The notes: a model not told the origin generated them from the sequence alone. A stretch of 64,000 bases of DNA from Desulfuromonas sp. (GCA_012026975.1 VEPG01000072.1:32822-96821), one strand, 5' to 3'; shown: positions 1 through 64,000, numbered from the stretch's first letter. Numbers and translations are program-made.

Positions 1-30
1 TTGGGCTGGCTCCTTCTGGTGCCGGCCCAA
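1..30 (-). terminator. Possible terminator stem downstream of the octahaem cytochrome gene
   Basis: Two 10-base arms (1-10 and 21-30) form a stem with one G-T wobble around a 10-base loop, about 30 bases past the stop of the cytochrome gene. Any U-tract on the minus strand would lie outside the window, so this is only a candidate. Confidence 0.35.
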
Positions 31-60
31 TCTCTTGGTGAAGCGCCGGGGTTGTTTCCT

Positions 61-1467
61 TTACCTGCTGCTTTTGCGTGCGAACTTGGGGTTGTCCATC
101 GGATCACCCTGGTAGCCGAGAGCCTTCCAGTCCATCCGCCCCTTGTCGCCATGGCAGTCGAGGCAACCCAGGGCTTCTTTCTTCGGCGCGACCATGTGGT
201 TGATCCGCCAGTACATGGTGGTCGGAGCAAAACCGTACTCGCCGCTGTAGGGGAGGCCACTGGCCTCCATGCCGAGCTTGGCCGCTTTCCCCCAGTCGAA
301 CTCCTTCCAGTAGCCGCCGGGGCCGAACACCTTGGCGGTGACGAAGATATTCTGCTTGCTGTCATAGATCTGCTTGCCGGTGTGGACCTTGAACGGGTAG
401 ATCTTGGCGTTCTTGTCCTTGATGCTCCCGTTGGGATAGGTGAGGCTGGTCACCTTGGTCGGGTCCATCTTGTCGCCGGTGAGGTAGGCACCGGCCGTGC
501 CGTTGTACCAGGCATAGACTGGCGCGACCATCTTGCCCCAGGTGAAATCGCCCTTGGCCTTCGAATAGGTGGGTTTCCCCAACTTGTCGGTCGGTTCGGG
601 GGTGATGTCCTTGCCGGCCGTCGACCAGTCCCAGGAGAGTTTGGTCGGCAGTTCCTTGGCAAAGAAGGGGATGTGGCAGCTCTGGCAGGCGACCGTGGCG
701 GCATGGGCGTTCAGGCGTGACTGCTTGTGCGGGGCCGCCTCGTGGCATTTCTCGCAGCCGATGTGATCCTTGCCCCCCGGGGAGACGACCATGGCCTGGC
801 CGCTGATCTGGTGTTTCACGGTCGTGTGGCACTCCTGGCACTGCAGGTCGTTGCCGTCGGTGGCCATGTGCACGTCGATCTTGCGCTCGGGATACTCCAT
901 CGACGAGTCGAGGTCGCCATGCTTGACGGCATCGCCGCCGCCGCCGAAGAAGTGGCAGGTGCCGCAGTTGAAACGGCTCGGTTTGCCGACATTCCGGGCG
1001 ACCTTGAGCAGATCAACCCCCTTGGCCGGCATGCCGGCGCCGGCGCCGTCCTTCTTGTAGGTGCCGGTGGTGTCGTGGCAGACCAGGCAGTCGACCTTGG
1101 TCGCGTCGCTGAAGTCGAATTTCTGATCCGCCCAGCCGTAGCCGGCATGACAGCTGGTGCAGCGCGGCTCGTTGCCGTAAATCGACGTGCAGAAATTGTT
1201 GATGGTGTTCTTCTTGCCGCGATCGACGGTCTTGCCATCGACCGTCTGCTTGGCCGACCAGGTCCAGTGGGTGGTTTTCATAAAATCCCTGGCCTGCTGG
1301 TCGTGGCACTTGAGGCACTGCACCGTCGCCTGTGGCCCGCTCTCGATCGGCCCCTGGATATAGGTGGCGTGGGGGTTTTCGGGCTTGGCCCAGGCGCCGG
1401 AGACCATGGCCAGGCCCAGGGTTGCGGCGAGGAGGATGGCCCGCCCGCTGTGAAATCCGCTTTTCAT
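61..1467 (-). CDS. Octahaem c-type cytochrome, tetrathionate reductase (OTR) family
   Basis: Predicted 468-residue secreted cytochrome. The N-terminus (MKSGFHSGRAILLA...) is a Sec signal ending near GAWA, followed by eight CXXCH haem motifs: CLKCH, CTSCH, CLVCH, CGTCH, CQECH, CEKCH, CQSCH and CLDCH. That haem count, the spacing and the size match the octahaem tetrathionate reductase family. Its Shewanella member reduces tetrathionate, nitrite and hydroxylamine in vitro and has a lysine-ligated active-site haem. The true substrate here cannot be read from sequence. I chose the ATG at 1467 because AAGGAG precedes it by about eight bases and the signal peptide begins there; an in-frame start at 1512 is less likely. 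A terminator lies between the upstream barrel gene and this gene, so it probably has its own promoter, near the palindrome at 1501-1530. Confidence 0.85.
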   Translation of the reverse strand: MKSGFHSGRAILLAATLGLAMVSGAWAKPENPHATYIQGPIESGPQATVQCLKCHDQQARDFMKTTHWTWSAKQTVDGKTVDRGKKNTINNFCTSIYGNEPRCTSCHAGYGWADQKFDFSDATKVDCLVCHDTTGTYKKDGAGAGMPAKGVDLLKVARNVGKPSRFNCGTCHFFGGGGDAVKHGDLDSSMEYPERKIDVHMATDGNDLQCQECHTTVKHQISGQAMVVSPGGKDHIGCEKCHEAAPHKQSRLNAHAATVACQSCHIPFFAKELPTKLSWDWSTAGKDITPEPTDKLGKPTYSKAKGDFTWGKMVAPVYAWYNGTAGAYLTGDKMDPTKVTSLTYPNGSIKDKNAKIYPFKVHTGKQIYDSKQNIFVTAKVFGPGGYWKEFDWGKAAKLGMEASGLPYSGEYGFAPTTMYWRINHMVAPKKEALGCLDCHGDKGRMDWKALGYQGDPMDNPKFARKSSR

Positions 1468-1500
1468 CGGCTGCTCCTTTTCAACTGGCGGCGCAGTTGT

Positions 1501-1530
1501 CGCGAATGTCATTAATATATGAATATCGCG
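1501..1530. promoter_or_regulatory. Imperfect A+T-rich palindrome upstream of the octahaem cytochrome gene
   Basis: A 30-base dyad with CGCGA / TCGCG ends and inner TCAT / ATGA arms (11 of 15 positions symmetric) sits 34-63 bases upstream of the start at 1467. Position and symmetry suggest a regulator-binding site overlapping the promoter. The regulator is unknown. Confidence 0.4.
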
Positions 1531-1545
1531 ATGAATGCGCCGGGG

Positions 1546-1573
1546 AAAAAGGGGAGCGGCTCGGCCGCTCCCC
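1546..1573 (-). terminator. Rho-independent terminator after the DUF3373 barrel gene
   Basis: On the minus strand a G+C-rich hairpin (GGGGAGCGG / CCGCTCCCC, positions 1551-1573) is followed directly by five U residues, about 12 bases after the stop codon at 1585. Confidence 0.85.
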
Positions 1574-1584
1574 TGCGTTGCCGT

Positions 1585-3198
1585 CTAGAACTTGACCGTC
1601 AGCGAAGCGTTCAGGTCCCAGGCCTCATCCACGGCCGGGAGGATCGAATAGGCCTTGCCGTCCTGCACATCCTTGATCTTCTGCGGCTTGCCGACCGGGC
1701 TGCCGCTGCCGGTATACTCGTAATCGTAATAGATCGCCCCGACCTTGATAAACATGTTCGGGTTGACATCGAAGATGTAGTAGGCCTCGCCGGCATGGCC
1801 GCGAGTCGCCAGTTTGCTGCCGACCACGTCATCCTGGGCCTGGGTGAACGGCATCCAGTAACGCGAGCCGTAATTGTACTCCATGCCGAATTTGCCCATC
1901 GGTGCCGGTACCTGCACGCCGGCATAAACCGAGTAGCCGTCGCGCTGCTTGTCGTCGGCGGCCTTACCCGTCATTGGGTCGAAGTCGGACAACAGGCCAC
2001 CGAACATCCCCGCCTCGCCGTTCGGGTCGGTCTGGGTCCAGCCCAGCGAGCCGAACCACTTGACGCCGTTTTCTTCATTGCGGGTAAAGCCGATGCCGGC
2101 GAGGTTCATGTCGCCGATGTTGGTGGTGGCCGAGTAGCGTGCCACCATGTTGAAGCCGGGGATCGGTGAACCGCCGAAACTGGCGGGAACCGCGACCAGC
2201 CCTTTGAAGCCGTCGGTCAGGTCCTCGGCCCGGAAGGCGGTCAACTGGACGAAGGTCGTGTCGTCATTGAACAGGTCGATGTTGAAACCACCGAAATGGG
2301 TGTCGTCGACCTTGACTTCATTGAACAGTTCACCGTTGCCGAATTCGGATTCATAGCCCTGGCCATAGCAGAAGCGGGCGGTCATGCCGGGGATGCCGGT
2401 CAGATCCTCGAGCTTGTAGCCGACGGTGATGCCGTCGAAATTGAAGTTGACCAGATGTCCGCTTGGGGTACCGCCGCGCATTTCGTTCTCACGGATTTCG
2501 GTGGGAGGGCCGTAAGTCGAAGGCCGGCGACCGATGGAAAGGTAGAGCGGGGTTCCCCCGATATCGCTCCAGTCGAAGTAGGCCCGCTCGACATGGAGGT
2601 AATCGCTGGTTGTGTTGCCGCTGTTGGTACCGTCCATCGTGTAGGTGTTCCAGGAGTCGAATTCCTTGACCCCGGTGGAATCACCCCAGTTCTTGTACAT
2701 GGTCAACCGCCCGGAGAACTTGACGTTGTCCCAGACCTTGGCTTTCATGTTCAGGCGCAGGCGGGTGGTGTAAAGAATGTCGTTGTTGAGGCTGTACTTC
2801 GAGCGTTTGAACGTGCCGTCGGGATTCATGTTGGGCAGATAGCCGCCGGTACCATCGGAAACCATCGGCGGTTCAACCAGGGTCACATTGTTGTAGTGCA
2901 GGCTGTCGGCCTTGAAGCGCGCATCGCCGCTGAGTTCGATGCGGTCGAGGACGGAGTGCTTCTCGACCTTGTCGAGCCGCTTCGCCAGATCCTTGATCTC
3001 TTCCTGGGCCGGTTGCGCGGCCGGGGCAGGCACCGCCTGCTTGTTTGCCTCGACGCGCTTCGACAAGGCCTCCAGCTGCGCGCTCAGTTTCTGAATCTGC
3101 TCCTGCAGCTGTTGGATGGCTGCATCCTCGCCGGCGGCCAGGCCGTTTGCGGGGAGCGCCAGCAGGGCCATCAGCCCCAGTGTCACGAACTTCTTCAT
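1585..3198 (-). CDS. DUF3373 family outer-membrane beta-barrel (porin-like) protein
   Basis: A 537-residue protein that begins with a signal peptide (MKKFVTLGLMALLALPANGLA). A short heptad coiled coil follows (QLQEQIQKLSAQLEALSKRV), then a Pro/Ala linker and a long region of alternating aromatic/polar beta strands ending in ...LTVKF, a typical barrel C-terminus with a terminal Phe. This matches the DUF3373 family found beside multihaem cytochromes in Geobacter-type bacteria. The coiled coil may contact peptidoglycan or mediate trimerisation, as in other porins. The start at 3198 has AGGAGG a few bases upstream. It is transcribed after the small cytochrome gene 34 bases upstream and ends in a strong terminator. 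A structural role in a porin-cytochrome conduit is inferred from neighbours, not proven. Confidence 0.8.
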   Translation of the reverse strand: MKKFVTLGLMALLALPANGLAAGEDAAIQQLQEQIQKLSAQLEALSKRVEANKQAVPAPAAQPAQEEIKDLAKRLDKVEKHSVLDRIELSGDARFKADSLHYNNVTLVEPPMVSDGTGGYLPNMNPDGTFKRSKYSLNNDILYTTRLRLNMKAKVWDNVKFSGRLTMYKNWGDSTGVKEFDSWNTYTMDGTNSGNTTSDYLHVERAYFDWSDIGGTPLYLSIGRRPSTYGPPTEIRENEMRGGTPSGHLVNFNFDGITVGYKLEDLTGIPGMTARFCYGQGYESEFGNGELFNEVKVDDTHFGGFNIDLFNDDTTFVQLTAFRAEDLTDGFKGLVAVPASFGGSPIPGFNMVARYSATTNIGDMNLAGIGFTRNEENGVKWFGSLGWTQTDPNGEAGMFGGLLSDFDPMTGKAADDKQRDGYSVYAGVQVPAPMGKFGMEYNYGSRYWMPFTQAQDDVVGSKLATRGHAGEAYYIFDVNPNMFIKVGAIYYDYEYTGSGSPVGKPQKIKDVQDGKAYSILPAVDEAWDLNASLTVKF

Positions 3199-3232
3199 CG
3201 ATAACCTCCTCATCGGAAATGGATGTTGCGGA

Positions 3233-3553
3233 TTAACCGCACGTCTCGGGTTGCGGCGAATCGGCCGCGTGGTCGAACAGGAACTGCTGGATGTCCTTCA
3301 GATCCTGCTCGGAAAGGCCTTTGAGCCCTTCGGGGTTGTGCTGCAGTTTTTCGAAGAAGCGGTCCCACTGCTGCATGGTTTTGCTCAGCGGGGTGACTTC
3401 GCCGGCGGCCGCGCCCTTGGCGTGGCACTCCTTGCAGCTCTTCTTGAAGAGGGCCTTCCCCTTGCGCGGGTTACCCCCTTCGGCGCTCAGGGCCGTCGTG
3501 GCAAGAAATGCCACCAGGGCCAGTGATATGACGGGTGCGACGATCTGTTTCAT
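3233..3553 (-). CDS. Small monohaem c-type cytochrome
   Basis: A 106-residue periplasmic protein: signal peptide to about residue 23 (...TTALSA), one CXXCH haem site (CKECH), and a downstream Met-containing segment (TPLSKTMQQW) that could supply the distal ligand. The class I fold is suggested by the helix pattern ending in LSEQDLKDIQQFLFDHA. The ATG at 3553 has GGGAGG upstream. It is the first gene of a probable two-gene unit with the DUF3373 barrel, which suggests it shuttles electrons between inner-membrane donors and the outer-membrane or octahaem partners. No partner-specific motif can be seen. Confidence 0.85.
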   Translation of the reverse strand: MKQIVAPVISLALVAFLATTALSAEGGNPRKGKALFKKSCKECHAKGAAAGEVTPLSKTMQQWDRFFEKLQHNPEGLKGLSEQDLKDIQQFLFDHAADSPQPETCG

Positions 3554-3839
3554 GTGTTCTGCCTCCCTTGGCGATGGTTTGCGGTGGCTGCGGAATGCTT
3601 CGGACCATGGCCGGGCGGGCAGTCACCATATGAACTTTGTAATATTTGGAATTCAATATATATGCCAAGTGATATGGGCGTGCGTTTCAAGGGGGTCCAA
3701 CAGGGGGTGACATTGCGCTCTTCGTTTGGCGGAGGTGGAGGATCAGGTCAAATGACGGGGTTGGTTCGTTAAATAGCTATATATAAATTAATGAATAAAA
3801 TAGGAGGATTTTACTCTCCCGCGAAACGACGGGCAGGGA
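3554..3839. other. Intergenic region, A+T-rich, no gene seen
   Basis: About 286 bases between the C_GCAxxG_C_C gene and the small cytochrome gene. It must hold the promoter of the cytochrome unit. Two A+T-rich patches (around 3637-3665 and 3768-3800) stand out against the G+C-rich background. No convincing reading frame, terminator or tRNA is present. Confidence 0.5.
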
Positions 3840-4256
3840 TCAGTCTTGCAGCAAGACAGCGGTCATCGCGGCCGCCGCCACGGTCAGGCGCCGGCAGTTG
3901 ACCTTGTGCTCGCGGCTCAGCCACTGATAGTCCTTCGACAGGGCGCGGCAGCAGGTGGTGCGGAATTCCTCGCGGAAGGCTGCCACCAGCTGTCCGCCCA
4001 ACTCCGGTTTGCCGTTCAGCCCCAGGGCCATCACCCCGCCGGTCACGGCCCCGCACAGGCAGCCGCTCTTGCCAATCCCCCCACCGAAGGCCTTGGCCAT
4101 GGCCAGCAGCTCCGGGTCGTTGCGGCCGGTGGCGGCCTGCAGCACCGCCTGGGCGCAGTTGTAGCCGCCGTCATAGAGAATCCCGGCCTGTTCGGCGCAA
4201 TCCTCCGTCTGCGCCGCCGATCTGGCGGCAAGGTGTCTGCGCAGTGCTCCGATCAT
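3840..4256 (-). CDS. C_GCAxxG_C_C family putative redox-active protein
   Basis: A 138-residue soluble protein with the family signature: NCAQAV near the N-terminus, the glycine-rich GGGIGKSGCLCGAVTGG block, then TCCR and NCRRL cysteines toward the C-terminus. Members often sit near redox enzymes or transporters in anaerobes, and the conserved cysteines suggest metal-cluster or dithiol chemistry. The biochemical role is unknown. The ATG at 4256 is preferred over a TTG one codon earlier because GAGG sits five bases before it. It lies 81 bases downstream of the RND operon on the same strand and may be a loosely associated last gene. Confidence 0.75.
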   Translation of the reverse strand: MIGALRRHLAARSAAQTEDCAEQAGILYDGGYNCAQAVLQAATGRNDPELLAMAKAFGGGIGKSGCLCGAVTGGVMALGLNGKPELGGQLVAAFREEFRTTCCRALSKDYQWLSREHKVNCRRLTVAAAAMTAVLLQD

Positions 4257-4337
4257 CAAATCCTCGCAACCGCCCGCTGCCGCGGGCGCGGTATTTTTAT
4301 CGAATATACTCCGATGGGGCGGATGGAGAAAAGCTGT

Positions 4338-4529
4338 CTACCCTTCCTTGATCCCCAGCTTGCGCAGAATGGTCATCATCGGACACCAGTCGGTGAAGGC
4401 GCTCTGGAAGAGGTTGAGGCCGACGAAGGCGGTGAACCACAGCCAGTTGGGGTTGTGAAAGTGGGCCATCAGGACGCTGAAAACGACAAAGAAGCCTGCA
4501 ATCAGGCGTAAGAGGCGATTGACAGTCAT
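4338..4529 (-). CDS. DUF2892 small inner-membrane protein
   Basis: A 63-residue protein with two hydrophobic helices (residues about 5-22 and 28-44) and the DUF2892 pattern around ...FTDWCPMMTILRKLGI. DUF2892 proteins occur alone or fused to rhodanese domains; their role is unknown. The start overlaps the stop of the RND permease in an ATGA, so it is translationally coupled and is the last gene of the efflux operon. The conserved WCP cysteine faces the second helix end. Confidence 0.85.
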   Translation of the reverse strand: MTVNRLLRLIAGFFVVFSVLMAHFHNPNWLWFTAFVGLNLFQSAFTDWCPMMTILRKLGIKEG

Positions 4530-7500
4530 GACGTAAACCTCCGTGCGTGTTTCTCCGGGTCGCGGCCGTAGACCAGCCAGTAGACCACGGGAATGACGAT
4601 CAGGGTGAAGGCGGTCGAGGCGAAGACGCCGAAGATGATCGCCCAGGCCAGCCCCGAGAAGATCGGGTCGAGGGTGATGATCCAGTTGCCGAGCAGGGCC
4701 GCCCCGGCGGTCAACAGGATCGGCCGCAGCCGCACCGCGCCGCTCTCGATGATCGCCTCCTTGAGCGGTGTCCCCCGCCGCAGGGCGTGGTGGATGAAAT
4801 CGATGAGGATGATCGAGTTGCGCACCACGATTCCGGCCAGGGCGATCATGCCGATCATCGCCGTGGCGGTGAAGAACACCGGGGTGTGGTAGCCGCCGAC
4901 GATTCGGTCGGTCACCACGTTGAGCAGCCAGAAGCCGGGCATGATGCCGATCATCGTCAGCGGGATCGCCGCCATGATGATCAGCGGCATGACCAGCGAG
5001 CCGGTCTCCAGCAGCAGCAGGATGAAGATCAGCACCAGCGCCGCGCCGAAGGCGATCCCCAGGTCGCGAAAGACGTCCAGGGTGATGTTCCATTCCCCTT
5101 CGCCGCTCCACACCACCGAGGTGCCGGTGGGGAGCGGCTGCTCCTTGAAGTGTGACGAGAGGTTGAGGACGGCGTTGACCGGGCTTTTCCCCGCCATCTC
5201 GCCGAAGACGTAAACTACCCGCTGCAGGTTCTTGTGGTAGATGGTCGGCTCCAGCGTCTCCTCGTGAAAACTCCCCAACTCCGACAGGCGCACGACCTGC
5301 CCGCCGCTGCCGCGCACGGTCAGCGCCTCCAGGTCGGCTTGCGTGGCGCGCCGCTGTTGCGGCAGGCGCAGCACGATCGGCAGAGGGTTGCGCTCGCTGT
5401 CGATGTGCAGCGTGCCGAGGGTTTCGCCGTGCAGCGCGGCGGCCAGCGCCCGGGCGAGCATGTCGCCGTCGATGCCGTTGAGGGCGGCCTTGGCGCGGTC
5501 GGGGACGAAGTGCAGGCGGCGCTGCGGGGCTTCGACCGTATCGTCGACATCGACCACCTTGTCCTCGGCGGCCATCCTGGCCTTGACCAGCTGCGCGGCG
5601 GCAATCTGCCCGGTATAGTCGATCCCCGGTTCGGCGTAGACCTCGGCGGTGACGGTGGCGATCACCGGCGGCCCCGGCGGCGTCTCGACGATCTTCAGCA
5701 CCGCGCCGTGTTTTTGCGCGATGGCGGTCAGATCAGAGCGCAGGCGCAGCGTGATCGGGTGGCTCTGCATCGACCGCCGGCTCTTGGGGGCGAGGTTGAC
5801 GCGCAGGTCGGCCAGGTGCGGTCCCTGGCGCAGGTAGTAGTGGCGGACCATGCCGTTGAAGTCCATGGCGCTGGCGGTGCCGACGTAGCTTTCGAAGTCG
5901 GTGACCTCGTTGACCGTGGCCAGGTAATCCTCCAAGTCGCGCACCACCCGGTCGGTCGTCTCCAGCGTACTCCCCTCCGGCAGGTCGACCACCAGCTGGA
6001 ACTCGTTCTTGTTGTCGAACGGCAACATCTTCATCGGGACCAGATTCAGCGCCGGCAGCGCCATCGAGCCGAGCAGCAGGAGGATCACGCCGCCGACCAG
6101 CAGCCACGCCTTGCGCCGCGAGTCGAGGACTGGTTCGAGGATGCGCCGGTAATTCTGGTAGACGCGGCTCTTCTCCAGCACGAACTCCTGCTCCGCCTTG
6201 CCGTATTCCCCCTTGAGAACATGATACGTCATCCACGGGGTGACGGTGAAGGCGACCAGCAGCGACATGAGCATGGTCAGCGGCAGGTTGATCGCCATCG
6301 GCCGCATGTACGGCCCCATCATCCCGGTGATGAAGAGCATCGGCAGGAACGAGAGGATCACCGCCAGCGTCGCCAGGATCACCGGCGGGCGCACCTCGTC
6401 GATGGCGGTGAGCACGGCGTCGCGCGGCGGCTCCTTTTTCATCTTGAAGTGGCGGAAGATATTCTCGACGTCGACGATCGGGTCGTCGACCAAGAGCCCC
6501 AGCGCCAGCACCAGGGCGAAGAGGGTCACCCGGTTGATGGTATAGCCGAACCAGTAGTTCACCAGCAGCGTCAGCGAGTAGATGATCGGGATCGACACCG
6601 CGACGATCAGCGCCTCGCGCCAGCCGAGGGCAAAAAAGACCAGGGCCAGCACGGTGAGGATGGCGATCACCAGGTGCATGACCAGTTCGTTGACCTTGTG
6701 ATTGGCGGTCTCGCCATAGTTGCGGGTGACGCGCACCTGCATGTCGGCGGGGATGATCGTGCCGCGCATGGCATCGACGGCGTGGATCACCTGGTCGGCG
6801 ACGGTAACGGCGTTGGTCCCTTTCTGCTTGGCGACGGCGATGTTGACCGCCTGGTATTCCTGGCCGCCGGAGTTGGCGTCGCCGGCGGGGCCAAAGCGCA
6901 GGCGCGTGTAGCTGTCGGCCTCGGCCATGCCGTCGGTGACCGTGGCGACATCGCGCAGGTAGACCGGCCGCCCCCCCTGCACGCCGACCACCAGATCGGC
7001 GACCTCAAGCGCGCTCTGCAGGAAGGTGCCGCCGCGCACCAGCAGCTCCCGGTTGCCGCTTTGCAGGGCGCCGGCCGAAAGTTCGATGTTGGCGCCGCGC
7101 AAGGCCCGGCGCAGATCGTCGAGGGCGAGGCCGCGCGCGGCCAGCGCCTGGGGATCGAGGGCGAGGCGCACCTGCCGCGGCCGCCCGCCGATGAGCGTGG
7201 TCAGCGAGGTGTTCCTGACCGACTGCAGACGCTCGACCATCTCCTCGGCGACCCGCCGCAGGTCATGGTCGGAGGCGGTCGCCGAATAGAGGGTGAGGTT
7301 GACGATCGGTACGTCGTCGACCTCGACCGGCTTGACCACCCAGCCGGCCACCCCCGGCGGCACCTGGTCGAGGTTGCTCTGGATCTTGTTATGCAGTTTG
7401 ACCAGCGAGTCGACCCGGTCCTGCCCGACGAAGAAGCGCACGGTGACCACCGCCTGGTCGGGCCGCGACATGGAGTAGACGTACTCGACGCCGTCGACCT

Positions 7501-7738
7501 GCCAGAGGAGCTTCTCCAGCCGCGTCGCCACCAGCTTCTCGACCTCGGCGGCGCTCGCTCCGGGCACCTGCACGTAGACGTCGGCGATCGGTACGACGAT
7601 CTGCGGCTCCTCCTCGCGCGGGGTGAGGAGCAGGGCCGCCGCCCCGGCCAGCACCGCCAGGATGATGAGGATGACCGACAGGTGCCCTTCGAGGAACTTG
7701 TCGACGATCCGGGTCGGCAGGGAGTGCTGTTTCGCCAT
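4526..7738 (-). CDS. RND-family efflux transporter permease subunit
   Basis: A 1070-residue inner-membrane proton antiporter. The layout is classic: first helix at about 19-38, large periplasmic porter/docking loop, helices 2-6 including the TM4 stretch LLVDDPIVDVENIF with the paired aspartates of the proton relay, a second periplasmic loop, and helices 8-12 near the C-terminus. It should form a trimer coupled to the adaptor and the TolC-like channel encoded just upstream. The substrate cannot be deduced; the porter sequence is unlike the well-known heavy-metal CusA type. The ATG at 7738 starts four bases past the adaptor stop, which is why I rejected the longer in-frame start at 7780 inside the adaptor gene. 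Confidence 0.92.
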   Translation of the reverse strand: MAKQHSLPTRIVDKFLEGHLSVILIILAVLAGAAALLLTPREEEPQIVVPIADVYVQVPGASAAEVEKLVATRLEKLLWQVDGVEYVYSMSRPDQAVVTVRFFVGQDRVDSLVKLHNKIQSNLDQVPPGVAGWVVKPVEVDDVPIVNLTLYSATASDHDLRRVAEEMVERLQSVRNTSLTTLIGGRPRQVRLALDPQALAARGLALDDLRRALRGANIELSAGALQSGNRELLVRGGTFLQSALEVADLVVGVQGGRPVYLRDVATVTDGMAEADSYTRLRFGPAGDANSGGQEYQAVNIAVAKQKGTNAVTVADQVIHAVDAMRGTIIPADMQVRVTRNYGETANHKVNELVMHLVIAILTVLALVFFALGWREALIVAVSIPIIYSLTLLVNYWFGYTINRVTLFALVLALGLLVDDPIVDVENIFRHFKMKKEPPRDAVLTAIDEVRPPVILATLAVILSFLPMLFITGMMGPYMRPMAINLPLTMLMSLLVAFTVTPWMTYHVLKGEYGKAEQEFVLEKSRVYQNYRRILEPVLDSRRKAWLLVGGVILLLLGSMALPALNLVPMKMLPFDNKNEFQLVVDLPEGSTLETTDRVVRDLEDYLATVNEVTDFESYVGTASAMDFNGMVRHYYLRQGPHLADLRVNLAPKSRRSMQSHPITLRLRSDLTAIAQKHGAVLKIVETPPGPPVIATVTAEVYAEPGIDYTGQIAAAQLVKARMAAEDKVVDVDDTVEAPQRRLHFVPDRAKAALNGIDGDMLARALAAALHGETLGTLHIDSERNPLPIVLRLPQQRRATQADLEALTVRGSGGQVVRLSELGSFHEETLEPTIYHKNLQRVVYVFGEMAGKSPVNAVLNLSSHFKEQPLPTGTSVVWSGEGEWNITLDVFRDLGIAFGAALVLIFILLLLETGSLVMPLIIMAAIPLTMIGIMPGFWLLNVVTDRIVGGYHTPVFFTATAMIGMIALAGIVVRNSIILIDFIHHALRRGTPLKEAIIESGAVRLRPILLTAGAALLGNWIITLDPIFSGLAWAIIFGVFASTAFTLIVIPVVYWLVYGRDPEKHARRFTS

Positions 7739-7742
7739 CGGG

Positions 7743-8807
7743 TCAGTTCTCCACGCGCGCGCCGCTGACGGCCTTTTCAACGCCGCCGGTCACGAGCTTT
7801 TCGCCCGGGACCAAGCCGCTCAGTACTTCCAGACGGTCGCCGAGCGCGCGCCCGGTTTTGATCAGCCGCCAGCGCAGGATGCCCTCTTCGACCACGTAGA
7901 CGCCGGTCAGCTGGCCGCGCGTGACCACGGCCGCGGCGGGGAGGAGCAGGGCATCGGCCGTGCCGCCGGCATGGGCGGCGCGGGCAAAGAGGCCGGCGGC
8001 CAGGCGGGGATCGTCCGGCAGGCCGGCCTTGACCTGGAAGGAGCGGGTGGCCGGATCGGCCGCCGGCGCAACTTCCGTGACCGTCGCCGGAAAACTCTGT
8101 TGCAGGGACGGCACCTCGACCTGCATTACGCCGCCGGGAACCATCTTGCCGGCCAGCGTTTCGGGACAGTCGAGGCGCACCCGCCAGCCGCCGGCGTGGT
8201 CGAGGACCAGCAGCGGCGTGCCGGGCAGGACCGTGGCGCCGGTCTCGACCAGGGTGCCGGCCACCACTGCCGCGTAGGGGGCAGTGACGCGGGCGTAGCC
8301 GGCAACGGTGCGGGCCTGCGCCACCGTCGCTTCGGCAGCTTTGAGCCCGCCGCGGGCCTGTTCGGCTTCACTGGCCACCCGGTCGAACTCCTGGGGGGTG
8401 ACCGCCTCGCCGGCCTTGAGCTTCTCGAAGCGGACCAGCGTCTGCTCGGCCAGGGTCAGGCGGGCCGCGGCGGCCTGCCGGGCGCTCTCGGCCCCGGTCA
8501 GTTGGGCTCCGGTCGGGGTATCGACGATGGTCAGTAGCAGAGCGCCGGCGGCGACCCGGTCGCCGGCCTTGACCTTGAGGTTGCCGACCCGGCCGTCGAT
8601 GCGGGCGGTGAGGGTGGCGCGGTCGAGGCTCTCGATGGTGCCGACCAGCAGCTGCGCGCCGGGGAGGGCTTCGCTGCCGAGCGTGGCAACGGTCAGCCCC
8701 TTGACCACAGGCGGTTCGCCGCCAGTGCGCCCGGGGGCGATGTCGTCGCCGCAGGCGGCCAGCAGGACGATTGACAGGAGTGAGCAAATGCGGATCAGCC
8801 TCTTCAT
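7743..8807 (-). CDS. RND periplasmic adaptor subunit (membrane fusion lipoprotein)
   Basis: A 354-residue lipoprotein: signal peptide with lipobox LAAC, so the mature N-terminus is Cys19. It is followed by a biotinyl-lipoyl-like half, an alpha-helical hairpin (about 100-165), the second lipoyl half with the YARVTAPYAAVV motif, a beta-barrel domain and a C-terminal membrane-proximal domain. It bridges the RND permease and the outer-membrane channel. Its start overlaps the stop of the TolC-like gene by four bases (ATGA), and the permease starts four bases after its own stop, so all three are one operon. Confidence 0.92.
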   Translation of the reverse strand: MKRLIRICSLLSIVLLAACGDDIAPGRTGGEPPVVKGLTVATLGSEALPGAQLLVGTIESLDRATLTARIDGRVGNLKVKAGDRVAAGALLLTIVDTPTGAQLTGAESARQAAAARLTLAEQTLVRFEKLKAGEAVTPQEFDRVASEAEQARGGLKAAEATVAQARTVAGYARVTAPYAAVVAGTLVETGATVLPGTPLLVLDHAGGWRVRLDCPETLAGKMVPGGVMQVEVPSLQQSFPATVTEVAPAADPATRSFQVKAGLPDDPRLAAGLFARAAHAGGTADALLLPAAAVVTRGQLTGVYVVEEGILRWRLIKTGRALGDRLEVLSGLVPGEKLVTGGVEKAVSGARVEN

Positions 8808-10138
8808 CGGGGGAGCTCCTCGCCGGGGAGGAAGGCCTGCAGGAAACGGCCGGCCTGGAAATGGATATTGCCGAGAGCCAACAGGCGCCGGGTTTCGGCG
8901 CCGACCGCATCGAAGCGGGCACGATCGAGGGCGCTCTGCGCGGCCAGCAGGTCGGCCAGATCAGCCAGCCCGGCTTCGAAGCGCTGCTGCAGCAAACGCC
9001 GGCTCTCGGTGGCTTCCAGCACCGCCTGCCGGGCCGAATCGCGCTGCAGGATAGCTTCGTCGGCGCGCAACCGGGCTTCCGCCAGCTGGAATTCCTGCTC
9101 ACGCCGGGCATCATCGAGCCTGGCGGCGGCGGCCCGCTGGTCGGCCGTGGCCCGTGCCGTGGCAGCGCTGCGGCGCAGGCCGTCGAACAGTTCCCAGTCA
9201 AGCCCGGCACCGACCGCCCAGGCCCCGGCATCACCCCCCAAAGGATGGTTCTCATCATGCCAGGCGTAGTGGGCGGTCAGTCCCAGGCGCGGCAGCCACG
9301 CCGCCTTGCTCCCGCTGACGGTCAGGCCGGCGGATTCAACCTGCAGCGACAACGCCTGCAGATCGGCGCGCTGATCGAGGTTCGACTCCGTGACAGACGG
9401 AAAATCCTGCTCATCGAGTGGAGTGGTAATCGCCACTTCACCGCCGGGTTGGCCAATGGCCAGGGCCAGGCGGCGACGGGCCACGGTCAGATCGTTGCGC
9501 GCACTCAATTCGCGGCGCTGGGCTTCGGCCAACTGCACGCCGGCACGCAGTTCATCAGCCTTCAGGCCAGTCCCAGCCTTGCGCCGTTCTTGTGCCAGTC
9601 GGGCGATCTCGCTCGCTTCCTTGCGGGAGCTCTCCACCCAGGCCAGGGCGGCTTGCCCATGCTGTACGTCGAGATAGGCCCGAAAGGCAGCGAAAGCCGT
9701 GTTTTCGGCACTCCAGACTGCTTCGGCGGCAGCTGATTTGCCAACCGTGCGGGCTCGTCTCAGGCCAAAATCGACTGCCGGATCGTATAGTGTCTGGGTC
9801 AGTTGCAGGCGGGTTTCGAAATCATCCTGAGCCTCGGGGTCGACCAGGTCGTAAGCAGGGTCGGCCATGACGTTGCGCTCCTGGTTGAGTGCGACAAACA
9901 GGCTGTTGGCGGGCTCGTCGGTGCGGAGATAGCGCTCGCTCGCCGTCAGATGCGGCAGCCAGCCGCTGCGGGCTTCGCCGATGGCTGCGGCGGCGGCGCT
10001 GGCCCGGGCCCGGGCCGCCTGCATGGCCGGGTGAGCGGCGACCGCGGCGCGCAGGGCGTCCTGTAGAGTGACCTCCGTGGCGAAAGCGGGGCCGACCAGC
10101 AGCGTTGAAAGAAGACAGCAGATGAAAAGGCGGTGCAT
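8804..10138 (-). CDS. TolC-family outer-membrane efflux channel
   Basis: A 444-residue protein with a signal peptide (MHRLFICCLLSTLLVGPAFA). Two internally similar halves of long alanine-rich helices are typical of the outer-membrane efflux protein family. It is the first gene of the tripartite RND operon. The ATG at 10138 has AGGAG at good spacing. A longer in-frame start at 10159 would lie inside the palindromic operator, so it is unlikely to be translated. Confidence 0.9.
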   Translation of the reverse strand: MHRLFICCLLSTLLVGPAFATEVTLQDALRAAVAAHPAMQAARARASAAAAAIGEARSGWLPHLTASERYLRTDEPANSLFVALNQERNVMADPAYDLVDPEAQDDFETRLQLTQTLYDPAVDFGLRRARTVGKSAAAEAVWSAENTAFAAFRAYLDVQHGQAALAWVESSRKEASEIARLAQERRKAGTGLKADELRAGVQLAEAQRRELSARNDLTVARRRLALAIGQPGGEVAITTPLDEQDFPSVTESNLDQRADLQALSLQVESAGLTVSGSKAAWLPRLGLTAHYAWHDENHPLGGDAGAWAVGAGLDWELFDGLRRSAATARATADQRAAAARLDDARREQEFQLAEARLRADEAILQRDSARQAVLEATESRRLLQQRFEAGLADLADLLAAQSALDRARFDAVGAETRRLLALGNIHFQAGRFLQAFLPGEELPR

Positions 10139-10152
10139 GCAGACTCTCCTGA

Positions 10153-10186
10153 TTGACATATATAATTATATGAATATATAAGTCAA
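10153..10186. promoter_or_regulatory. Strong palindromic operator upstream of the RND efflux operon
   Basis: A 34-base dyad with TTGAC / GTCAA ends and an almost pure A/T interior (14 of 17 position pairs symmetric) lies 15 bases upstream of the TolC-like start. This is typical of a TetR/MarR-type operator overlapping a promoter. No regulator gene is adjacent, so the regulator would act in trans. Confidence 0.6.
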
Positions 10187-10255
10187 TATTTTCGATTTGA
10201 CCGCTCTTCTAATCTTTACCACAGGATGAGCGTTTGTTAAGGAGCCAATCCGTCA

Positions 10256-11857
10256 GTGCCGGTGAAAAAGCCTTTGCCGCACGATTCTCTTTGCCTTAAC
10301 ATGTTTCGAATGGCCTCCGGCCTAAGGCCGAGGCCGCTGTTTTGCATCCCGAGCAGGATGGAGGAGCTGTTGTCGGATTTTCCCCCGGCCGACCTGACCC
10401 AGCTGGCTCTTCACGGCATTCCCGCCGCCGAGGCCGAGCGCCAGCTGATGCAACTGCGCGGCGGCCAGCAATGGTTGTGCCTGGAGCGCCCCTGCACGGT
10501 CGGCGACGGCATTCGGCAGATTCCCGTCGACCTGCATGAGGTCTTGCAGGAACGTTTCGCCCTGGCGGCCGGAGACGGCCTGGTGGCTCGCTTTGTCCCC
10601 GCCTCCGGGGCGGCTACCCGCATGTTCCAGCCACTGCAGACCGCGTCGGGCGATGGCGGCGAACCGCGGCGCTTTCTGGCGGAACTCGACCGCTTCCCGT
10701 TCACCCCCGCCCTTGCCGCAACGCTCTCCCGCACCGGCCATGCTTTGGAGGCTGCGCGCCGCCGCGCCGATCTGGCAACGCTACGGGCGGCGCTGCTCGA
10801 AGCCCACGGTCTCGACTATGCCCGCTTGCCGAAGGGGCTGCTCGCTTTTCACCGTGCCGGCGACGAGGTGCGCACCGCTTTTGTCGAGCACCTTGCCGAA
10901 GCCGCCCAGCTGGTCGGGGCGGGTCATCCCGCCCGCCTCCACTTTACCGTCTCCCCGGAACACCTGCCCCTCTTTGAACGTCATCTGGCCGAGTGGCGCG
11001 GGGAGCTGGAACGGTGCTACGGTGCCTCCTTTGAGGTGCTCTTTTCAATTCAGGATCCGGCCACCGATACCCTGGCGCTGGCCTCCGATCAGGCTCCGCT
11101 GCGCGATGCCGACGGGCGCCTGCTGTTGCGTCCCGGCGGGCACGGCGCCCTGCTCACCAACCTGGCGGCGCTGGATGCGGAGGTGGTCCTGATCCGCAAC
11201 ATCGACAACGTGGTGCCGGACGCACGCAAGGGCGACAACCTGCTTTGGGACCGGCTGCTCGGCGGTCTGCTGCTGGAGCTGGTGGACGTGCAGCGGGCGC
11301 TGCTGGAACAGTTGCAGCGCACCCCGGGTGATGCCGCGGTGCGGCGTTGGGGGACGCTTTTCCTCCGTGGCGAGCTGGGGGTGAACCTGCCGGATCATGA
11401 TCTGACCAGTGTTGAGCTGACCGTGCTGCTCGATCGGCCGCTGCGGGTCTGCGGTATGGTCAAAAATAGTGGCGAACCGGGGGGCGGGCCGTTCTGGGTG
11501 CGCGGTCGCGACGGAGCCCTGAGCCGGCAGATCGTCGAGTCCTCCCAGGTCGATCGCGATGACCCGGAGCAGGCGGCAACCCTGGCGGCGGCGACGCACT
11601 TCAACCCGGTCGACATGGCCTGCTGCCTGCGCGATGGCAGCGGGTACCGCTACGACCTGGCGCGCTTCATCGACCATGCCGCGGCGATCGTCACGACCAA
11701 GGTGCAAAGCGGCCAGCCGATCCGCATTCTCGAGCGCCCTGGTCTGTGGAACGGTGCCATGGCCGGCTGGCTCACCGTCTTCGTCGAACTCCCGGCGAGC
11801 ACGTTCAATCCGGTTAAAACGGTCTTCGACCTGCTCCGCCCGGCGCACCAGCCATGA
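10256..11857 (+). CDS. DUF4301 family protein, possible nucleotidyltransferase fold
   Basis: A 533-residue soluble protein matching the uncharacterised DUF4301 family. Three motifs stand out: VPASGAATRMF (about residues 118-128), RPGGHGALLTNL and RNIDNVVPD. They resemble in order the nucleotide-binding loop, the GGHG/GNGG loop and the DN motif of UDP-sugar pyrophosphorylases, so I infer a GT-A nucleotidyltransferase-like fold; activity is unproven. The GTG at 10256 has AAGGAG 11 bases upstream. An ATG at 10358 (MEELL...) is closer to where family homology seems to begin but lacks a ribosome site, so the first 34 residues are uncertain. It sits 62 bases upstream of glgX and may be co-transcribed with it. 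Confidence 0.7.
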   Translation: MPVKKPLPHDSLCLNMFRMASGLRPRPLFCIPSRMEELLSDFPPADLTQLALHGIPAAEAERQLMQLRGGQQWLCLERPCTVGDGIRQIPVDLHEVLQERFALAAGDGLVARFVPASGAATRMFQPLQTASGDGGEPRRFLAELDRFPFTPALAATLSRTGHALEAARRRADLATLRAALLEAHGLDYARLPKGLLAFHRAGDEVRTAFVEHLAEAAQLVGAGHPARLHFTVSPEHLPLFERHLAEWRGELERCYGASFEVLFSIQDPATDTLALASDQAPLRDADGRLLLRPGGHGALLTNLAALDAEVVLIRNIDNVVPDARKGDNLLWDRLLGGLLLELVDVQRALLEQLQRTPGDAAVRRWGTLFLRGELGVNLPDHDLTSVELTVLLDRPLRVCGMVKNSGEPGGGPFWVRGRDGALSRQIVESSQVDRDDPEQAATLAAATHFNPVDMACCLRDGSGYRYDLARFIDHAAAIVTTKVQSGQPIRILERPGLWNGAMAGWLTVFVELPASTFNPVKTVFDLLRPAHQP

Positions 11858-11919
11858 AGAACGCCAGACGGGAAACGAGCAAAGCATGACCGCGTTGCCG
11901 ACAAAGACAGGACAGCTGC

Positions 11920-14013
11920 ATGCCGACTGATCGAGACCGCCTGTTGCGCGCCATCGGCGACGATTTTGCCGTGCTGCGCGGCCATCCCCTGCCGTTCGGC
12001 GCCACGCGCCTGGCCGGCGGCGTCAATTTTGCGGTCTTCTCCCGGCATGCCACGACGGTCACGCTGGTGCTGTTCTGGCCGGGCGATTCCGAACCGTTGA
12101 TGGAGTTTCCCCTCGATCGGGAATTGAACCGGACCGGCGATGTCTGGCACGTCTTCGTCCAGGGACTGGCCGCCGGCTTCGAATATGGCTACCGGGCGTC
12201 GCGGGAAGGGGAGCCGGACAGCCCGCTGCACCGTTTCGACCCGGCCGTGGTGCTGCTCGACCCCTACGCCCGGGCACTCAGCGGCCCGTCACTCTGGCGC
12301 GGTGCCAGTCGCGAGGAGTCGCGCGCCGCCGCCTGGCGGGGATTCCTGGTTGACGAAACCTTCGACTGGGAATTCGACCGGCCGCTCAAGCACCATCTGG
12401 CTGACACGGTGATCTACGAACTGCATGTCCGCGGCTTCACCCGCCACCCGTCCAGCGGCGTCGCCCACCCCGGCACCTACCGCGGCGTGATCGAAAAGAT
12501 CCCCTATCTGCAGCAACTCGGCGTCACGGCCGTCGAACTTCTACCGGTGACCGAGTTCGATGAAGCCGACAATTTCCGGGTCAACCCGCAAACCGGCGAC
12601 CCGCTGCACAACCTCTGGGGCTACCACCCCCTGAACTTTTTCGCCCCGAAGGCGGCCTATGCCGTCGATCCCACCCCCGGGGCCGAGTTGCGCGAATTCC
12701 GGGAGATGGTCAAGGCCCTGCACAAGGCCGGGATCGAGGTGATCCTCGACCTGGTGTTCAACCATACCGGCGAGGGGAACGAACGCGGCCGGACCCTCTC
12801 CTTCCGCGGCCTCGACAACAGCGTGTACTATCTGCTCGAGCGCAAAACCGGGGTCTATGCCAACTACTCGGGGTGCGGCAACACCGTCAACTGCAACCAT
12901 CCGGTGGTTCGCGACCTGATCGTCGACGCCCTCTGCTGGTGGGTCACCGAGATGCATGTCGACGGTTTCCGCTTCGATCTCGCCTCGATCCTCAGCCGTG
13001 GCCCGGATGGCGCGCCGCTGGCTACGCCGCCGCTGATCGAACGGATCGCCGCCAACCCGGTACTGGCCGACACCAAGCTGATCGCCGAGGCCTGGGATGC
13101 CGCCGGACTCTACCAGGTCGGCACCTTTCCCAACTTCGGTCGCTGGGCCGAATGGAACGGCAAGTTCCGCGACGATCTGCGCCGCTTCGTGCGCGGCGAT
13201 ACCGGCATGGTGCCGCTGCTGGCCACCCGTCTGGCGGGGAGTTCCGATCTCTACCAGGACGACGGTCGTGCGCCGTTCCACAGCATCAATTTCATCACCT
13301 GCCACGACGGGTTTACCCTGGCCGACCTGGTCAGCTTCGAGAAGAAGCACAACGAAGCCAACGGCGAATTCAACGCCGATGGCAGCGACGTCAACTTCAG
13401 CAGCAACGGTGGCGTCGAGGGGCCGACCGCCGAGCCGGCCATCCGCGCTCGCCGGAGCCGCCGCATCCGCAATTTCGCCGCGCTGCTGCTGCTCTCGCAC
13501 GGGGTGCCGATGTGGCTGGCCGGCGACGAGTTCGGCAACAGCCAGGCGGGGAACAACAACGCCTGGTGCCAGGACAACGCCATCGGCTGGCTCGACTGGG
13601 CCGGCCTGGCGTCAGAGCACAGCCTCTTCGACTTTTGTCGGCACCTGATCCTGTTCCGCCGTCAGCATGCCATGTTGCGCCCGCGGAATTTCGAAGGAGA
13701 GGAGTGTGGCGAGCGGCGTCTGACCTGGCACGGCCCGCAGCTGTTCAAGGTGGACTGGTCGGAAAAATCACATTCCCTGGGGATGCATCTGCAGGGGTTG
13801 AAAGGGGAGGCGGAAATCTACCTGATTGCCCATGCCGCACCGTCGGCGCAGACTTTTGCCCTGCCGAAGCTGGCGCCGGGACGGCAGTGGCGGCGCTTCA
13901 TCGATACGGCGTGCGAACCCGCCAGCGTTGCGCCGGGGGATGAGCCGGTCCTGGCCAGCCAGGGGGGGTATGCGGTATCGGGCGAGTCGGTGGTGGTCCT
14001 GATCGGGGCCTGA
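11920..14013 (+). CDS. glgX: Glycogen debranching enzyme / isoamylase-type alpha-1,6-glucosidase
   Basis: A 697-residue cytoplasmic GH13 enzyme that hydrolyses alpha-1,6 branch points of glycogen or limit dextrins. An N-terminal CBM48-like beta domain (FGATRLAGGVNFAVFSRHA) precedes the TIM barrel. All four GH13 regions are visible: DLVFNHTGEGN, DGFRFDLAS with the nucleophile Asp, IAEAWD with the acid/base Glu, and ITCHDGFTLADL with the transition-state His-Asp pair. The C-terminal beta domain closes the protein. Length is normal. The ATG at 11920 has only a weak upstream ribosome site. It is convergent with the kinase-like gene, whose stop is 11 bases away. Confidence 0.93.
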   Translation: MPTDRDRLLRAIGDDFAVLRGHPLPFGATRLAGGVNFAVFSRHATTVTLVLFWPGDSEPLMEFPLDRELNRTGDVWHVFVQGLAAGFEYGYRASREGEPDSPLHRFDPAVVLLDPYARALSGPSLWRGASREESRAAAWRGFLVDETFDWEFDRPLKHHLADTVIYELHVRGFTRHPSSGVAHPGTYRGVIEKIPYLQQLGVTAVELLPVTEFDEADNFRVNPQTGDPLHNLWGYHPLNFFAPKAAYAVDPTPGAELREFREMVKALHKAGIEVILDLVFNHTGEGNERGRTLSFRGLDNSVYYLLERKTGVYANYSGCGNTVNCNHPVVRDLIVDALCWWVTEMHVDGFRFDLASILSRGPDGAPLATPPLIERIAANPVLADTKLIAEAWDAAGLYQVGTFPNFGRWAEWNGKFRDDLRRFVRGDTGMVPLLATRLAGSSDLYQDDGRAPFHSINFITCHDGFTLADLVSFEKKHNEANGEFNADGSDVNFSSNGGVEGPTAEPAIRARRSRRIRNFAALLLLSHGVPMWLAGDEFGNSQAGNNNAWCQDNAIGWLDWAGLASEHSLFDFCRHLILFRRQHAMLRPRNFEGEECGERRLTWHGPQLFKVDWSEKSHSLGMHLQGLKGEAEIYLIAHAAPSAQTFALPKLAPGRQWRRFIDTACEPASVAPGDEPVLASQGGYAVSGESVVVLIGA

Positions 14014-14023
14014 CCCGGTGCCG

Positions 14024-14653
14024 TCAGAGGATCCGGGTGATGTGCGCCAGGGCTTCGGCCGCAATTTCCTTTGCCGGTTTTTTGGCGGAGACGATGCCGA
14101 CCTGCTGTTTTGGCAACCGTGCCAGCTCTTCCTTGAAGCAGGCGGCCTGCAGCTGGATATCCTCCGGCGTAAAAATCCCCTCGATCCTGGAGTCGAGGTT
14201 TTCGACGGCAACCTCCGGGGCAAGATCGATGTAAATGGTCAGATCCGGCGAGATTTCGCCGTTAAAATTCAACCCGCGGGCGCGGGCCTCGAGGCAGTTG
14301 AGGTCCTCGCGAAACCAGTCGTGGCCCTTCATCGCGGCATAGGCAATCGAGGAAATCGTAAAGTTCTTGCAAAGAACGGTCTTGCCGGCCTGCAGCTGCT
14401 CGCGGATCACGGCGCAGGCACGGGCTCTGGATGCCAGTTCGTAGAAGAAGTCGGGTTTGAACAGGCCGTACCGCCAGCCGCAGTCAAGATCCTGAGCCCC
14501 CATGAGCTGGGCCCGGCCGGTGTCGGGGCTGTCGATCTCGTAGACCTCGTGCCCCTGCTTGATCAATCCTTCCCGCAAGCTCTCGACAAGATCCACAACC
14601 AGCTTCCCCGTACCATAAATGCCCTCGATGACGATCAGTTTCCCCTTTTTCAT
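14024..14653 (-). CDS. Thymidylate-kinase-like P-loop protein with degenerate motifs
   Basis: A 209-residue protein with the overall layout of dTMP kinase: N-terminal P-loop, a central helix-strand with ISSIAYAAMKG matching the dTMP-kinase SSLAYQG segment, and ...DLTIYIDLAPEVAVEN matching PDLTIYLDV. Key residues differ. The P-loop reads EGIYGTGKL, so the Ser/Thr after the P-loop Lys is Leu, and the DRY/DRF motif is replaced by KNF. It may be a catalytically altered paralogue rather than the housekeeping enzyme. It is convergent with glgX and stands alone. Naming it tmk would be unsafe. Confidence 0.6.
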   Translation of the reverse strand: MKKGKLIVIEGIYGTGKLVVDLVESLREGLIKQGHEVYEIDSPDTGRAQLMGAQDLDCGWRYGLFKPDFFYELASRARACAVIREQLQAGKTVLCKNFTISSIAYAAMKGHDWFREDLNCLEARARGLNFNGEISPDLTIYIDLAPEVAVENLDSRIEGIFTPEDIQLQAACFKEELARLPKQQVGIVSAKKPAKEIAAEALAHITRIL

Positions 14654-14820
14654 TGCCGCTCCTTCCGGGTGATATCCGGACTGCCGGAAAATTTTTCAAT
14701 CTAAAGAAACATATTAACCTGATTTTACTCTCGCTGAAAATAACTATCTTTCGTTTATGCCGGTCGGGGAGGGGGCGGGCGTACGTGACACGCTCGGCCC
14801 TCTGCGACCGCTGTCCCTGG

Positions 14821-15228
14821 TCAGTGGTCGCGGTAGCCCATGACCACCAGCACGCAGCTGCCGTCGGCGATGACGTCGAGGCCGGCCGCCTCGGCGGCGG
14901 CGATGGCGGTTGCGCTCTGGGCGCCGGGCTGCATCCAGAGATGCTTGATCCCCCGGGCGATTGCCTGCTCAACCACCTTGTCGGTGATCTGCGGCGGGGT
15001 AATGATCGACAGGCTGGTCACCTCCGGCGGCAAATCGGCCACCGACTTGACGCACGCCAACCCCTCGATCTCCGCTTCCACCGGGTTGATCGGGACCACC
15101 TTGCGCTGGTTCTGCAGATAACAGCGCAGCACCTTGTTGCCGTACTTGTCGGGGTTCTTCGAGGCGCCGGCCACGCCGAAGGCCGGGGCGGCGAGGAACT
15201 CGGCAATTTTTTCGTCGATGGTTTTCAT
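14821..15228 (-). CDS. CoA-binding protein (YccU-type Rossmann domain)
   Basis: A 135-residue single-domain protein resembling the CoA-binding domain of succinyl-CoA synthetase alpha subunits. The nucleotide loop is FGVAGASKNPDKYGNKV, followed by VVPINPVEAEIEG, SIITPP and HLWMQPGA, all typical of the YccU family. It presumably binds CoA or a related cofactor; no enzymatic function is established for such stand-alone domains. It is the last native-composition gene before the A+T-rich island on its upstream side. Confidence 0.85.
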   Translation of the reverse strand: MKTIDEKIAEFLAAPAFGVAGASKNPDKYGNKVLRCYLQNQRKVVPINPVEAEIEGLACVKSVADLPPEVTSLSIITPPQITDKVVEQAIARGIKHLWMQPGAQSATAIAAAEAAGLDVIADGSCVLVVMGYRDH

Positions 15229-15365
15229 GGGCGGCTCCTGAGTGTCATGGTGTGATGACAGTGTAACATGGAACTTGGCGATCGCGGCGGAGGCAATCTA
15301 GACCGACGGGGCACTGCCGAGAAAAAGCGAAAGATTCTTTACACTACCGGTTTTTCCGAAACAGG

Positions 15366-16295
15366 CTATTGCCTGACAGTTGTTTCACTCGCTTTGATAG
15401 CATCATCTAGTATAGAAGTTAGCTTTTTAGCACCTTTTCCGTTTAGATGATCTGCATCGTAAAAATCATCGGCTGAAAACCTGCTATCTTCCATATAGTC
15501 ATGGTATAAAACGTTTGAAAATTCATTAGAAAGACTAACGCAGGTTTTTTTCATTATATCTAACTGTCTGCTATCTAATTCACATCTATATGTATGCCAA
15601 GCTGGCGGTGTAAATAGTATTACTTTAATATTTTTATCCCGGCACAATGTAATAAACTTTTTCAGCAGATCATGATTGTGTGCTACATTGTTATCTGACG
15701 TTTTGGCATGCCTTTTTGCGGCACCTTTTCCAGATTTATCTAGATCCTGCTGTTGCCCTTGCGAATAATCAAGGCCAAACCCGAGCTTTGAGCATGTTTT
15801 GTTGTCTTTACCGGCAAAGATATATTCTAATGTCATAAAAATTAGCTTTTCGTATTCATTGTTAAATATTTCATAATTGTCTTTCGACAGAAAATCGCAT
15901 CGAGCGCCATAATAAATATTGTAATTTTTTACCCTCCAATGTTCGATTCCATCCTCCAGCCTAGACGGCATTGTAAAATAAGATATTGGAAGTAATACGT
16001 ATTTAAGGTTCGTTAATTTATCTTTGTACTTGTTAAAGATAAAATAATCAAAATCTATCGACTGAGAGATGTGTGAGGCATTAAACGAGTTCATGGAAAA
16101 GTATTCTGGATTTACACCGAAAAAACAATGAGAACTACCAAGAGCTAAAACTTGAAGATCCTTCGCATTATTATTTAAATATTCGTTTTTATAAGAATAG
16201 TCATTGGGTATGGCCCTTGTTAAAATTTCTAGCAACGAGAAGAAAACAAATATAGGAATTAATATTAGAGTTATTTTTAATATAAATTTGCGCAT
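15366..16295 (-). CDS. Membrane-anchored SGNH-hydrolase-like protein of a dlt-like acylation cluster
   Basis: A 309-residue protein with an N-terminal membrane anchor (residues about 5-23) and an extracytoplasmic SGNH-like domain. LALGSSHCFFG at 51-60 gives the serine block in the GSS form seen in DltD. FYDADHLNGKG supplies the catalytic Asp280 and His283. It lies four bases after the MBOAT gene and ends the operon. By position it corresponds to DltD, which assists or completes acyl transfer outside the membrane. Codon use and base composition are strikingly A+T-rich (about one third G+C in places) compared with its 65% G+C surroundings, a sign of horizontal acquisition. The acceptor molecule is unknown. 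Confidence 0.75.
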   Translation of the reverse strand: MRKFILKITLILIPIFVFFSLLEILTRAIPNDYSYKNEYLNNNAKDLQVLALGSSHCFFGVNPEYFSMNSFNASHISQSIDFDYFIFNKYKDKLTNLKYVLLPISYFTMPSRLEDGIEHWRVKNYNIYYGARCDFLSKDNYEIFNNEYEKLIFMTLEYIFAGKDNKTCSKLGFGLDYSQGQQQDLDKSGKGAAKRHAKTSDNNVAHNHDLLKKFITLCRDKNIKVILFTPPAWHTYRCELDSRQLDIMKKTCVSLSNEFSNVLYHDYMEDSRFSADDFYDADHLNGKGAKKLTSILDDAIKASETTVRQ

Positions 16296-16299
16296 AGAT

Positions 16300-17769
16300 C
16301 TAGAATTGGAAATAAATATATTTCTTACTGCTTACCTGTAAAAATATTATAGAAAATATCAACAGATAATATGCCGTCCACCTTATGTACGTTGGTTTAT
16401 TCAGTAAATCATATGATTTTTTGCTGATAATTATTGCGTAGCATATAAGGCATGCCGCGAGTGTAATAATATTTCTTTTATCAAGCCCGAACATTATATT
16501 GTTTCTTATGAAATCAGCCCATCCATTATCTATTAATGCAACATAATTGTGGTGCATTTCCGGAATGTTTTTCAAAACATATAAAGCTTGCCATCCCCCA
16601 AACGCTCTGAAAAATACCCATGCTAAACATACTAAGTTAAACGTCACGAAAATCTGCCAGATCTTGAGAACCTTGGTTTTTTCAAGGCTCATTGCTTTGT
16701 GGATTTTCTTTTGAAATGGGCGGTAAAACACCGAGCAGGCCATGTACGTCCCGTGCAGTAACCCCCAGATGACAAAGCCCCAACTTGCGCCATGCCAGAG
16801 ACCGGAAACAAAGAAGGTGACAACAAGGGCCGCGGCAGTCCCCCAGTTTTTCCAGTTCCGCCATGACATCTGCAGCGGCTTGAAGATGTAGTCCAGTATC
16901 CAGCGGGAAAAGGTGATATGCCAACGCCGCCAAAAGTCGGCCACTGAGGTAGCAAGATAAGGACTATTGAAGTTGTCCGTCAGCTTAACGTTGAACAGCC
17001 GCGCTGTTCCTAGCGCCATATCGGTATAACCGGAAAAGTCGAAGTAAATCTGGAAGGCGTAGGCATAAGTCGCCAGCAACAGCGGCAATCCTTGGTAGGC
17101 ATGCACGTCGTTATAAACGGCATCTACATAAAGTCCCAGCCGGTCCGCCAAAACCACCTTCTTGAACAACCCCCAAGTGAACAGCAACAGGCCGAAGCGC
17201 ATGTTGTCGTAGTTGAACTCATACTTCTGCTTGAGTTGTGGGAGTAGGTCGCGTGCTCGTTCTATCGGCCCCTGTAACAGCTTGGGGAAGAACGCCAGGT
17301 ACAGAGAAAAATAGCCGAAGTGTGTCTCCGGTTCTTCAATCTCCAGATAGATGTCGCTCAGATAAGAGATGGCCTGAAAGACGTAGTAGGACACCCCGAT
17401 AGCCACCAACAGCTGGGCATGGGGGGCCTTGATGGGGCTGTCGAACAGGCTAAGAAGGACGTTGAGATTTTCTGTCAGGAACGGCACATATTTCATTGCC
17501 ACCAGGATCAAGACATTGGTGGCGATACCGCCCCAAAGCAACAGTTTCTTCTGTTGGAGTTGCTCGACTCGATGTATCCAGAGGCCAAACCCATAGGTTG
17601 TAATGGTGACAAGGGTAATGACTCCCAAAAGGTACGGAACCTTCAGGGAGACATAAAATATCAGGCTGGCAACCAGCAAAAACAGCCAACGAAACCGTTG
17701 GCCGAGGAAGTAATGGACCAGCCAGATGGCTGGCAGGAACAGAAAGTATTCGAGAGAGTTAAAAACCAC
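16300..17769 (-). CDS. MBOAT-family membrane O-acyltransferase (AlgI/DltB-like)
   Basis: A 489-residue polytopic membrane protein with about eleven hydrophobic helices. Diagnostic stretches are IYFDFSGYTDMA, NFNSPYLATSVADFWRRWHI, and GLWHGASWGFVIWGLLHG carrying the catalytic His326 and His339, the same layout as AlgI and DltB. It should move an acyl group from a cytoplasmic carrier across the membrane to an extracytoplasmic acceptor. The gene is preceded 21 bases upstream by an acyl carrier protein gene and followed by the SGNH partner, so the donor is probably acyl-ACP. Composition becomes A+T-rich toward its 3-prime end, running into the even richer SGNH gene. Confidence 0.88.
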   Translation of the reverse strand: MVFNSLEYFLFLPAIWLVHYFLGQRFRWLFLLVASLIFYVSLKVPYLLGVITLVTITTYGFGLWIHRVEQLQQKKLLLWGGIATNVLILVAMKYVPFLTENLNVLLSLFDSPIKAPHAQLLVAIGVSYYVFQAISYLSDIYLEIEEPETHFGYFSLYLAFFPKLLQGPIERARDLLPQLKQKYEFNYDNMRFGLLLFTWGLFKKVVLADRLGLYVDAVYNDVHAYQGLPLLLATYAYAFQIYFDFSGYTDMALGTARLFNVKLTDNFNSPYLATSVADFWRRWHITFSRWILDYIFKPLQMSWRNWKNWGTAAALVVTFFVSGLWHGASWGFVIWGLLHGTYMACSVFYRPFQKKIHKAMSLEKTKVLKIWQIFVTFNLVCLAWVFFRAFGGWQALYVLKNIPEMHHNYVALIDNGWADFIRNNIMFGLDKRNIITLAACLICYAIIISKKSYDLLNKPTYIRWTAYYLLIFSIIFLQVSSKKYIYFQF

Positions 17770-17790
17770 GAGTCTTGGTTCAGTTCTGAA

Positions 17791-18027
17791 TTATGAGGGC
17801 AGCTTGCTTTGAATGCTGTCCATCAGGTCGCCAACGTTCCTGAAGGTCAGCAATTCCTTCTGGGTGAATTTAATGTTAAAGCGGGTTTCGATGGTCACTA
17901 TCAGATTGACGTGAGACAGGGAGTCCCAGCCATCCACATCGTCGGCGGTCATCTCCCCCGACAGAGTAATATCCTCATCATCAAAAACTTCCCGGAATAT
18001 TTTGGTCAATGGTTCGATGACACCCAT
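17791..18027 (-). CDS. Acyl carrier protein of the dlt-like cluster
   Basis: A 78-residue acyl/peptidyl carrier protein. The phosphopantetheine site is GWDSLSHV, with Ser36 as attachment residue. The four-helix ACP pattern is complete. The ATG at 18027 has GGAGG six bases upstream and directly follows the stop of the AMP-ligase gene (one base between), which rules out the longer frame start at 18069 inside that gene. It plays the role of DltC: it accepts the acyl group from the ligase and presents it to the MBOAT. It is not the fatty-acid-synthesis ACP, since no fab genes are nearby. Confidence 0.85.
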   Translation of the reverse strand: MGVIEPLTKIFREVFDDEDITLSGEMTADDVDGWDSLSHVNLIVTIETRFNIKFTQKELLTFRNVGDLMDSIQSKLPS

Positions 18028-18028
18028 G

Positions 18029-19645
18029 TCAATCCTCCAGTGTCGAGATGTCGCCTTCGTCTTGGCCAAGGTATCTGGCCTTCAGGACCCGGCGCATGAT
18101 TTTGCCGCTCTTGTTCTTGGGAACCTTGTCGACAAAGAAAAGTTCCTGCGGGGTGGCAATCGAAGAAACCCGGTTAGAAATATGCAGGCGGAGCTTGATT
18201 TCCAGTTCCTTGCTTGCCGAGTAACCCGCATGCAGGTGCACAAAGGCCACCACCTTCTCGAACAGCAACTCATCAGGAACACCGATGGCCCCTGACTCGG
18301 CCACTTCCTCCAGTTCCAGCAGAGCACTCTCGACCTCGAAGGGGCTAATAAGGTGTCCTCCCGTGTTGATGACATCGTCGCTACGCCCTTTGAACCAGTA
18401 GTAGCCTTCATGGTCTTTCACGGCGGTGTCGCCGGTAAAGTAATGTCCCTTGCTGAATTTCTGCCGATAGGCTGTCTCTTTGTTCAGGTAGGTTGCAAAC
18501 ATCGACGGCCAGCCCGGTTTGAGGCAGAGATTGCCCTGTTCGCCATCGGGAACAGGCGCTCCATCATCCGCCAGGATCGCCGGTTCAATCGTCGCAACGG
18601 GTTTACCCATGGAGCCGGGCCTGACCTCCAACCCAGGTCGATTGGCAATCATAATGGCTCCGGTTTCCGTCTGGAACCACGTATCGTAAATCTCCTGCTT
18701 GAGGACGGTCCGCGACCATTGAATAACCTCGGGGTTGAGTGGTTCCCCGACACAGAAGATATGCTTCAGGTGTGAGAGGTCATAACTCTTATAAAGGGAA
18801 CTCTCTTCACGCATGAGCATGCGCAGGGCAGTGGGTGCGCTGTACCAGATGGTCACTTTCTCATTCTGGAGGATGTCGAACCATTTGGCAGCATCGTACA
18901 TCCCGCCATAGTGTATCTGTGTTACCCCGAGGCTCCATGGCCCGATAATGCCGTAAGAGGTCCCCGTCACCCAACCTTGGTCGGCTGTGCACCAGTAAAC
19001 TTCATCCGGCCCAAGCCGTAGAACTTCCCTGGCCGTTGCGTACTGCATCAGGATGCTGCCATGAACGTGCAACACCCCCTTGGGCTTGCCGGTAGAACCA
19101 GAGGTGTAATGCAGGACGGACGGGGTATCCGGGGAGGTCAAGGGGGTAGTGAACTCCGACGAAGCTTCAGACATTAAAACCGGGTAGCTGAGAACTTCGG
19201 CTGATTGGTGGCTGCCGATGTCGGTGACCAGAATGTACTTAAGGTGAGGCAGTTGGTCACGGATGCGGCCAAGCTTTTTCAGAAAGCTCTTTTTGGTGAC
19301 AATCCCCTTGGCCTTGGAATCGCCGAGGCGGTCCAGTAGAGCCTCATCACCGAAGTTGGAGAACAATGTACCACAAATGACCTGCCGCTTCAGTGTCCCA
19401 AGGAAGGCAAAGAACTGTTCGGGACACTTGGGAAGGAAGGTAAAGAGGATTTCGCCGGGGGCAAAGCCAAGGTTGGCAAGGGCGTTGGCAAACCGGTTGG
19501 AATGGCGGTCAAGGTCCGAAAATGTGATGGCTGAAGTCTCGCCACTGGCGGGTAACCACCGGAAAGCTACCTTATCAGCCAAGCCTTTGTCACACTGTTG
19601 TCGGGTACAGATATGCCCGATGTTGTACTGACCGCTGATAATCAT
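18029..19645 (-). CDS. Acetyl-CoA-synthetase-like AMP-forming acyl ligase
   Basis: A 538-residue ANL-superfamily adenylating enzyme. The core motifs are HYTSGSTGKPKGV (P-loop-like A3), DTWFQTETGAIMI (A5), YFTGD and GRSDDVINTGG (hinge region), and PKNKSGKIMRRVLKAR with the adenylation Lys near the C-terminus. It is closest in feel to the AcsA type of acetyl-CoA synthetase rather than to DltA. That suggests a short acyl substrate, but the residue before QTET is Phe where classical Acs has Trp, so the pocket may be different. The next gene is an ACP, so it may load that protein rather than CoA. The start at 19645 is chosen because GGGGG precedes it and the predicted promoter places transcription start near 19663, downstream of the longer start at 19666. 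Confidence 0.8.
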   Translation of the reverse strand: MIISGQYNIGHICTRQQCDKGLADKVAFRWLPASGETSAITFSDLDRHSNRFANALANLGFAPGEILFTFLPKCPEQFFAFLGTLKRQVICGTLFSNFGDEALLDRLGDSKAKGIVTKKSFLKKLGRIRDQLPHLKYILVTDIGSHQSAEVLSYPVLMSEASSEFTTPLTSPDTPSVLHYTSGSTGKPKGVLHVHGSILMQYATAREVLRLGPDEVYWCTADQGWVTGTSYGIIGPWSLGVTQIHYGGMYDAAKWFDILQNEKVTIWYSAPTALRMLMREESSLYKSYDLSHLKHIFCVGEPLNPEVIQWSRTVLKQEIYDTWFQTETGAIMIANRPGLEVRPGSMGKPVATIEPAILADDGAPVPDGEQGNLCLKPGWPSMFATYLNKETAYRQKFSKGHYFTGDTAVKDHEGYYWFKGRSDDVINTGGHLISPFEVESALLELEEVAESGAIGVPDELLFEKVVAFVHLHAGYSASKELEIKLRLHISNRVSSIATPQELFFVDKVPKNKSGKIMRRVLKARYLGQDEGDISTLED

Positions 19646-19669
19646 GTTGCCCCCGTTTTTAAACATTTA

Positions 19670-19698
19670 ACCATAGCAAAACAGCGATGAGGGCTCAA
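19670..19698 (-). promoter_or_regulatory. Predicted sigma-70-type promoter of the ligase-ACP-MBOAT-SGNH operon
   Basis: On the minus strand TTGAGC and TATGGT are separated by 17 bases, placing transcription start near 19663, just ahead of the ligase ribosome site. Each hexamer matches consensus at about four of six positions. Confidence 0.45.
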
Positions 19699-19707
19699 CT
19701 GCTAACC

Positions 19708-19974
19708 TTAAGAAAGCGGGAGCCCCGCTATTTCTCTTGCCCGCCTTATCCCCTCATGCATGGCATCGGGCGCAAGGTCCAGATCGCCCGGCCAGGTGAC
19801 GGCACCGTAGTGCAACGACACCCGCGCAAACAACGCTTCGTCGCGCAAAACCGCAAAGACTCCGGCGCGTGCTGAATGGATCAAGTCAGCCATCGCTACG
19901 GTTCCTTCAAGGCCATCGTTGAAACGCACCCACAACCGGAAGTCGGGCAAGACCGCACCTCGGCCACTCGCCAC
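19708..19974 (-). CDS. DUF2442 domain protein
   Basis: An 88-residue protein with the DUF2442 pattern: DFRLWVRFNDGLEGTVAMADL, then AGVFAVLRD-ALFARVSLHYGAVTWP and D-APDAMHEGI. DUF2442 genes usually pair with a DUF4160 gene as a small two-gene module resembling toxin-antitoxin loci. No DUF4160 partner is seen here, so this may be a remnant. The start at 19974 is a GTG with no ribosome site; the N-terminus could be truncated relative to the family. It flanks the A+T-rich island. Confidence 0.65.
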   Translation of the reverse strand: MASGRGAVLPDFRLWVRFNDGLEGTVAMADLIHSARAGVFAVLRDEALFARVSLHYGAVTWPGDLDLAPDAMHEGIRRAREIAGLPLS

Positions 19975-20082
19975 GGAGTTTCGGCGTGACGTCCGGGGCT
20001 ATTTCAGCGGGGCAATCTTTCTGGGTGTCTGCATGCGTGCACACAGGGTCCAATCCTCCATCAGTTCCGCACGGGCATAAAT

Positions 20083-21495
20083 TCAGGGGATCAGCGTCGC
20101 AATCAGTTCGAGCAGGGGGGCGGGGTAGAGGCCGAGCAGCAGGATGGCGGTGACGCAGACCAGCAGGACCGCGTGTTCCAGCGCGTTGCCGGGGTGGAGT
20201 TCCCGGGATTCGTCGCTGCCGTAGAGCACCAGGACCACCCGCAGGTAGTAGGCGAAGGAGATCAGCGAGGCGAGGATGGCGACCACGGCCAGGCCGGTGA
20301 AGCCCCCCTTGATGGCGGCGGCGAAGAGTACGAACTTGCCGATGAAGCCGCCGGTCAGCGGCATGCCGGCCAGGGAGAGGAGGCAGGCGGAGAGCACGGC
20401 GCCGCGCACCGGGTAGCGGTAGCCGAGCCCGCGCCAGGCCGTCAGTTCCTGCGGCTCGCCGGAAGCGTCGCTGAGCGAGGTGATGACGGCAAAGGCCCCG
20501 AGGCTGGCGAAAGTGTAGACGGTCAGGTAGAAGACCACGGCGCTGTAGCCCTCCGGACTCCCCGGCAGCAGGGCGGTCAGCAGGTAGCCCATGTGCACCA
20601 CCGAGGAGTAGGCGAGCAGGCGCTTGAGGTTTTCCTGCGGCAGGGCGCACAGGCTGCCGACCAGCATGGTCAGCAGGGCCAGCATCCAGAGCAGCGGAAC
20701 CAGTTCCTGCCAGGTACCCGGGCTGCCGGCCAGGACCATGACCAGGGCGGCGCCCACCGCCCCCTTCGAACCGGTGGCCAGCAGCGCGGTCACCGGTGCC
20801 GGGGCGCCCTGGTAGACATCCGGCGTCCACAGGTGGAAGGGGACCAGGGAGATCTTGAAGCCGACGGCGACCAGCACCAGTCCCCAGCCGAGCAGCCCCC
20901 AGGGGCGCAGATGTTCCCCGGCCTGCAGCCCCTGCAGTGCGTCCGGCAGGTGAAAGGTGCCGCTGGCCGCGTAGATCAGGGCGATGCCGAAGGCCATGAA
21001 GCCGGTCGCCACCGCCCCCAGCACCAGGTATTTGAGTCCGGCTTCGGCCCCCTGATGGTTGTTGCGGTGAAAGGAGACCAGAATGTAGAGGGCGAGGGTG
21101 AACGACTCCAGGCTGAGGAACAGTCCGACCAGGCTGGTTGCACCGGACAAGAGCGCCATTCCGGCCGCGGAGAAAAGGATCAGGGAGACGTACTCGCCGG
21201 CGGCAAAGTCGCGTTCGGTCGCATAGCGCAGGGAAAGCATCAGGATCAGGGCGGCGAGCAGCGACCAGAGGACGGCAAAGTAACGGGCAAAAGGGGCGCT
21301 GCTGAACAGCCCGGCGATCTCCGTCGGGGCCGGCGGCGCGACCCCCGCGATCACGGCGGCGATCAGCGCCACGGCGACCCCCCCGGCGACCAGCGGGCGC
21401 GGTTCGTGATACCAGGCGCCGACCATCAGCAGGGTCGAAGCTCCGAGCACCAGGACCAGGACGGGAGCGAGGGCCAGCAGGTCGAGAAGGGTCAT
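20083..21495 (-). CDS. nuoN: NADH-quinone oxidoreductase subunit N
   Basis: A 470-residue membrane subunit of the antiporter-like type (14 predicted helices) in the complex I membrane arm. Characteristic stretches are SLESFTLALYILVSF with the TM5 glutamate, KYLVLGAVATGFM, KISLVPFHLWTPDVYQGAP, and NLKRLLAYSSVVHMGYLL with the central lysine. It contributes one proton channel. The ATG at 21495 overlaps the nuoM stop in an ATGA. It is the last gene of the operon. The same frame stays open far upstream through nuoM, but that part is only a shadow. Confidence 0.95.
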   Translation of the reverse strand: MTLLDLLALAPVLVLVLGASTLLMVGAWYHEPRPLVAGGVAVALIAAVIAGVAPPAPTEIAGLFSSAPFARYFAVLWSLLAALILMLSLRYATERDFAAGEYVSLILFSAAGMALLSGATSLVGLFLSLESFTLALYILVSFHRNNHQGAEAGLKYLVLGAVATGFMAFGIALIYAASGTFHLPDALQGLQAGEHLRPWGLLGWGLVLVAVGFKISLVPFHLWTPDVYQGAPAPVTALLATGSKGAVGAALVMVLAGSPGTWQELVPLLWMLALLTMLVGSLCALPQENLKRLLAYSSVVHMGYLLTALLPGSPEGYSAVVFYLTVYTFASLGAFAVITSLSDASGEPQELTAWRGLGYRYPVRGAVLSACLLSLAGMPLTGGFIGKFVLFAAAIKGGFTGLAVVAILASLISFAYYLRVVLVLYGSDESRELHPGNALEHAVLLVCVTAILLLGLYPAPLLELIATLIP

Positions 21496-22991
21496 GGCAG
21501 CCCTCCGAGCGCGGCCTGTACCGGCCCTGCCAACGGTGCCAGGAACGGTGCCGGATAGAGGCCCAGCCAGACGGTCAGCACGGCCAGGGGAATCAGCACC
21601 AGCCACTCGCGCACGGTCAGGTCGGCCATCATCCCGCGGGCCGCCGGGGCCGGACCCCAGAGCATGCCCTGCACCAGGCGCAGCAGGTAGGCGGCGGCGA
21701 AGACCAGTCCGGGCAACGCCAGCAGCGCCCACAGCGGCTGGCTGCGGAAGGTGCCGAGCAGGACCAGGATCTCGCCGGCGAAGTTGGCCAGACCCGGCAG
21801 GCCGAGGGATGCCAGGGCAAAGAGCAGGAAGAAGGCCGACAGGGTTGGCACCGCCCCCCACAGGCCGCCGAGTTCGGCGAGTTCGCGGGTGCCGGTGCGG
21901 CTGCGCAGCATGGCCACCACGGCAAACAGGGCGCCGGTGACAACCCCGTGGGTGACCATCAGCAGGATGCTCCCCTGCCAGGCCGTGGCGTTCCATGCCG
22001 CCAGCCCCAGCACCACCAGGCCGAGGTGCGAGATCGACGAGTAGGCGAGGATACGCTTGATGTCGTCCTGCCGGTAGGCGTTCCAGGCGGCATGGAACAG
22101 CCCGAGCAGGGCCAGGGCGGCGAGGAAGGGCAGGCTGTTGCGGGTGGCATGCGGGAAGAGCGGGAAGGCGAAGCGGATCATCCCGTAAAGGCCGGTTTTC
22201 AACAGCAGCCCGGTCAGGTCGACGGAGCCGGCGGCCGGGGATTCGCTCAGGGCATCGGGCTGCCAGGTGTGGAACGGCACCAGCGGCGCCTTGATGGCGA
22301 ATGCCAGCATGAAGCCGCCGAACAGCAGGTATTCCTGGGTCAGGGTCAGCCGGGTCCGCGCCAGGTCGGCCAAGGCAAAGGACGGTGCGCCCGTCTGCGC
22401 GGCGTACAGCAGATAGAGGGCGATCATGGCGATCAGCATCGCCAGGCTGCCGGCCAGGGTGTAAAGGAAGAAGCGGACGGCCGCGCGCCGCCGGCCTTCC
22501 TCTCCCCAGATGCCGATCAAAAAGACCATCGGCAGCAGCCTCGCTTCCCAGCAGAGGTAGAAGAGCACCAGGACGCCGTCGACGGCCAGGAACACCCCCA
22601 TCAGCCCGCTCTCCAGCATCAGCAGCAGCGCCATGAACAGCGGCACCCGGCGCTGCTCCGGCCAGGCGATCAGCACGGCGACCGTGTGCAGGCCGGCGGT
22701 GAGCAGCACCATCAGCAGGGAGATGCCGTCCAGCGCCAGGGTGTAGCGGATGCCGAAGCGGGGGATCCAGGCGGCGTCTTCGCGCAGCAGCCAGCCGGAT
22801 TGGCCGTCGCCGTGGGTGACGAACAGCCAGAGGCTGACCGCCAGCGTGGCCAGGGTCGTCGCCAGGGCGAGCCAGCGGCATTCGCCGGCACTGCGGCGCT
22901 GCAGCAGGCAGAGCAGGGCCCCGGCCAGCGGCAGGCCGATCAGCAGGGTGAGCCAGGGGAATTGCGGGAGGGCGGTCGCCATGGTCGTCAT
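21492..22991 (-). CDS. nuoM: NADH-quinone oxidoreductase subunit M
   Basis: A 499-residue antiporter-like subunit of the complex I membrane arm. The N-terminal helices precede DGISLLMVLLTAGLH and LLMLESGLMGVFLAVD with the key TM5 Glu. AIKAPLVPFHTWQPDA carries the TM7 Lys, and DDIKRILAYSSISHLGLVVLG is the second discontinuous-helix region. It forms one of the proton channels. It starts seven bases after the nuoL stop and overlaps nuoN. Confidence 0.95.
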   Translation of the reverse strand: MTTMATALPQFPWLTLLIGLPLAGALLCLLQRRSAGECRWLALATTLATLAVSLWLFVTHGDGQSGWLLREDAAWIPRFGIRYTLALDGISLLMVLLTAGLHTVAVLIAWPEQRRVPLFMALLLMLESGLMGVFLAVDGVLVLFYLCWEARLLPMVFLIGIWGEEGRRRAAVRFFLYTLAGSLAMLIAMIALYLLYAAQTGAPSFALADLARTRLTLTQEYLLFGGFMLAFAIKAPLVPFHTWQPDALSESPAAGSVDLTGLLLKTGLYGMIRFAFPLFPHATRNSLPFLAALALLGLFHAAWNAYRQDDIKRILAYSSISHLGLVVLGLAAWNATAWQGSILLMVTHGVVTGALFAVVAMLRSRTGTRELAELGGLWGAVPTLSAFFLLFALASLGLPGLANFAGEILVLLGTFRSQPLWALLALPGLVFAAAYLLRLVQGMLWGPAPAARGMMADLTVREWLVLIPLAVLTVWLGLYPAPFLAPLAGPVQAALGGLP

Positions 22992-22998
22992 CTCGTCC

Positions 22999-24867
22999 TC
23001 ACCGCACCAGCGCCAGCAGGAACCAGCCGAGGATGATCAGGAAGCCCCAGACGAAGCCGGCCAGATAGGTCGAAATGCGCCCGGTGGTCAGTCCGCGCAG
23101 CCGTTCGCCGCAAGCCGTCGTCTGCTTGGCCAGCCCATCCAGGGAGGCGTCGACCAGGGCGCGGTCGCAGCCGATCGCGCAGAGGCCGGCGATGGCCGCG
23201 AAGGGGCGTACCACCAGCCGGTCGACCAGGGCATCGGCACCCCAGCCGTGCAGCAGGAAACGGCTGGCCCGATTGTCCCATTCGCCCCGGAAGCGGGCGT
23301 AACGCCAACGGGCAAAGCCCCAGCCAAGAACGACCAGGCCGGTGGCCAGCCCTGCCAGCGCCCACTCGGTGCCGTGCGCGGCCGTCAGCACCCGGCCGGC
23401 CAGGGGGCCGAGCCGATGGCTCAGCCACTCGCCGCCGCCGACCAGGGTCGGCAGGTTGAGCAGCCCGCCGCCCAGGCCGAGCAGGGCCAGTGGCCAGAGC
23501 GGCCAGCGCATCAGCAGTGGTAGCTCGTGCGGGTGCATGTGGCCGCGCGGTTCGCCGGCAAAGATCAGGTAGACCAGGCGGAAGGTATAGACGGCGGTGA
23601 GCAGGGCGGCCAGCAGGCCGATCCCCCACAGGGCGAGGAACAGCGGGGTGCCCTGGGTGTAGGCGGCCAGCAGGATGCCGTCCTTGGAGAAGAAGCCGCC
23701 GGTCAGCGGCACGCCGGCCAGGCACAGGGCGCCGGCGAGGAAGACCCAGAACAGCTCGCGCGGTCCGCGCCGGAACAGGCCGCCCATGCGCAGGATGTCA
23801 TTTTCATTGCCGGCCAGGTGGATGACGCAGCCGGCGGCCATGAACAGGGCGGCCTTGAAGAAGGCATGGGTGAGCAGGTGGGCCATCGCCCCGCTGACAG
23901 TGCCGGCGCCGACGGCGAGGAACATGTAGCCGACCTGGCTCATGGTCGAGTAGGCCAGCACCCGCTTGATCTCGCGTTGGGCGAGGGCGCAGGTGGCGGC
24001 GTACAAAGCGGTCAGGGCGCCGACCGTGGCGATCGCCGCCATCCCGGCCGGGGAGAGCGAGACCAGCGGGAAGAGCCGGCAGAGCAGGTAGACTCCGGCG
24101 GTGACCATGGTGGCGGCGTGGATCAGGGCGGAGACCGGGGGCGGCCCGGCCATGGCGTCGGCCAGCCAGGTCATCAGCGGCAGCTGCGCCGACTTGCCGC
24201 AGGCGCCGAGCAAGAGCAGCACGGTCAGGGCGGTCAGCACGGCAGGGGTGAAGCTGGCGGCCTGGGCATTGATGTCGGCGATGCTCAGGGTGCCGGTCAG
24301 GGCAAAGAGCCAGAGCAGGGCGGCTGCCAGGAAGACGTCGCCGACCCGGGTCACCAGGAAAGCCTTGGTGCCGGCGCGGGCATTCTCGGTTTTCTGGTAC
24401 CAGAAGCCGATCAGCCCGTAGGAACACAGCCCCACCCCCTCCCAGCCGAGGAACAGCACCAGCAGGTTGTCGGCCAGCACGATCGCCAGCATGGCGAAGA
24501 CGAAGAGGTTGAGCAGGCCGAAGAAGCGGGCGTAATCCTCTTCCTCGTGCATGTAGCCGACGGCGTAGAGGTGGATCAGGGTGGCGACGCCGGTCACCAT
24601 CAGCGTCATCGGCGCGGCCAGGGCATCGAAGTGCAGGGCGAACGGCACCGTGACGTCGCCGACCGCCAGCCAGGTGCCAAGGACCGCCCGCGTCCCGTCG
24701 CCGTCGGCATATCCCCAGAAGAGCAGGGTCAGCAGGAATGACGCCGCCACCCCCGAGACCGCCAGCGTTTCGGCGAACAGCCGCGGCAGACGCATGCCGA
24801 ACAGCATGTTTAGGACCGCGCAGCACAGCGGCAGCAGGGGGATGAGGAAGAGCAGGGTCTGGTTCAT
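22999..24867 (-). CDS. nuoL: NADH-quinone oxidoreductase subunit L
   Basis: A 622-residue distal antiporter-like subunit of complex I. It shows FLGWEGVGLCSYGLIGFWYQ, KSAQLPLMTWLADAMAGPPPVSALIHAATMV and REIKRVLAYSTMSQVGYMFLA, all highly conserved in NuoL, followed by the C-terminal lateral-helix extension. The ATG at 24867 forms an ATGA overlap with the nuoK stop; the longer open frame upstream is a shadow across nuoK and nuoJ. Confidence 0.96.
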   Translation of the reverse strand: MNQTLLFLIPLLPLCCAVLNMLFGMRLPRLFAETLAVSGVAASFLLTLLFWGYADGDGTRAVLGTWLAVGDVTVPFALHFDALAAPMTLMVTGVATLIHLYAVGYMHEEEDYARFFGLLNLFVFAMLAIVLADNLLVLFLGWEGVGLCSYGLIGFWYQKTENARAGTKAFLVTRVGDVFLAAALLWLFALTGTLSIADINAQAASFTPAVLTALTVLLLLGACGKSAQLPLMTWLADAMAGPPPVSALIHAATMVTAGVYLLCRLFPLVSLSPAGMAAIATVGALTALYAATCALAQREIKRVLAYSTMSQVGYMFLAVGAGTVSGAMAHLLTHAFFKAALFMAAGCVIHLAGNENDILRMGGLFRRGPRELFWVFLAGALCLAGVPLTGGFFSKDGILLAAYTQGTPLFLALWGIGLLAALLTAVYTFRLVYLIFAGEPRGHMHPHELPLLMRWPLWPLALLGLGGGLLNLPTLVGGGEWLSHRLGPLAGRVLTAAHGTEWALAGLATGLVVLGWGFARWRYARFRGEWDNRASRFLLHGWGADALVDRLVVRPFAAIAGLCAIGCDRALVDASLDGLAKQTTACGERLRGLTTGRISTYLAGFVWGFLIILGWFLLALVR

Positions 24868-25169
24868 CCGCGCAACCCGTCGAATCTGTCGGCTTCCAGG
24901 GTGCCGCGTCGGCGGCGCAGGTAGACCACCATGGCCAGGGAGATGGCGACCTCGGCCGAGGTCATCGCCATCAGGAAGACGACGAACACCTGGCCGTCGA
25001 CCTGCCGCCAGTAGGCCGAACCGCCGACCAGCGCCACCGCTGCGGCGTTGAGCATGATCTCGACACCGATCAGGATCATGATCAGGTTGCGACGCGCCAG
25101 AACGCATCCCAGTCCCATCACGAAGAGGATGGCGGCGAAAATCAGCACGTGGGCGAACGGCACGATCAT
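24864..25169 (-). CDS. nuoK: NADH-quinone oxidoreductase subunit K
   Basis: A 101-residue three-helix membrane subunit. Conserved glutamates lie in helix 2 (NLIMILIGVEIMLNA) and helix 3 (MAMTSAEVAISLAMVV), both part of the proton-transfer path. It overlaps nuoJ and nuoL by four bases each (ATGA). Confidence 0.95.
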   Translation of the reverse strand: MIVPFAHVLIFAAILFVMGLGCVLARRNLIMILIGVEIMLNAAAVALVGGSAYWRQVDGQVFVVFLMAMTSAEVAISLAMVVYLRRRRGTLEADRFDGLRG

Positions 25170-25684
25170 GACGACTGCTCCCCCCGTTTGCGCGGCTCGC
25201 CCTTGCCGACGTAGTAGGCCCCGACTGCGGCGAACAGGAGCTGGAAGGAGACCACCTGCACCGCCAGGGCGTAGCGGTCGAAGAGCACCGTGCCGAAATC
25301 GCGAGGGCTGACGTGATAAGCCGGGCCGCTCCCCACCGCGGAGGGATCCTGGATGATCAGCAGCACCGTGCAGGCGAGGGTGACCAGAGAGAGCAGCAAC
25401 ACCGGCACCCAGCGGCGTCGGTCGACGGTCAGCGGTTTGCCGCCGGTGGCCAGTTCCAGCATCATGATGATGAAGAGGAACAGAACCATGACCGCGCCGG
25501 CGTAGATGATCATCTCCCAGGCCGCCACCAGCGGCGCGCCGAACAGGTAGAAGATCAGCGCCAGGTCGAAAAAGGCGTGGACCAGATAGATCACCGCGTG
25601 CACCGGGCTGGTGCGGGTGATGCACAGCAGCGTCGCCGTCAGGGTCGCCGCCGCCAGCAGGTAGAAAACCACGCTTCCGATCAT
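25166..25684 (-). CDS. nuoJ: NADH-quinone oxidoreductase subunit J
   Basis: A 172-residue five-helix membrane subunit. The NuoJ hallmarks are SPVHAVIYLVHAFFDLALIFYL and the TM3 region WEMIIYAGAVMVLFLFIIMML, whose pi-bulge helix couples quinone chemistry to proton channels. It starts one base after the nuoI stop and overlaps nuoK. Confidence 0.95.
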   Translation of the reverse strand: MIGSVVFYLLAAATLTATLLCITRTSPVHAVIYLVHAFFDLALIFYLFGAPLVAAWEMIIYAGAVMVLFLFIIMMLELATGGKPLTVDRRRWVPVLLLSLVTLACTVLLIIQDPSAVGSGPAYHVSPRDFGTVLFDRYALAVQVVSFQLLFAAVGAYYVGKGEPRKRGEQSS

Positions 25685-25685
25685 G

Positions 25686-26216
25686 TCACGGCACCAGCGC
25701 CCCGGGGTCGACGGGGCCGTATTCGTCGGCGTTGCCGCCGCGCGGGTTGACCACGCCGATGCCGGCGTGGCGGTAGAAGTTGTAGTCGTTGTCCTTACCG
25801 CCGTCGCCGATCAGAAGGTCTTCCTTTTCATAGACCAGGGAGAGCGGGTCGCGCTTGCAGATCTCGTACTCCGGCGACATCTGGATTGCCAGGGTCGGGC
25901 AGGCCTCGGCACAGAGCCCGCAGAAGATGCAGCGGGCGAAGTTGATGCGGAACCACGCCGCGTAGCGCCGGCCGTCCGGAGCTTCGGCGGCCTGCATGGA
26001 GATGCAGTCGACCGGGCAGGCTGCCGAACAGAGATGGCAGGCGACGCAGCGCTCCCCCCCGTCCGGATCGCGGGTCAGCACCATGCGTGCCCGGTAGCGC
26101 GGCGCCGGCGTGCGCCGCTCCTCGGGGTACTGGATGGTGGTCGGCTTCCTGAACAGGTAGCTGAACGTCACCGCATACGCCTGGAGAGTGCCTTTGATGT
26201 CGCGCCAGAGGTTCAT
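25686..26216 (-). CDS. nuoI: NADH-quinone oxidoreductase subunit I (2x[4Fe-4S])
   Basis: A 176-residue ferredoxin-like subunit of the peripheral arm carrying clusters N6a and N6b. The two binding motifs are CVACHLCSAACPVDC and CIFCGLCAEACP. The first 25 residues form an amphipathic membrane-contacting helix. The ATG at 26216 overlaps the nuoH stop. Electrons pass through it from NuoG to the N2 cluster in the NuoB part of NuoBCD. Confidence 0.96.
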   Translation of the reverse strand: MNLWRDIKGTLQAYAVTFSYLFRKPTTIQYPEERRTPAPRYRARMVLTRDPDGGERCVACHLCSAACPVDCISMQAAEAPDGRRYAAWFRINFARCIFCGLCAEACPTLAIQMSPEYEICKRDPLSLVYEKEDLLIGDGGKDNDYNFYRHAGIGVVNPRGGNADEYGPVDPGALVP

Positions 26217-27208
26217 GGGCCCACCGCCAGCATCACCGCCCCGGTGATCAACACGTTGGTCAGCGCCACCGGGATCAGGAACTTCCAGCCGAAGTGCATC
26301 AGCTGGTCGTAGCGCAGGCGCGGCAGGGTGCCGCGCGTCCAGATGAAGCAGAAGGCCACCGCCAGCACCTTCAGGGAGAACCAGACGATCGGCGGCAGCA
26401 GCGGTCCGTGCCAGCCACCGAGAAAAAGGACGGTGACCATCGAGCCGAGGATGATGACGTTGATGTACTCGCCGACGAAGAACAGCCCGAAGCGCATCCC
26501 CGAGTACTCGGTATGGTAGCCGGCGACGATCTCGTTCTCCCCTTCCGGCAGGTCGAAGGGGGTGCGCTTCGACTCGGCCATGACGCTGATCATGAAGATC
26601 ACGAAGGCCAGTGGATGACGCAGCATGTTCGGCCAGTCGGCCTGGGAGACGACGATCTCGGTCAGCGAAAACGACTTGGCGGTTAAAACCACCGGCACTA
26701 CCGCCAGTCCCATCGACAGTTCGTAGGAGATCAGCTGGGCCAGGCCGCGGATCGCGCCGAGCAGGGCATATTTCGAGTTGGAGGCCCATCCGCCCAGGGC
26801 GATGCTGTAGACCGCCAGCGAGGAGAGGCCGAGAAAATAGAGCAGGCCGATGTTGAGGTCGCAGACCACCATCGGAATGGTGCGGCCGAACAGGGTGATC
26901 GGCGGCGAGAACGGCACCACCGCAAAGCTCAGCAGGGCAATCAGCGAGGCCATCCCCGGAGCGATCAGGAACATGATCCGGTCGGCCTTGGCCGGCACCA
27001 GATCTTCCTTGGTGAGGAGCTTGATGACGTCGGCCATCGGCTGCATCAGACCGAAGGGGCCGACCCGGTTGGGACCGTAGCGCAGCTGCATGCGGCCGAG
27101 GACCTTGCGTTCGGCCAGCACCATATAGGCCGCCAGCCCCAACACCGCGGCGAAGACCAGGATGAGCTTGACCAGAATCAGGATGCTGGTGATCAGCAGT
27201 TCGGTCAT
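26213..27208 (-). CDS. nuoH: NADH-quinone oxidoreductase subunit H
   Basis: A 331-residue eight-helix subunit forming the quinone-chamber floor. Conserved stretches are LAERKVLGRMQLRYGPNRVG, the PFDLPEGENEIVAGYHTEYSGM acidic loop, and WTRGTLPRLRYDQLM near the end. It overlaps nuoG and nuoI by four bases each. Confidence 0.97.
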   Translation of the reverse strand: MTELLITSILILVKLILVFAAVLGLAAYMVLAERKVLGRMQLRYGPNRVGPFGLMQPMADVIKLLTKEDLVPAKADRIMFLIAPGMASLIALLSFAVVPFSPPITLFGRTIPMVVCDLNIGLLYFLGLSSLAVYSIALGGWASNSKYALLGAIRGLAQLISYELSMGLAVVPVVLTAKSFSLTEIVVSQADWPNMLRHPLAFVIFMISVMAESKRTPFDLPEGENEIVAGYHTEYSGMRFGLFFVGEYINVIILGSMVTVLFLGGWHGPLLPPIVWFSLKVLAVAFCFIWTRGTLPRLRYDQLMHFGWKFLIPVALTNVLITGAVMLAVGP

Positions 27209-29286
27209 CCCGGCGTCTCCCGATCGAGCTGGTAATGCGGCAGTCCCGGTGTCGTCGTCAGGCGGATGCCCGGGGCATCGGGGGCCAGGTCGGCCAGCGG
27301 CGCAAAGCGGGGATCGGCGTCGGCAATCTCCCGACGCAGCACGGACAGTTCTTCAGAGCGGCCGAGCAGTCGGGCCAGGATGCGCCAGGCCGGCCATGGT
27401 TCACTCCCTGGTGTTTCCAGGAAAAACTCCCGCGGCGGGTAGCTGTCCGGGCTGGTTGCGCGCAGTGGCAGCCCCGGCTCCATGACCCGGGCGAAGGCCT
27501 GCAACCGCCCTTCGTTGTTGACGAAGGCCCCGTCGCTCTCGACCCAGGTACTGGTCGGCAGGAAAATGTCCGCATTGAGGGCGGCGTGAGTCGGCAGGGC
27601 ATCCAGCGTCACCAGCAGCTCGAGACGGTCGAGGGCTGTCCGGGCTCGCGCGGGATTGCGGGCGTCGCGGCACGGATCGGTCTCCAGGCAGATCAGCGCA
27701 TGGATCCGTCCTTCGTCGATACCGTCGAGCAGCATGTCGAAGTTCGGCCCCCGTCCGGCCAGCATTGCGCCGCCATAGCTGTTCGGCCCATTCAACAGAA
27801 GCATGGCGCCCATAGGTCTCTCCGCGGTCGACAGTGCTTCGACGGTTTCGAAGAGGGTATTGACGCCGCGGCTGCCGAGCAGTTCCGGACCGCCGGCCAT
27901 GACCGGCCGCTGTGCAGCGGCCAGGCGGTCGCGCAGCTCTTTCAGCGCGTCCCGCAGCTCTGCCGCCAGGGCGTCTGCCGAGCCTCCGGCGAGGCAGCGC
28001 AGGGCGTCGTCGAGTTGATCGGCGGAGACGGGGAGGTGGCTGCACCGGCACGGCAGATCAATCGGCTTTGGACCGATGACCACGACCCCGCCGCCGGCGC
28101 GCACCGCCTGACGGACCGCCAGGGCCAGCATTGGCCCCTCGCTCAGAGGATCGGTGCCGACCAGCACCACCAGATCGCTGTGGCGGATATCGTTCAGGCT
28201 GCGGGCCTGATGTTCAAGGTGCGCCTCGGTGATGCGCGCAGCGCGGTCCTGCTCGGCATGCGCGTCGAACACCAGGCGGGTGGTGCCGAGGTCCCGCGCC
28301 CAGTCGTGCAACAGGGTGTTGGCCTCGAGGCTGGCGCGTGGGGAACCGAGCAGGGCGACGCTTTGCGGCCCGTACTTGGCGATGACCGCCGCAACGCGCT
28401 CCCGCAGCGTGTCGATGGCGGTTTCCATGGCCACCTGTGCGCCGTCGACGCGCGGCCGGCGGGGACGCTGCGGATCGTTGGTCGCGCCATTGCCGAAGCG
28501 GCCGCGGTCGCAGATGAAAAAGCCGTTGACCTCGCGGTTGATCCCGGCGCGTACGCGCTGCACCTCGCGGAAGCGGGCGCCGGGAACCGTGGCGCACCCC
28601 AGGCTGCACAGGGGACAGATCGACGGCGCCTCCTGCAAATCCCAGGGCCGGCTTCTGAAACGAAAGGTCTTGTCGGTGAAGACCCCGGTCGGGCAGACGT
28701 CGACCAGGTTGCCGGAGAACGGGCTCTCCAGCTGGCCGTCGCGCACCCGCCCGAAATAGACGCGGTCACGCGAACCGAACACGCCGAAATCAAGACCGCC
28801 GCAGTAGTCGCGGTAGGTGCGCACGCAGCGGTAGCAGGCGATGCAGCGGTTCATCTCGTGGGCGATGTACGGGCCGAGATCCTGGTTGTCGTAGGTGCGT
28901 TTTTTGCCGGTGTAGCGGCGGTTGCCGTGGCCGCCGGCGATGGTCATCTCCTGCAGCTGGCACTCCCCCCCCTCGTCGCAGACCGGGCAGTCGTGGGGGT
29001 GGTTGGTCATCAGCCATTCGATCACGTGGCCGCGCAGCTCCACCGCCTCGGGATCGAGGGTCGAGACGACCATGCCGTCCCTGGCCTTGACCATGCACGC
29101 CATCTGAATCCCCGAGACCTTGCCGTCGCTGATGCGCATGGCGCACAGCCGGCACGCCCCGACCGCCCCGAGCGCTTCGTGATAGCAGAAGTGCGGGATG
29201 ACGATATCGAGGGCGCGCGCCGCCTCGAGGACATTGGTCCCCTCGGGCACGGTCACTTCAAGGTTGTCGATGGTCAGAGTCGGCAT
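27205..29286 (-). CDS. nuoG: NADH-quinone oxidoreductase subunit G
   Basis: A 693-residue iron-sulfur and molybdopterin-fold subunit. The N-terminal [2Fe-2S] domain has CYHEALGAVGACRLC. Next come the His-Cys motif HPHDCPVCDEGGEC (N5), CIACYRCVRTYRDYCGG (N4-type) and, at residues about 225-235, CPLCSLGC (N7-like position). The remaining 450 residues are a degenerate formate-dehydrogenase-like fold without a visible cofactor-ligating residue, as is normal for NuoG. It is shorter than the E. coli protein, which is typical of this lineage. A YkgJ-family gene lies between it and nuoF, 21 bases upstream. Confidence 0.94.
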   Translation of the reverse strand: MPTLTIDNLEVTVPEGTNVLEAARALDIVIPHFCYHEALGAVGACRLCAMRISDGKVSGIQMACMVKARDGMVVSTLDPEAVELRGHVIEWLMTNHPHDCPVCDEGGECQLQEMTIAGGHGNRRYTGKKRTYDNQDLGPYIAHEMNRCIACYRCVRTYRDYCGGLDFGVFGSRDRVYFGRVRDGQLESPFSGNLVDVCPTGVFTDKTFRFRSRPWDLQEAPSICPLCSLGCATVPGARFREVQRVRAGINREVNGFFICDRGRFGNGATNDPQRPRRPRVDGAQVAMETAIDTLRERVAAVIAKYGPQSVALLGSPRASLEANTLLHDWARDLGTTRLVFDAHAEQDRAARITEAHLEHQARSLNDIRHSDLVVLVGTDPLSEGPMLALAVRQAVRAGGGVVVIGPKPIDLPCRCSHLPVSADQLDDALRCLAGGSADALAAELRDALKELRDRLAAAQRPVMAGGPELLGSRGVNTLFETVEALSTAERPMGAMLLLNGPNSYGGAMLAGRGPNFDMLLDGIDEGRIHALICLETDPCRDARNPARARTALDRLELLVTLDALPTHAALNADIFLPTSTWVESDGAFVNNEGRLQAFARVMEPGLPLRATSPDSYPPREFFLETPGSEPWPAWRILARLLGRSEELSVLRREIADADPRFAPLADLAPDAPGIRLTTTPGLPHYQLDRETPG

Positions 29287-29307
29287 AGGTTCTTTATTGC
29301 CCGGGGC

Positions 29308-29928
29308 TTAATGGGGCGCCGTGATTCTTCCGATTTCGGTAAGGCGCTTCAGCACCTGCCGGGAGATATCAAGGTGATCGGCGTGGGCAACCCCGATGCT
29401 TTTGCCCAGTTTTCTCAACGCCAGCCTGTTTTCAGCGAGAAGTTGATTCATTGCAACGGACATGCTCCCTTTCGGGTCGTCGGCACAAATCCGTGGTGGT
29501 ACGATGGAGACGAACGAGGCGCAGGTCATCGGCCGGACCTCATAAACCTGGCAGCGATCATTGTCCAAAAGCGCGCATGGAATCTTCATTTGCATGAAAG
29601 TGTCTGCTGCGCAACTGCCGGATTCACTTTTGTCTTCGCAGGCATCGAGCAGTTCCTTGTGATTCCTGAGCTGTTTTTCCCTCTGCCTGGCCCGCTCGAT
29701 AAAGTGGGCCAAAAGCTTCTCGTTCTGCAACAGGTGCGCGACGATAATGTCAATCTCAGTGTTGCTCACGAAAAAAACATGGTTGCAACAAGAGGCGCAG
29801 CCTTCCCTGCAAAAGGGCGATTCGCGCGCGCCCAGTACCGACATTCTCCGGTTGAATTCAGCCAGCAGCAGCTTTGCCCTGGTCAGATAACGCTGAAACA
29901 AAAAATCATCGAATTGCCTGCCCCCCAT
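29308..29928 (-). CDS. YkgJ-family cysteine-cluster protein inside the nuo operon
   Basis: A 206-residue soluble protein with the zinc/iron-chelating cysteine cluster of the YkgJ family: CREGCASCC near residues 40-48, and later CALLDNDRCQVYEVRPMTCASF. Members bind a metal or an Fe-S cluster; the function is unknown in general. It sits on the same strand between nuoF (48-base gap) and nuoG (21-base gap), while the rest of the operon is tightly overlapped, so it looks like a later insertion or an accessory factor. A role in cluster assembly for NuoF or NuoG is only a guess. The ATG at 29928 has a GGGGGA ribosome site. Confidence 0.8.
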   Translation of the reverse strand: MGGRQFDDFLFQRYLTRAKLLLAEFNRRMSVLGARESPFCREGCASCCNHVFFVSNTEIDIIVAHLLQNEKLLAHFIERARQREKQLRNHKELLDACEDKSESGSCAADTFMQMKIPCALLDNDRCQVYEVRPMTCASFVSIVPPRICADDPKGSMSVAMNQLLAENRLALRKLGKSIGVAHADHLDISRQVLKRLTEIGRITAPH

Positions 29929-29976
29929 GCCATCCCCCTTCCGTAGGCAACTGATATTGAAAATGAGATCAGAGCT

Positions 29977-31248
29977 CTAGCGCATTGGGCACCGTCCCCG
30001 TTTTATATGATCTTCCAGCTCATCGCCGAACCGCGTCAGCAGCGACCCCACAGGCCCCATCGCCCCTTCGGCGAGGGCACAGAACGATCGGCCGCTGATG
30101 TTTTTCACCTGGTCGCGGAGCATGGCGAGCAGCTCAAAGCTGCCGCGCCCGCCCTCGATCTCTTCCAGCAGCCAGACCACGACCTGCAGACCGTCACGGC
30201 ACGGCGTGCACCAGCCGCAACTCTCGCGGGCAAAAAACCGCGCCAGGTTGAGGGTGGCGGCGACCATGCAGGTCGTCTCGTCGAACACCGTGATCCCGGC
30301 GGTGCCGAGGCGGCTCCCCGCCTGCTCCATGTGTACATGGTCGAGCGGGGTATCGAGCTGCGCCGCAGTCAGGAACGGCGTTGATGCCCCGCCCGGCAGG
30401 CAGGCCTTGAACGCCCTGCCGCCGCGCACCCCGTTGCCGCACTGCTCGATGACTTCGCGCAGCGAAATGCCCATCGGCAGCTCGAAGCACTCGGTGCGGC
30501 TGAGGTGCCCGGACAGCCCGACCAGCAAGGTGCCTGCCCCCTCGGCGGTGCGTGCCAGGCTCCGGTACCACTCGGTGCCGCCGGTGAAAATGTGCGGCAC
30601 GTTGGCGAAAGTTTCGACGTTGTTGACGTTGGTCGGCTTGCCGAACAGTCCAGACTGCGCCGGGAACGGCGGCTTGCTGCGCGGGTTCGGCCGGCGGCCT
30701 TCCAGGCCGTTGATCAGGGCGGTCTCCTCGCCGAGGATGTAGCGCCCGGCGCTGCGGTGGACGTGAAGCTCGAAGCCGAACCCCGCGCCGAGGATATCGG
30801 GGCCGAGGTAGCCCTTCGCTTCGGCTTCGGCAATGGCCCGTTCAACGTTCTGCGCGCACTGTTCATAGGCGTAGCGCAGGAACACGTAGCCGTGCGGGAT
30901 CTGCATGGCGTAAGCCGCGATCGCCATCCCCTCGACCAGCTGATGCGGATCGGCCAGCAGCAGCTGGTGGTCCTTGTAGGTCCCCGGCTCCATCTCGTCG
31001 CCATTGGCCAGCAGGTACTTCTCCCCCGGCTGGTCGGCCGGGAAGAACGACCACTTGAGCCCGGTCGGGAAGCCGGCCCCGCCGCGACCGCGCAGATTGG
31101 CGGCCTTGACCGCCTCGCGGACTTTCTGCGGGGTCATCTTCAGTGCCGCCCGCAGCCCCTGGTAGCCGCCGCTCGCCTCGTATTCGGCGAGGAAGGCGGC
31201 GACCCCCGGGTGGCGGTTCTTGAACAGGACCTGCGGATAGCCGCTCAT
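29977..31248 (-). CDS. nuoF: NADH-quinone oxidoreductase subunit F (FMN and NADH binding)
   Basis: A 423-residue flavoprotein subunit. GRGGAGFPTGLKW is the FMN/NADH-binding glycine loop, ANGDEMEPGTYKD follows, and the N3 [4Fe-4S] site is ESCGWCTPCRDG plus a later Cys in GRSFCALAEGA. It oxidises NADH and passes electrons to NuoE/NuoG clusters. It overlaps nuoE by four bases. Confidence 0.96.
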   Translation of the reverse strand: MSGYPQVLFKNRHPGVAAFLAEYEASGGYQGLRAALKMTPQKVREAVKAANLRGRGGAGFPTGLKWSFFPADQPGEKYLLANGDEMEPGTYKDHQLLLADPHQLVEGMAIAAYAMQIPHGYVFLRYAYEQCAQNVERAIAEAEAKGYLGPDILGAGFGFELHVHRSAGRYILGEETALINGLEGRRPNPRSKPPFPAQSGLFGKPTNVNNVETFANVPHIFTGGTEWYRSLARTAEGAGTLLVGLSGHLSRTECFELPMGISLREVIEQCGNGVRGGRAFKACLPGGASTPFLTAAQLDTPLDHVHMEQAGSRLGTAGITVFDETTCMVAATLNLARFFARESCGWCTPCRDGLQVVVWLLEEIEGGRGSFELLAMLRDQVKNISGRSFCALAEGAMGPVGSLLTRFGDELEDHIKRGRCPMR

Positions 31249-31733
31249 GCGCCGGTCTCCGTCCGCAGCTGTGCCAGGATCGTATCAACCTTCGCTGCCG
31301 TCAGGGAACCGTAGGTGGTCAGGCCGACCATCATCGCCGGGGCCTCGCCGCAGGCGCCCAGGCAGCAGGTCGGCAGCAGGGTGAAGACGCCGTCGGCCGT
31401 GGTTTCGCCGAAGCCGATCCCCAGGGTGCGCTGCAGGTGTGTGGCCAGCTCTTCGCCGCCCGCCGCCCAGCAGCAGATCGAATCGCAGATGTGAATCACC
31501 CGCTTGCCGACCGGCCGGCGGTAGATCTTGTCGTAGAAGGTGGCGATCTCCTCGACCTCCACCGGCAGCACGCCGAGCAGTTCCGCCACCAGGTCGACCC
31601 CGGCGTCCGGCACCCAGCCGTAGTGGCTCTGCACGGCTCGCAGCGCATCGACGATCAGCTCGCGCGGATGCTCGATCGTAGCCGCTTTGGCGCGGAACTC
31701 GTCGATCCGGTTCTGTGGCAACAGGTCGTTCAT
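31245..31733 (-). CDS. nuoE: NADH-quinone oxidoreductase subunit E ([2Fe-2S])
   Basis: A 162-residue thioredoxin-fold subunit carrying cluster N1a. The four ligands are in CDSICCWAAGG and LPTCCLGACGEAPAMM. It partners NuoF. It is separated from nuoBCD by about 120 bases that hold an inverted repeat, the largest gap in the operon. Confidence 0.95.
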   Translation of the reverse strand: MNDLLPQNRIDEFRAKAATIEHPRELIVDALRAVQSHYGWVPDAGVDLVAELLGVLPVEVEEIATFYDKIYRRPVGKRVIHICDSICCWAAGGEELATHLQRTLGIGFGETTADGVFTLLPTCCLGACGEAPAMMVGLTTYGSLTAAKVDTILAQLRTETGA

Positions 31734-31745
31734 AAAGACATATTC

Positions 31746-31847
31746 GACGCGGAGACGCGGAGACGCGGAGACGCCAAAACCCCGAGAGGTTTTTTCAAAA
31801 ACACAAGGTTCTCCAAGATTCTCTCCGCGCCTCTGCGCCTCTGCGTC
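31746..31847. repeat. Inverted repeat of the CGCAGAG/CGCGGAGA type inside the nuo operon
   Basis: The left arm at 31746-31775 contains the unit GACGCGGAGA three times in tandem. The right arm at 31821-31847 is its imperfect reverse complement (GACGCAGAGGCGCAGAGG on the minus strand). Between them AAAACC / GGTTTT forms a small second hairpin. The whole is a non-coding foldback between nuoBCD and nuoE. A related foldback is at 48913-49012. Confidence 0.75.
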
Positions 31848-31854
31848 AATAAAA

Positions 31855-34218
31855 TCATCGATCCAGGTCCGCCAGCACGAAGTCGACCGAACCGAGGATG
31901 GTAATCAGGTCGGAGAGCAGCCACCCCCGCGACATGGCCGGCAGCGCCTGTAGGTGCGGGAAGGACGGGGTGCGGATGCGCAGCCGGTAGGGGACACTGT
32001 CGCCGTCGCTGACCAGATAGAAGCCGCATTCCCCCTTGCTCGATTCGATGGCCCGGTAGCATTCGCCGCGCGGCGGCGAGATGCCGCGGCTGACGTTGAC
32101 GAAATGGTGAATCAGCGTCTCGATGTCATTGAGCCCCGCCTGACGCGGCGGGTAGGTGTAGCGGCAGTCGCGGTTGACGTAGGGGCCGTCCGGCATGTCG
32201 GCGGCCGCCTGCCTGACGATCTTCAGACTCTCGCGCATCTCCTGCAGACGGACGATGAAGCGGCTGAAGCAGTCGCCGTCGCCGTGGGTCGGGATATTGA
32301 AGTCGAAACGCTCGTAACCCGAGTACGGCATCTTCTTGCGCAAATCCCAGGGAATCCCGCAGGCACGCAGATTCGGGCCGGTGATCCCCCAGTCGAGCGC
32401 CTGGTCGAGGGTGGTGATGCCGATCCCCTCGGTACGCTTGCGGAAGATCGCCCCGTCGGTCATCAGCTTGTCGAGATCGTCGACGGTGCGGGCGAAGTCG
32501 CCGGTAAAGGCATCCACCGTCTCGCGCCAGCCGTCGGGGAGATCGGCCGGCAGGCCGCCGATCCGGAACCACGCCGGGTGCATGCGCCCGCCGGTGATCA
32601 GCTCGACGATGTCGAAGATCCGCTCGCGGGCGTCGAAGGCGTAGAAGACCGGGGTCATGGCGCCGACGTCGTGGGCGTAGGTGCCGATCCAGACCAGATG
32701 GTTGGCGAGGCGGAACAGCTCGCAGAGCATCACCCGCACCACCTGCGCCCGCTCCGGCACGGTTACGCCGAGCAGCGTCTCCAGCGGGTAGAGGTAGGCC
32801 AGGTTGTTCTGCACCCCGGAGATGTAGTCGATCCGGTCGGTGTAGGGGATGTATTGGTTCCAGTGCTGGCGCTCGCCGATCTTCTCGGCACCGCGATGGT
32901 GGTAGCCGAGATCGACGTCGATATCCTCGATCTCCTCGCCGTGCAGCTTGAGCACCAGGCGCAGCCCGCCGTGGGTGCCGGGGTGGTGCGGGCCGAGGTT
33001 GAGGATCATGGTGTGCTTGTCGGCCCGCAAGGGGCCGGCGGCCGGCTTCAGCGCCCGGGCCGACTCGACAGTGAACGGCGCCATCTCGGTGGCCCGCGAC
33101 GGATGCTCCTTGCGCAGCGGGTGTCCCTGCCACTGCTCGGCCATGAGGATGCGGCGCAGGTCGGGGTGGCCGGCAAAGCGGATGCCGAACATGTCGAAGG
33201 CCTCGCGCTCGTACCAGTTGGCCGAACTCCAGACCTCCGTGGCGGTCGGCGCCTCCGGGTAGTCGCCGCTAAGGGGCACCTTGACCCGCGCGTAGCCCGG
33301 TTCGTCGAAAGAGAGCAGGTGGTAGACCAGGGTGAAGGGATGTTCCGGCTGGTGCTGCCGTTCGCGTTCGTCGATGGCGGTCAGATCTTCCAGCCGGCGG
33401 AAGCGACGCGGCGCCTGTTCCTTGAGGAAGCGCAGCAAGTTGACGGCATCGCCGGGTTCGGCCCGGAAAGTCGGCATGTCCACGGCTTCGTCCACGCGTA
33501 CCCGACCGCCAAACCGCTCATGCACCGCGCGCTGCAGGTCGGGGGTTGATGCGGCGAATTCGACCCGCGGCTGCGGCGGCCGCCAGATCTCCCCGCCGCG
33601 TTTCCCCCAGAAGTGCGGATGCTGCTGCGAGCTGCCGCGCAGGGGGGTGTTGCCGTAACCGGGGCCGCGCGGATCGCGGCTCTTGCTGAGGCCGTCGATC
33701 AGCACCGGGCCGGTGCTCCCCTCGCAGCCGCCCTGCAGGCCGAAGACCTTGCGGGCCGGCCGTTCTTCCCTGGCGATCTTCTCCTGGAGCAGGAGCAGCC
33801 CCTGGATGAAGGCCTCCGGGCGCGGCGGGCAGCCGGGGACGTAGACGTCCACCGGCAGGATCTGGTTGACCCCCTGCATGACGCTGTAGACGTCGTACAT
33901 CCCGCCGGAGTTGGCGCAGCTCCCCATGGCCATCACCCACTTGGGGTTGGCCATCTGTTCGTAGACGCGCAGGATGGCATCGCCCATGCGCTTGAACGGG
34001 GTGCCGGAGATGATCATCAGGTCGGCTTCGCGGGGGGAGTTGCGCAGCACCTCGGCGCCGAAGCGGGCGAGGTCGAAGCGCGGGGTCATGCTGGTCATCA
34101 TCTCGACGAAGCAGCAGGAGAGGCCGAAGAACATCGGCCAGAGGCTGTTCTTGCGCCCCCAGTTGATGGCGTCGTCGAGGGAGGTGAGGATGATGTTGTC
34201 GGGGAGGGCGTCGTTCAT
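31855..34218 (-). CDS. nuoBCD: Fused NADH-quinone oxidoreductase subunits B, C and D
   Basis: A 787-residue fusion. Residues about 1-170 are Nuo[12 protein letters not shown] and later GSCANSGG and PGCPPRPEA supply the four ligands of cluster N2. Residues about 215-385 are NuoC ([26 protein letters not shown]). The remainder is NuoD ([28 protein letters not shown], and the C-terminal FVLADLDR). It makes the quinone-reducing core. The ATG at 34218 overlaps the nuoA stop (ATGA); the frame stays open upstream through nuoA. NuoBCD fusions are known from Desulfuromonadia-type complex I. Confidence 0.95.
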
Positions 34219-34631
34219 CCGTCGTTTCCTGTACGCTTGCGTCGGTCGGCGCTGGGGCCCCAGTCGAGCCCCCCCGATTTCCACAGGTGGATCAGGCCGA
34301 GGAAGAGGATCAGGATGAAAAAGGCCACCTGGGCGAAGCCGGCCCAGCCGAGCCGGTCGTAGGCCACGGCCCAAGAGACGACGAAGATCATCTCGACGTC
34401 GAAGACAATGAAGAAGATCGCCACCAGGTAGAAGGGGACCGGTTCGCTCAGACGGGCCGGTCCGGTCGGTTCGATCCCCGACTCGTAGGCCTCGTCCTTG
34501 GCCTTGCCGTGGGTGCGCTGGCCGATTCCCCAGGAGAGGAGCATCAGCAGGCCGACCAGGCCGACGGCGATCACCGTGTACAGCCCCAGCGACAGCAGCG
34601 CTTCGAACGATGGCAGGGTCTCGGTCGGCAT
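34215..34631 (-). CDS. nuoA: NADH-quinone oxidoreductase subunit A
   Basis: A 138-residue three-helix membrane subunit and first gene of the operon. The conserved loop [16 protein letters not shown] and [15 protein letters not shown] in helix 2 identify it. The promoter must lie in the 95-base gap to rnhA or further upstream. Confidence 0.95.
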
Positions 34632-34726
34632 GGTCGGAAGGCCAGTGATATCCCGGATTAAGAGTGAGCCGGATTCAACTTACACAAAGAGTAATTTTTA
34701 GCACATGATTCCCCGTGAACCAAGTG

Positions 34727-35200
34727 CTATTTGCCGCGTCCGGCGGCGATGGCGGCCCGCGCCAGGGCATCGCAGCGTTCGTTTTCGGCATGGCCGTTAT
34801 GGCCGCGGACCCAGTGCCATTCGATTTGGTGGCGGCTGCTCAGTTCGACCAGCTGCTCCCACAGGTCGCGGTTGGCTACCGGCTGCTTCTGGCTGTTTTT
34901 CCAACCGCGCCGGATCCAGCCGGCGACCCACTCGGTCATCCCCTTCTTGAGGTACTCGGAGTCGGTGGTCAGGATCACGTGGCAGGGGTGCTTCAGCGCC
35001 GCCAGTCCGGCGATGGCCGCGCTCAGTTCCATACGGTTGTTGGTGGTCTCCGGTTTGAAGCCGGAGAGTTCCTTTTCGTGCTTGCCGCTGCGCAGGATCG
35101 TTCCCCAGCCGCCGGGGCCGGGGTTGCCTGAGCAGGCGCCGTCGGCGAAGATCTCCACGCGTTGCGGTGAGCGGTGGTCGTTGCTGCGGGATTCGGACAT
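34727..35200 (-). CDS. rnhA: Ribonuclease HI
   Basis: A 157-residue enzyme that degrades the RNA strand of RNA-DNA hybrids. The four carboxylates are Asp20 ([11 protein letters not shown]), Glu58 (NNRMEL), Asp80 (TTDSEYL) and Asp144 (ERCDALA), and the handle region [10 protein letters not shown] is intact. Length is normal. It lies upstream of nuoA in the same direction but is separated from it by 95 bases, so co-transcription is possible but not shown. Confidence 0.96.
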
Positions 35201-35290
35201 CGGGACTCGCCTTCGGGATAAATGGACAATGCCATTAATCGTAATGGCAGCTGCGCCCCGTGTCTACCGCTCCGTGGCCATTTACCCAAC

Positions 35291-35318
35291 AAAAAAGCGC
35301 ACGAAAAGCTTCGTGCGC
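35291..35318 (-). terminator. Strong rho-independent terminator with no gene in front of it
   Basis: The minus strand shows a 9-bp stem (GCGCACGAA / TTCGTGCGC, loop GCTT) followed by six U residues. No protein gene precedes it on that strand; the nearest upstream element is the sigma-54-like promoter at 35377-35394. Confidence 0.85.
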
Positions 35319-35367
35319 CATTGCCTGCCTGATGGGCACAACCTTGTGCCTGGTGATGCGGATACAA
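35291..35367 (-). ncRNA. Candidate small RNA of about 77 nt (or rnhA leader with terminator)
   Basis: The interval between a sigma-54-type promoter and the orphan terminator is about 77 bases. It contains one additional perfect hairpin (GGCACA / TGTGCC with loop AGGT, positions 35335-35350), then the terminator hairpin. There is no ribosome site or reading frame of note. It could be a stand-alone small RNA or an attenuated leader reaching rnhA. The rest of the 374-base gap between rnhA and the Ehr operon shows no gene. Confidence 0.4.
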
Positions 35368-35376
35368 TTAATACCA

Positions 35377-35394
35377 CAGCACCGATCGTGCCAA
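35377..35394 (-). promoter_or_regulatory. Sigma-54 (RpoN)-type -24/-12 promoter
   Basis: The minus strand reads TTGGCACGATCGGTGCTG: GG and GC exactly ten bases apart, with only one mismatch in the TTGC element (GTGC). Transcription would start near 35367. Confidence 0.5.
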
Positions 35395-35574
35395 CCTGGC
35401 AAGATCGGGGAATTCCGAACAGATGTGTTTACGGCAATCGGACGATGCCTATTTTGTCGGCGTCGGCCGGCCTGTTTTTTCGACAGACCGGGGAAAACGT
35501 CCTTGACAGCCCCCCGCGGATTATTTCATCGTGAGACATCGTTTGTTCTGCAATGATGCCACACCGGAGTGTTC

Positions 35575-37545
35575 ATGATCTGGTTTGTCGCAGGGATGCT
35601 GCTGATCGCTTTATCCGGAGTGCCGGGGCTGTTCGCCGACCGGCACGGGCGGGGCGGTGAACGGCTTGCCTGCCTGCTGGTGCTGGCCGGATCGGCAGCT
35701 GTGGCCGGCGGGGTGATCATTGCCCTGGCCTCGGGCGCGCCGGCCCTGCTGACACGGCCATGGACGGTGCCCGGCGGAGAGCTGGCCCTGCGGCTCGACC
35801 CGCTGGCCGCCCTGTTCATCCTGCCGCTCTGCCTGGTGGTCGGAGGCGGTGCAGTCTACGGCCTCGGCTACTGGCCGCAGCGTGAGCACCCCGGCAACGG
35901 CCGGCGCTTCCGGCTCTTCTACGGCCTGCTCGGCGCCTCCATGCTGCTGGTGCTGACCGCCGACAACAGCCTGCTGTTCCTCTTCGCCTGGGAAGTGATG
36001 GCGGTCACCGCATTCTTCCTGGTCACCACCGAGCAGGAGCGCGCCGAAGCGCGCCGGGCCGGCTTCATCTACCTGGTGACGGCCCATGCCGGGGCTCTGG
36101 CACTGTTTGCCCTGTTCGCCCTGCTGGCACAGGAAACCGGCTCCCTGCACTTCCCGGCCGCGGCCAGCCTGGCCGGCGGCAGCGCCACCCTGCTCTTCCT
36201 CCTCGGCCTGTTCGGCTTCGGTTTCAAGGCCGGCCTGATGCCGCTGCACATCTGGCTGCCGATCGCCCACGCCGCCGCCCCCAGCCATGCCTCCGCGCTC
36301 CTGTCGGGAATTGTCCTCAAGACCGGAATCTACGGCCTGCTGCGGCTGACCTCGTTCTTTGCCGTCATCCCCCCCTGGTGGGGGTGGACGGTGTTGTTGC
36401 TGGGGGTGATCTCCGGGGTGTTCGGGGTCGCCCTGGCCCTGGCCCAGCACGACCTCAAGCGCCTGCTGGCCTATCACAGTGTCGAGAACATCGGCATCAT
36501 CACCATCGGCATCGGCCTGGCCCTGCTCGGCCGCAGTTTCGGCCTGCCCGAACTGACGCTGCTGGCGATGTCCGGGGCACTGCTGCACGTGGTCAATCAC
36601 GGCCTGTTCAAATCACTGCTCTTTTACAGTGCGGGATCGGTGGTTCATGCCACCGGCAGCCGCGAGATCGATCACTACGGCGGCCTGCTCCGCCAGCAGC
36701 CATGGACGGCGGTCTGTTTTCTGGCTGGGGCCGTGGCGATCTGCGGCCTGCCGCCGTTCAACGGCTTCGTCAGTGAGTGGCTGATCTACCTGGCGGCGTT
36801 CGGCGCCAGCCGCGGCGAAGGGCTGAACCTGCGCCTGGCGGTGCTCGCTGCGCCGGCCCTGGCGCTGATCGGCGGGCTGGCGGTGGCCTGCTTCGTCAAG
36901 GTGTTCGGTGTAACTTTCCTTGGGGCACCGCGTTCCGCGGCGGCGGCCACCGTCAACCATGATGCCGCGCCAAGCATGCGCGGACCGATGCTGGCCCTGC
37001 TGCTGGCCTGCGCCTGGATCGGCCTGCTCCCCGGCACCCTGGCGCCGCTGCTGCAAAGCGCAGTGGCCACCTGGGTGACGCCGGTGAAGGCCGTCAACCT
37101 GGCGGCACCGCTGGCGCCGCTGCCGCTGGTCGGCGCGACCGGGTGGGTGCTGCTGATCTATCTTGCCGGACTCGGCTGGTGGCTGCATCGCCGCACCCGG
37201 CAGGCGCCGCGCGACGTCTCGACCTGGGGGTGCGGCTATGCCGCGCCGACGCCGCGCATGCAGTACACGGCGTCGTCATTTGCCGACTTGCTGGTCAGCC
37301 AGTTCCGGTTCGGACTATGGACCGAGCGTCATGGCGGCAAGGTCAGCGGGATCTTCCCGACGACGCGGGAGTTTGCCAGCCACACGCCCGACGCGGTGCT
37401 CGACCGGGTGCTGGTGCCGGGGTTCCGCAGTCTGGCCCGCGGCTGCAGCTGGCTACGCGCCCGCGTCCAGAACGGCCGGGTTCCCACCTACCTGCTGTAC
37501 GTGGCCCTGACCCTGCTGACTCTGCTGATCGTGACCGCGCGCTGA
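35575..37545 (+). CDS. ehrA: Ech-hydrogenase-related complex, NuoL/HyfB-like membrane subunit
   Basis: A 656-residue proton-antiporter-like membrane protein. The family core is visible: SLLFLFAWEVMAVTAFFLV (TM5 Glu), KAGLMPLHIWLPIAHAAAPSHASALLSG (TM7 Lys) and HDLKRLLAYHSVENIGIITIG (central Lys/His), like HyfB of hydrogenase-4. The C-terminal extension has a soluble segment and a last anchoring helix. The ATG at 35575 has GGAG at good spacing; a GTG two codons earlier is less likely. It begins a six-gene plus-strand operon for a complex-I-like ion pump. The ehr name follows Geobacter usage. Confidence 0.85.
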   Translation: MIWFVAGMLLIALSGVPGLFADRHGRGGERLACLLVLAGSAAVAGGVIIALASGAPALLTRPWTVPGGELALRLDPLAALFILPLCLVVGGGAVYGLGYWPQREHPGNGRRFRLFYGLLGASMLLVLTADNSLLFLFAWEVMAVTAFFLVTTEQERAEARRAGFIYLVTAHAGALALFALFALLAQETGSLHFPAAASLAGGSATLLFLLGLFGFGFKAGLMPLHIWLPIAHAAAPSHASALLSGIVLKTGIYGLLRLTSFFAVIPPWWGWTVLLLGVISGVFGVALALAQHDLKRLLAYHSVENIGIITIGIGLALLGRSFGLPELTLLAMSGALLHVVNHGLFKSLLFYSAGSVVHATGSREIDHYGGLLRQQPWTAVCFLAGAVAICGLPPFNGFVSEWLIYLAAFGASRGEGLNLRLAVLAAPALALIGGLAVACFVKVFGVTFLGAPRSAAAATVNHDAAPSMRGPMLALLLACAWIGLLPGTLAPLLQSAVATWVTPVKAVNLAAPLAPLPLVGATGWVLLIYLAGLGWWLHRRTRQAPRDVSTWGCGYAAPTPRMQYTASSFADLLVSQFRFGLWTERHGGKVSGIFPTTREFASHTPDAVLDRVLVPGFRSLARGCSWLRARVQNGRVPTYLLYVALTLLTLLIVTAR

Positions 37546-37563
37546 GGGGAGAAACCGACCGTC

Positions 37564-38484
37564 ATGGAAATGCTGGCCCGCACCGCGCTGCATCTGCTCC
37601 TGCTCCTGCTCGTCGCCCCGCTGCTGCAGGGGGTGATCGTCAGGACCAAGGCGTTGTTTGCCGGCCGGGTCGGCGCGCCGCTACTGCAGCCGTATCACGA
37701 TCTGGCCCGGCTGCTGCGCAAGGAATGCGTAGTCAGCCGTACCACCACCTGGGTTTTCCTGGCCGGGCCGGCGGCCGGGGTGGCCGTACCGATCCTCGCC
37801 GCCCTGTTCATGCCGTTCGGCGCGCTCCCCGCCCCGATTGCGTTCACCGGCGACCTGCTGCTCTTCGTCTACCTCTTCGGAGTGGCGCGCTTCTTCACGG
37901 TGGCGTCCGCGCTCGACACCGGTTCGAGTTTCGAAGGGATGGGGGGTGCCCGCGAGGTGACCTTCGCCTGTCTGGCCGAGCCGATCGTCCTCTTCTGCCT
38001 GATCGTCCTGGCCCGCATCGCCGACGCCCTGTCGCTCACCGCACTGCTCGGTCCGCATCTGGCCGCAACCTGGCGCGGCCCCGCCGGGCTTTCTCTCGGT
38101 CTGGTGGTGGTCTGTCTGCTGGTGGTTCTGCTGGTGGAGAATTCGCGCATTCCCTTCGACGACCCGAACACCCACCTGGAACTGACCATGATCCACGAGG
38201 TCATGGTCCTCGACCACAGCGGCCCGCCCCTGGCGATGGTGCTTTATGGAGCAGCGCTTAAACTGATGGTGCTCGGCGCGCCGATCGTGCGCCTGCTCCT
38301 GCCGGTGAACACCGGTTCCTGGGCGGGGGATGCCCTGGTGTTCCTGGGCGGAATGCTGCTGCTGGCGATGCTGATCGGCGTGATTGAATCGATCATGGCG
38401 CGCCTGAGGCTGGTGCGCATCCCGCAGGTGTTGATCGGCACCACCATGCTCTCCGGATTCGCCCTGGTTCTGGTGCTGCGATGA
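37564..38484 (+). CDS. ehrB: Ech-hydrogenase-related complex, NuoH/HyfC-like membrane subunit
   Basis: A 306-residue eight-helix membrane protein homologous to NuoH and HyfC. It has QPYHDLARLLRKE after the first helix, and the acidic loop VENSRIPFDDPNTHLELTMIHEVMVLDHSG, which matches the PFD-P...E.HE signature of hydrogenase-type NuoH homologues. It anchors the soluble module to the ion pumps. Spacing to ehrA is 18 bases; it overlaps ehrC by four. Confidence 0.9.
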   Translation: MEMLARTALHLLLLLLVAPLLQGVIVRTKALFAGRVGAPLLQPYHDLARLLRKECVVSRTTTWVFLAGPAAGVAVPILAALFMPFGALPAPIAFTGDLLLFVYLFGVARFFTVASALDTGSSFEGMGGAREVTFACLAEPIVLFCLIVLARIADALSLTALLGPHLAATWRGPAGLSLGLVVVCLLVVLLVENSRIPFDDPNTHLELTMIHEVMVLDHSGPPLAMVLYGAALKLMVLGAPIVRLLLPVNTGSWAGDALVFLGGMLLLAMLIGVIESIMARLRLVRIPQVLIGTTMLSGFALVLVLR

Positions 38485-39119
38485 CCGAACTGAGCAACCT
38501 CTGTCTGCTGCTGGTCATCCTGGTCAACTTCTTCGCGCTGGGAAGTTCCCGGCTCACCGCCTGCATCCAGGCGGTGGCCCTGCAGGGGGCGGTGCTGGCG
38601 CTGCTGCCGCTGGCCACGCACGGCCTCTCCAGCCACAGCCTGCTCTTGGCCGGCGGCGCCCTGGCCCTCAAGGGGGTCTTTATCCCCTGGCTGTTGCTGC
38701 GGGCGATCCGCGAGGTTCACATCCGCCGCGAGATGGAGCCGCTGATCGGCTTCGTGCCGACACTGCTGCTCGGCGCGCTAGCCACCGCCGGGGCATTCAT
38801 CTTCGCCGACCTGCTGCCGCTGGTCGAGGCGCACCAGGGGGGATTGTTCATCCCGACCTCCCTGGCGACGCTGTTCTCCGGTTTCCTGCTGCTGATCAGC
38901 CGGCGCAAGGCGATCACCCAGGTGGTCGGCTACCTGATCCTGGAGAACGGCATCTTCATCTTCGGTATCCTGCTCGCCGAGGCGATGCCGATGATGGTCG
39001 AGGCCGGCGTGCTCCTCGACCTGTTGGTCGGCGTGTTCGTCATGGGGATCGTCCTCGACCAGATCAACCGCGAATTCTCGACGCTCGACACCGAGCAGCT
39101 CTCCGCCCTGAAGGAATGA
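38481..39119 (+). CDS. ehrC: Ech-hydrogenase-related complex, HyfE-like membrane subunit
   Basis: A 212-residue membrane protein with about six to seven helices matching hydrogenase-4 component E. HyfE proteins merge features of NuoK (VVGYLILENGIFIFGILL, with the conserved Glu) and NuoJ. It ends FSTLDTEQLSALKE, a normal HyfE tail. It overlaps ehrB by ATGA and precedes ehrD by four bases. Confidence 0.88.
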   Translation: MTELSNLCLLLVILVNFFALGSSRLTACIQAVALQGAVLALLPLATHGLSSHSLLLAGGALALKGVFIPWLLLRAIREVHIRREMEPLIGFVPTLLLGALATAGAFIFADLLPLVEAHQGGLFIPTSLATLFSGFLLLISRRKAITQVVGYLILENGIFIFGILLAEAMPMMVEAGVLLDLLVGVFVMGIVLDQINREFSTLDTEQLSALKE

Positions 39120-39123
39120 GACG

Positions 39124-40551
39124 ATGCTCGCCGCCCTGATCCTCCTGCCGCTGCTGCTCGTTCCGGTCGCCTGGCTCATCCCTTGGTACCGGGTGCGCTC
39201 GTGGCTGCTGCCGGTGGCCGGCGCCAGCCATCTGCTGCTGGTGGTGCTGGCGCTGGGGGGCGTTCCCGATGCCGCGCCCGGCGAGTGGATTGGGCTCGAC
39301 CCGCTGTCGCGGCTGGTACTGCTGGTTGCCAGCCCGCTTTACTTGGGTTGCGCCCTGTACGCGGTCGACTACCTGGAGATGCGCCGCGAGCGCGGCAACC
39401 GGACCATGGTCCCCTGCCTGCTGCTGTTCCTCTCCGCGCTGAGCATGGCGGCGATGTCCCGCCATCTTGGCCTGATGTGGCTGGCGCTGGAGACGACGAC
39501 CCTGGCCAGCGCGCCGCTGATCTACTTCAATCGCAACCGCCTCTCCATCGAGGCGACCTGGAAGTATCTGCTGATCTGCTCGGTGGGGATCGCCCTGGCC
39601 ATGCTCGGCCTGCTCTTTTTCGCCTACGCCGCCCTGCGCGGCGGGGTGCCGGTCAGCCTGCTGCTCAGCGATCTGCTGGCCGCTGGTCCGGTTCTCTCCC
39701 GTCCCTGGCTGCATGCCGGCTTCGTCCTGCTGCTGGTCGGTTTCGGGACCAAGATGGGGCTCGCCCCGCTGCACGCCTGGAAGCCCGACGCCTACGGCGA
39801 GGCACCGGGGTTGGTCGGCGCACTGCTCGCCGGGGGGCTGACCAGCCTGGCGTTTCTCGCCGTGCTGCGGACCCTGCAGGTGATGAACGCCGCCGGCGCC
39901 CTGGGAATGGCCCGCCCCCTGCTGCTTGGCCTGGGGCTCCTCTCCCTGCTGCTGGCGGCGCTGTTCATGATGCGCCAGGGCGACTTTAAGCGCATGCTCG
40001 CCTACTCCAGCATCGAGCACATGGGGCTGTTGGCGGTGGGGGTCGGCATCGGCGGGCTGGCCACCTTCGGCGCGCTGCTGCACATGATCAACAACTCGTT
40101 GGCCAAGGGTTGCCTGTTCCTGAGCGCCGGCAACATCCACCGGGCCTTTGCCAGCAAGCGCCTTGCCGACGTGCGCGGGGCTCTGGTCGCCCTGCCGTTC
40201 TCCGGGGCGCTCTTCCTCACGGCCTTCCTGGCGGTGACCGGTACGCCGCCCTTCGGCATTTTCCTGAGCGAATTCACCATTCTGCGCGGAATTTTCGGCG
40301 CCGGCCGGCTCTGGGTCGGCCTGGCGGTGCTGGTGCTGCTGGCCACCGTGTTCATCGGCATGGGCGCCTCGGTACTTGCCGTCTCCCAGGGGGAGCCGAC
40401 CGAGCGCGACATGGCCTTCACCGACCGCTTCCTGCTGGTGGCACCACCGTTGCTGCTGCTGCTGGCCGTCCTGTTCCTCGGTCTGTACATCCCCGAGTCG
40501 CTGCGCCTGCTGCTCGAACAGGCGCAGGCACTGGTCGAGGGCGGGGCATGA
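39124..40551 (+). CDS. ehrD: Ech-hydrogenase-related complex, NuoM/HyfF-like membrane subunit
   Basis: A 475-residue antiporter-like subunit. RHLGLMWLALETTTLASAPLIY carries the TM5 Glu, KMGLAPLHAWKPDAYGEAP the TM7 Lys, and GDFKRMLAYSSIEHMGLLAVG the central Lys, as in HyfF. It would provide a second ion channel in addition to EhrA. It overlaps the large-subunit gene by four bases (ATGA). Confidence 0.9.
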   Translation: MLAALILLPLLLVPVAWLIPWYRVRSWLLPVAGASHLLLVVLALGGVPDAAPGEWIGLDPLSRLVLLVASPLYLGCALYAVDYLEMRRERGNRTMVPCLLLFLSALSMAAMSRHLGLMWLALETTTLASAPLIYFNRNRLSIEATWKYLLICSVGIALAMLGLLFFAYAALRGGVPVSLLLSDLLAAGPVLSRPWLHAGFVLLLVGFGTKMGLAPLHAWKPDAYGEAPGLVGALLAGGLTSLAFLAVLRTLQVMNAAGALGMARPLLLGLGLLSLLLAALFMMRQGDFKRMLAYSSIEHMGLLAVGVGIGGLATFGALLHMINNSLAKGCLFLSAGNIHRAFASKRLADVRGALVALPFSGALFLTAFLAVTGTPPFGIFLSEFTILRGIFGAGRLWVGLAVLVLLATVFIGMGASVLAVSQGEPTERDMAFTDRFLLVAPPLLLLLAVLFLGLYIPESLRLLLEQAQALVEGGA

Positions 40552-42065
40552 GCCCGCTGCGTGCCGCAGTCCCGCTGACCAACGGCGGTGCGATCCCGCT
40601 GGCCGACCTGCCACTGCTCGGCCGGGGGCATTTCACCGGGGCGCTGCTCGCCGAGGTGGCCGAAGGCGCCCGCGTGGCTGCCTACTTTGCCGCCCCCGCC
40701 GGTCGCGTCCTGGAGTTGTACGCCATTCTGGCCCGCGATGCGCATAGCGATCTGGCGGTCCTGCGTACCGAGATCGGCAGCGACTATCCCTCGCTGGCGT
40801 CACGCTGCCCCGAACTGCAGCTGTTCGAGCGCGAGATTGCCGAACAGTACGGCAGTATTCCGACCGCGCATCCCTGGTTCAAGCCGGTCCGGTTTCACCG
40901 CAGCTGGAACGGCCGGGACGCATGGGGACGTGGTGCGGAGCGGCCGCAGCCGGCGGTGCAGGAATTCTATCGAGTGGAAGGGGAGGAGATCCATGAGGTG
41001 GCGGTCGGCCCGGTGCATGCCGGGGTGATCGAGCCGGGACATTTCCGCTTCCAGTGCCACGGCGAACTGGTCATGCACCTGGAGATCGCTCTCGGCTACC
41101 AGCACCGCGATGTCGAGCGGCTGCTCCTCGGCGGGCCGCATCCGGCCACCCCCCACCAACTCGAAACGGTCGCCGGCGACACCAGTATCGGCCATGCCAC
41201 GGCCTGGAGCCATGTCAGCGAGGCCCTGGGCGGCGGCAGTGTGCCGCCGCGGGGCGAGGCGCTGCGGCTGGTGGCCCTGGAACTGGAGCGACTCGCCAAC
41301 CACGTCGGCGATATCGGCGCCCTGGCCGGCGACGTCGGCTTTCTCCCCACCGCGGCCTTTTGCGGCCGGCTGCGCGGCGATTACCTGAATGCTACCGCCG
41401 TTCTGTGCGGCAGCCGCTTCGGCCGCGGCCTGGTGCGCCCCGGCGGCGTGGCCGCCGAGTTGAGTGACGAACAGGCCGCCACCCTGCGCGAGCGCCTGGC
41501 GACCGTGGCTCGCGACACCCGCGGTGCCTTGGAGCTGTTCTTCGACACGCCGTCGGTGCTCGCCCGCCTCGAGGGGACCGGGCATGTCGCCGTCGAGGAT
41601 GCCGCCGCGGTCGGCCTGGTCGGCGTGGCGGCCCGCGCCTGCGGCCTGGTGCGCGATGCGCGCAAGCACCATCCGCTGGGAGGCTACCGTACGGCCGGGA
41701 TCGAACCCGCCGTCAAATGGGGCGGCGATGTCTTCGCCCGGGCCGCGGTCCGGCAGAGGGAGATCGACGACTCGCTGGCCCTGGTCGACCGCACCCTGGC
41801 TGCTCTGCCACCGGGACCGGTGCGGGCGGAAAACGGGAGCCCGCGGCCCAAATCGCTGGCGGTCGCCCTGGTGGAAGGGTGGCGGGGGGAGGTCGTTCAT
41901 GCCGCCCTGACCGATGCTGCCGGCCGCTTCTCCCGCTACAAGATCGTCGATCCGTCGTTCCGCAACTGGACCGGGTTGGCGCTGGCGCTGCGCGGCGAGC
42001 AGATCTCCGACTTTCCGCTGTGCAACAAGAGTTTCAACCTGTCGTATTGCGGATTTGACCTATGA
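40548..42065 (+). CDS. ehrL: Ech-hydrogenase-related complex large subunit, NiFe ligands missing
   Basis: A 505-residue fusion of a NuoC-like N-terminal domain (EIAEQYGSIPTAHPWFKPV) and a NuoD / hydrogenase-large-subunit-like domain (ALGYQHRDVERLL). In true group 4 [NiFe] hydrogenases the L1 motif after this point is CGxC; here residues 207-216 read TVAGDTSIGH, with Ala209 and Thr212 in place of the two Cys. The C-terminal L2 motif DPCxxC is replaced by CNKSFNLSYCG (Cys492 and Cys501, nine apart). The NiFe centre therefore cannot form in the usual way, as known for Ehr complexes. The start at 40548 is fixed by the ATGA overlap with ehrD. Confidence 0.88.
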   Translation: MSPLRAAVPLTNGGAIPLADLPLLGRGHFTGALLAEVAEGARVAAYFAAPAGRVLELYAILARDAHSDLAVLRTEIGSDYPSLASRCPELQLFEREIAEQYGSIPTAHPWFKPVRFHRSWNGRDAWGRGAERPQPAVQEFYRVEGEEIHEVAVGPVHAGVIEPGHFRFQCHGELVMHLEIALGYQHRDVERLLLGGPHPATPHQLETVAGDTSIGHATAWSHVSEALGGGSVPPRGEALRLVALELERLANHVGDIGALAGDVGFLPTAAFCGRLRGDYLNATAVLCGSRFGRGLVRPGGVAAELSDEQAATLRERLATVARDTRGALELFFDTPSVLARLEGTGHVAVEDAAAVGLVGVAARACGLVRDARKHHPLGGYRTAGIEPAVKWGGDVFARAAVRQREIDDSLALVDRTLAALPPGPVRAENGSPRPKSLAVALVEGWRGEVVHAALTDAAGRFSRYKIVDPSFRNWTGLALALRGEQISDFPLCNKSFNLSYCGFDL

Positions 42066-42081
42066 GACGACGGTCATCGCC

Positions 42082-42837
42082 ATGCTGAAGATTCTCCATG
42101 AACGCCTTCGTCAGGGGCACCGCACCGCCAGCTATCCCAGCGAGGCACCGGTGCTCCCCGAGCGTTTCCGCGGCGCCCCGCGGATCGTCCCGGAACGTTG
42201 CCGCGAAGGCTGCGGCGACTGCCTCGATGCCTGTCCGTTCGGGGCCATCGAAGGCACCGCCGGCGGTCCACGGCTCGACCTCGGCCGCTGCATCTTCTGC
42301 GGCGCATGCGCCGCCGCCTGCCCGCACGGCGTATTGGAATTCTCCCGCGACCATCGTCTGGCCGCGCGTCGCCGCGAAGACCTGCTCGCCGGTGCCGAAG
42401 GGCACCGCCTGGCTTATGCCCTGGACGGGGAGATGCGCCGCCTGTTCGGGCGATCGCTGAAACTGCGCCAGGTTTCGGCGGGGGGGTGCAACGCCTGCGA
42501 GGCCGACCTCAACGTCCTCAACACCCTGGTCTTCGACCTGGCCCGCTTCGGCATTCAGTTTGTCGCCTCGCCGCGCCACGCCGACGGCCTGATGGTCACT
42601 GGGCCGGTCACCGAGAACATGCGTTTCGCCCTGCTCGAAAGCTACGCCGCGCTCCCCGCGCCGAAACTGGTGATCGCCTCGGGCGCCTGCGCCATCGCCG
42701 GTGGCCCGTTCCGCGGTTCTCCCGAATGCCACGACGGCATCGGCGACCTGCTCCCGGTCGACCTCTACATTCCCGGCTGTCCACCGCATCCCTACACCGC
42801 CCTCGACGGCCTGCTGCGCCTGCTCGGCCGGCTGTGA
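42082..42837 (+). CDS. ehrS: Ech-hydrogenase-related complex small subunit fused to a 2x[4Fe-4S] ferredoxin
   Basis: A 251-residue fusion. The N-terminal ferredoxin part (about 36-90) has two four-Cys motifs, CREGCGDCLDACP and CIFCGACAAACPHG. The C-terminal part is NuoB / small-subunit-like with GGCNACEADLN, SGACAIAGGPF and PGCPPHPYTA, supplying the four ligands of the N2-like proximal cluster in the CxxC form. It corresponds to HyfH plus HyfI in one chain. It follows ehrL by 16 bases and ends the operon just before a strong terminator. Confidence 0.88.
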   Translation: MLKILHERLRQGHRTASYPSEAPVLPERFRGAPRIVPERCREGCGDCLDACPFGAIEGTAGGPRLDLGRCIFCGACAAACPHGVLEFSRDHRLAARRREDLLAGAEGHRLAYALDGEMRRLFGRSLKLRQVSAGGCNACEADLNVLNTLVFDLARFGIQFVASPRHADGLMVTGPVTENMRFALLESYAALPAPKLVIASGACAIAGGPFRGSPECHDGIGDLLPVDLYIPGCPPHPYTALDGLLRLLGRL

Positions 42838-42842
42838 CACAA

Positions 42843-42870
42843 AAAGGCCACCTTCGAGAAGGTGGCCTTT
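42843..42870. terminator. Bidirectional terminator between the Ehr operon and the RDD gene
   Basis: A perfect 12-bp stem (AAAGGCCACCTT / AAGGTGGCCTTT, loop CGAG) starts six bases after the ehrS stop and 20 bases from the stop of the convergent RDD gene. It has T-runs on both sides, longer for the minus strand. Confidence 0.9.
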
Positions 42871-42890
42871 CAAGTTGATCCGCCCGAAGC

Positions 42891-43322
42891 TTAAACCGAC
42901 GCTTCGGGCGCGTGCTCTTTTGCGACCGCCCGTGCGTCGACGATCACGCAGCCGGCGAGATAATCATGGAATGCCTGGGTCCGTTCGGTGAAAAACATCA
43001 CCGCGAAGCCCGCCCCAAGCGATACTACCGAGACCAGTTTTCCCCAGTACCTGCCGCTTGCCCGCAAAAAGCCCACGCGATTTCCCTGCGTGTCGGCGAC
43101 CTTCAGACCGAGCGCCTGCTTCCCCAGCGTGGCCTGCAACGCCGAGCTTTCCATGGCGGCGTAGTAGATCCAGCCGGCGACATACTCCATCCCCGCGAAC
43201 TGCGTAAACAGGGTGCGGCAGATTACCGCCAGGATGACCAGCACCGGCAGGTCGACAAGGAAAGCCAGCAGTCTTTTCCATGGGGATGCGTATTGCGGCT
43301 GGACGGAAGAAGCGTTGCTCAT
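42891..43322 (-). CDS. RDD-family membrane protein
   Basis: A 143-residue inner-membrane protein with the Arg-Asp-Asp family pattern: the Arg in SPWKRLLAFLVD, an Asp at the start of helix 1, and ATLGKQALGLKVADTQGNRV before helix 3. The end QAFHDYLAGCVIV is typical. Two to three helices are predicted. RDD proteins have been linked to ion transport in single cases, but no role is known here. It is convergent with the Ehr operon. Confidence 0.85.
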   Translation of the reverse strand: MSNASSVQPQYASPWKRLLAFLVDLPVLVILAVICRTLFTQFAGMEYVAGWIYYAAMESSALQATLGKQALGLKVADTQGNRVGFLRASGRYWGKLVSVVSLGAGFAVMFFTERTQAFHDYLAGCVIVDARAVAKEHAPEASV

Positions 43323-43764
43323 GAATGCCTCCTGAGAAGAAGCGCGGCAGCCCCGTCAAGGGTGGCTGCGGCTGCGCAAAGGAATGGTTGCCACGCAAAG
43401 ATCTAAATCCGGAGGAATTGCCCGTGAGGATTGGCATTCAACCGGGAATTTTGGCGATATTGTACGGTTTGTCAGGCCATGGAGCCAGTAATTTCGTTGT
43501 CGATATAATCATGGCGAAAATATGCAGAATGATGACAGACGCTGAAAGCAAAAAGAAGGCATTGGTCTGTCCGGCTCAGGGCGAGCAGCTGAAGGCAACC
43601 GGCGCTGGCATGGTTGGATAAAGCGGAGTCAAGTGTCAATCCATGGTAAACGTGGAATGGGATATGGATCTACTGCAGATAATATTCAACTTGGTCTTGC
43701 ATTTTTCTGATTTTGTATTTAAATGACTTTATTCACGCTAATTCAAATCTAAAAGGAGAACGCA
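43323..43764. other. Intergenic region, no gene recognised
   Basis: About 440 bases between the divergently transcribed RDD gene and mucR-like gene, so it holds both promoters. The left part is G+C-rich, and the last 130 bases before the mucR-like gene are clearly A+T-rich, as expected for a regulated promoter. A 98-codon frame at 43325-43621 lacks family resemblance and a clear ribosome site, so I do not call it. Confidence 0.5.
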
Positions 43765-44253
43765 ATGGCAACATTATTGGAAATGGCGGCTGAGATCGTA
43801 TCAGCTCACGCATCGGCAACCAGCATGAGCAAGGAAGAGCTGATCGCAGAGATCGCCAGCGTCTATCAGGCTCTGGCCGCGCTCGAAAAGGGTGAATCTG
43901 TCGCCGCTGAAGTTGCTGCCGAAGAAGCTGGCCCTGCTGTTTCGAAGAAGAAGGCCTTCGGCAAGGACAAGGTGTTCTGCATGATCTGCGGCAAGGGGAT
44001 GAAGACCCTCTCCCGCCATCTGAAAACCGCTCACGATCTGAAGCCTGGTCAATATCGCAAGCAGTTTGGCATTCCCCGCACCCAATCCCTGGCGGCCAAG
44101 AGTTATTCCGAGTCCCGCCGGCAAATGGCCATCGATCGCGGTCTGGGCGACAAGCTGGCTCTGGCTCGCGCCGCGCGGGGGAAGAAGGCTGCCAAGCCCG
44201 CGGCTCCGAAGGCCAAGGCCGCGCCGAAGGCGAAAGCCGCCAAGAAGAAGTAA
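43765..44253 (+). CDS. MucR/Ros-type zinc-finger transcriptional regulator with basic tail
   Basis: A 162-residue DNA-binding protein. The N-terminal helical part (MATLLEMAAEIVSAHAS...) is the oligomerisation region of MucR proteins. The zinc finger CMICGKGMKTLSRHLKTAH uses two Cys and two His, followed by GLKP-like DLKPGQYRKQFG, the MucR signature. The last 30 residues are Lys/Ala/Pro only and look like a histone H1-type tail. MucR proteins act as H-NS-like silencers of A+T-rich DNA in Proteobacteria. It has a clear AAGGAG ribosome site and its own terminator. Confidence 0.88.
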   Translation: MATLLEMAAEIVSAHASATSMSKEELIAEIASVYQALAALEKGESVAAEVAAEEAGPAVSKKKAFGKDKVFCMICGKGMKTLSRHLKTAHDLKPGQYRKQFGIPRTQSLAAKSYSESRRQMAIDRGLGDKLALARAARGKKAAKPAAPKAKAAPKAKAAKKK

Positions 44254-44280
44254 TCGGGATAGTCAAGAGGTAATGATCAG

Positions 44281-44307
44281 GGCCGGGGAGCACCCCCCGG
44301 CCTTTTC
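44281..44307 (+). terminator. Rho-independent terminator of the mucR-like gene
   Basis: GGCCGGGG pairs with CCCCGGCC over a short loop, followed by TTTT, 27 bases after the stop codon. Confidence 0.85.
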
Positions 44308-44336
44308 ATTTGCTGGCCATGCCGGGATCACAAAGG

Positions 44337-44370
44337 AAAAAAGCCCCTCCGCGCGAGCAGAAGGGCTTTT
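44337..44370 (-). terminator. Rho-independent terminator of the tRNA-Lys/tRNA-Glu transcript
   Basis: On the minus strand a hairpin with AAGCCC / GGGCTT ends and extra internal pairs is followed by six U residues, directly after the CCA of tRNA-Glu. Confidence 0.8.
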
Positions 44371-44376
44371 AACTTT

Positions 44377-44454
44377 TGGTATCCCGTAGCGGATTCGAAC
44401 CGCTGTCGCCGCCGTGAAAGGGCGGTGTCCTGGGCCGGGCTAGACGAACGGGAC
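44377..44454 (-). tRNA. tRNA-Glu (anticodon TTC)
   Basis: The cloverleaf is complete: acceptor arms GTCCCGT and ACGGGAT (G1-U72 wobble), D-arm GTCTAG..., anticodon loop CTTTCAC with TTC, T-arm GGTTCGAATCC, and an encoded CCA end. It is processed with tRNA-Lys, which lies 57 bases upstream on the same strand. Confidence 0.96.
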
Positions 44455-44511
44455 CTCGAAGCATCTCAAGTGCCCCGCGGGAAATGTCCCCGCAGATACT
44501 GAATTTAAAAG

Positions 44512-44587
44512 TGGTGAGCCGGGGGGGGATCGAACCCACGACCATCTGATTAAAAGTCAGATGCTCTACCGACTGAGCTACCGGCTC
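44512..44587 (-). tRNA. tRNA-Lys (anticodon TTT)
   Basis: The cloverleaf is complete: acceptor GAGCCGG / CCGGCTC, TAGCTCAG D-arm, anticodon loop CTTTTAA with TTT, T-arm GGTTCGATCC, discriminator A and encoded CCA. A strong promoter is immediately upstream at 44599-44628. Confidence 0.96.
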
Positions 44588-44598
44588 ACGGAATTGCT

Positions 44599-44628
44599 CT
44601 TATAGATCCATTTCTCCCGCAGTGTCAA
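44599..44628 (-). promoter_or_regulatory. Sigma-70 promoter of the tRNA-Lys/tRNA-Glu unit
   Basis: The minus strand has a perfect TTGACA and TATAAG with an 18-base spacer. Transcription would start near 44592, five bases before the tRNA-Lys 5-prime end. Confidence 0.8.
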
Positions 44629-44646
44629 CCCTTTTTTCTGCCGGGC

Positions 44647-47247
<2,601 letters not shown>

Positions 47248-47251
<4 letters not shown>

Positions 47252-48831
47252 AGTTCGATCTGGCGGACGGCCAGAATGCTCGGATGCGTGCGCAGCTCTT
47301 CAAGTTGCGCGTCGGGAATCCGGCTGTCGATATTGACGATCGAGATCGCCTTGCCGTTGATCTTGTGCCGGGTCAGATTCATCATCGCGATATTGATCCC
47401 GGCCTTGCCGAGCACCTGGCCGATAAAGCCGACCATCCCCGGGCGGTCCTCATTGTGCAGCACCAGGATATGCCCTTTCGGCACCGCCTCGACATTGTAG
47501 CCGTCGACCCGCACGATGCGGAAATCCTCGTCGCCGAACAGGGCGCCGCAGACGAAATGCTCGCCGTCGCTCCCCTGGACCGTGAGCCGGATCAGGCTGG
47601 CGTAGCCTTCGGTGCGCGGGCTCTTGGTTTCGATGATGCGAATGCCGCGCTCGTTGGCCAGGTAGGGAGCATTGATGTAGTTGACCTCGGGGCCAACCAT
47701 CGGCGTCAGCAACCCCTTGAGCGCCGCGGTGGTCAAGGGCTCGGTCGGGAAGGCGGTTACCGCGCCGGCGAACTCCAGGCGGACCTCGGTCAATTCGCGG
47801 GCGTAGAGCTGCACGACGAAGGAGCCGAGGGTTTCGGCCAGGGCGATGTAGGGGCGCAGGGTGTCGAGCAGTTCGGTGCTGATCGACGGCACGTTGACCG
47901 CGTTGACGATCACGCCGCGCTGGAGAAAATCGACGATCTGCCGGGCAACCTGCACGGTGACATTGATCTGGGCATCCAGGGTGGCGGTGCGCAGATGGGG
48001 GGTGCAGATCACCTGATCGAGAGGCAGCAGAGGGTTGTCGGACTCCGGCGGCTCCTTGGCAAAGACGTCGATGGCCGCTCCCGCGACCCGGCCGCTGCGG
48101 ATTGCCTCGGCCAGCGCCACTTCGTCGCCCAGCCCGCCGGTGGCGCTGTTGACGATCCGGCAGCCGGGCTTGACCTGGGCCAGGGTGTCGGTGTTCAGCA
48201 GGTTGGCGGTCTCGGGGGTCAACGGTACGTGCAGGGTGATGAAGTCGGCCCGCGCCAGCAATTCATCGAGGCTGACCGGTTCGGCGCCGTACATGCGGAT
48301 CGTCTCGGCGGCCAGGTAGGGGTCGTGAACGATCGGCAGCATCTTCAGGGCCTGAGCCCGTTCGATCACCAGCCGGCCGACCTTGCCGGCGCCGACCACG
48401 CCGAGGGTCTTGCCGGTCAGTTCGACACCGAGAAAGCGTTCGCTTTCCCACTGGCCATTCTTGGTGGAGGCACTGGCGGCGGGAATCTGCCGGGCCAGGG
48501 CCATGAGCAGGGCGAGGGTATGCTCGGCGGTGGTGGTGGCACTGCCGAAGGGGGAGTGCATGATCACCACCCCCTTGCGGTTGGCCGCGGCCAGATCCAT
48601 GTTGTCGGTGCCGACCCCGGCCCGGCCGACCACCTTGAGCCGGCGGGCGGCCTGGAAAATCTCTTCGTTGACGAGGGTGCCGCCGCGCACCACCAGGGCA
48701 TCCGCCTCGGTCACCGCCAGCAGCAGCTGGTCGAAGGAGAGGCCCGGCTGGTAATCGACCACCAGCCCTTCGGCCCGGTCAAAGACCTCAAGCCCCTCGG
48801 CGGGGAATCTGTCGGAAATGAGAACTTTCAT
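47248..48831 (-). CDS. serA: D-3-phosphoglycerate dehydrogenase
   Basis: A 527-residue enzyme catalysing the first step of serine synthesis. The NAD-binding loop is GVVGAGKVGRLV. Catalytic Arg, Glu and His are in the usual blocks (for example NSATGGLGDEVAL and CTPHLRTATLDAQ, with His). An intervening domain precedes a C-terminal ACT domain (LVLHNEDRPGMVGFIGQVLG), implying feedback by serine. It is the first gene of the operon, behind a recognisable promoter. Confidence 0.96.
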
Positions 48832-48863
48832 GCGTCGCCGTCTGGAGAAATGCCGAACACTGT

Positions 48864-48892
48864 AAACTACAACCCGCCCTCTTTGCTGTCAA
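48864..48892 (-). promoter_or_regulatory. Predicted sigma-70-type promoter of serA-hisZ-purA
   Basis: The minus strand shows TTGACA and TAGTTT with a 17-base spacer. The predicted start is near 48857, 26 bases before the serA ATG. The -10 match is weak. Confidence 0.5.
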
Positions 48893-48912
48893 GCGCCGCT
48901 TGCATTGATCTC

Positions 48913-49012
48913 TACCGCAGAGAGCGCCGAGGAAGTCCTCAGAAAAACTTTCAGGTATTTTCTCCGGATCTAACAAAAAAGCTTTGATTCTTCTCTGTGT
49001 CCTCTGCGGTAA
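48913..49012. repeat. Inverted repeat of the TACCGCAGAG type
   Basis: Left arm 48913-48932 and right arm 48991-49012 share TACCGCAGAG and imperfect flanks as inverted repeats around an A+T-rich centre. It resembles the foldback at 31746-31847 and is a dispersed non-coding repeat of the CGCAGAG class. It lies between serA and the element at 49019. Confidence 0.7.
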
Positions 49013-49018
49013 ACCTCC

Positions 49019-49182
49019 TAGTGTCCTGTGCGGCTAATTCTATCCATTCAAATTGTGGTTCTTTCGGTCCCTGGCTGCGTTGCCGCTCCTCGGCGTAGTC
49101 CCACTATGCCTGCGTCGCCGCGCCTGGCCAGAAACCGAAATCCCTCACAATTTGTGCAGGGAACTAACCGCACAGGACACTA
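49019..49182. mobile_element. MITE-like 164-bp element with perfect 15-bp terminal inverted repeats
   Basis: TAGTGTCCTGTGCGG at 49019-49033 recurs inverted at 49168-49182. The interior is a long imperfect palindrome, so the whole unit can fold back on itself. It has no coding capacity. Its right end overlaps the last codon of pepA and supplies its TAG stop, suggesting insertion or recombination at the gene end. No transposase is nearby. Confidence 0.65.
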
Positions 49183-50688
49183 GCGCCTGTTTTCCGGAAG
49201 TCCACGCAGGAAGGCGGTGAGCAGACGTACGCCGACTCCGCTCGCGCCTTTGGGATGACAGGGGCGGGCCTGTTCGATCCAGGCGGTGCCGGCGATGTCG
49301 AGGTGCGCCCATTTCAACCCCTTGCTGAACCGTTGCAGGAAGGCCGCGGCGGTGATGGTGCCGGCCGGGCGGCCGCCGGTGTTCTTGACATCGGCGACGT
49401 CGCTCTTGATCTGCTGGTCGTAGTCGGCCCACAGCGGCAGTTCCCAGAGCCGCTCGCCGGTCTGCTCGCCGGCGGCCCGCAGCGCCTGCACCAGGGCCGG
49501 ATCGTTGCCGAGCACGGCAATGGCGTGATGGCCGAGGGCGATGACGCAGGCGCCGGTGAGGGTGGCAATGTCAACGACCAGCCGGGGGTTGACGCGCCTG
49601 ACATAAGTGATGGCATCGGCCAGGATCAGGCGCCCCTCGGCGTCGGTGTTGAGAACCTCGATGGTCTGCCCGGAAAGGCTGGTCAGGATGTCGCCGGGAC
49701 GGATGGCACTGCCGGAAGGGAGGTTCTCGACGGCCGGGATCACCCCGACCAGGTTGACCGGCAGTTTCATCAGCGCCGCCGCGAGACAGGTGGCGATCGT
49801 TGCCGCGCCGCCGGCCATGTCCATCTTCATCTCATCCATCTTTTCGGCGGGTTTCAGAGAAATGCCGCCGGCGTCGAAGACGACGCCCTTGCCCACCAGG
49901 GCGATGGGGGCCGCTCCGGCCTCGCCGCCCTGGTACTCGAGTACGATCAGCCGCGGCTCGCGCACGCTCCCTTGCGCCACGCCGAGCAGCGCCCCGCACC
50001 CCTCCCGCTCCAGTTCGTCCCGTCCCAGCACGGTGCAGCGAAACCCGCCGGCGGCCGCGGCGGCGGCAGCCTGTTCCGCCAGGTAGGTGGGAGATTTGAC
50101 GTTCCCCGGCTCATTGACCAGGTCGCGGGCGAGGGTCACGGCCCGGGCCAGCACCTGGGCCGTGGCCAGCGCGTTTTCCAACTCCGGGCGGTCGGTCCCG
50201 CGTGCGCACAGCAAGGTGACGGAGCGCGGGCCCGCGCCTTTTGGCCGGTTCTCTCCGGTGCGGTAGCGATCGAAGCGATAGCCGGCCAGGAGCAGCCCTT
50301 CGGTGACGGCTTCGATCCGGGCGGCAGGCGTGGTGCGGGGGAGGTCCAGCAGGGGAAGCGCACAGCTCATCCCGGCGAGATGTTGCCCCTTGAACTGGCC
50401 GATGGCGATGCCGGCGGCCTGGCGGAGTTGCTCAAGGCCGGCGTCGCGCCGTGGACCAAGGCCGACCAGCAGAATCCGTTGGGCCGACAGGGTGGCCGGC
50501 TGCAGCAGCAGGCTTTCATTGGCCTTGCCGGTGAACTCGCCGCTGCGGCGGGCTTCCCGCAGGCGGCCATCGAGCTGCCGGTCGAGTTCCAGCAACAACG
50601 GGTCGCGCCAGCGATCGGCGAAAGCGCCGAGAACCAGGCAGGCGGTCCGGGTTTTCAACGGCTCGGCACAGTGGAGGGTCAGTTGCAT
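49180..50688 (-). CDS. pepA: Leucyl aminopeptidase (cytosol aminopeptidase, M17)
   Basis: A 502-residue two-zinc aminopeptidase. The C-terminal catalytic domain has GKGVVFDAGGISLKPAEKMD (Lys and Asp ligands), KMDMAGGAAT and the signature NTDAEGRLILADA, with a bicarbonate-binding Arg in that signature. The N-terminal domain is macro-like. Besides peptide breakdown, PepA can bind DNA in E. coli; nothing here shows that. It overlaps the upstream dehydrogenase by 10 bases. The stop codon lies in a repeat element, so the last residues (LRGLPENRR) may have been changed by it. Confidence 0.95.
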   Translation of the reverse strand: MQLTLHCAEPLKTRTACLVLGAFADRWRDPLLLELDRQLDGRLREARRSGEFTGKANESLLLQPATLSAQRILLVGLGPRRDAGLEQLRQAAGIAIGQFKGQHLAGMSCALPLLDLPRTTPAARIEAVTEGLLLAGYRFDRYRTGENRPKGAGPRSVTLLCARGTDRPELENALATAQVLARAVTLARDLVNEPGNVKSPTYLAEQAAAAAAAGGFRCTVLGRDELEREGCGALLGVAQGSVREPRLIVLEYQGGEAGAAPIALVGKGVVFDAGGISLKPAEKMDEMKMDMAGGAATIATCLAAALMKLPVNLVGVIPAVENLPSGSAIRPGDILTSLSGQTIEVLNTDAEGRLILADAITYVRRVNPRLVVDIATLTGACVIALGHHAIAVLGNDPALVQALRAAGEQTGERLWELPLWADYDQQIKSDVADVKNTGGRPAGTITAAAFLQRFSKGLKWAHLDIAGTAWIEQARPCHPKGASGVGVRLLTAFLRGLPENRR

Positions 50689-52331
50689 GCGCGTGCTCCT
50701 TCGTATTGGTCTGTATGAACGTCTGCATAAGTCTGGCGATAGCTGTCGGCGACCGTGGCCAGATACCCCGGCGGCAGGGACAGGCGCCGGCCGAGCAGGG
50801 TGGCCACCGCCTCGACGGCTGCCAGCCCGTGCCCCGGCAGGAGCGCCTGCGGGGAACGCCGCCGCAGGATATCTTCGGGGGTGCGGGCCATCTCGAAATC
50901 GGCGGCGTAGGCGACTTCCACGCCCAGCAGCGCTCCCGGTGCCACCGGCGCCGCCAGTTCCGGCTCCTGGTCGAGGAGGGCCAGCAGCTGTCCGGTGCGT
51001 GCCCCGTAGCGATCGACCAGGCGGTGCAGGGTCCCGGGGTCAAGCCCGTGCCGACGGACAATGGCCGGCGGCTTGCGCAGGAACTCGTCCCACCCCGGCT
51101 GTCCGCCCGGCAGGGGGAGCGCGGCGGTGCGTACCGTTCCACGCGGCCGCTCGAGACGGTCCATGACCCGGTCGGCCACTTCAGCGGCCATCGACCGGTA
51201 GGTGGTGTATTTGCCGCCGCCGATGGAGATCAGGCCATCCGGGGATTCGAACAGGGCGTGCTCGCGGGAGACGCTGCTTGCGTGGCCGGGGCGGCCGGCG
51301 AGCAGCGGCCGGATGCCGGCGAAGGTGCTGACGATGTCACGGCCGGTCAGCCCCGCTCCGGGCAGGTGCCGGCTTGCTTCGGCGAGCAGGTAGTCGATTT
51401 CGCCGGCGGTTATGGCCACATCCTCGGGCGGGCCGTTGTCATCGAGATCGGTGGTGCCGATCAACGACAGCTCTCCCCAGGCGATGACGAAGAACATCCG
51501 GTCGTCGCGGTCGGCGCTCAGGTAGAGGGCTTCCTCGCCCCCGGCTAGGCGCGGTACCAGCAGATGCGAGCCGCGGGTCGGGCGCAGCCGCGCTGTCCAG
51601 TTTCCGGTCAGGGCGCCGACCCGGTCGAGCCAGGGGCCGGTGGCGTTGACCACGACCCTGGCGGCGACTTCCAGCGCTCCCCCGCTTTCCCGCTCTTCGA
51701 CCACCGCCCCGGCAATCCGTCCGCCGCGGCGCAGCAGGGTGGTCACCCGGGCGTAATTGACCGTGACCGCACCGCTCTCCCGCGCCGCGATGACATTTTC
51801 CAGGCAGAGCCGGGCATCGTCCATGCGGCAGTCCCAATAAAGGGCGGCACCGGTCAGCCCGTTGGGATCGAGTAGCGGCTGCCGCCGGCGGGTTTCGTCG
51901 GCGGAGAGCATCCGGTGCCGGTGCGTATTGCGCCCGAGGGCGAGCAGGTCATAGAGGGTCAGCCCGGCATCCACCAGGGTGCGGGAGCGCCGCGCGCCGC
52001 GGTAGAGCGGGATCACCAGCGGCAGGGGACGCACCAGATGGGGGGCGATCTGCTGCAGGACGAGGCGTTCGCGACACGCCTCGAACACCAGGCCGAGGTC
52101 AAGTCGTTCCAGATAGCGCAGCCCGCCGTGGATCAGTTTGGTCGAACGCGACGAGGTACCGCCGGCGAAGTCGTCCTGTTCGACCAGGGCGACCGTCACC
52201 CCGCGCATGGCCAGATCGCGGGCGATCCCGGCACCGGTGATGCCGCCGCCGATGATCAGGACATCAAAGCGCTCACCGGTGAGCCGGCCGTTTTCCCTGG
52301 GTTTGGGGGTGACGGATGACGGTTTGGTCAT
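50679..52331 (-). CDS. glpD: FAD-dependent glycerol-3-phosphate dehydrogenase
   Basis: A 550-residue flavoenzyme oxidising glycerol-3-phosphate to dihydroxyacetone phosphate and feeding quinones. The FAD-binding loop DVLIIGGGITGAGIARDLA is near residue 20, followed by GTSSRSTKLIHGGLRYLE, VNATGPWLDRVG and the C-terminal GGKYTTYRSMA. The GlpD C-terminal helical domain is present. The ATG at 52331 is chosen because upstream codons show no family resemblance, though no good ribosome site precedes it. It overlaps pepA by 10 bases. No other glp genes are in the window. Confidence 0.9.
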   Translation of the reverse strand: MTKPSSVTPKPRENGRLTGERFDVLIIGGGITGAGIARDLAMRGVTVALVEQDDFAGGTSSRSTKLIHGGLRYLERLDLGLVFEACRERLVLQQIAPHLVRPLPLVIPLYRGARRSRTLVDAGLTLYDLLALGRNTHRHRMLSADETRRRQPLLDPNGLTGAALYWDCRMDDARLCLENVIAARESGAVTVNYARVTTLLRRGGRIAGAVVEERESGGALEVAARVVVNATGPWLDRVGALTGNWTARLRPTRGSHLLVPRLAGGEEALYLSADRDDRMFFVIAWGELSLIGTTDLDDNGPPEDVAITAGEIDYLLAEASRHLPGAGLTGRDIVSTFAGIRPLLAGRPGHASSVSREHALFESPDGLISIGGGKYTTYRSMAAEVADRVMDRLERPRGTVRTAALPLPGGQPGWDEFLRKPPAIVRRHGLDPGTLHRLVDRYGARTGQLLALLDQEPELAAPVAPGALLGVEVAYAADFEMARTPEDILRRRSPQALLPGHGLAAVEAVATLLGRRLSLPPGYLATVADSYRQTYADVHTDQYEGARACN

Positions 52332-52397
52332 AGCTGCATATGCTACCCCGTCTGCCGGCGAGTGGCAATCACCGGCGTGGATCGCGCTTTTAACCTT

Positions 52398-52425
52398 TTG
52401 ACATTTGCAGGGAGGCATCTAGACT
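52398..52425 (+). promoter_or_regulatory. Sigma-70-type promoter of the lipoprotein gene
   Basis: A perfect TTGACA and TAGACT are separated by 16 bases, with a predicted start near 52432, about 55 bases before the ATG. Confidence 0.55.
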
Positions 52426-52487
52426 GTGAAGGCGATGGAATGGTGAGTTTCAGCCCCTACCAACCGGCACGGTTCAGGAGGAAAATC

Positions 52488-53339
52488 ATGCACGACCGAC
52501 TCTTCTTCAGGCTGGCGGTCATGACCGCTTTCGCCCTGGTTCTGGCAGCCTGCCAGACGGCTGCTCCCCAGGGGGCGGCACAGTTGGAATGCGCCCAGTG
52601 GGTTGGCAGCTATGTCGACGGCCAGGGGCACACCGGGCTTCAGGGTCAGGTTGTTCTCAAGGAAACCGGCGCGCCGCTGGCCGGGGCCTTCGTCAACGTC
52701 TATCCGGATACCATTTCCAACCTGCTCGGGCCCTCGCAGTTCATTTCGAGCCCGACCGACGAGCAGGGGCGCTATCGGATCGAAGTGCCTTCCGGTGCCT
52801 ACTATGTGGTGGCCCGCAAGCGGCTCAGCGGTCAGGCGACGGGGCCGCTCGAGCCCGGCGACTTCTACTCCGAGCACCAGCGCATCATGGTCCGGGTCGA
52901 AACCGGCAAACTTGCCCAGGTCGATCTGCCGGTGGCGGTCATGAAGGCGCCGATGTTCTTCAAGAGCCGGGTGGTCGATCGCGAGACCACCACCGGGATT
53001 CGCGGCGTGCTGGTCGATCAGGCCGGCAAGCCGGTCATGGGCGGTTTTGCCATGGCCTATGCCGATCCCGAGATGAAGCGTCTCCCTGATTTCGCCTCGA
53101 CCCTCTCTGACGGGGATGGCCATTTCACCATTTATCTCCCCGAAGGCGGCACCTATTTCCTGGCCGCGCGCATTCATGCCTGGGACATGCCCTTGCCGGG
53201 CGAACCTTATGGCAAATTCGGCGGGTCGGCGGCCACGCCGGTCACCGTGGCGACCGACCGGTTTGTCGAGGATATCCGCATCGAAATGGCGCCATTCACC
53301 GGGCAATACCAGCCGGGAAAAAGCAAAAGACCATTCTAG
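52488..53339 (+). CDS. Lipoprotein with two carboxypeptidase-regulatory-like beta domains
   Basis: A 283-residue lipoprotein: lipobox LAAC with Cys22, then two repeats of a CarboxypepD_reg-like fold. The first shows GQVVLKETGAPLAGAFVNVY...DEQGRYRIEVPSGAYYVVA. The second shows GIRGVLVDQAGKPVMGGFAMAY...GDGHFTIYLPEGGTYFLAA. Such domains are structural and may bind sugars or cell-wall material. The location is the periplasm or outer membrane. It stands alone with its own promoter and AGGAGG ribosome site. The specific function is unknown. Confidence 0.8.
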   Translation: MHDRLFFRLAVMTAFALVLAACQTAAPQGAAQLECAQWVGSYVDGQGHTGLQGQVVLKETGAPLAGAFVNVYPDTISNLLGPSQFISSPTDEQGRYRIEVPSGAYYVVARKRLSGQATGPLEPGDFYSEHQRIMVRVETGKLAQVDLPVAVMKAPMFFKSRVVDRETTTGIRGVLVDQAGKPVMGGFAMAYADPEMKRLPDFASTLSDGDGHFTIYLPEGGTYFLAARIHAWDMPLPGEPYGKFGGSAATPVTVATDRFVEDIRIEMAPFTGQYQPGKSKRPF

Positions 53340-53382
53340 CCGGGGGGCTTTTTTTAGCCCTTGTGCGCTGTTCGGTCGCAAA

Positions 53383-53486
53383 AATGTCCAGGTGCAAGGC
53401 GCCCGCAGGCTGAGGAGCGAGGCATACCCAACGGTACGCCGCAGCGATGAGGCCAAGGGCAACGCCGCAGACGGGCGTTTTTCATC
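53383..53486. repeat. Dispersed palindromic repeat related to the core of the 49019 element
   Basis: A foldback with AGGAGCGAGGCAT...ACGGTACGCC at the centre and GGCGCCCG / ACGGGCG at the edges. Its reverse complement shares GCGTTGCC, GCGTA and TATGCCT blocks in order with the interior of the element at 49019-49182. The right edge forms a small hairpin followed by TTTTT on the plus strand, so it may double as terminator for the lipoprotein gene. Confidence 0.55.
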
Positions 53487-53498
53487 AGCCCCGATGTC

Positions 53499-53939
53499 TC
53501 AGCGGGTGCCGAAACGGGTGAGCAACTTCCCGAACGATTTGTTGAGGACGTGATCGCGGGGGAGTGAACTGAACACCGGCGGTTTGCGTACGCCGAGGCG
53601 GCGCAGTTCGTCGATGATCGGCTGGTAGCGCTGCAGCTTGAGCCCCCGCCGGAAAGCGGCGATCGCCTGGGTCTTCTGCCGGGTCAGCAGGTAGATGCGG
53701 CCGAGATGATAGTAATGGCGCGGGTCCGCCGGTTCCTCGGTCAGTGCCTCGCGGCAGAGGGCCAGAGCTTTCTGGTACTGCTGCCGCTCCTTGGCGATGC
53801 AGTAGCCGAAGGCCGACCGTACCACGGGAATGTTGCGCAGGGCCGCCGCTCTTTCAAAATGCATCAGGGCGACCAGCGTCTCGCCGTCGGCAAGCGCCTT
53901 CTCCCCCCGGGCAATCAGGCTGTAAAGATCCTCATCCAT
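53499..53939 (-). CDS. Small tetratricopeptide-repeat protein
   Basis: A 146-residue soluble protein with about three TPR motifs; PRHYYHLGRIYLLTRQKTQAIAAFRRGLKL is a textbook repeat, with more degenerate copies before it. It probably mediates protein-protein contact. It has no signal peptide. It is convergent with the lipoprotein gene, and no partner is evident. Confidence 0.8.
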   Translation of the reverse strand: MDEDLYSLIARGEKALADGETLVALMHFERAAALRNIPVVRSAFGYCIAKERQQYQKALALCREALTEEPADPRHYYHLGRIYLLTRQKTQAIAAFRRGLKLQRYQPIIDELRRLGVRKPPVFSSLPRDHVLNKSFGKLLTRFGTR

Positions 53940-54110
53940 GGTGGTTACAGCATAGCATCATCACGACCGTCGACAACTGTCGGACTACGGAAAACGTGGC
54001 CGGCTTTCCAGTTGTCAGAGGGCTGAGAAAATGTTAACGTTTTTCGCGGTCTTTTAATCCGTTCTTGCCGCGAGCCTTGTTCCGATCCGGTTTCGAAAGG
54101 GGAGGTGTTC

Positions 54111-54920
54111 ATGCCTACACGTCGCTGGTTGTCGTTAATGTGCGGACTGCTTTGCCTGCTCATCCCGGGGCCAATCAGTGCCGAAGAACTGCTTCGTTAT
54201 GCCGGTGCCACCACGCTGCAGCGGTCCTTCATGCCGGAAGCCGCCCGCACCTTCCAAGCCGATACCGGAGTGCACATCCAGATCGAGGGGGGCAACACCA
54301 ACCCCGGCATCAAGGCACTGCTGGCCGGCGAGATCGACATGGCCGGCGCCGGGCGGCATCTTACCGCGGAGGAAAAGAAACAGGGGCTGGTCGAGCATTT
54401 TATCGGATGGGACGTTCTGGTGATTGTGGTGCAACGAACCAATCCGGTGGAAAAACTCACCATCGCGCAGTTGCGGGGGATCTTCTCCGGCGAAATCAAA
54501 AACTGGAAGGAGGTCGGCGGCAAGGATGAACCGATTGTCGTCGTCACCAGTCCCAAGGGGTCGGGGATGCGGGCTTCCGTGCAGGACCTGGTCCTCAAGG
54601 AGAAAGGGTTCACCGCGAACGAAGTGGTGTCCGGCGTGGTCGGCCAGGCCGACCAGCAGGTGGCGATGTTCCCCGCGGCCATTACCGCGGTCAGTCTGAG
54701 TATGGTCGACAACAGTCGGGTCAAAACCCTGACCGTGGACGGCGTCGCACCGACCGCGGCCAATGTGGCGGCCGGTCGTTATCTGCTGGCCAAGCCGTTG
54801 GCCCTGGTGACGCGCGGCCAACCCAAGGGACAGCTGCAGCGCTTCATTGAGTTCGCCATCAGCGCGCGCGGCCAGGCCATTCTGGCCAAGCAGTTCGTCC
54901 CCGCAGCCGAGAAGAAATAG
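54111..54920 (+). CDS. Periplasmic PstS-like substrate-binding protein
   Basis: A 269-residue secreted binding protein: signal peptide to about residue 24 (...IPGPISA), then the PBP-like fold. GATTLQRSFMPEAARTF, NPGIKALLAGEIDMAGAGRHLT and TSPKGSGMRASVQDLVL match phosphate/anion-binding PstS-family proteins. No pst transport genes are adjacent. Instead a chemoreceptor gene begins 44 bases downstream on the same strand. It may therefore act in signalling rather than uptake. The ATG at 54111 follows GGGGAGG. Confidence 0.82.
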   Translation: MPTRRWLSLMCGLLCLLIPGPISAEELLRYAGATTLQRSFMPEAARTFQADTGVHIQIEGGNTNPGIKALLAGEIDMAGAGRHLTAEEKKQGLVEHFIGWDVLVIVVQRTNPVEKLTIAQLRGIFSGEIKNWKEVGGKDEPIVVVTSPKGSGMRASVQDLVLKEKGFTANEVVSGVVGQADQQVAMFPAAITAVSLSMVDNSRVKTLTVDGVAPTAANVAAGRYLLAKPLALVTRGQPKGQLQRFIEFAISARGQAILAKQFVPAAEKK

Positions 54921-54964
54921 CCGGCTTATATGCTAAATGAGAATTGTTCCAGGATCTGTTGCGA

Positions 54965-56644
54965 ATGAAAATCCGGACCAAGATACTGCTGGCCATGATC
55001 TCGGCCTCAAGCGTGCCGATGGTTTTGACCCTGGTTGTTGTCGGCAACATGACAACCTATGACCGGGACCAGTGGCAGACTCTGCTGCTGACCGCTTGCG
55101 GCGTCATTGCCCTGACGGTGTTGCTCTCCATTGCCCTGGCCACGGCCATCGTCCGGCCGTTGCGCGAAATGGTCGACAACCTGGGCGAGATTGCCGATGG
55201 CGGCGGCGACCTGAGCCGCGAGCTGCCGGTGCGCAGTCGTGACGAGATCGGTGAACTCTCTGAAAGTTTCAACCGTTTTCTGGTGCGTTTGCGCGAGATG
55301 GTCGGGCGGCTGAATGTTGCCATCGGCGAACTGGGCAAGGCCAACGAACGCATTCGCAACTCTTCCCACGAAGTCATGGAAGGGGCGGTGCGCCAGTCGC
55401 AGGCCCTGGAGAATACGTCGCGGGCCATCGAGGGGATCGACGAGGCGGCCGGCGGCATTGCCGAAAGCACCGGTTATCTGGTCGGTTCCGTCGAGGAGAG
55501 CTCGTCGGCGACTCTCGAACTGGGGGCGACCATCGAGGAAATTGCCGGGCAGATGGAGAAGCTCTTCGCCACGGTCGAAGAAGTCTCCAGTTCGATCAAC
55601 CAGATGTCGGTCGCCAGCCAGGAAGTCTCCGAGAACGTCGGCATCCTCTCCTCCTCGACCGAAGTGACCGTCTCCTCAATGCTGGAGATGGATGCCTCGA
55701 TCAAAGAGATCGAGGACAATGCCGCACTCACCAGCCAGCTGTCCAGTGCCGCCGCCGAGGATGCCCAGATGGGAAAGCAGGCGGTCGACGAGACGATCCG
55801 GGGGATCGAGAGCATCCGCGAAACGGTCGATCGGGCCGGCGAGGCGATCATGGAACTCGGCCGCCAGTCGGGCGCCATCGGCAAGATCCTCACGGTGATC
55901 GACGAGGTGGCCGATCAGACCAGCCTGCTCTCCCTGAATGCGGCCATCATCGCGGCCCAGGCCGGTGAGCATGGCCGCGGCTTTGCGGTCGTGGCCGACG
56001 AAATCCGCGAGCTGGCCGAGCGCACGGCCATTTCCACCCGCGAGATCGCCACGATCATCGGGACTTTGCAGGAAGGGACGCAGGAGGCGGTTCTCGCCAT
56101 GAAGGAAGGGAGCGAGCGGGTGCATCTGGAAGTCAGCCGTTCCCGAGGGGCCGGTGCCGCCCTGGAAAAAATCCGGACCAGCACCCTGAAATCGATGGAG
56201 CAGGTCAACGGGATTGTGCGGGCCACCCAGGAGCAGTCCCGCGGCAGCCGCCAGGTAACCGATTCGATGAACCAGGTGGCGGCGATGCTCGAACAGATCG
56301 CGACCGCCATCACCGAACAGTCCCAGGGGGCCCGGCAGTTGGCCGAAGGGGCCGAGGTCATGCGCGATATCGCCGCCCACGGCAAGCAGAGTACCGGTGA
56401 GCAGGCCAAGGGGAGTCGTCAGATCAATCAGAATATGGAGCAGATCCGGCAGATGATCAGCCGGATCGATGCATCGACCAAGGAGCTGACCCAGCGCAGC
56501 CGACAGGTGGTCGAAGGGGCGGGGAGCGTGCACAAGGTTGCCGAGAGCAATGCCAGCCGTACCGCCGAGCTCGATCAGGTGGTGGAGACCCTCAGCCGGC
56601 TGACCCGTTCGCTGGAAGAGGAGGTCGGGGCCTTCAAGATATGA
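54965..56644 (+). CDS. Methyl-accepting chemotaxis protein with a minimal periplasmic loop
   Basis: A 559-residue chemoreceptor. Helix 1 (about 7-29) and helix 2 (about 40-63) are separated by only about ten residues, so there is no ligand-binding domain. A HAMP domain follows (about 64-118), then a long coiled coil with the signalling tip DQTSLLSLNAAIIAAQAGEHGRGFAVVADEIRELAERT. The AAIIAAQAGE variant replaces the usual AAIEAARAGE. It starts at 54965; a TTG seven codons earlier is less likely. It overlaps the MBL gene by four bases. Input may come from the binding protein upstream or from HAMP/membrane state. Confidence 0.88.
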   Translation: MKIRTKILLAMISASSVPMVLTLVVVGNMTTYDRDQWQTLLLTACGVIALTVLLSIALATAIVRPLREMVDNLGEIADGGGDLSRELPVRSRDEIGELSESFNRFLVRLREMVGRLNVAIGELGKANERIRNSSHEVMEGAVRQSQALENTSRAIEGIDEAAGGIAESTGYLVGSVEESSSATLELGATIEEIAGQMEKLFATVEEVSSSINQMSVASQEVSENVGILSSSTEVTVSSMLEMDASIKEIEDNAALTSQLSSAAAEDAQMGKQAVDETIRGIESIRETVDRAGEAIMELGRQSGAIGKILTVIDEVADQTSLLSLNAAIIAAQAGEHGRGFAVVADEIRELAERTAISTREIATIIGTLQEGTQEAVLAMKEGSERVHLEVSRSRGAGAALEKIRTSTLKSMEQVNGIVRATQEQSRGSRQVTDSMNQVAAMLEQIATAITEQSQGARQLAEGAEVMRDIAAHGKQSTGEQAKGSRQINQNMEQIRQMISRIDASTKELTQRSRQVVEGAGSVHKVAESNASRTAELDQVVETLSRLTRSLEEEVGAFKI

Positions 56645-57423
56645 GCGCCGGCTCCCTGACCCTGACCATTCTCGGGTCGGGTACCAGCACCGGCGTCCCC
56701 GTGCTTGGCTGCCGTTGCGCGGTCTGCCGCTCGGAAGCGGCCGAGAACCGGCGGACCCGTTGCAGCGCACTGCTGAGCTGGTCCGGATATAATGTATTGA
56801 TCGACACCGCTACCGATTTTCGCCAGCAGGCGCTGCGCGAGGGGATCGAGCGGGTCGACGCGGTGCTGTTCAGCCATACGCACGCCGATCACGTGCACGG
56901 CATCGATGACCTGCGGACCTTCACCCTCAAGGGCGAGACGATCCCGGTCTACGGTTCGGCGGAGGCAATGGCGACCCTCCAGCGGGTGTTTGCCTACATC
57001 TTTACCGACGAGCCGGAAGCTGGCTTCCGGCCGCGGCTGTCACTCAATGTGGTGGACGAGCCGTTCCCGCTGTTCGGCCGGCCGGTGGTTCCCGTGCCGC
57101 TCCGGCATGGCCACGCCGCCGCCCTCGGCTACCGGGTCGGCAGCCTCGCCTACCTGACCGACTGCAGCGCCGTCCCGGAGGCGTCGCTGCCGCTCCTGGA
57201 CGGGGTGGAACTGCTGGTCATCGATGCGCTGCGCTTCACGCCGCATGCCACGCACTTCAACGTGGTCGAGGCGATTGCCATGGCCCGCCGCATCGGGGCC
57301 CGCCGGACCTTGCTCACCCACCTCAGCCACGAGGTGGATCATCATCGACACGCGACCGGCCTTCCCGAAGGCGTGGAGTTCGCCTACGATGGACAGACCA
57401 TAACGTTGCCGTTCCCGGACTGA
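56641..57423 (+). CDS. MBL-fold metallo-hydrolase (PhnP-like)
   Basis: A 260-residue metallo-beta-lactamase-fold enzyme with TILGSGTSTGVPVLGCRCAVC at the start (two Cys-rich residues of the PhnP/CPC-type zinc site), FSHTHADHVHGIDDLR as the main metal-binding motif, later His in TDCS and THLSHEVDHH. PhnP-like enzymes cleave cyclic phosphodiesters. The substrate is not known. It is coupled to the chemoreceptor gene by an ATGA overlap. Confidence 0.85.
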   Translation: MSAGSLTLTILGSGTSTGVPVLGCRCAVCRSEAAENRRTRCSALLSWSGYNVLIDTATDFRQQALREGIERVDAVLFSHTHADHVHGIDDLRTFTLKGETIPVYGSAEAMATLQRVFAYIFTDEPEAGFRPRLSLNVVDEPFPLFGRPVVPVPLRHGHAAALGYRVGSLAYLTDCSAVPEASLPLLDGVELLVIDALRFTPHATHFNVVEAIAMARRIGARRTLLTHLSHEVDHHRHATGLPEGVEFAYDGQTITLPFPD

Positions 57424-57450
57424 CCGGGACGGCCCAGGTGATCAGCGCAC

Positions 57451-59277
57451 ATGCATCAGGAAATCCGGCTGCACGGACATCTTGACGATACCATCGAATA
57501 CTTTGCCGTGATGGCGGCTCGCGACGCCTATACCCGGTATTTCTTCGAGGCGGCCGGCGAAAATCTGCGCTTCTTCTCTCCCGGCAACGAATTCGTACTC
57601 GGGCGTGAGCAGATCGTTCATCGTGGCAACGGCGGCTCCTTCTGCGAGTACATGTTCGGCGTCGATCAGCCGATTGCCGACCTGGCCAAGACCGAGGTGC
57701 GCAACCGGCTGGTGCTCTACGGCGTCATCTACAAGGATGAAAACCAGCTTGAATTCACCGGTCAGACCGAAGGGGGCAGCAGCTACGAAAAGCTCTTTTT
57801 CGAGGGGAATGCCCTCTACAACTGCTTCTTCTTCCTCACCGGCTCGGTGGCCGGGTCGCTGCGTGAGCAGCAGGAAAACATCGCCCGCCTGCTCGGCAAG
57901 ACCCTCAAGCGTTCGGAACATGTCGGCCTTGGCGATGATGCCGAACTGCTCGACGAGATCTACAGCCTGCTCGGGCACCGCAGCTCCCTCTACCTGGTCA
58001 AGCTGATCCACAAAAAGCACAAGGCCTACCACGACGCGTTCAAGGAACTCTATTTTTCCTACAAGTCGATCCCCGACGAAGAGTTCCAGGCCCTGCAGGA
58101 ACGTGCCGAAAAATGGGGGATCGACCGCTACCAGCAGGAGCGGATCCGTATCGATGTGATGTACAAGCATCCCGATAACCAGCGGATCGTCGACGAATAC
58201 AAGAACATCCTGATCGACTGCAATCGCAAGGGGAGCATCAACCAGCCGGAGAATGCCCGGCTGACCCGGCTCAAAACACTGTCGGTGCGCAACAAGATCC
58301 CGTCGGCCCTGTTCTACACGATCGACGAGATGCTCAAGCACGACAAGCTGGTCGATCTCGACGAGCAGGACTACCTGGCCGAAACCCGGCAGGTGCTGGA
58401 GGGGATCTTCCTTACCGAGGCACAAATCGACGCCAGCATTACCGCCGAAGACATGAAGCTGCTGCTGCATGCCAAGCGCCAGGCTACGGAAAACCGCGAC
58501 CACACCTTCGAACACATCCTGCTGGAGACCGGCAAGGCCTGTGACGAGAAGATTCACGAAGGGGGCGATCTCGCGCCGCTCGAACACTTTTCCTACATCA
58601 TCACCTACTTCGACCGCTACGATAATACCTACGCCAACATCAACGAACTGGCGTTCATGGAAAACGTCAAGTACAGCGAGGAGAAGATCCGCAGCCTGCT
58701 CGGCAACAAGAAGGAGTTTGACGCCATCGATCCGAGCCTCTGGAAGGGGCTGTTCTTCCAGCAGGTCTTCGAGAACAAATACCTGGGCCAGTTCGGGCGC
58801 AAGAAGATCCAGTGCCTTGCCAAGGGGCTGAAAGCCATCGAGGAGAGCCGCCTGGCGGTCCCCGACCTGCTCGGCCAACTGAGGGGCATCGAGGGCGAGG
58901 AACATCTCTACAACATCCTGCTCTCGCATGTGAAAGAACGCATCCGCAACTTCTATTCACGCTACAATACCCGCGGCGAGCAGGATGCCCTGCTTGTCGA
59001 GATCATCGAGGAGCTGCGCAACAAGGGACTGGTGGTCGAAGAGATCCCGCCGGCGCTGTTCCGCGATGTGGTGGTCAATATCAAGAAGGAGGCGATCTAT
59101 CTGCACAACCTCCTGCCGAAGATCATTGCCGAACGCGACGTGGCCCTGCGCGAGGATTTCCTCGACAACAGCGGCCTCGACCGTTTCTACGTGGAGGAAC
59201 TCGAGCGCGAGTACTTCGAGCTCAACAACCTCGACATGGAGGATCTCTACCTGATCCGCAAAGGCTACGCCGCCTGA
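57451..59277 (+). CDS. Uncharacterised 608-residue protein (Geobacter-type family)
   Basis: I do not recognise a functional domain. The 608 residues are soluble, without a signal peptide or membrane helix, and are rich in charged helices. Short N-terminal beta-type segments ([32 protein letters not shown]) give way to an all-helical remainder. Similar full-length proteins occur in Geobacter relatives as one conserved family, possibly the one known as TIGR04442, but this is from memory. It starts 27 bases after the MBL gene and ends 31 bases before the EF-G paralogue, all on one strand, suggesting a shared transcript. Confidence 0.7.
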
Positions 59278-59308
59278 AGCGCTGCGCAAGCCCCGGTCCT
59301 CGCCCCCT

Positions 59309-61375
59309 ATGCTCCCTTCCGCCATCGCCCGGATCCGCAACCTCGGCATCATCTCCCACATCGATGCCGGCAAGACCACCGTCTCCGAACGGTTCCTCTT
59401 TTACACCGGGGAAATCCACAAGCTCGGCGAAGTTCATGATGGCGAAGCCACCATGGACTGGATGGACCAGGAGCGGGAGCGCGGCATCACCATCACCGCC
59501 ACCGCCACCACCTGCCATTGGCGCGACATCGCCATCAACCTGATCGATACCCCCGGCCACATCGACTTCACCATCGAGGTGGAGCGCTCCCTGCGGGCCC
59601 TGGATGGCGCGCTGGCCATCTTCAGCGCCGTCGAAGGGGTGCAGCCGCAAAGCGAATCGGTCTGGCGTCAGGCCGATCGTTACCGGGTGCCGCGCATCTG
59701 CCTGATCAACAAGATGGACCGGGTCGGTGCCGATTACCGGGCGGTGCTCGCGCAGCTGGAGCGTCGCCTCGGCGCCCGGCCGGTCCTGATGCAGCTGCCG
59801 TTCGGCGAGGAGGGGGATTTTGCCGGGGTGGTCGACCTGCTGGAAGAACGGCTGCTGACCTTTACCGAGAACGACCGCGGCTCGACGGTTGAAGACACAG
59901 AGGTTCCCACCGACCTGCGGCCGGCGGTAACGGCGGCGCGCGAGCAGTTGCTGGAGGCGGCCGCCGACTGGGACGATGAACTCCTGGCGGAGCTCCTCGA
60001 CGGGCGCGGCGTCACCGCCGGGCGGGTCCGGGCCGCGCTGCGCAAGGGGGTGCTGGCCTGCGCGCTTTTCCCGGTTTTTCTCGGCACCGCCCTGCGCAAC
60101 AAGGGGATTCAGCCGGTGCTCGACGCGGTGGCCGATCTGCTCCCCTCGCCCCTCGATCCGCCGCCGGTCCAGGCCCACCGGGGCGATGGCCAGGGCGACG
60201 AGGCGCTGCCCTGCGACCCGCGCGGGCCGTTGTGCGCCCTGGCCTTCAAGGTGCAGGCCGACGAAGGGCGCAAGCTGACCTACTTGCGTCTTTATTCGGG
60301 GCGGCTGACGGCCGGCGATCCGGTCTGCAATGCGACTCGCGGCGGCAGCGAGCGGGCGGCCAGGCTGTTCCGCATGCATGCCCACAAGCGCGAGCGGATC
60401 GACGAGGCCGTTGCCGGGGAGATCGTGGCGGTGGCCGGCTTGAAGGATGTGCTGACCGGCGATACGCTCTGCTCCCCCGACCGGCCGCTGCGGCTGGCCG
60501 GGCTGAACATCCCCGAGCCGGTGGTGTCCCTGGCGGTCGAGCCGAAGCGGGTGCAGGACCGGGAGCGGCTGCTGCCGGCGCTGGAAAAGCTGCTCTGGGA
60601 AGATCCGACGGTGCGTCTGAAGGAGGATGCGGAAACCGGCCAGACGGTGCTGACCGGGATGGGGGAGCTGCATCTCGAGGTGCTGCTGACCCGCCTGGCG
60701 CGGGAGTTCGGGGTGGAAGTCAACGCCGGTCAGCCGCAGGTGGTGCTGCGTGAAACCATTACCCGCGAGGCCGTTCACCAGGAGCTGTTCGAGCGCGAAC
60801 TGGACGGGCGGGCGCAACGTGGCGAGGTCAGCCTGCGGCTGATCCCGCTGGCTCGCGGCGAAGGGGTGCGCGTCGAACTGGCCGGAATTGCCGGCAGCCT
60901 GCCGGCGGAAATCCTCGCGGCCCTGGAGGAAACGCTGCGGCAGGGGGCGCAGGTCGGGCCGCTGGCCGGTTTCCCGCTGGTCGATCTGGCCGTCGAGGTC
61001 ACGGAGGTGCCGTACCTCGCCGGATCGACCACCCTGCTCGGGGTGCGGGCCGCCGCCCAGCGCGGCCTGGCGCTGGCGGTGCGTGCCGCCGGGCCGACGC
61101 TGCTCGAACCGGTCATGGCCCTGGAGGTCACCGCGCCGTCCGAGTATTCCGGGCGGGTGCTCGGCGGCCTGCAGCAGAAGCACGGTCGCGTCGAGGGGCT
61201 GGAGAGCCGGGAGGTTTACGATGTGGTCCGGGCCACCGTCCCTCTGGCCGGGATGTTCGGCTACATGACCGAGCTGCGCAGCGCCACCCAGGGGCGCGGC
61301 TCCTTCACCATGGCCTTCAGCCACTACGATCAGGCGCCGCCGGCGATGCTGGCGCGGTTCGGGCTAAATCCGTAA
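59309..61375 (+). CDS. Elongation factor G paralogue (EF-G2-like translational GTPase)
   Basis: A 688-residue translational GTPase. G motifs: HIDAGKTT (G1), RGITIT (G2), DTPGH (G3), NKMD (G4) and GTALRNKG (G5, canonical SAF replaced by TAL). Domain II, III and V layouts are normal. In domain IV the canonical KQTGGxGQ loop after the first strand is replaced by [15 protein letters not shown], as in EF-G2-type paralogues. It is therefore not the main EF-G, which would sit in the str operon; a role in ribosome recycling or stress is possible. Confidence 0.85.
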
Positions 61376-61389
61376 GGAGTGAGGATTTT

Positions 61390-62262
61390 TCAGGTCGCCA
61401 GTCCTGCCAGTTCGCGCTGTGAATATTCGATGCCGAGCAGGGTGATGTCGTCCTGCGGAGGGACTTTCCCGGCAAAGCGGCGCTGGCTCGCCAGGACCTC
61501 CCGGCAGACGTGGTCCAGATCGCGGTCCGCCTGGGCATGCAGATCCGCCACCAGCCGCGCCTCGCCATAGAGCGTACCGCTGCTGTCGGTCTGTTCGGTC
61601 AGGCCGTCGGTGTACAGAAACAGACGGTCCCCCTCGTGCAACTGCACTTCCCCCCCGTCGTTTTCCTCCCGGTGATTCAGGCCGATGAGCGGCCCGCCGT
61701 TGTCGAGACGCTCCATCGAACCGTCGCTGCGCAGCAGCAGCGGCGGCGGATGGCCGGCGTTGCCGTAGCGCACCCGCCCGGTATGGGGGTTGAGCAGGAG
61801 GAAGGTGATGGTGAAAAACTCCTCGAAGCGTTCGAAGGGGTATTCGGCATCCAGTTCGGCCAGCACCTCGTGCGGCGAGGTGATCCGGTAATAGGGCCGG
61901 TAGCCGAGCGGGCGCTTCAGCAGCCGGCCGGTGGTCGGCGACAGGCTCTGGTGCACCGCGACGCTGACCATCGCCGAAGCCAGGCCGTGACCGCTGACGT
62001 CGATCAGGTAGGTCATGATCGTCTGCTCGTCGAGCGGGGCGATGTTGAACAGATCGCCGCCGACCTTCTTGTACGGGGCGAAACGCCAGGCATAGTGCAA
62101 TTGATTATATGCGGGGGGGCTCTTGGGAATGAGGCTGCGCTGGATGTGCGCCGCCGACTGCAGGGCGTCGGTCAGCTCCTGTTCGCGAGCGGCCAGCTGT
62201 TGGCGGAGAGCCTGCAGTTCGAGATGCAGCTGGCGGATGGTCGACCGGTCGTGCGGACACAT
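61390..62262 (-). CDS. PP2C-family serine/threonine phosphatase (RsbU/SpoIIE type)
   Basis: A 290-residue cytoplasmic phosphatase. A short N-terminal coiled coil (LHLELQALRQQLAAREQEL) precedes the SpoIIE domain with KKVGGDLFNI, DVSGHGLASAMVSVAV, YGNAGHPPPLL, YTDGLTEQ and QDDITLL, which carry the metal-binding aspartates. Such enzymes dephosphorylate anti-sigma-factor antagonists. No sensor domain is fused. It is divergent from the GAF protein, with 108 bases between, and may be controlled with it. Confidence 0.88.
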   Translation of the reverse strand: MCPHDRSTIRQLHLELQALRQQLAAREQELTDALQSAAHIQRSLIPKSPPAYNQLHYAWRFAPYKKVGGDLFNIAPLDEQTIMTYLIDVSGHGLASAMVSVAVHQSLSPTTGRLLKRPLGYRPYYRITSPHEVLAELDAEYPFERFEEFFTITFLLLNPHTGRVRYGNAGHPPPLLLRSDGSMERLDNGGPLIGLNHREENDGGEVQLHEGDRLFLYTDGLTEQTDSSGTLYGEARLVADLHAQADRDLDHVCREVLASQRRFAGKVPPQDDITLLGIEYSQRELAGLAT

Positions 62263-62370
62263 TTCTCAAGTATTCCCGAAAGCCGCGGCCAAGGCAAGCG
62301 TCTGTCTTTGACCTGAAGGGCGGAGCCGGCTATACTCGATCTGAGTAAACAGACTACACGGAGCCGCCCA

Positions 62371-64000
62371 ATGGAAACTTTCTCCACGCGCATCGACGAA
62401 CTGATTGCCAAAATCCGTGGTTTCGGCAAGGAAAACCTGGCCGACATCCTGCACGCTCTCGGTGAAGCCGTGCCGCTGATCACCCGGCAGAGCCGCTGCC
62501 GCCTGTATCTCGAAGACCTGACCAGCGGCACCCTCAACTGCATGATGGCCACCGGCCGCCAGGCCGCCGCGGCCCGCCAGCATGCCTTTCCGCTCACCGA
62601 TCCGGATTTTCTGGTGTCGCGGGTGTTCATCTCCCAGGAGACCACGGAATTCGAGGACCCCGCCGAACTCCCCCCGCAGGCGCGCGAAGTGGCGGAACGT
62701 TTTTCGATCCAGACCTCCTATCAGCTGCCGCTGTTGCATCGCGGCCGGGCGGTCGGGGTCCTGTGCATCGACGGCAGCCGGCGCGGGCAACTCCCCGACC
62801 AGCCGCGCCGGCGGGCGCTCAAGCAGTTCCTGGCCGAAGTGGTGCCGGTGCTCGACCAGGCGCGCAAGCACCATCAGCAGCTGGTCCTGGCCCGGCGCAT
62901 CGACGAGGCGAAGAAGACCGAGGCAGCCCGCACCATGGTGCACTCCGCCGTCCGCCTCATCGACCACCTGGCGCTGGCTTCCGTCCTGGTGCCGCCGCGC
63001 AACGGCCAGGGGCTGGAAGTCCTGGCGGCCTACGCCGAAGACCGCAAGATCCAGCAGCTCTACGAACAGGAAGGGCTGGTCGATCTGGAAACCGGCCGCT
63101 CGCTGCTGTCGCGCTACATCCGCAGCGACGGGGTCATCTTCGACGATACCCTGCTGACCCCTCTCTACATCCCCGACCTGCGCACCGAGATTCTGCAGAA
63201 ACGCTTCCTCACCGAAGCGATCGGCCTGACCTCGCTCTATGCCGTGCCCCGCTATGACCCGATCACCCGGCGGATCATCTGCCTGGTCAACTATTTTACC
63301 CGCGATTACGAATTCAACGATTTCGAGCGCGGCCTGCTCGAGGCGCACGCCGAGATGGCCCAACGGGTCATCCAGGAGATCGGCGACGAACACGTTGAGA
63401 TCCAGGTCCTTTCCGAGATCAACGATCTGCTCCAGGAGAGTTTCGAGGGGGTGCAGCCCTTTCTCAACCGGGTATTGGCCAAGGCCACCGAACTGATCGG
63501 CGCTGATACCGGCAGCATCGCCCTGGTGCAGGAGCGCGACGGCGAGCCGTGGCTGTTGGTCGAGGAGCCGGACGGCACCCTGGTCGGCGCCAAGAGCAAA
63601 GAGTGGCTGAAGAAGAACATCCCGCCGATCCGCATCGGCGGTCCGGAACTGCCGCGCCAGCTGCGCAGCCTCTCCGGCTACGCGGCTTTTTCCCGGCAGC
63701 CGTGCGTGGTGGCCGACACCTTGGTGGAATCCGCCGGTGAGGGCTTCTACCTGTTGGTCACCGAAGCGATCCGCAGTGAAATCGCCGTACCGGTTTGCGC
63801 CGAGGATCAGGTGCTGGCCGTCGTTTGCCTGAGCAGCCAGACACCCCGCTATTTTACCGAGGAGCACCAACGCATCCTGCAAATCATCGTGCAGATGATC
63901 GCCAGACACCTGGCCGGCCTGCTGCAGATCGAGCGGCTCACCGGCGAAGTGCAGCGCCTGCGTTCGGATGTCACCTATCGCGACCCGAAGATCTCCTCCT
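62371..64000 (+). CDS. Multi-GAF-domain signalling protein, 3-prime end outside window
   Basis: The frame is open from the ATG at 62371 (CGGAG upstream) to the window edge without stop: 543 residues seen. At least two, probably three, GAF-like domains are visible: about 25-165 (SYQLPLLHRGRAVGVLCIDGS), about 185-330, and about 350-515 (SEIAVPVCAEDQVLAVVCLSSQ). A short coiled coil (ERLTGEVQRLRSDV) follows. An output domain such as an AAA+ sigma-54 activator or histidine kinase may lie beyond, but nothing in the window shows it. Confidence 0.75.
   Translation, partial: METFSTRIDELIAKIRGFGKENLADILHALGEAVPLITRQSRCRLYLEDLTSGTLNCMMATGRQAAAARQHAFPLTDPDFLVSRVFISQETTEFEDPAELPPQAREVAERFSIQTSYQLPLLHRGRAVGVLCIDGSRRGQLPDQPRRRALKQFLAEVVPVLDQARKHHQQLVLARRIDEAKKTEAARTMVHSAVRLIDHLALASVLVPPRNGQGLEVLAAYAEDRKIQQLYEQEGLVDLETGRSLLSRYIRSDGVIFDDTLLTPLYIPDLRTEILQKRFLTEAIGLTSLYAVPRYDPITRRIICLVNYFTRDYEFNDFERGLLEAHAEMAQRVIQEIGDEHVEIQVLSEINDLLQESFEGVQPFLNRVLAKATELIGADTGSIALVQERDGEPWLLVEEPDGTLVGAKSKEWLKKNIPPIRIGGPELPRQLRSLSGYAAFSRQPCVVADTLVESAGEGFYLLVTEAIRSEIAVPVCAEDQVLAVVCLSSQTPRYFTEEHQRILQIIVQMIARHLAGLLQIERLTGEVQRLRSDVTYRDPKISS

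Follow-up and report, generated by a model that had tools for sequence, protein, structure and literature searches.

Positions 35569 to 42837 of the 64,000-nucleotide stretch of Desulfuromonas sp. DNA that we analyzed (GCA_012026975.1, VEPG01000072.1:32822-96821; here called the window) carry six contiguous, co-directional plus-strand genes, ehrABCDLS, and the operon is intact. Its membrane arm comprises EhrA (35569 to 37545; 658 aa), a HyfB/NuoL-like antiporter subunit (Proton_antipo_M, 2.6e-54) whose best NCBIfam model is hydrogenase 4 subunit B, with a score under the model cutoff; EhrB (37564 to 38484; 306 aa), a HyfC/HycD/NuoH-like membrane anchor (NADHdh, 3.6e-30); EhrC (38481 to 39119; 212 aa), a HyfE/NuoK-like membrane subunit (Oxidored_q2, 3.7e-5; NCBIfam hydrogenase 4 membrane subunit, 1.4e-24, under cutoff); and EhrD (39124 to 40551; 475 aa), a HyfF-like antiporter subunit (Proton_antipo_M, 1.3e-46) with hydrogenase 4 subunit F as its best NCBIfam model. 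The HycE/NuoCD-like large subunit, EhrL, is encoded at 40548 to 42065 and matches Complex1_49kDa; its 505-aa frame and residue numbers are as originally predicted, including the stretches V208-A209-G210-D211-T212 and C492-NKSFNLSY-C501-G. In EhrS (42082 to 42837), a HycG/HyfI-like small subunit is fused with a ferredoxin domain that has two clusters (Oxidored_q6, 4.4e-26; Fer4_7, 9.3e-13); we took the ATG at 42082 as its start, and the open reading frame listing gives a longer frame that begins upstream. The operon lacks the NuoEFG genes of complex I and the HycB/FdhF genes of formate hydrogenlyase (FHL). The 2.8-Mb host assembly comes from a relative of Geobacter and belongs to a Desulfuromonadales lineage, and the nearest named contigs are from Desulfuromonadales and Deltaproteobacteria metagenome-assembled genomes, with EhrL proteins 90% and 84% identical to that of the window; EhrL proteins of the Geobacter loci compared are 54 to 60% identical.

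The locus is an Ehr, a kind already described, and its recognition is not new in itself. Ehr (Ech-hydrogenase-related or energy-converting hydrogenase-related) complexes have been known since Coppi 2005 and Marreiros 2013, as cited in PMC6688271 and PMC10284858, and are defined by a group 4-type large subunit without the Cys residues needed for NiFe (PMC6349859, PMC10284858). Aligned with HycE, whose NiFe ligands are C241, C244, C531, and C534, EhrL has A209, T212, S499, and G502, so that both the L1 CGxC motif and the C-terminal DPCxxC are indeed replaced. A209-G210-D211-T212 (41172 to 41183, plus strand) stands in place of the first motif and F489-L505 (FPLCNKSFNLSYCGFDL; 42012 to 42062, plus strand) in place of SLDPCxxC. 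Among 108 homologues the four positions hold Ala (105; otherwise Gly or Ser), Thr or Ser, Ser, and Gly. Since Cys never occurs there, the loss is a family trait rather than a sequencing error or chance, as had been expected from known Ehr complexes. The alignment also included true group 4 hydrogenases, taken from genomes within the same order, and these keep all four Cys. EhrL thus lacks the pair of NiFe-binding CxxC motifs that marks group 4 [NiFe] hydrogenases. Equally missing is the C-terminal extension that a peptidase removes from them: the protein ends at the position of HycE R537, where HycE itself ends after HycI cleavage, in 107 of the 108 homologues (the remaining one is cut by a contig end), so that nothing here points to peptidase maturation of EhrL.

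By sequence EhrL is closest to Escherichia coli HycE (phmmer, 1.8e-47), and by structure as well. An AlphaFold2 model of EhrL (pLDDT 88) matches HycE best (7z0s_E; Z 42, rmsd 2.8, 481 residues; VIA-align), followed by mycobacterial complex I NuoD (Z 40.4 over 347 residues). The pocket itself, residues 155 to 165 and 502 to 505, is modeled at a pLDDT below 50. In a tree that omits the Geobacter sulfurreducens locus GSU0739-45, a branch with 100/100 support separates the EhrL proteins, including those of Geobacter argillaceus (L079) and Desulfuromusa (L059), from hydrogenases and complex I. Like the window, the Ehr of G. sulfurreducens (GSU0739-0745) and others have EhrA to EhrD, EhrL, and EhrS, have lost the NiFe motifs, and show kinship to group 4 (hydrogenase 4/FHL). 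Gene content, including the antiporter-like subunits, the non-Cys residues at the four ligand positions, and kinship to annotated Ehr-bearing genera confirm the identification of 40548 to 42065 as encoding an EhrL of the Ehr family. A hydrogenase 4-like machine that is complete with two antiporter-type subunits, as originally described, holds for the window; many relatives carry a third, EhrA2, which is absent from the host genome.

Nor does Ehr show the dependence on HypA-F that is typical of group 4 hydrogenases. HypD is absent from five Ehr-bearing genomes that are 95 to 100% complete, and a search of these five for NiFe large subunits returned weak matches only, one of them the large subunit of Ehr2 (see below) itself. 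Assembly of Ehr thus does without the NiFe maturation machinery, and a dependence of Ehr on HypD was rejected, as none was seen among the relatives examined. The HypD of the host genome is uninformative in this respect, because the host carries three true NiFe hydrogenases elsewhere.

Conservation, not decay, marks the emptied pocket, whose two motifs, AGDT and DFPLCNKSFNLSYCGxDL, hardly vary among the 108 homologues. Mean column entropy is 0.06 bits at residues 153 to 170 and 0.12 at 486 to 505, against 1.32 for EhrL overall, and the last 20 residues rank 8th in conservation among 486 windows of the protein. Between near relatives, omega (NG86) is 0.14 to 0.28 for EhrL (0.14 to 0.19 for close relatives) and 0.07 to 0.28 for the other Ehr subunits; YN00 estimates, where computable for the two closest relatives, are 0.03 to 0.13 (EhrL, 0.07 to 0.08). 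All lie far below 1, and EhrL falls within the range of the other Ehr subunits and of neighboring housekeeping genes. A 2026 paper called the Ehr of G. sulfurreducens (KN400) nonfunctional because it has no NiFe center (PMC13194489), and one might accordingly suppose that Ehr has lost its catalytic reaction, or drifts, and persists as a redox-silent relic or a passive Mrp-like ion antiporter. For Methylacidiphilum, Ehr has been suggested to act in pH homeostasis (PMC6688271), and several Cys of one ferredoxin cluster are missing from the Geobacter-type EhrS (L079, L083, and L086). However, pocket motifs that are invariant across phyla, together with strong purifying selection on both EhrL and EhrS, argue against the nonfunctional verdict, as do the proximal-cluster Cys discussed below, and we consider a relic or passive antiporter unlikely. 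Such strict conservation of the emptied site in different phyla means that it must have a function.

The machine is complete, with its redox wire and the charged residues in its membrane arm intact. In EhrS (numbered from 42085), the proximal-cluster Cys 135, 138, 202, and 232 are kept in 99 to 100% of 80 homologues and the ferredoxin-domain Cys 50, 69, 72, and 75 in 100%. Of the two ferredoxin-type clusters, the first has all its Cys in the window, and these are kept in only 75 to 81% of relatives. In the membrane arm, the ion-path residues E142, K220, K251, H340, H344, K348, and E403 of EhrA are present in 99 to 100% of 68 homologues, E123, K210, and K328 of EhrD are invariant in 75, and the acidic residues E131, E139, E192, D199, E206, and E212 of EhrB are invariant in 72.

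Desulfuromonadales often reduce sulfur, which counts in favor of a reaction like that of MBS/Mbx of Pyrococcus, with an incompletely ligated proximal cluster reducing polysulfide or other sulfane sulfur. The MBS large-subunit chain 6u8y_L did match EhrL. What we say of MBS rests on PMC7684303, which describes a characterized, ferredoxin-driven, group 4-like relative whose NiFe site is partly lost and whose chamber serves to reduce a small molecule. In MBS, however, a proximal loop shorter by three residues leaves one Fe without Cys, so that the cluster has three Cys, while EhrS has a full GGCNACE, the hydrogenase-type proximal motif, aligned without gaps to HyfI and HycG and with all four proximal Cys present. 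Furthermore, MbsL keeps two of the four NiFe Cys and EhrL none; the loop Glu (MbhL E21) is lost in MBS and kept in Ehr as E162; and genomes that carry Ehr include some assigned to aerobes, e.g., methanotrophs and comammox Nitrospira (PMC6688271, PMC10284858). Taken together, this makes sulfur reduction of the MBS type quite improbable for Ehr.

The pocket does retain proton residues of the hydrogenase type. The structure of E. coli FHL has been used to assign proton-transfer residues, and the canopy Asp was called strictly conserved (PMC9474812). By correspondence with FHL, H157 would be the loop His, E162 the substrate-proton Glu, R446 the canopy Arg, and H252, E405, and R363 part of the route. 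H157, E162, H252, and E405 are found in 108 of 108 homologues and R446 in 107 of 107; at position 363 homologues have Arg or Lys. H157 and E162 lie in the conserved beta1-beta2 loop GPVHAGxIEPGHFRFQCxGE (residues 152 to 173; 41001 to 41066, plus strand). In contrast, the canopy Asp529 of HycE is Asn497 in EhrL, and Asn occupies this position in 100 of the 108 homologues and in all six Ehr2 sequences. Thus, with HycE and HyfG of FHL and hydrogenase 4 (group 4a), Ehr shares the NuoC-NuoD-type fusion, the EPGHFR loop with E162, the canopy Arg, and a four-Cys proximal cluster; unlike these enzymes, Ehr has lost all four NiFe Cys and the canopy Asp, has neither the C-terminal extension for peptidase cleavage nor HycB/FdhF genes, and carries one fused Fe-S subunit. 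The quinone module of complex I (NuoB, NuoCD, NuoH, and NuoL/M/N) resembles Ehr in fold and in the parts for membrane coupling, and the N251 canopy position matches the window's own NuoBCD. The alignment with NuoD proposed in the original prediction places the quinone ligands of complex I, H224 and Y273 in E. coli, at I161 and G210, however, so that this hallmark is lacking, as is the tandem Cys of cluster N2: in the alignment at this motif, NuoB is three residues shorter and carries GLSCC, in contrast to the CxxC of EhrS, and complex I adds NuoEFG. In its catalytic details, Ehr thus resembles neither hydrogenases nor complex I nor MBS.

Possibly, residues such as C501, D211, H216, or E162 act as new ligands for a different metal, e.g., Zn or Fe, in the emptied pocket; D211 is invariant among EhrL homologues, and H216 and C501 are nearly so. 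The suggestion that C492 and C501, nine residues apart, could still bind something has a bearing here. C501 sits at one of the x positions of CxxC and C492 seven residues before the first ligand position, so neither is at an old ligand site. EhrL homologues almost always have C501, where Ehr2 has Ala or Ser, C492 is Asn in four and Ile in two of the 108 homologues, and we rejected the two as a metal-binding pair, as they are not coconserved. The other well-conserved Cys, 170, 272, and 287, likewise show variation, in Ehr2 or in the deepest branch of EhrL (C170 is Ala or Thr in Ehr2). Because none of these five Cys holds throughout, a shared Cys-based metal site is unlikely as the common function of Ehr. 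With the pocket loop modeled at low confidence besides, we regard a new metal as very improbable.

Ehr2 is a sister operon, which relatives carry either on its own or next to ehr in tandem, and it forms one clade with EhrL (support 100/99). It shares the invariant GPVHAGIIEPGHFRF loop, the GD[ST] motif, and the NKSxNxSYxGxDL ending. Its large subunit, EhrL2, is only 35 to 39% identical to EhrL, however, with SGDS in place of AGDT and with C170 and C501 lost.

In line with the original prediction, the literature gives Ehr no settled electron donor or acceptor (PMC10284858, PMC6349859, PMC10432482). We infer donor, acceptor, direction, and coupling as follows. The ehrABCDLS products probably form a membrane-bound, redox-driven ion pump of the complex I/group 4 hydrogenase superfamily, a prediction made from the residues seen and one in which we place considerable confidence. 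A low-potential donor, reasonably likely to be reduced ferredoxin, would deliver electrons to the ferredoxin domain of EhrS, from which they would pass via the proximal [4Fe-4S] cluster and reduce a protonatable small molecule; this would sit in the cavity of EhrL where hydrogenases hold NiFe. E162 and the conserved R446, H252, E405, and R363 would supply protons, and the anchor EhrB would link this reaction with EhrA and EhrD, the antiporter-like subunits. The acceptor would be neither held by a complex I-type His/Tyr pair nor reduced by an MBS-type three-Cys cluster. Our first guess is menaquinone bound in a different way, but the case for a quinone is weakened by Ile161 and Gly210 in place of the complex I ligands, and we hold it to be possible, somewhat short of probable. 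In the cell, the pump may run in reverse, with the ion gradient yielding reduced ferredoxin. For this explanation as a whole we would put the chances at about even.

Distribution among 58 relatives bears on the donor. Complementarity with Rnf was rejected, as Ehr is unrelated to it (odds ratio 0.86, p = 1), and the role of a ferredoxin pump thus draws no support from a complementary distribution. Given that no RnfC over cutoff was found in the host genome, Ehr and complex I are this host's candidate low-potential pumps. In G. sulfurreducens, Ehr subunits are abundant on formate, for which the authors mention reverse electron transport (PMC7894505), and Ehr proteins are raised in syntrophic coculture (PMC8691401). 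Growth on formate would also fit a formate dehydrogenase that docks on Ehr and feeds it electrons, as has been proposed for Margulisbacteria and Saganbacteria (PMC6349859). Consistent with this, the nearest structural relative of EhrL is an FHL subunit, and in one Geobacter locus (L082), ehrL and ehrS are separated by a gene for a molybdopterin oxidoreductase. That gene, however, is unique in 80 loci and scores under the FdhA cutoff, and the operon has no HycB. Moreover, cooccurrence with cytoplasmic FdhA, scored as a TIGR01591 match over cutoff, was rejected: it is present in 8 of 33 relatives with Ehr and 6 of 25 without (odds ratio 1.01, p = 1), and no such match was found in any of the three genomes of the window's genus. 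Formate dehydrogenase as the partner therefore seems doubtful to us. It also weighs against the ferredoxin-driven pump that we favor that no redox partner gene recurs downstream of ehrS or beside ehr in the 80 loci.

What does recur is a gene for an excisionase-type helix-turn-helix (HTH) fused to a phosphotransferase system EIIA domain (EIIA-Ntr-like), which adjoins ehr in 48 of the 80 loci, in Desulfuromonadales, Geobacter, Desulfobulbales, Planctomycetes, Verrucomicrobia, a spirochaete, and others, and is also found just upstream of Ehr2 operons. Of the 58 relatives, 28 have both HTH-EIIA and Ehr or Ehr2, 20 have neither, and five each have only one of the two (Fisher p = 8e-7, uncorrected for kinship). 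In four Ehr-less relatives HTH-EIIA is followed by a SulP transporter (best model BicA, 465 bits, under the 880 cutoff) and in a fifth by a DUF1275 gene. The window's genus differs from many known Ehr loci in having one EhrA and neither EhrA2 nor HTH-EIIA. Control of ion transport by EIIA-Ntr has a precedent, since unphosphorylated PtsN of E. coli binds and inhibits a K+/H+ antiporter (PMC11808508), and by analogy a similar control may apply to Ehr. Conceivably, the NiFe pocket became a new proton-coupled site, with the loop Glu kept, the canopy Asp changed to Asn, and an invariant GD and NKSxNxSYxGxDL, whose acceptor would be neither H+ nor a complex I-style quinone nor sulfane sulfur; in most lineages an HTH-EIIA(Ntr) switch shared with BicA-like bicarbonate transporters would control the operon, and the pump would run in reverse to provide reduced ferredoxin for carboxylation. 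We offer this combination as a long shot.

In conclusion, Ehr is a branch of the complex I superfamily and among those left without an assigned reaction. It is found in iron reducers, Planctomycetes, and Verrucomicrobia and, according to the literature, in comammox Nitrospira, methanotrophs, and ammonia-oxidizing archaea. In the literature searched, we did not find the separation of Ehr from MBS and complex I at the level of residues, the change of the canopy Asp to Asn, the presence of Ehr in genomes that have no clear NiFe hydrogenase, the link to HTH-EIIA, or the sister operon Ehr2, and these points are new to us. The residue map, with E162 kept, the canopy Asp changed to Asn, no quinone His/Tyr, and a four-Cys proximal cluster, sets Ehr apart from hydrogenases, complex I, and MBS alike. 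Its conservation speaks against dismissing Ehr as a dead hydrogenase, and the linkage to HTH-EIIA provides a physiological handle on the complex.

Close to the ehr operon of the window, a single reverse-strand ORF (31855-34374) fuses NuoB, NuoC and NuoD and adjoins nuoA, and a second complex I-like set is carried on another contig of the same genome (G000:C60).

Among the relatives, ehr operons of several phyla are adjoined by a gene for an HTH_17 domain fused to an EIIA-Ntr-like PTS EIIA domain (48 of 80 ehr loci; for instance, L059:253-927, forward strand, and L079:1473-2153, reverse strand); the window's genus lacks this gene. Four relatives lacking Ehr (L129 to L132) carry it too, and there the very next gene encodes a BicA-like SulP transporter.

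A second hydrogenase-4-like operon, Ehr2, likewise lacks the NiFe ligands (SGDS, NKSVNGSYxGxDL) and occurs either alone or in tandem with ehr (L064, with Ehr2 at 10660-17350, L113, L114, L115, L133, and L135). The two operons of L114 are separated by a DUF815 AAA ATPase gene (11165-12169, reverse strand; a further location given is the start of the downstream genes of L095 and L109).

In a Geobacter-type group (L074, L079, L082, L083, and L086), ehrL and ehrS are split by an IclR-type regulator gene, and EhrS of this group has lost cysteines of one ferredoxin cluster. One Geobacter MAG, L082, has a molybdopterin oxidoreductase gene (10372-12312) between ehrL and ehrS.

Finally, two Desulfobulbales loci encode an extra EhrL/EhrS pair (L048:6-2045; L049:2-2010), 51 to 53% identical to that of the window. 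The pair precedes the main ehrL by about 6 kb, which suggests that the ehr operon has been duplicated in Desulfobulbales.
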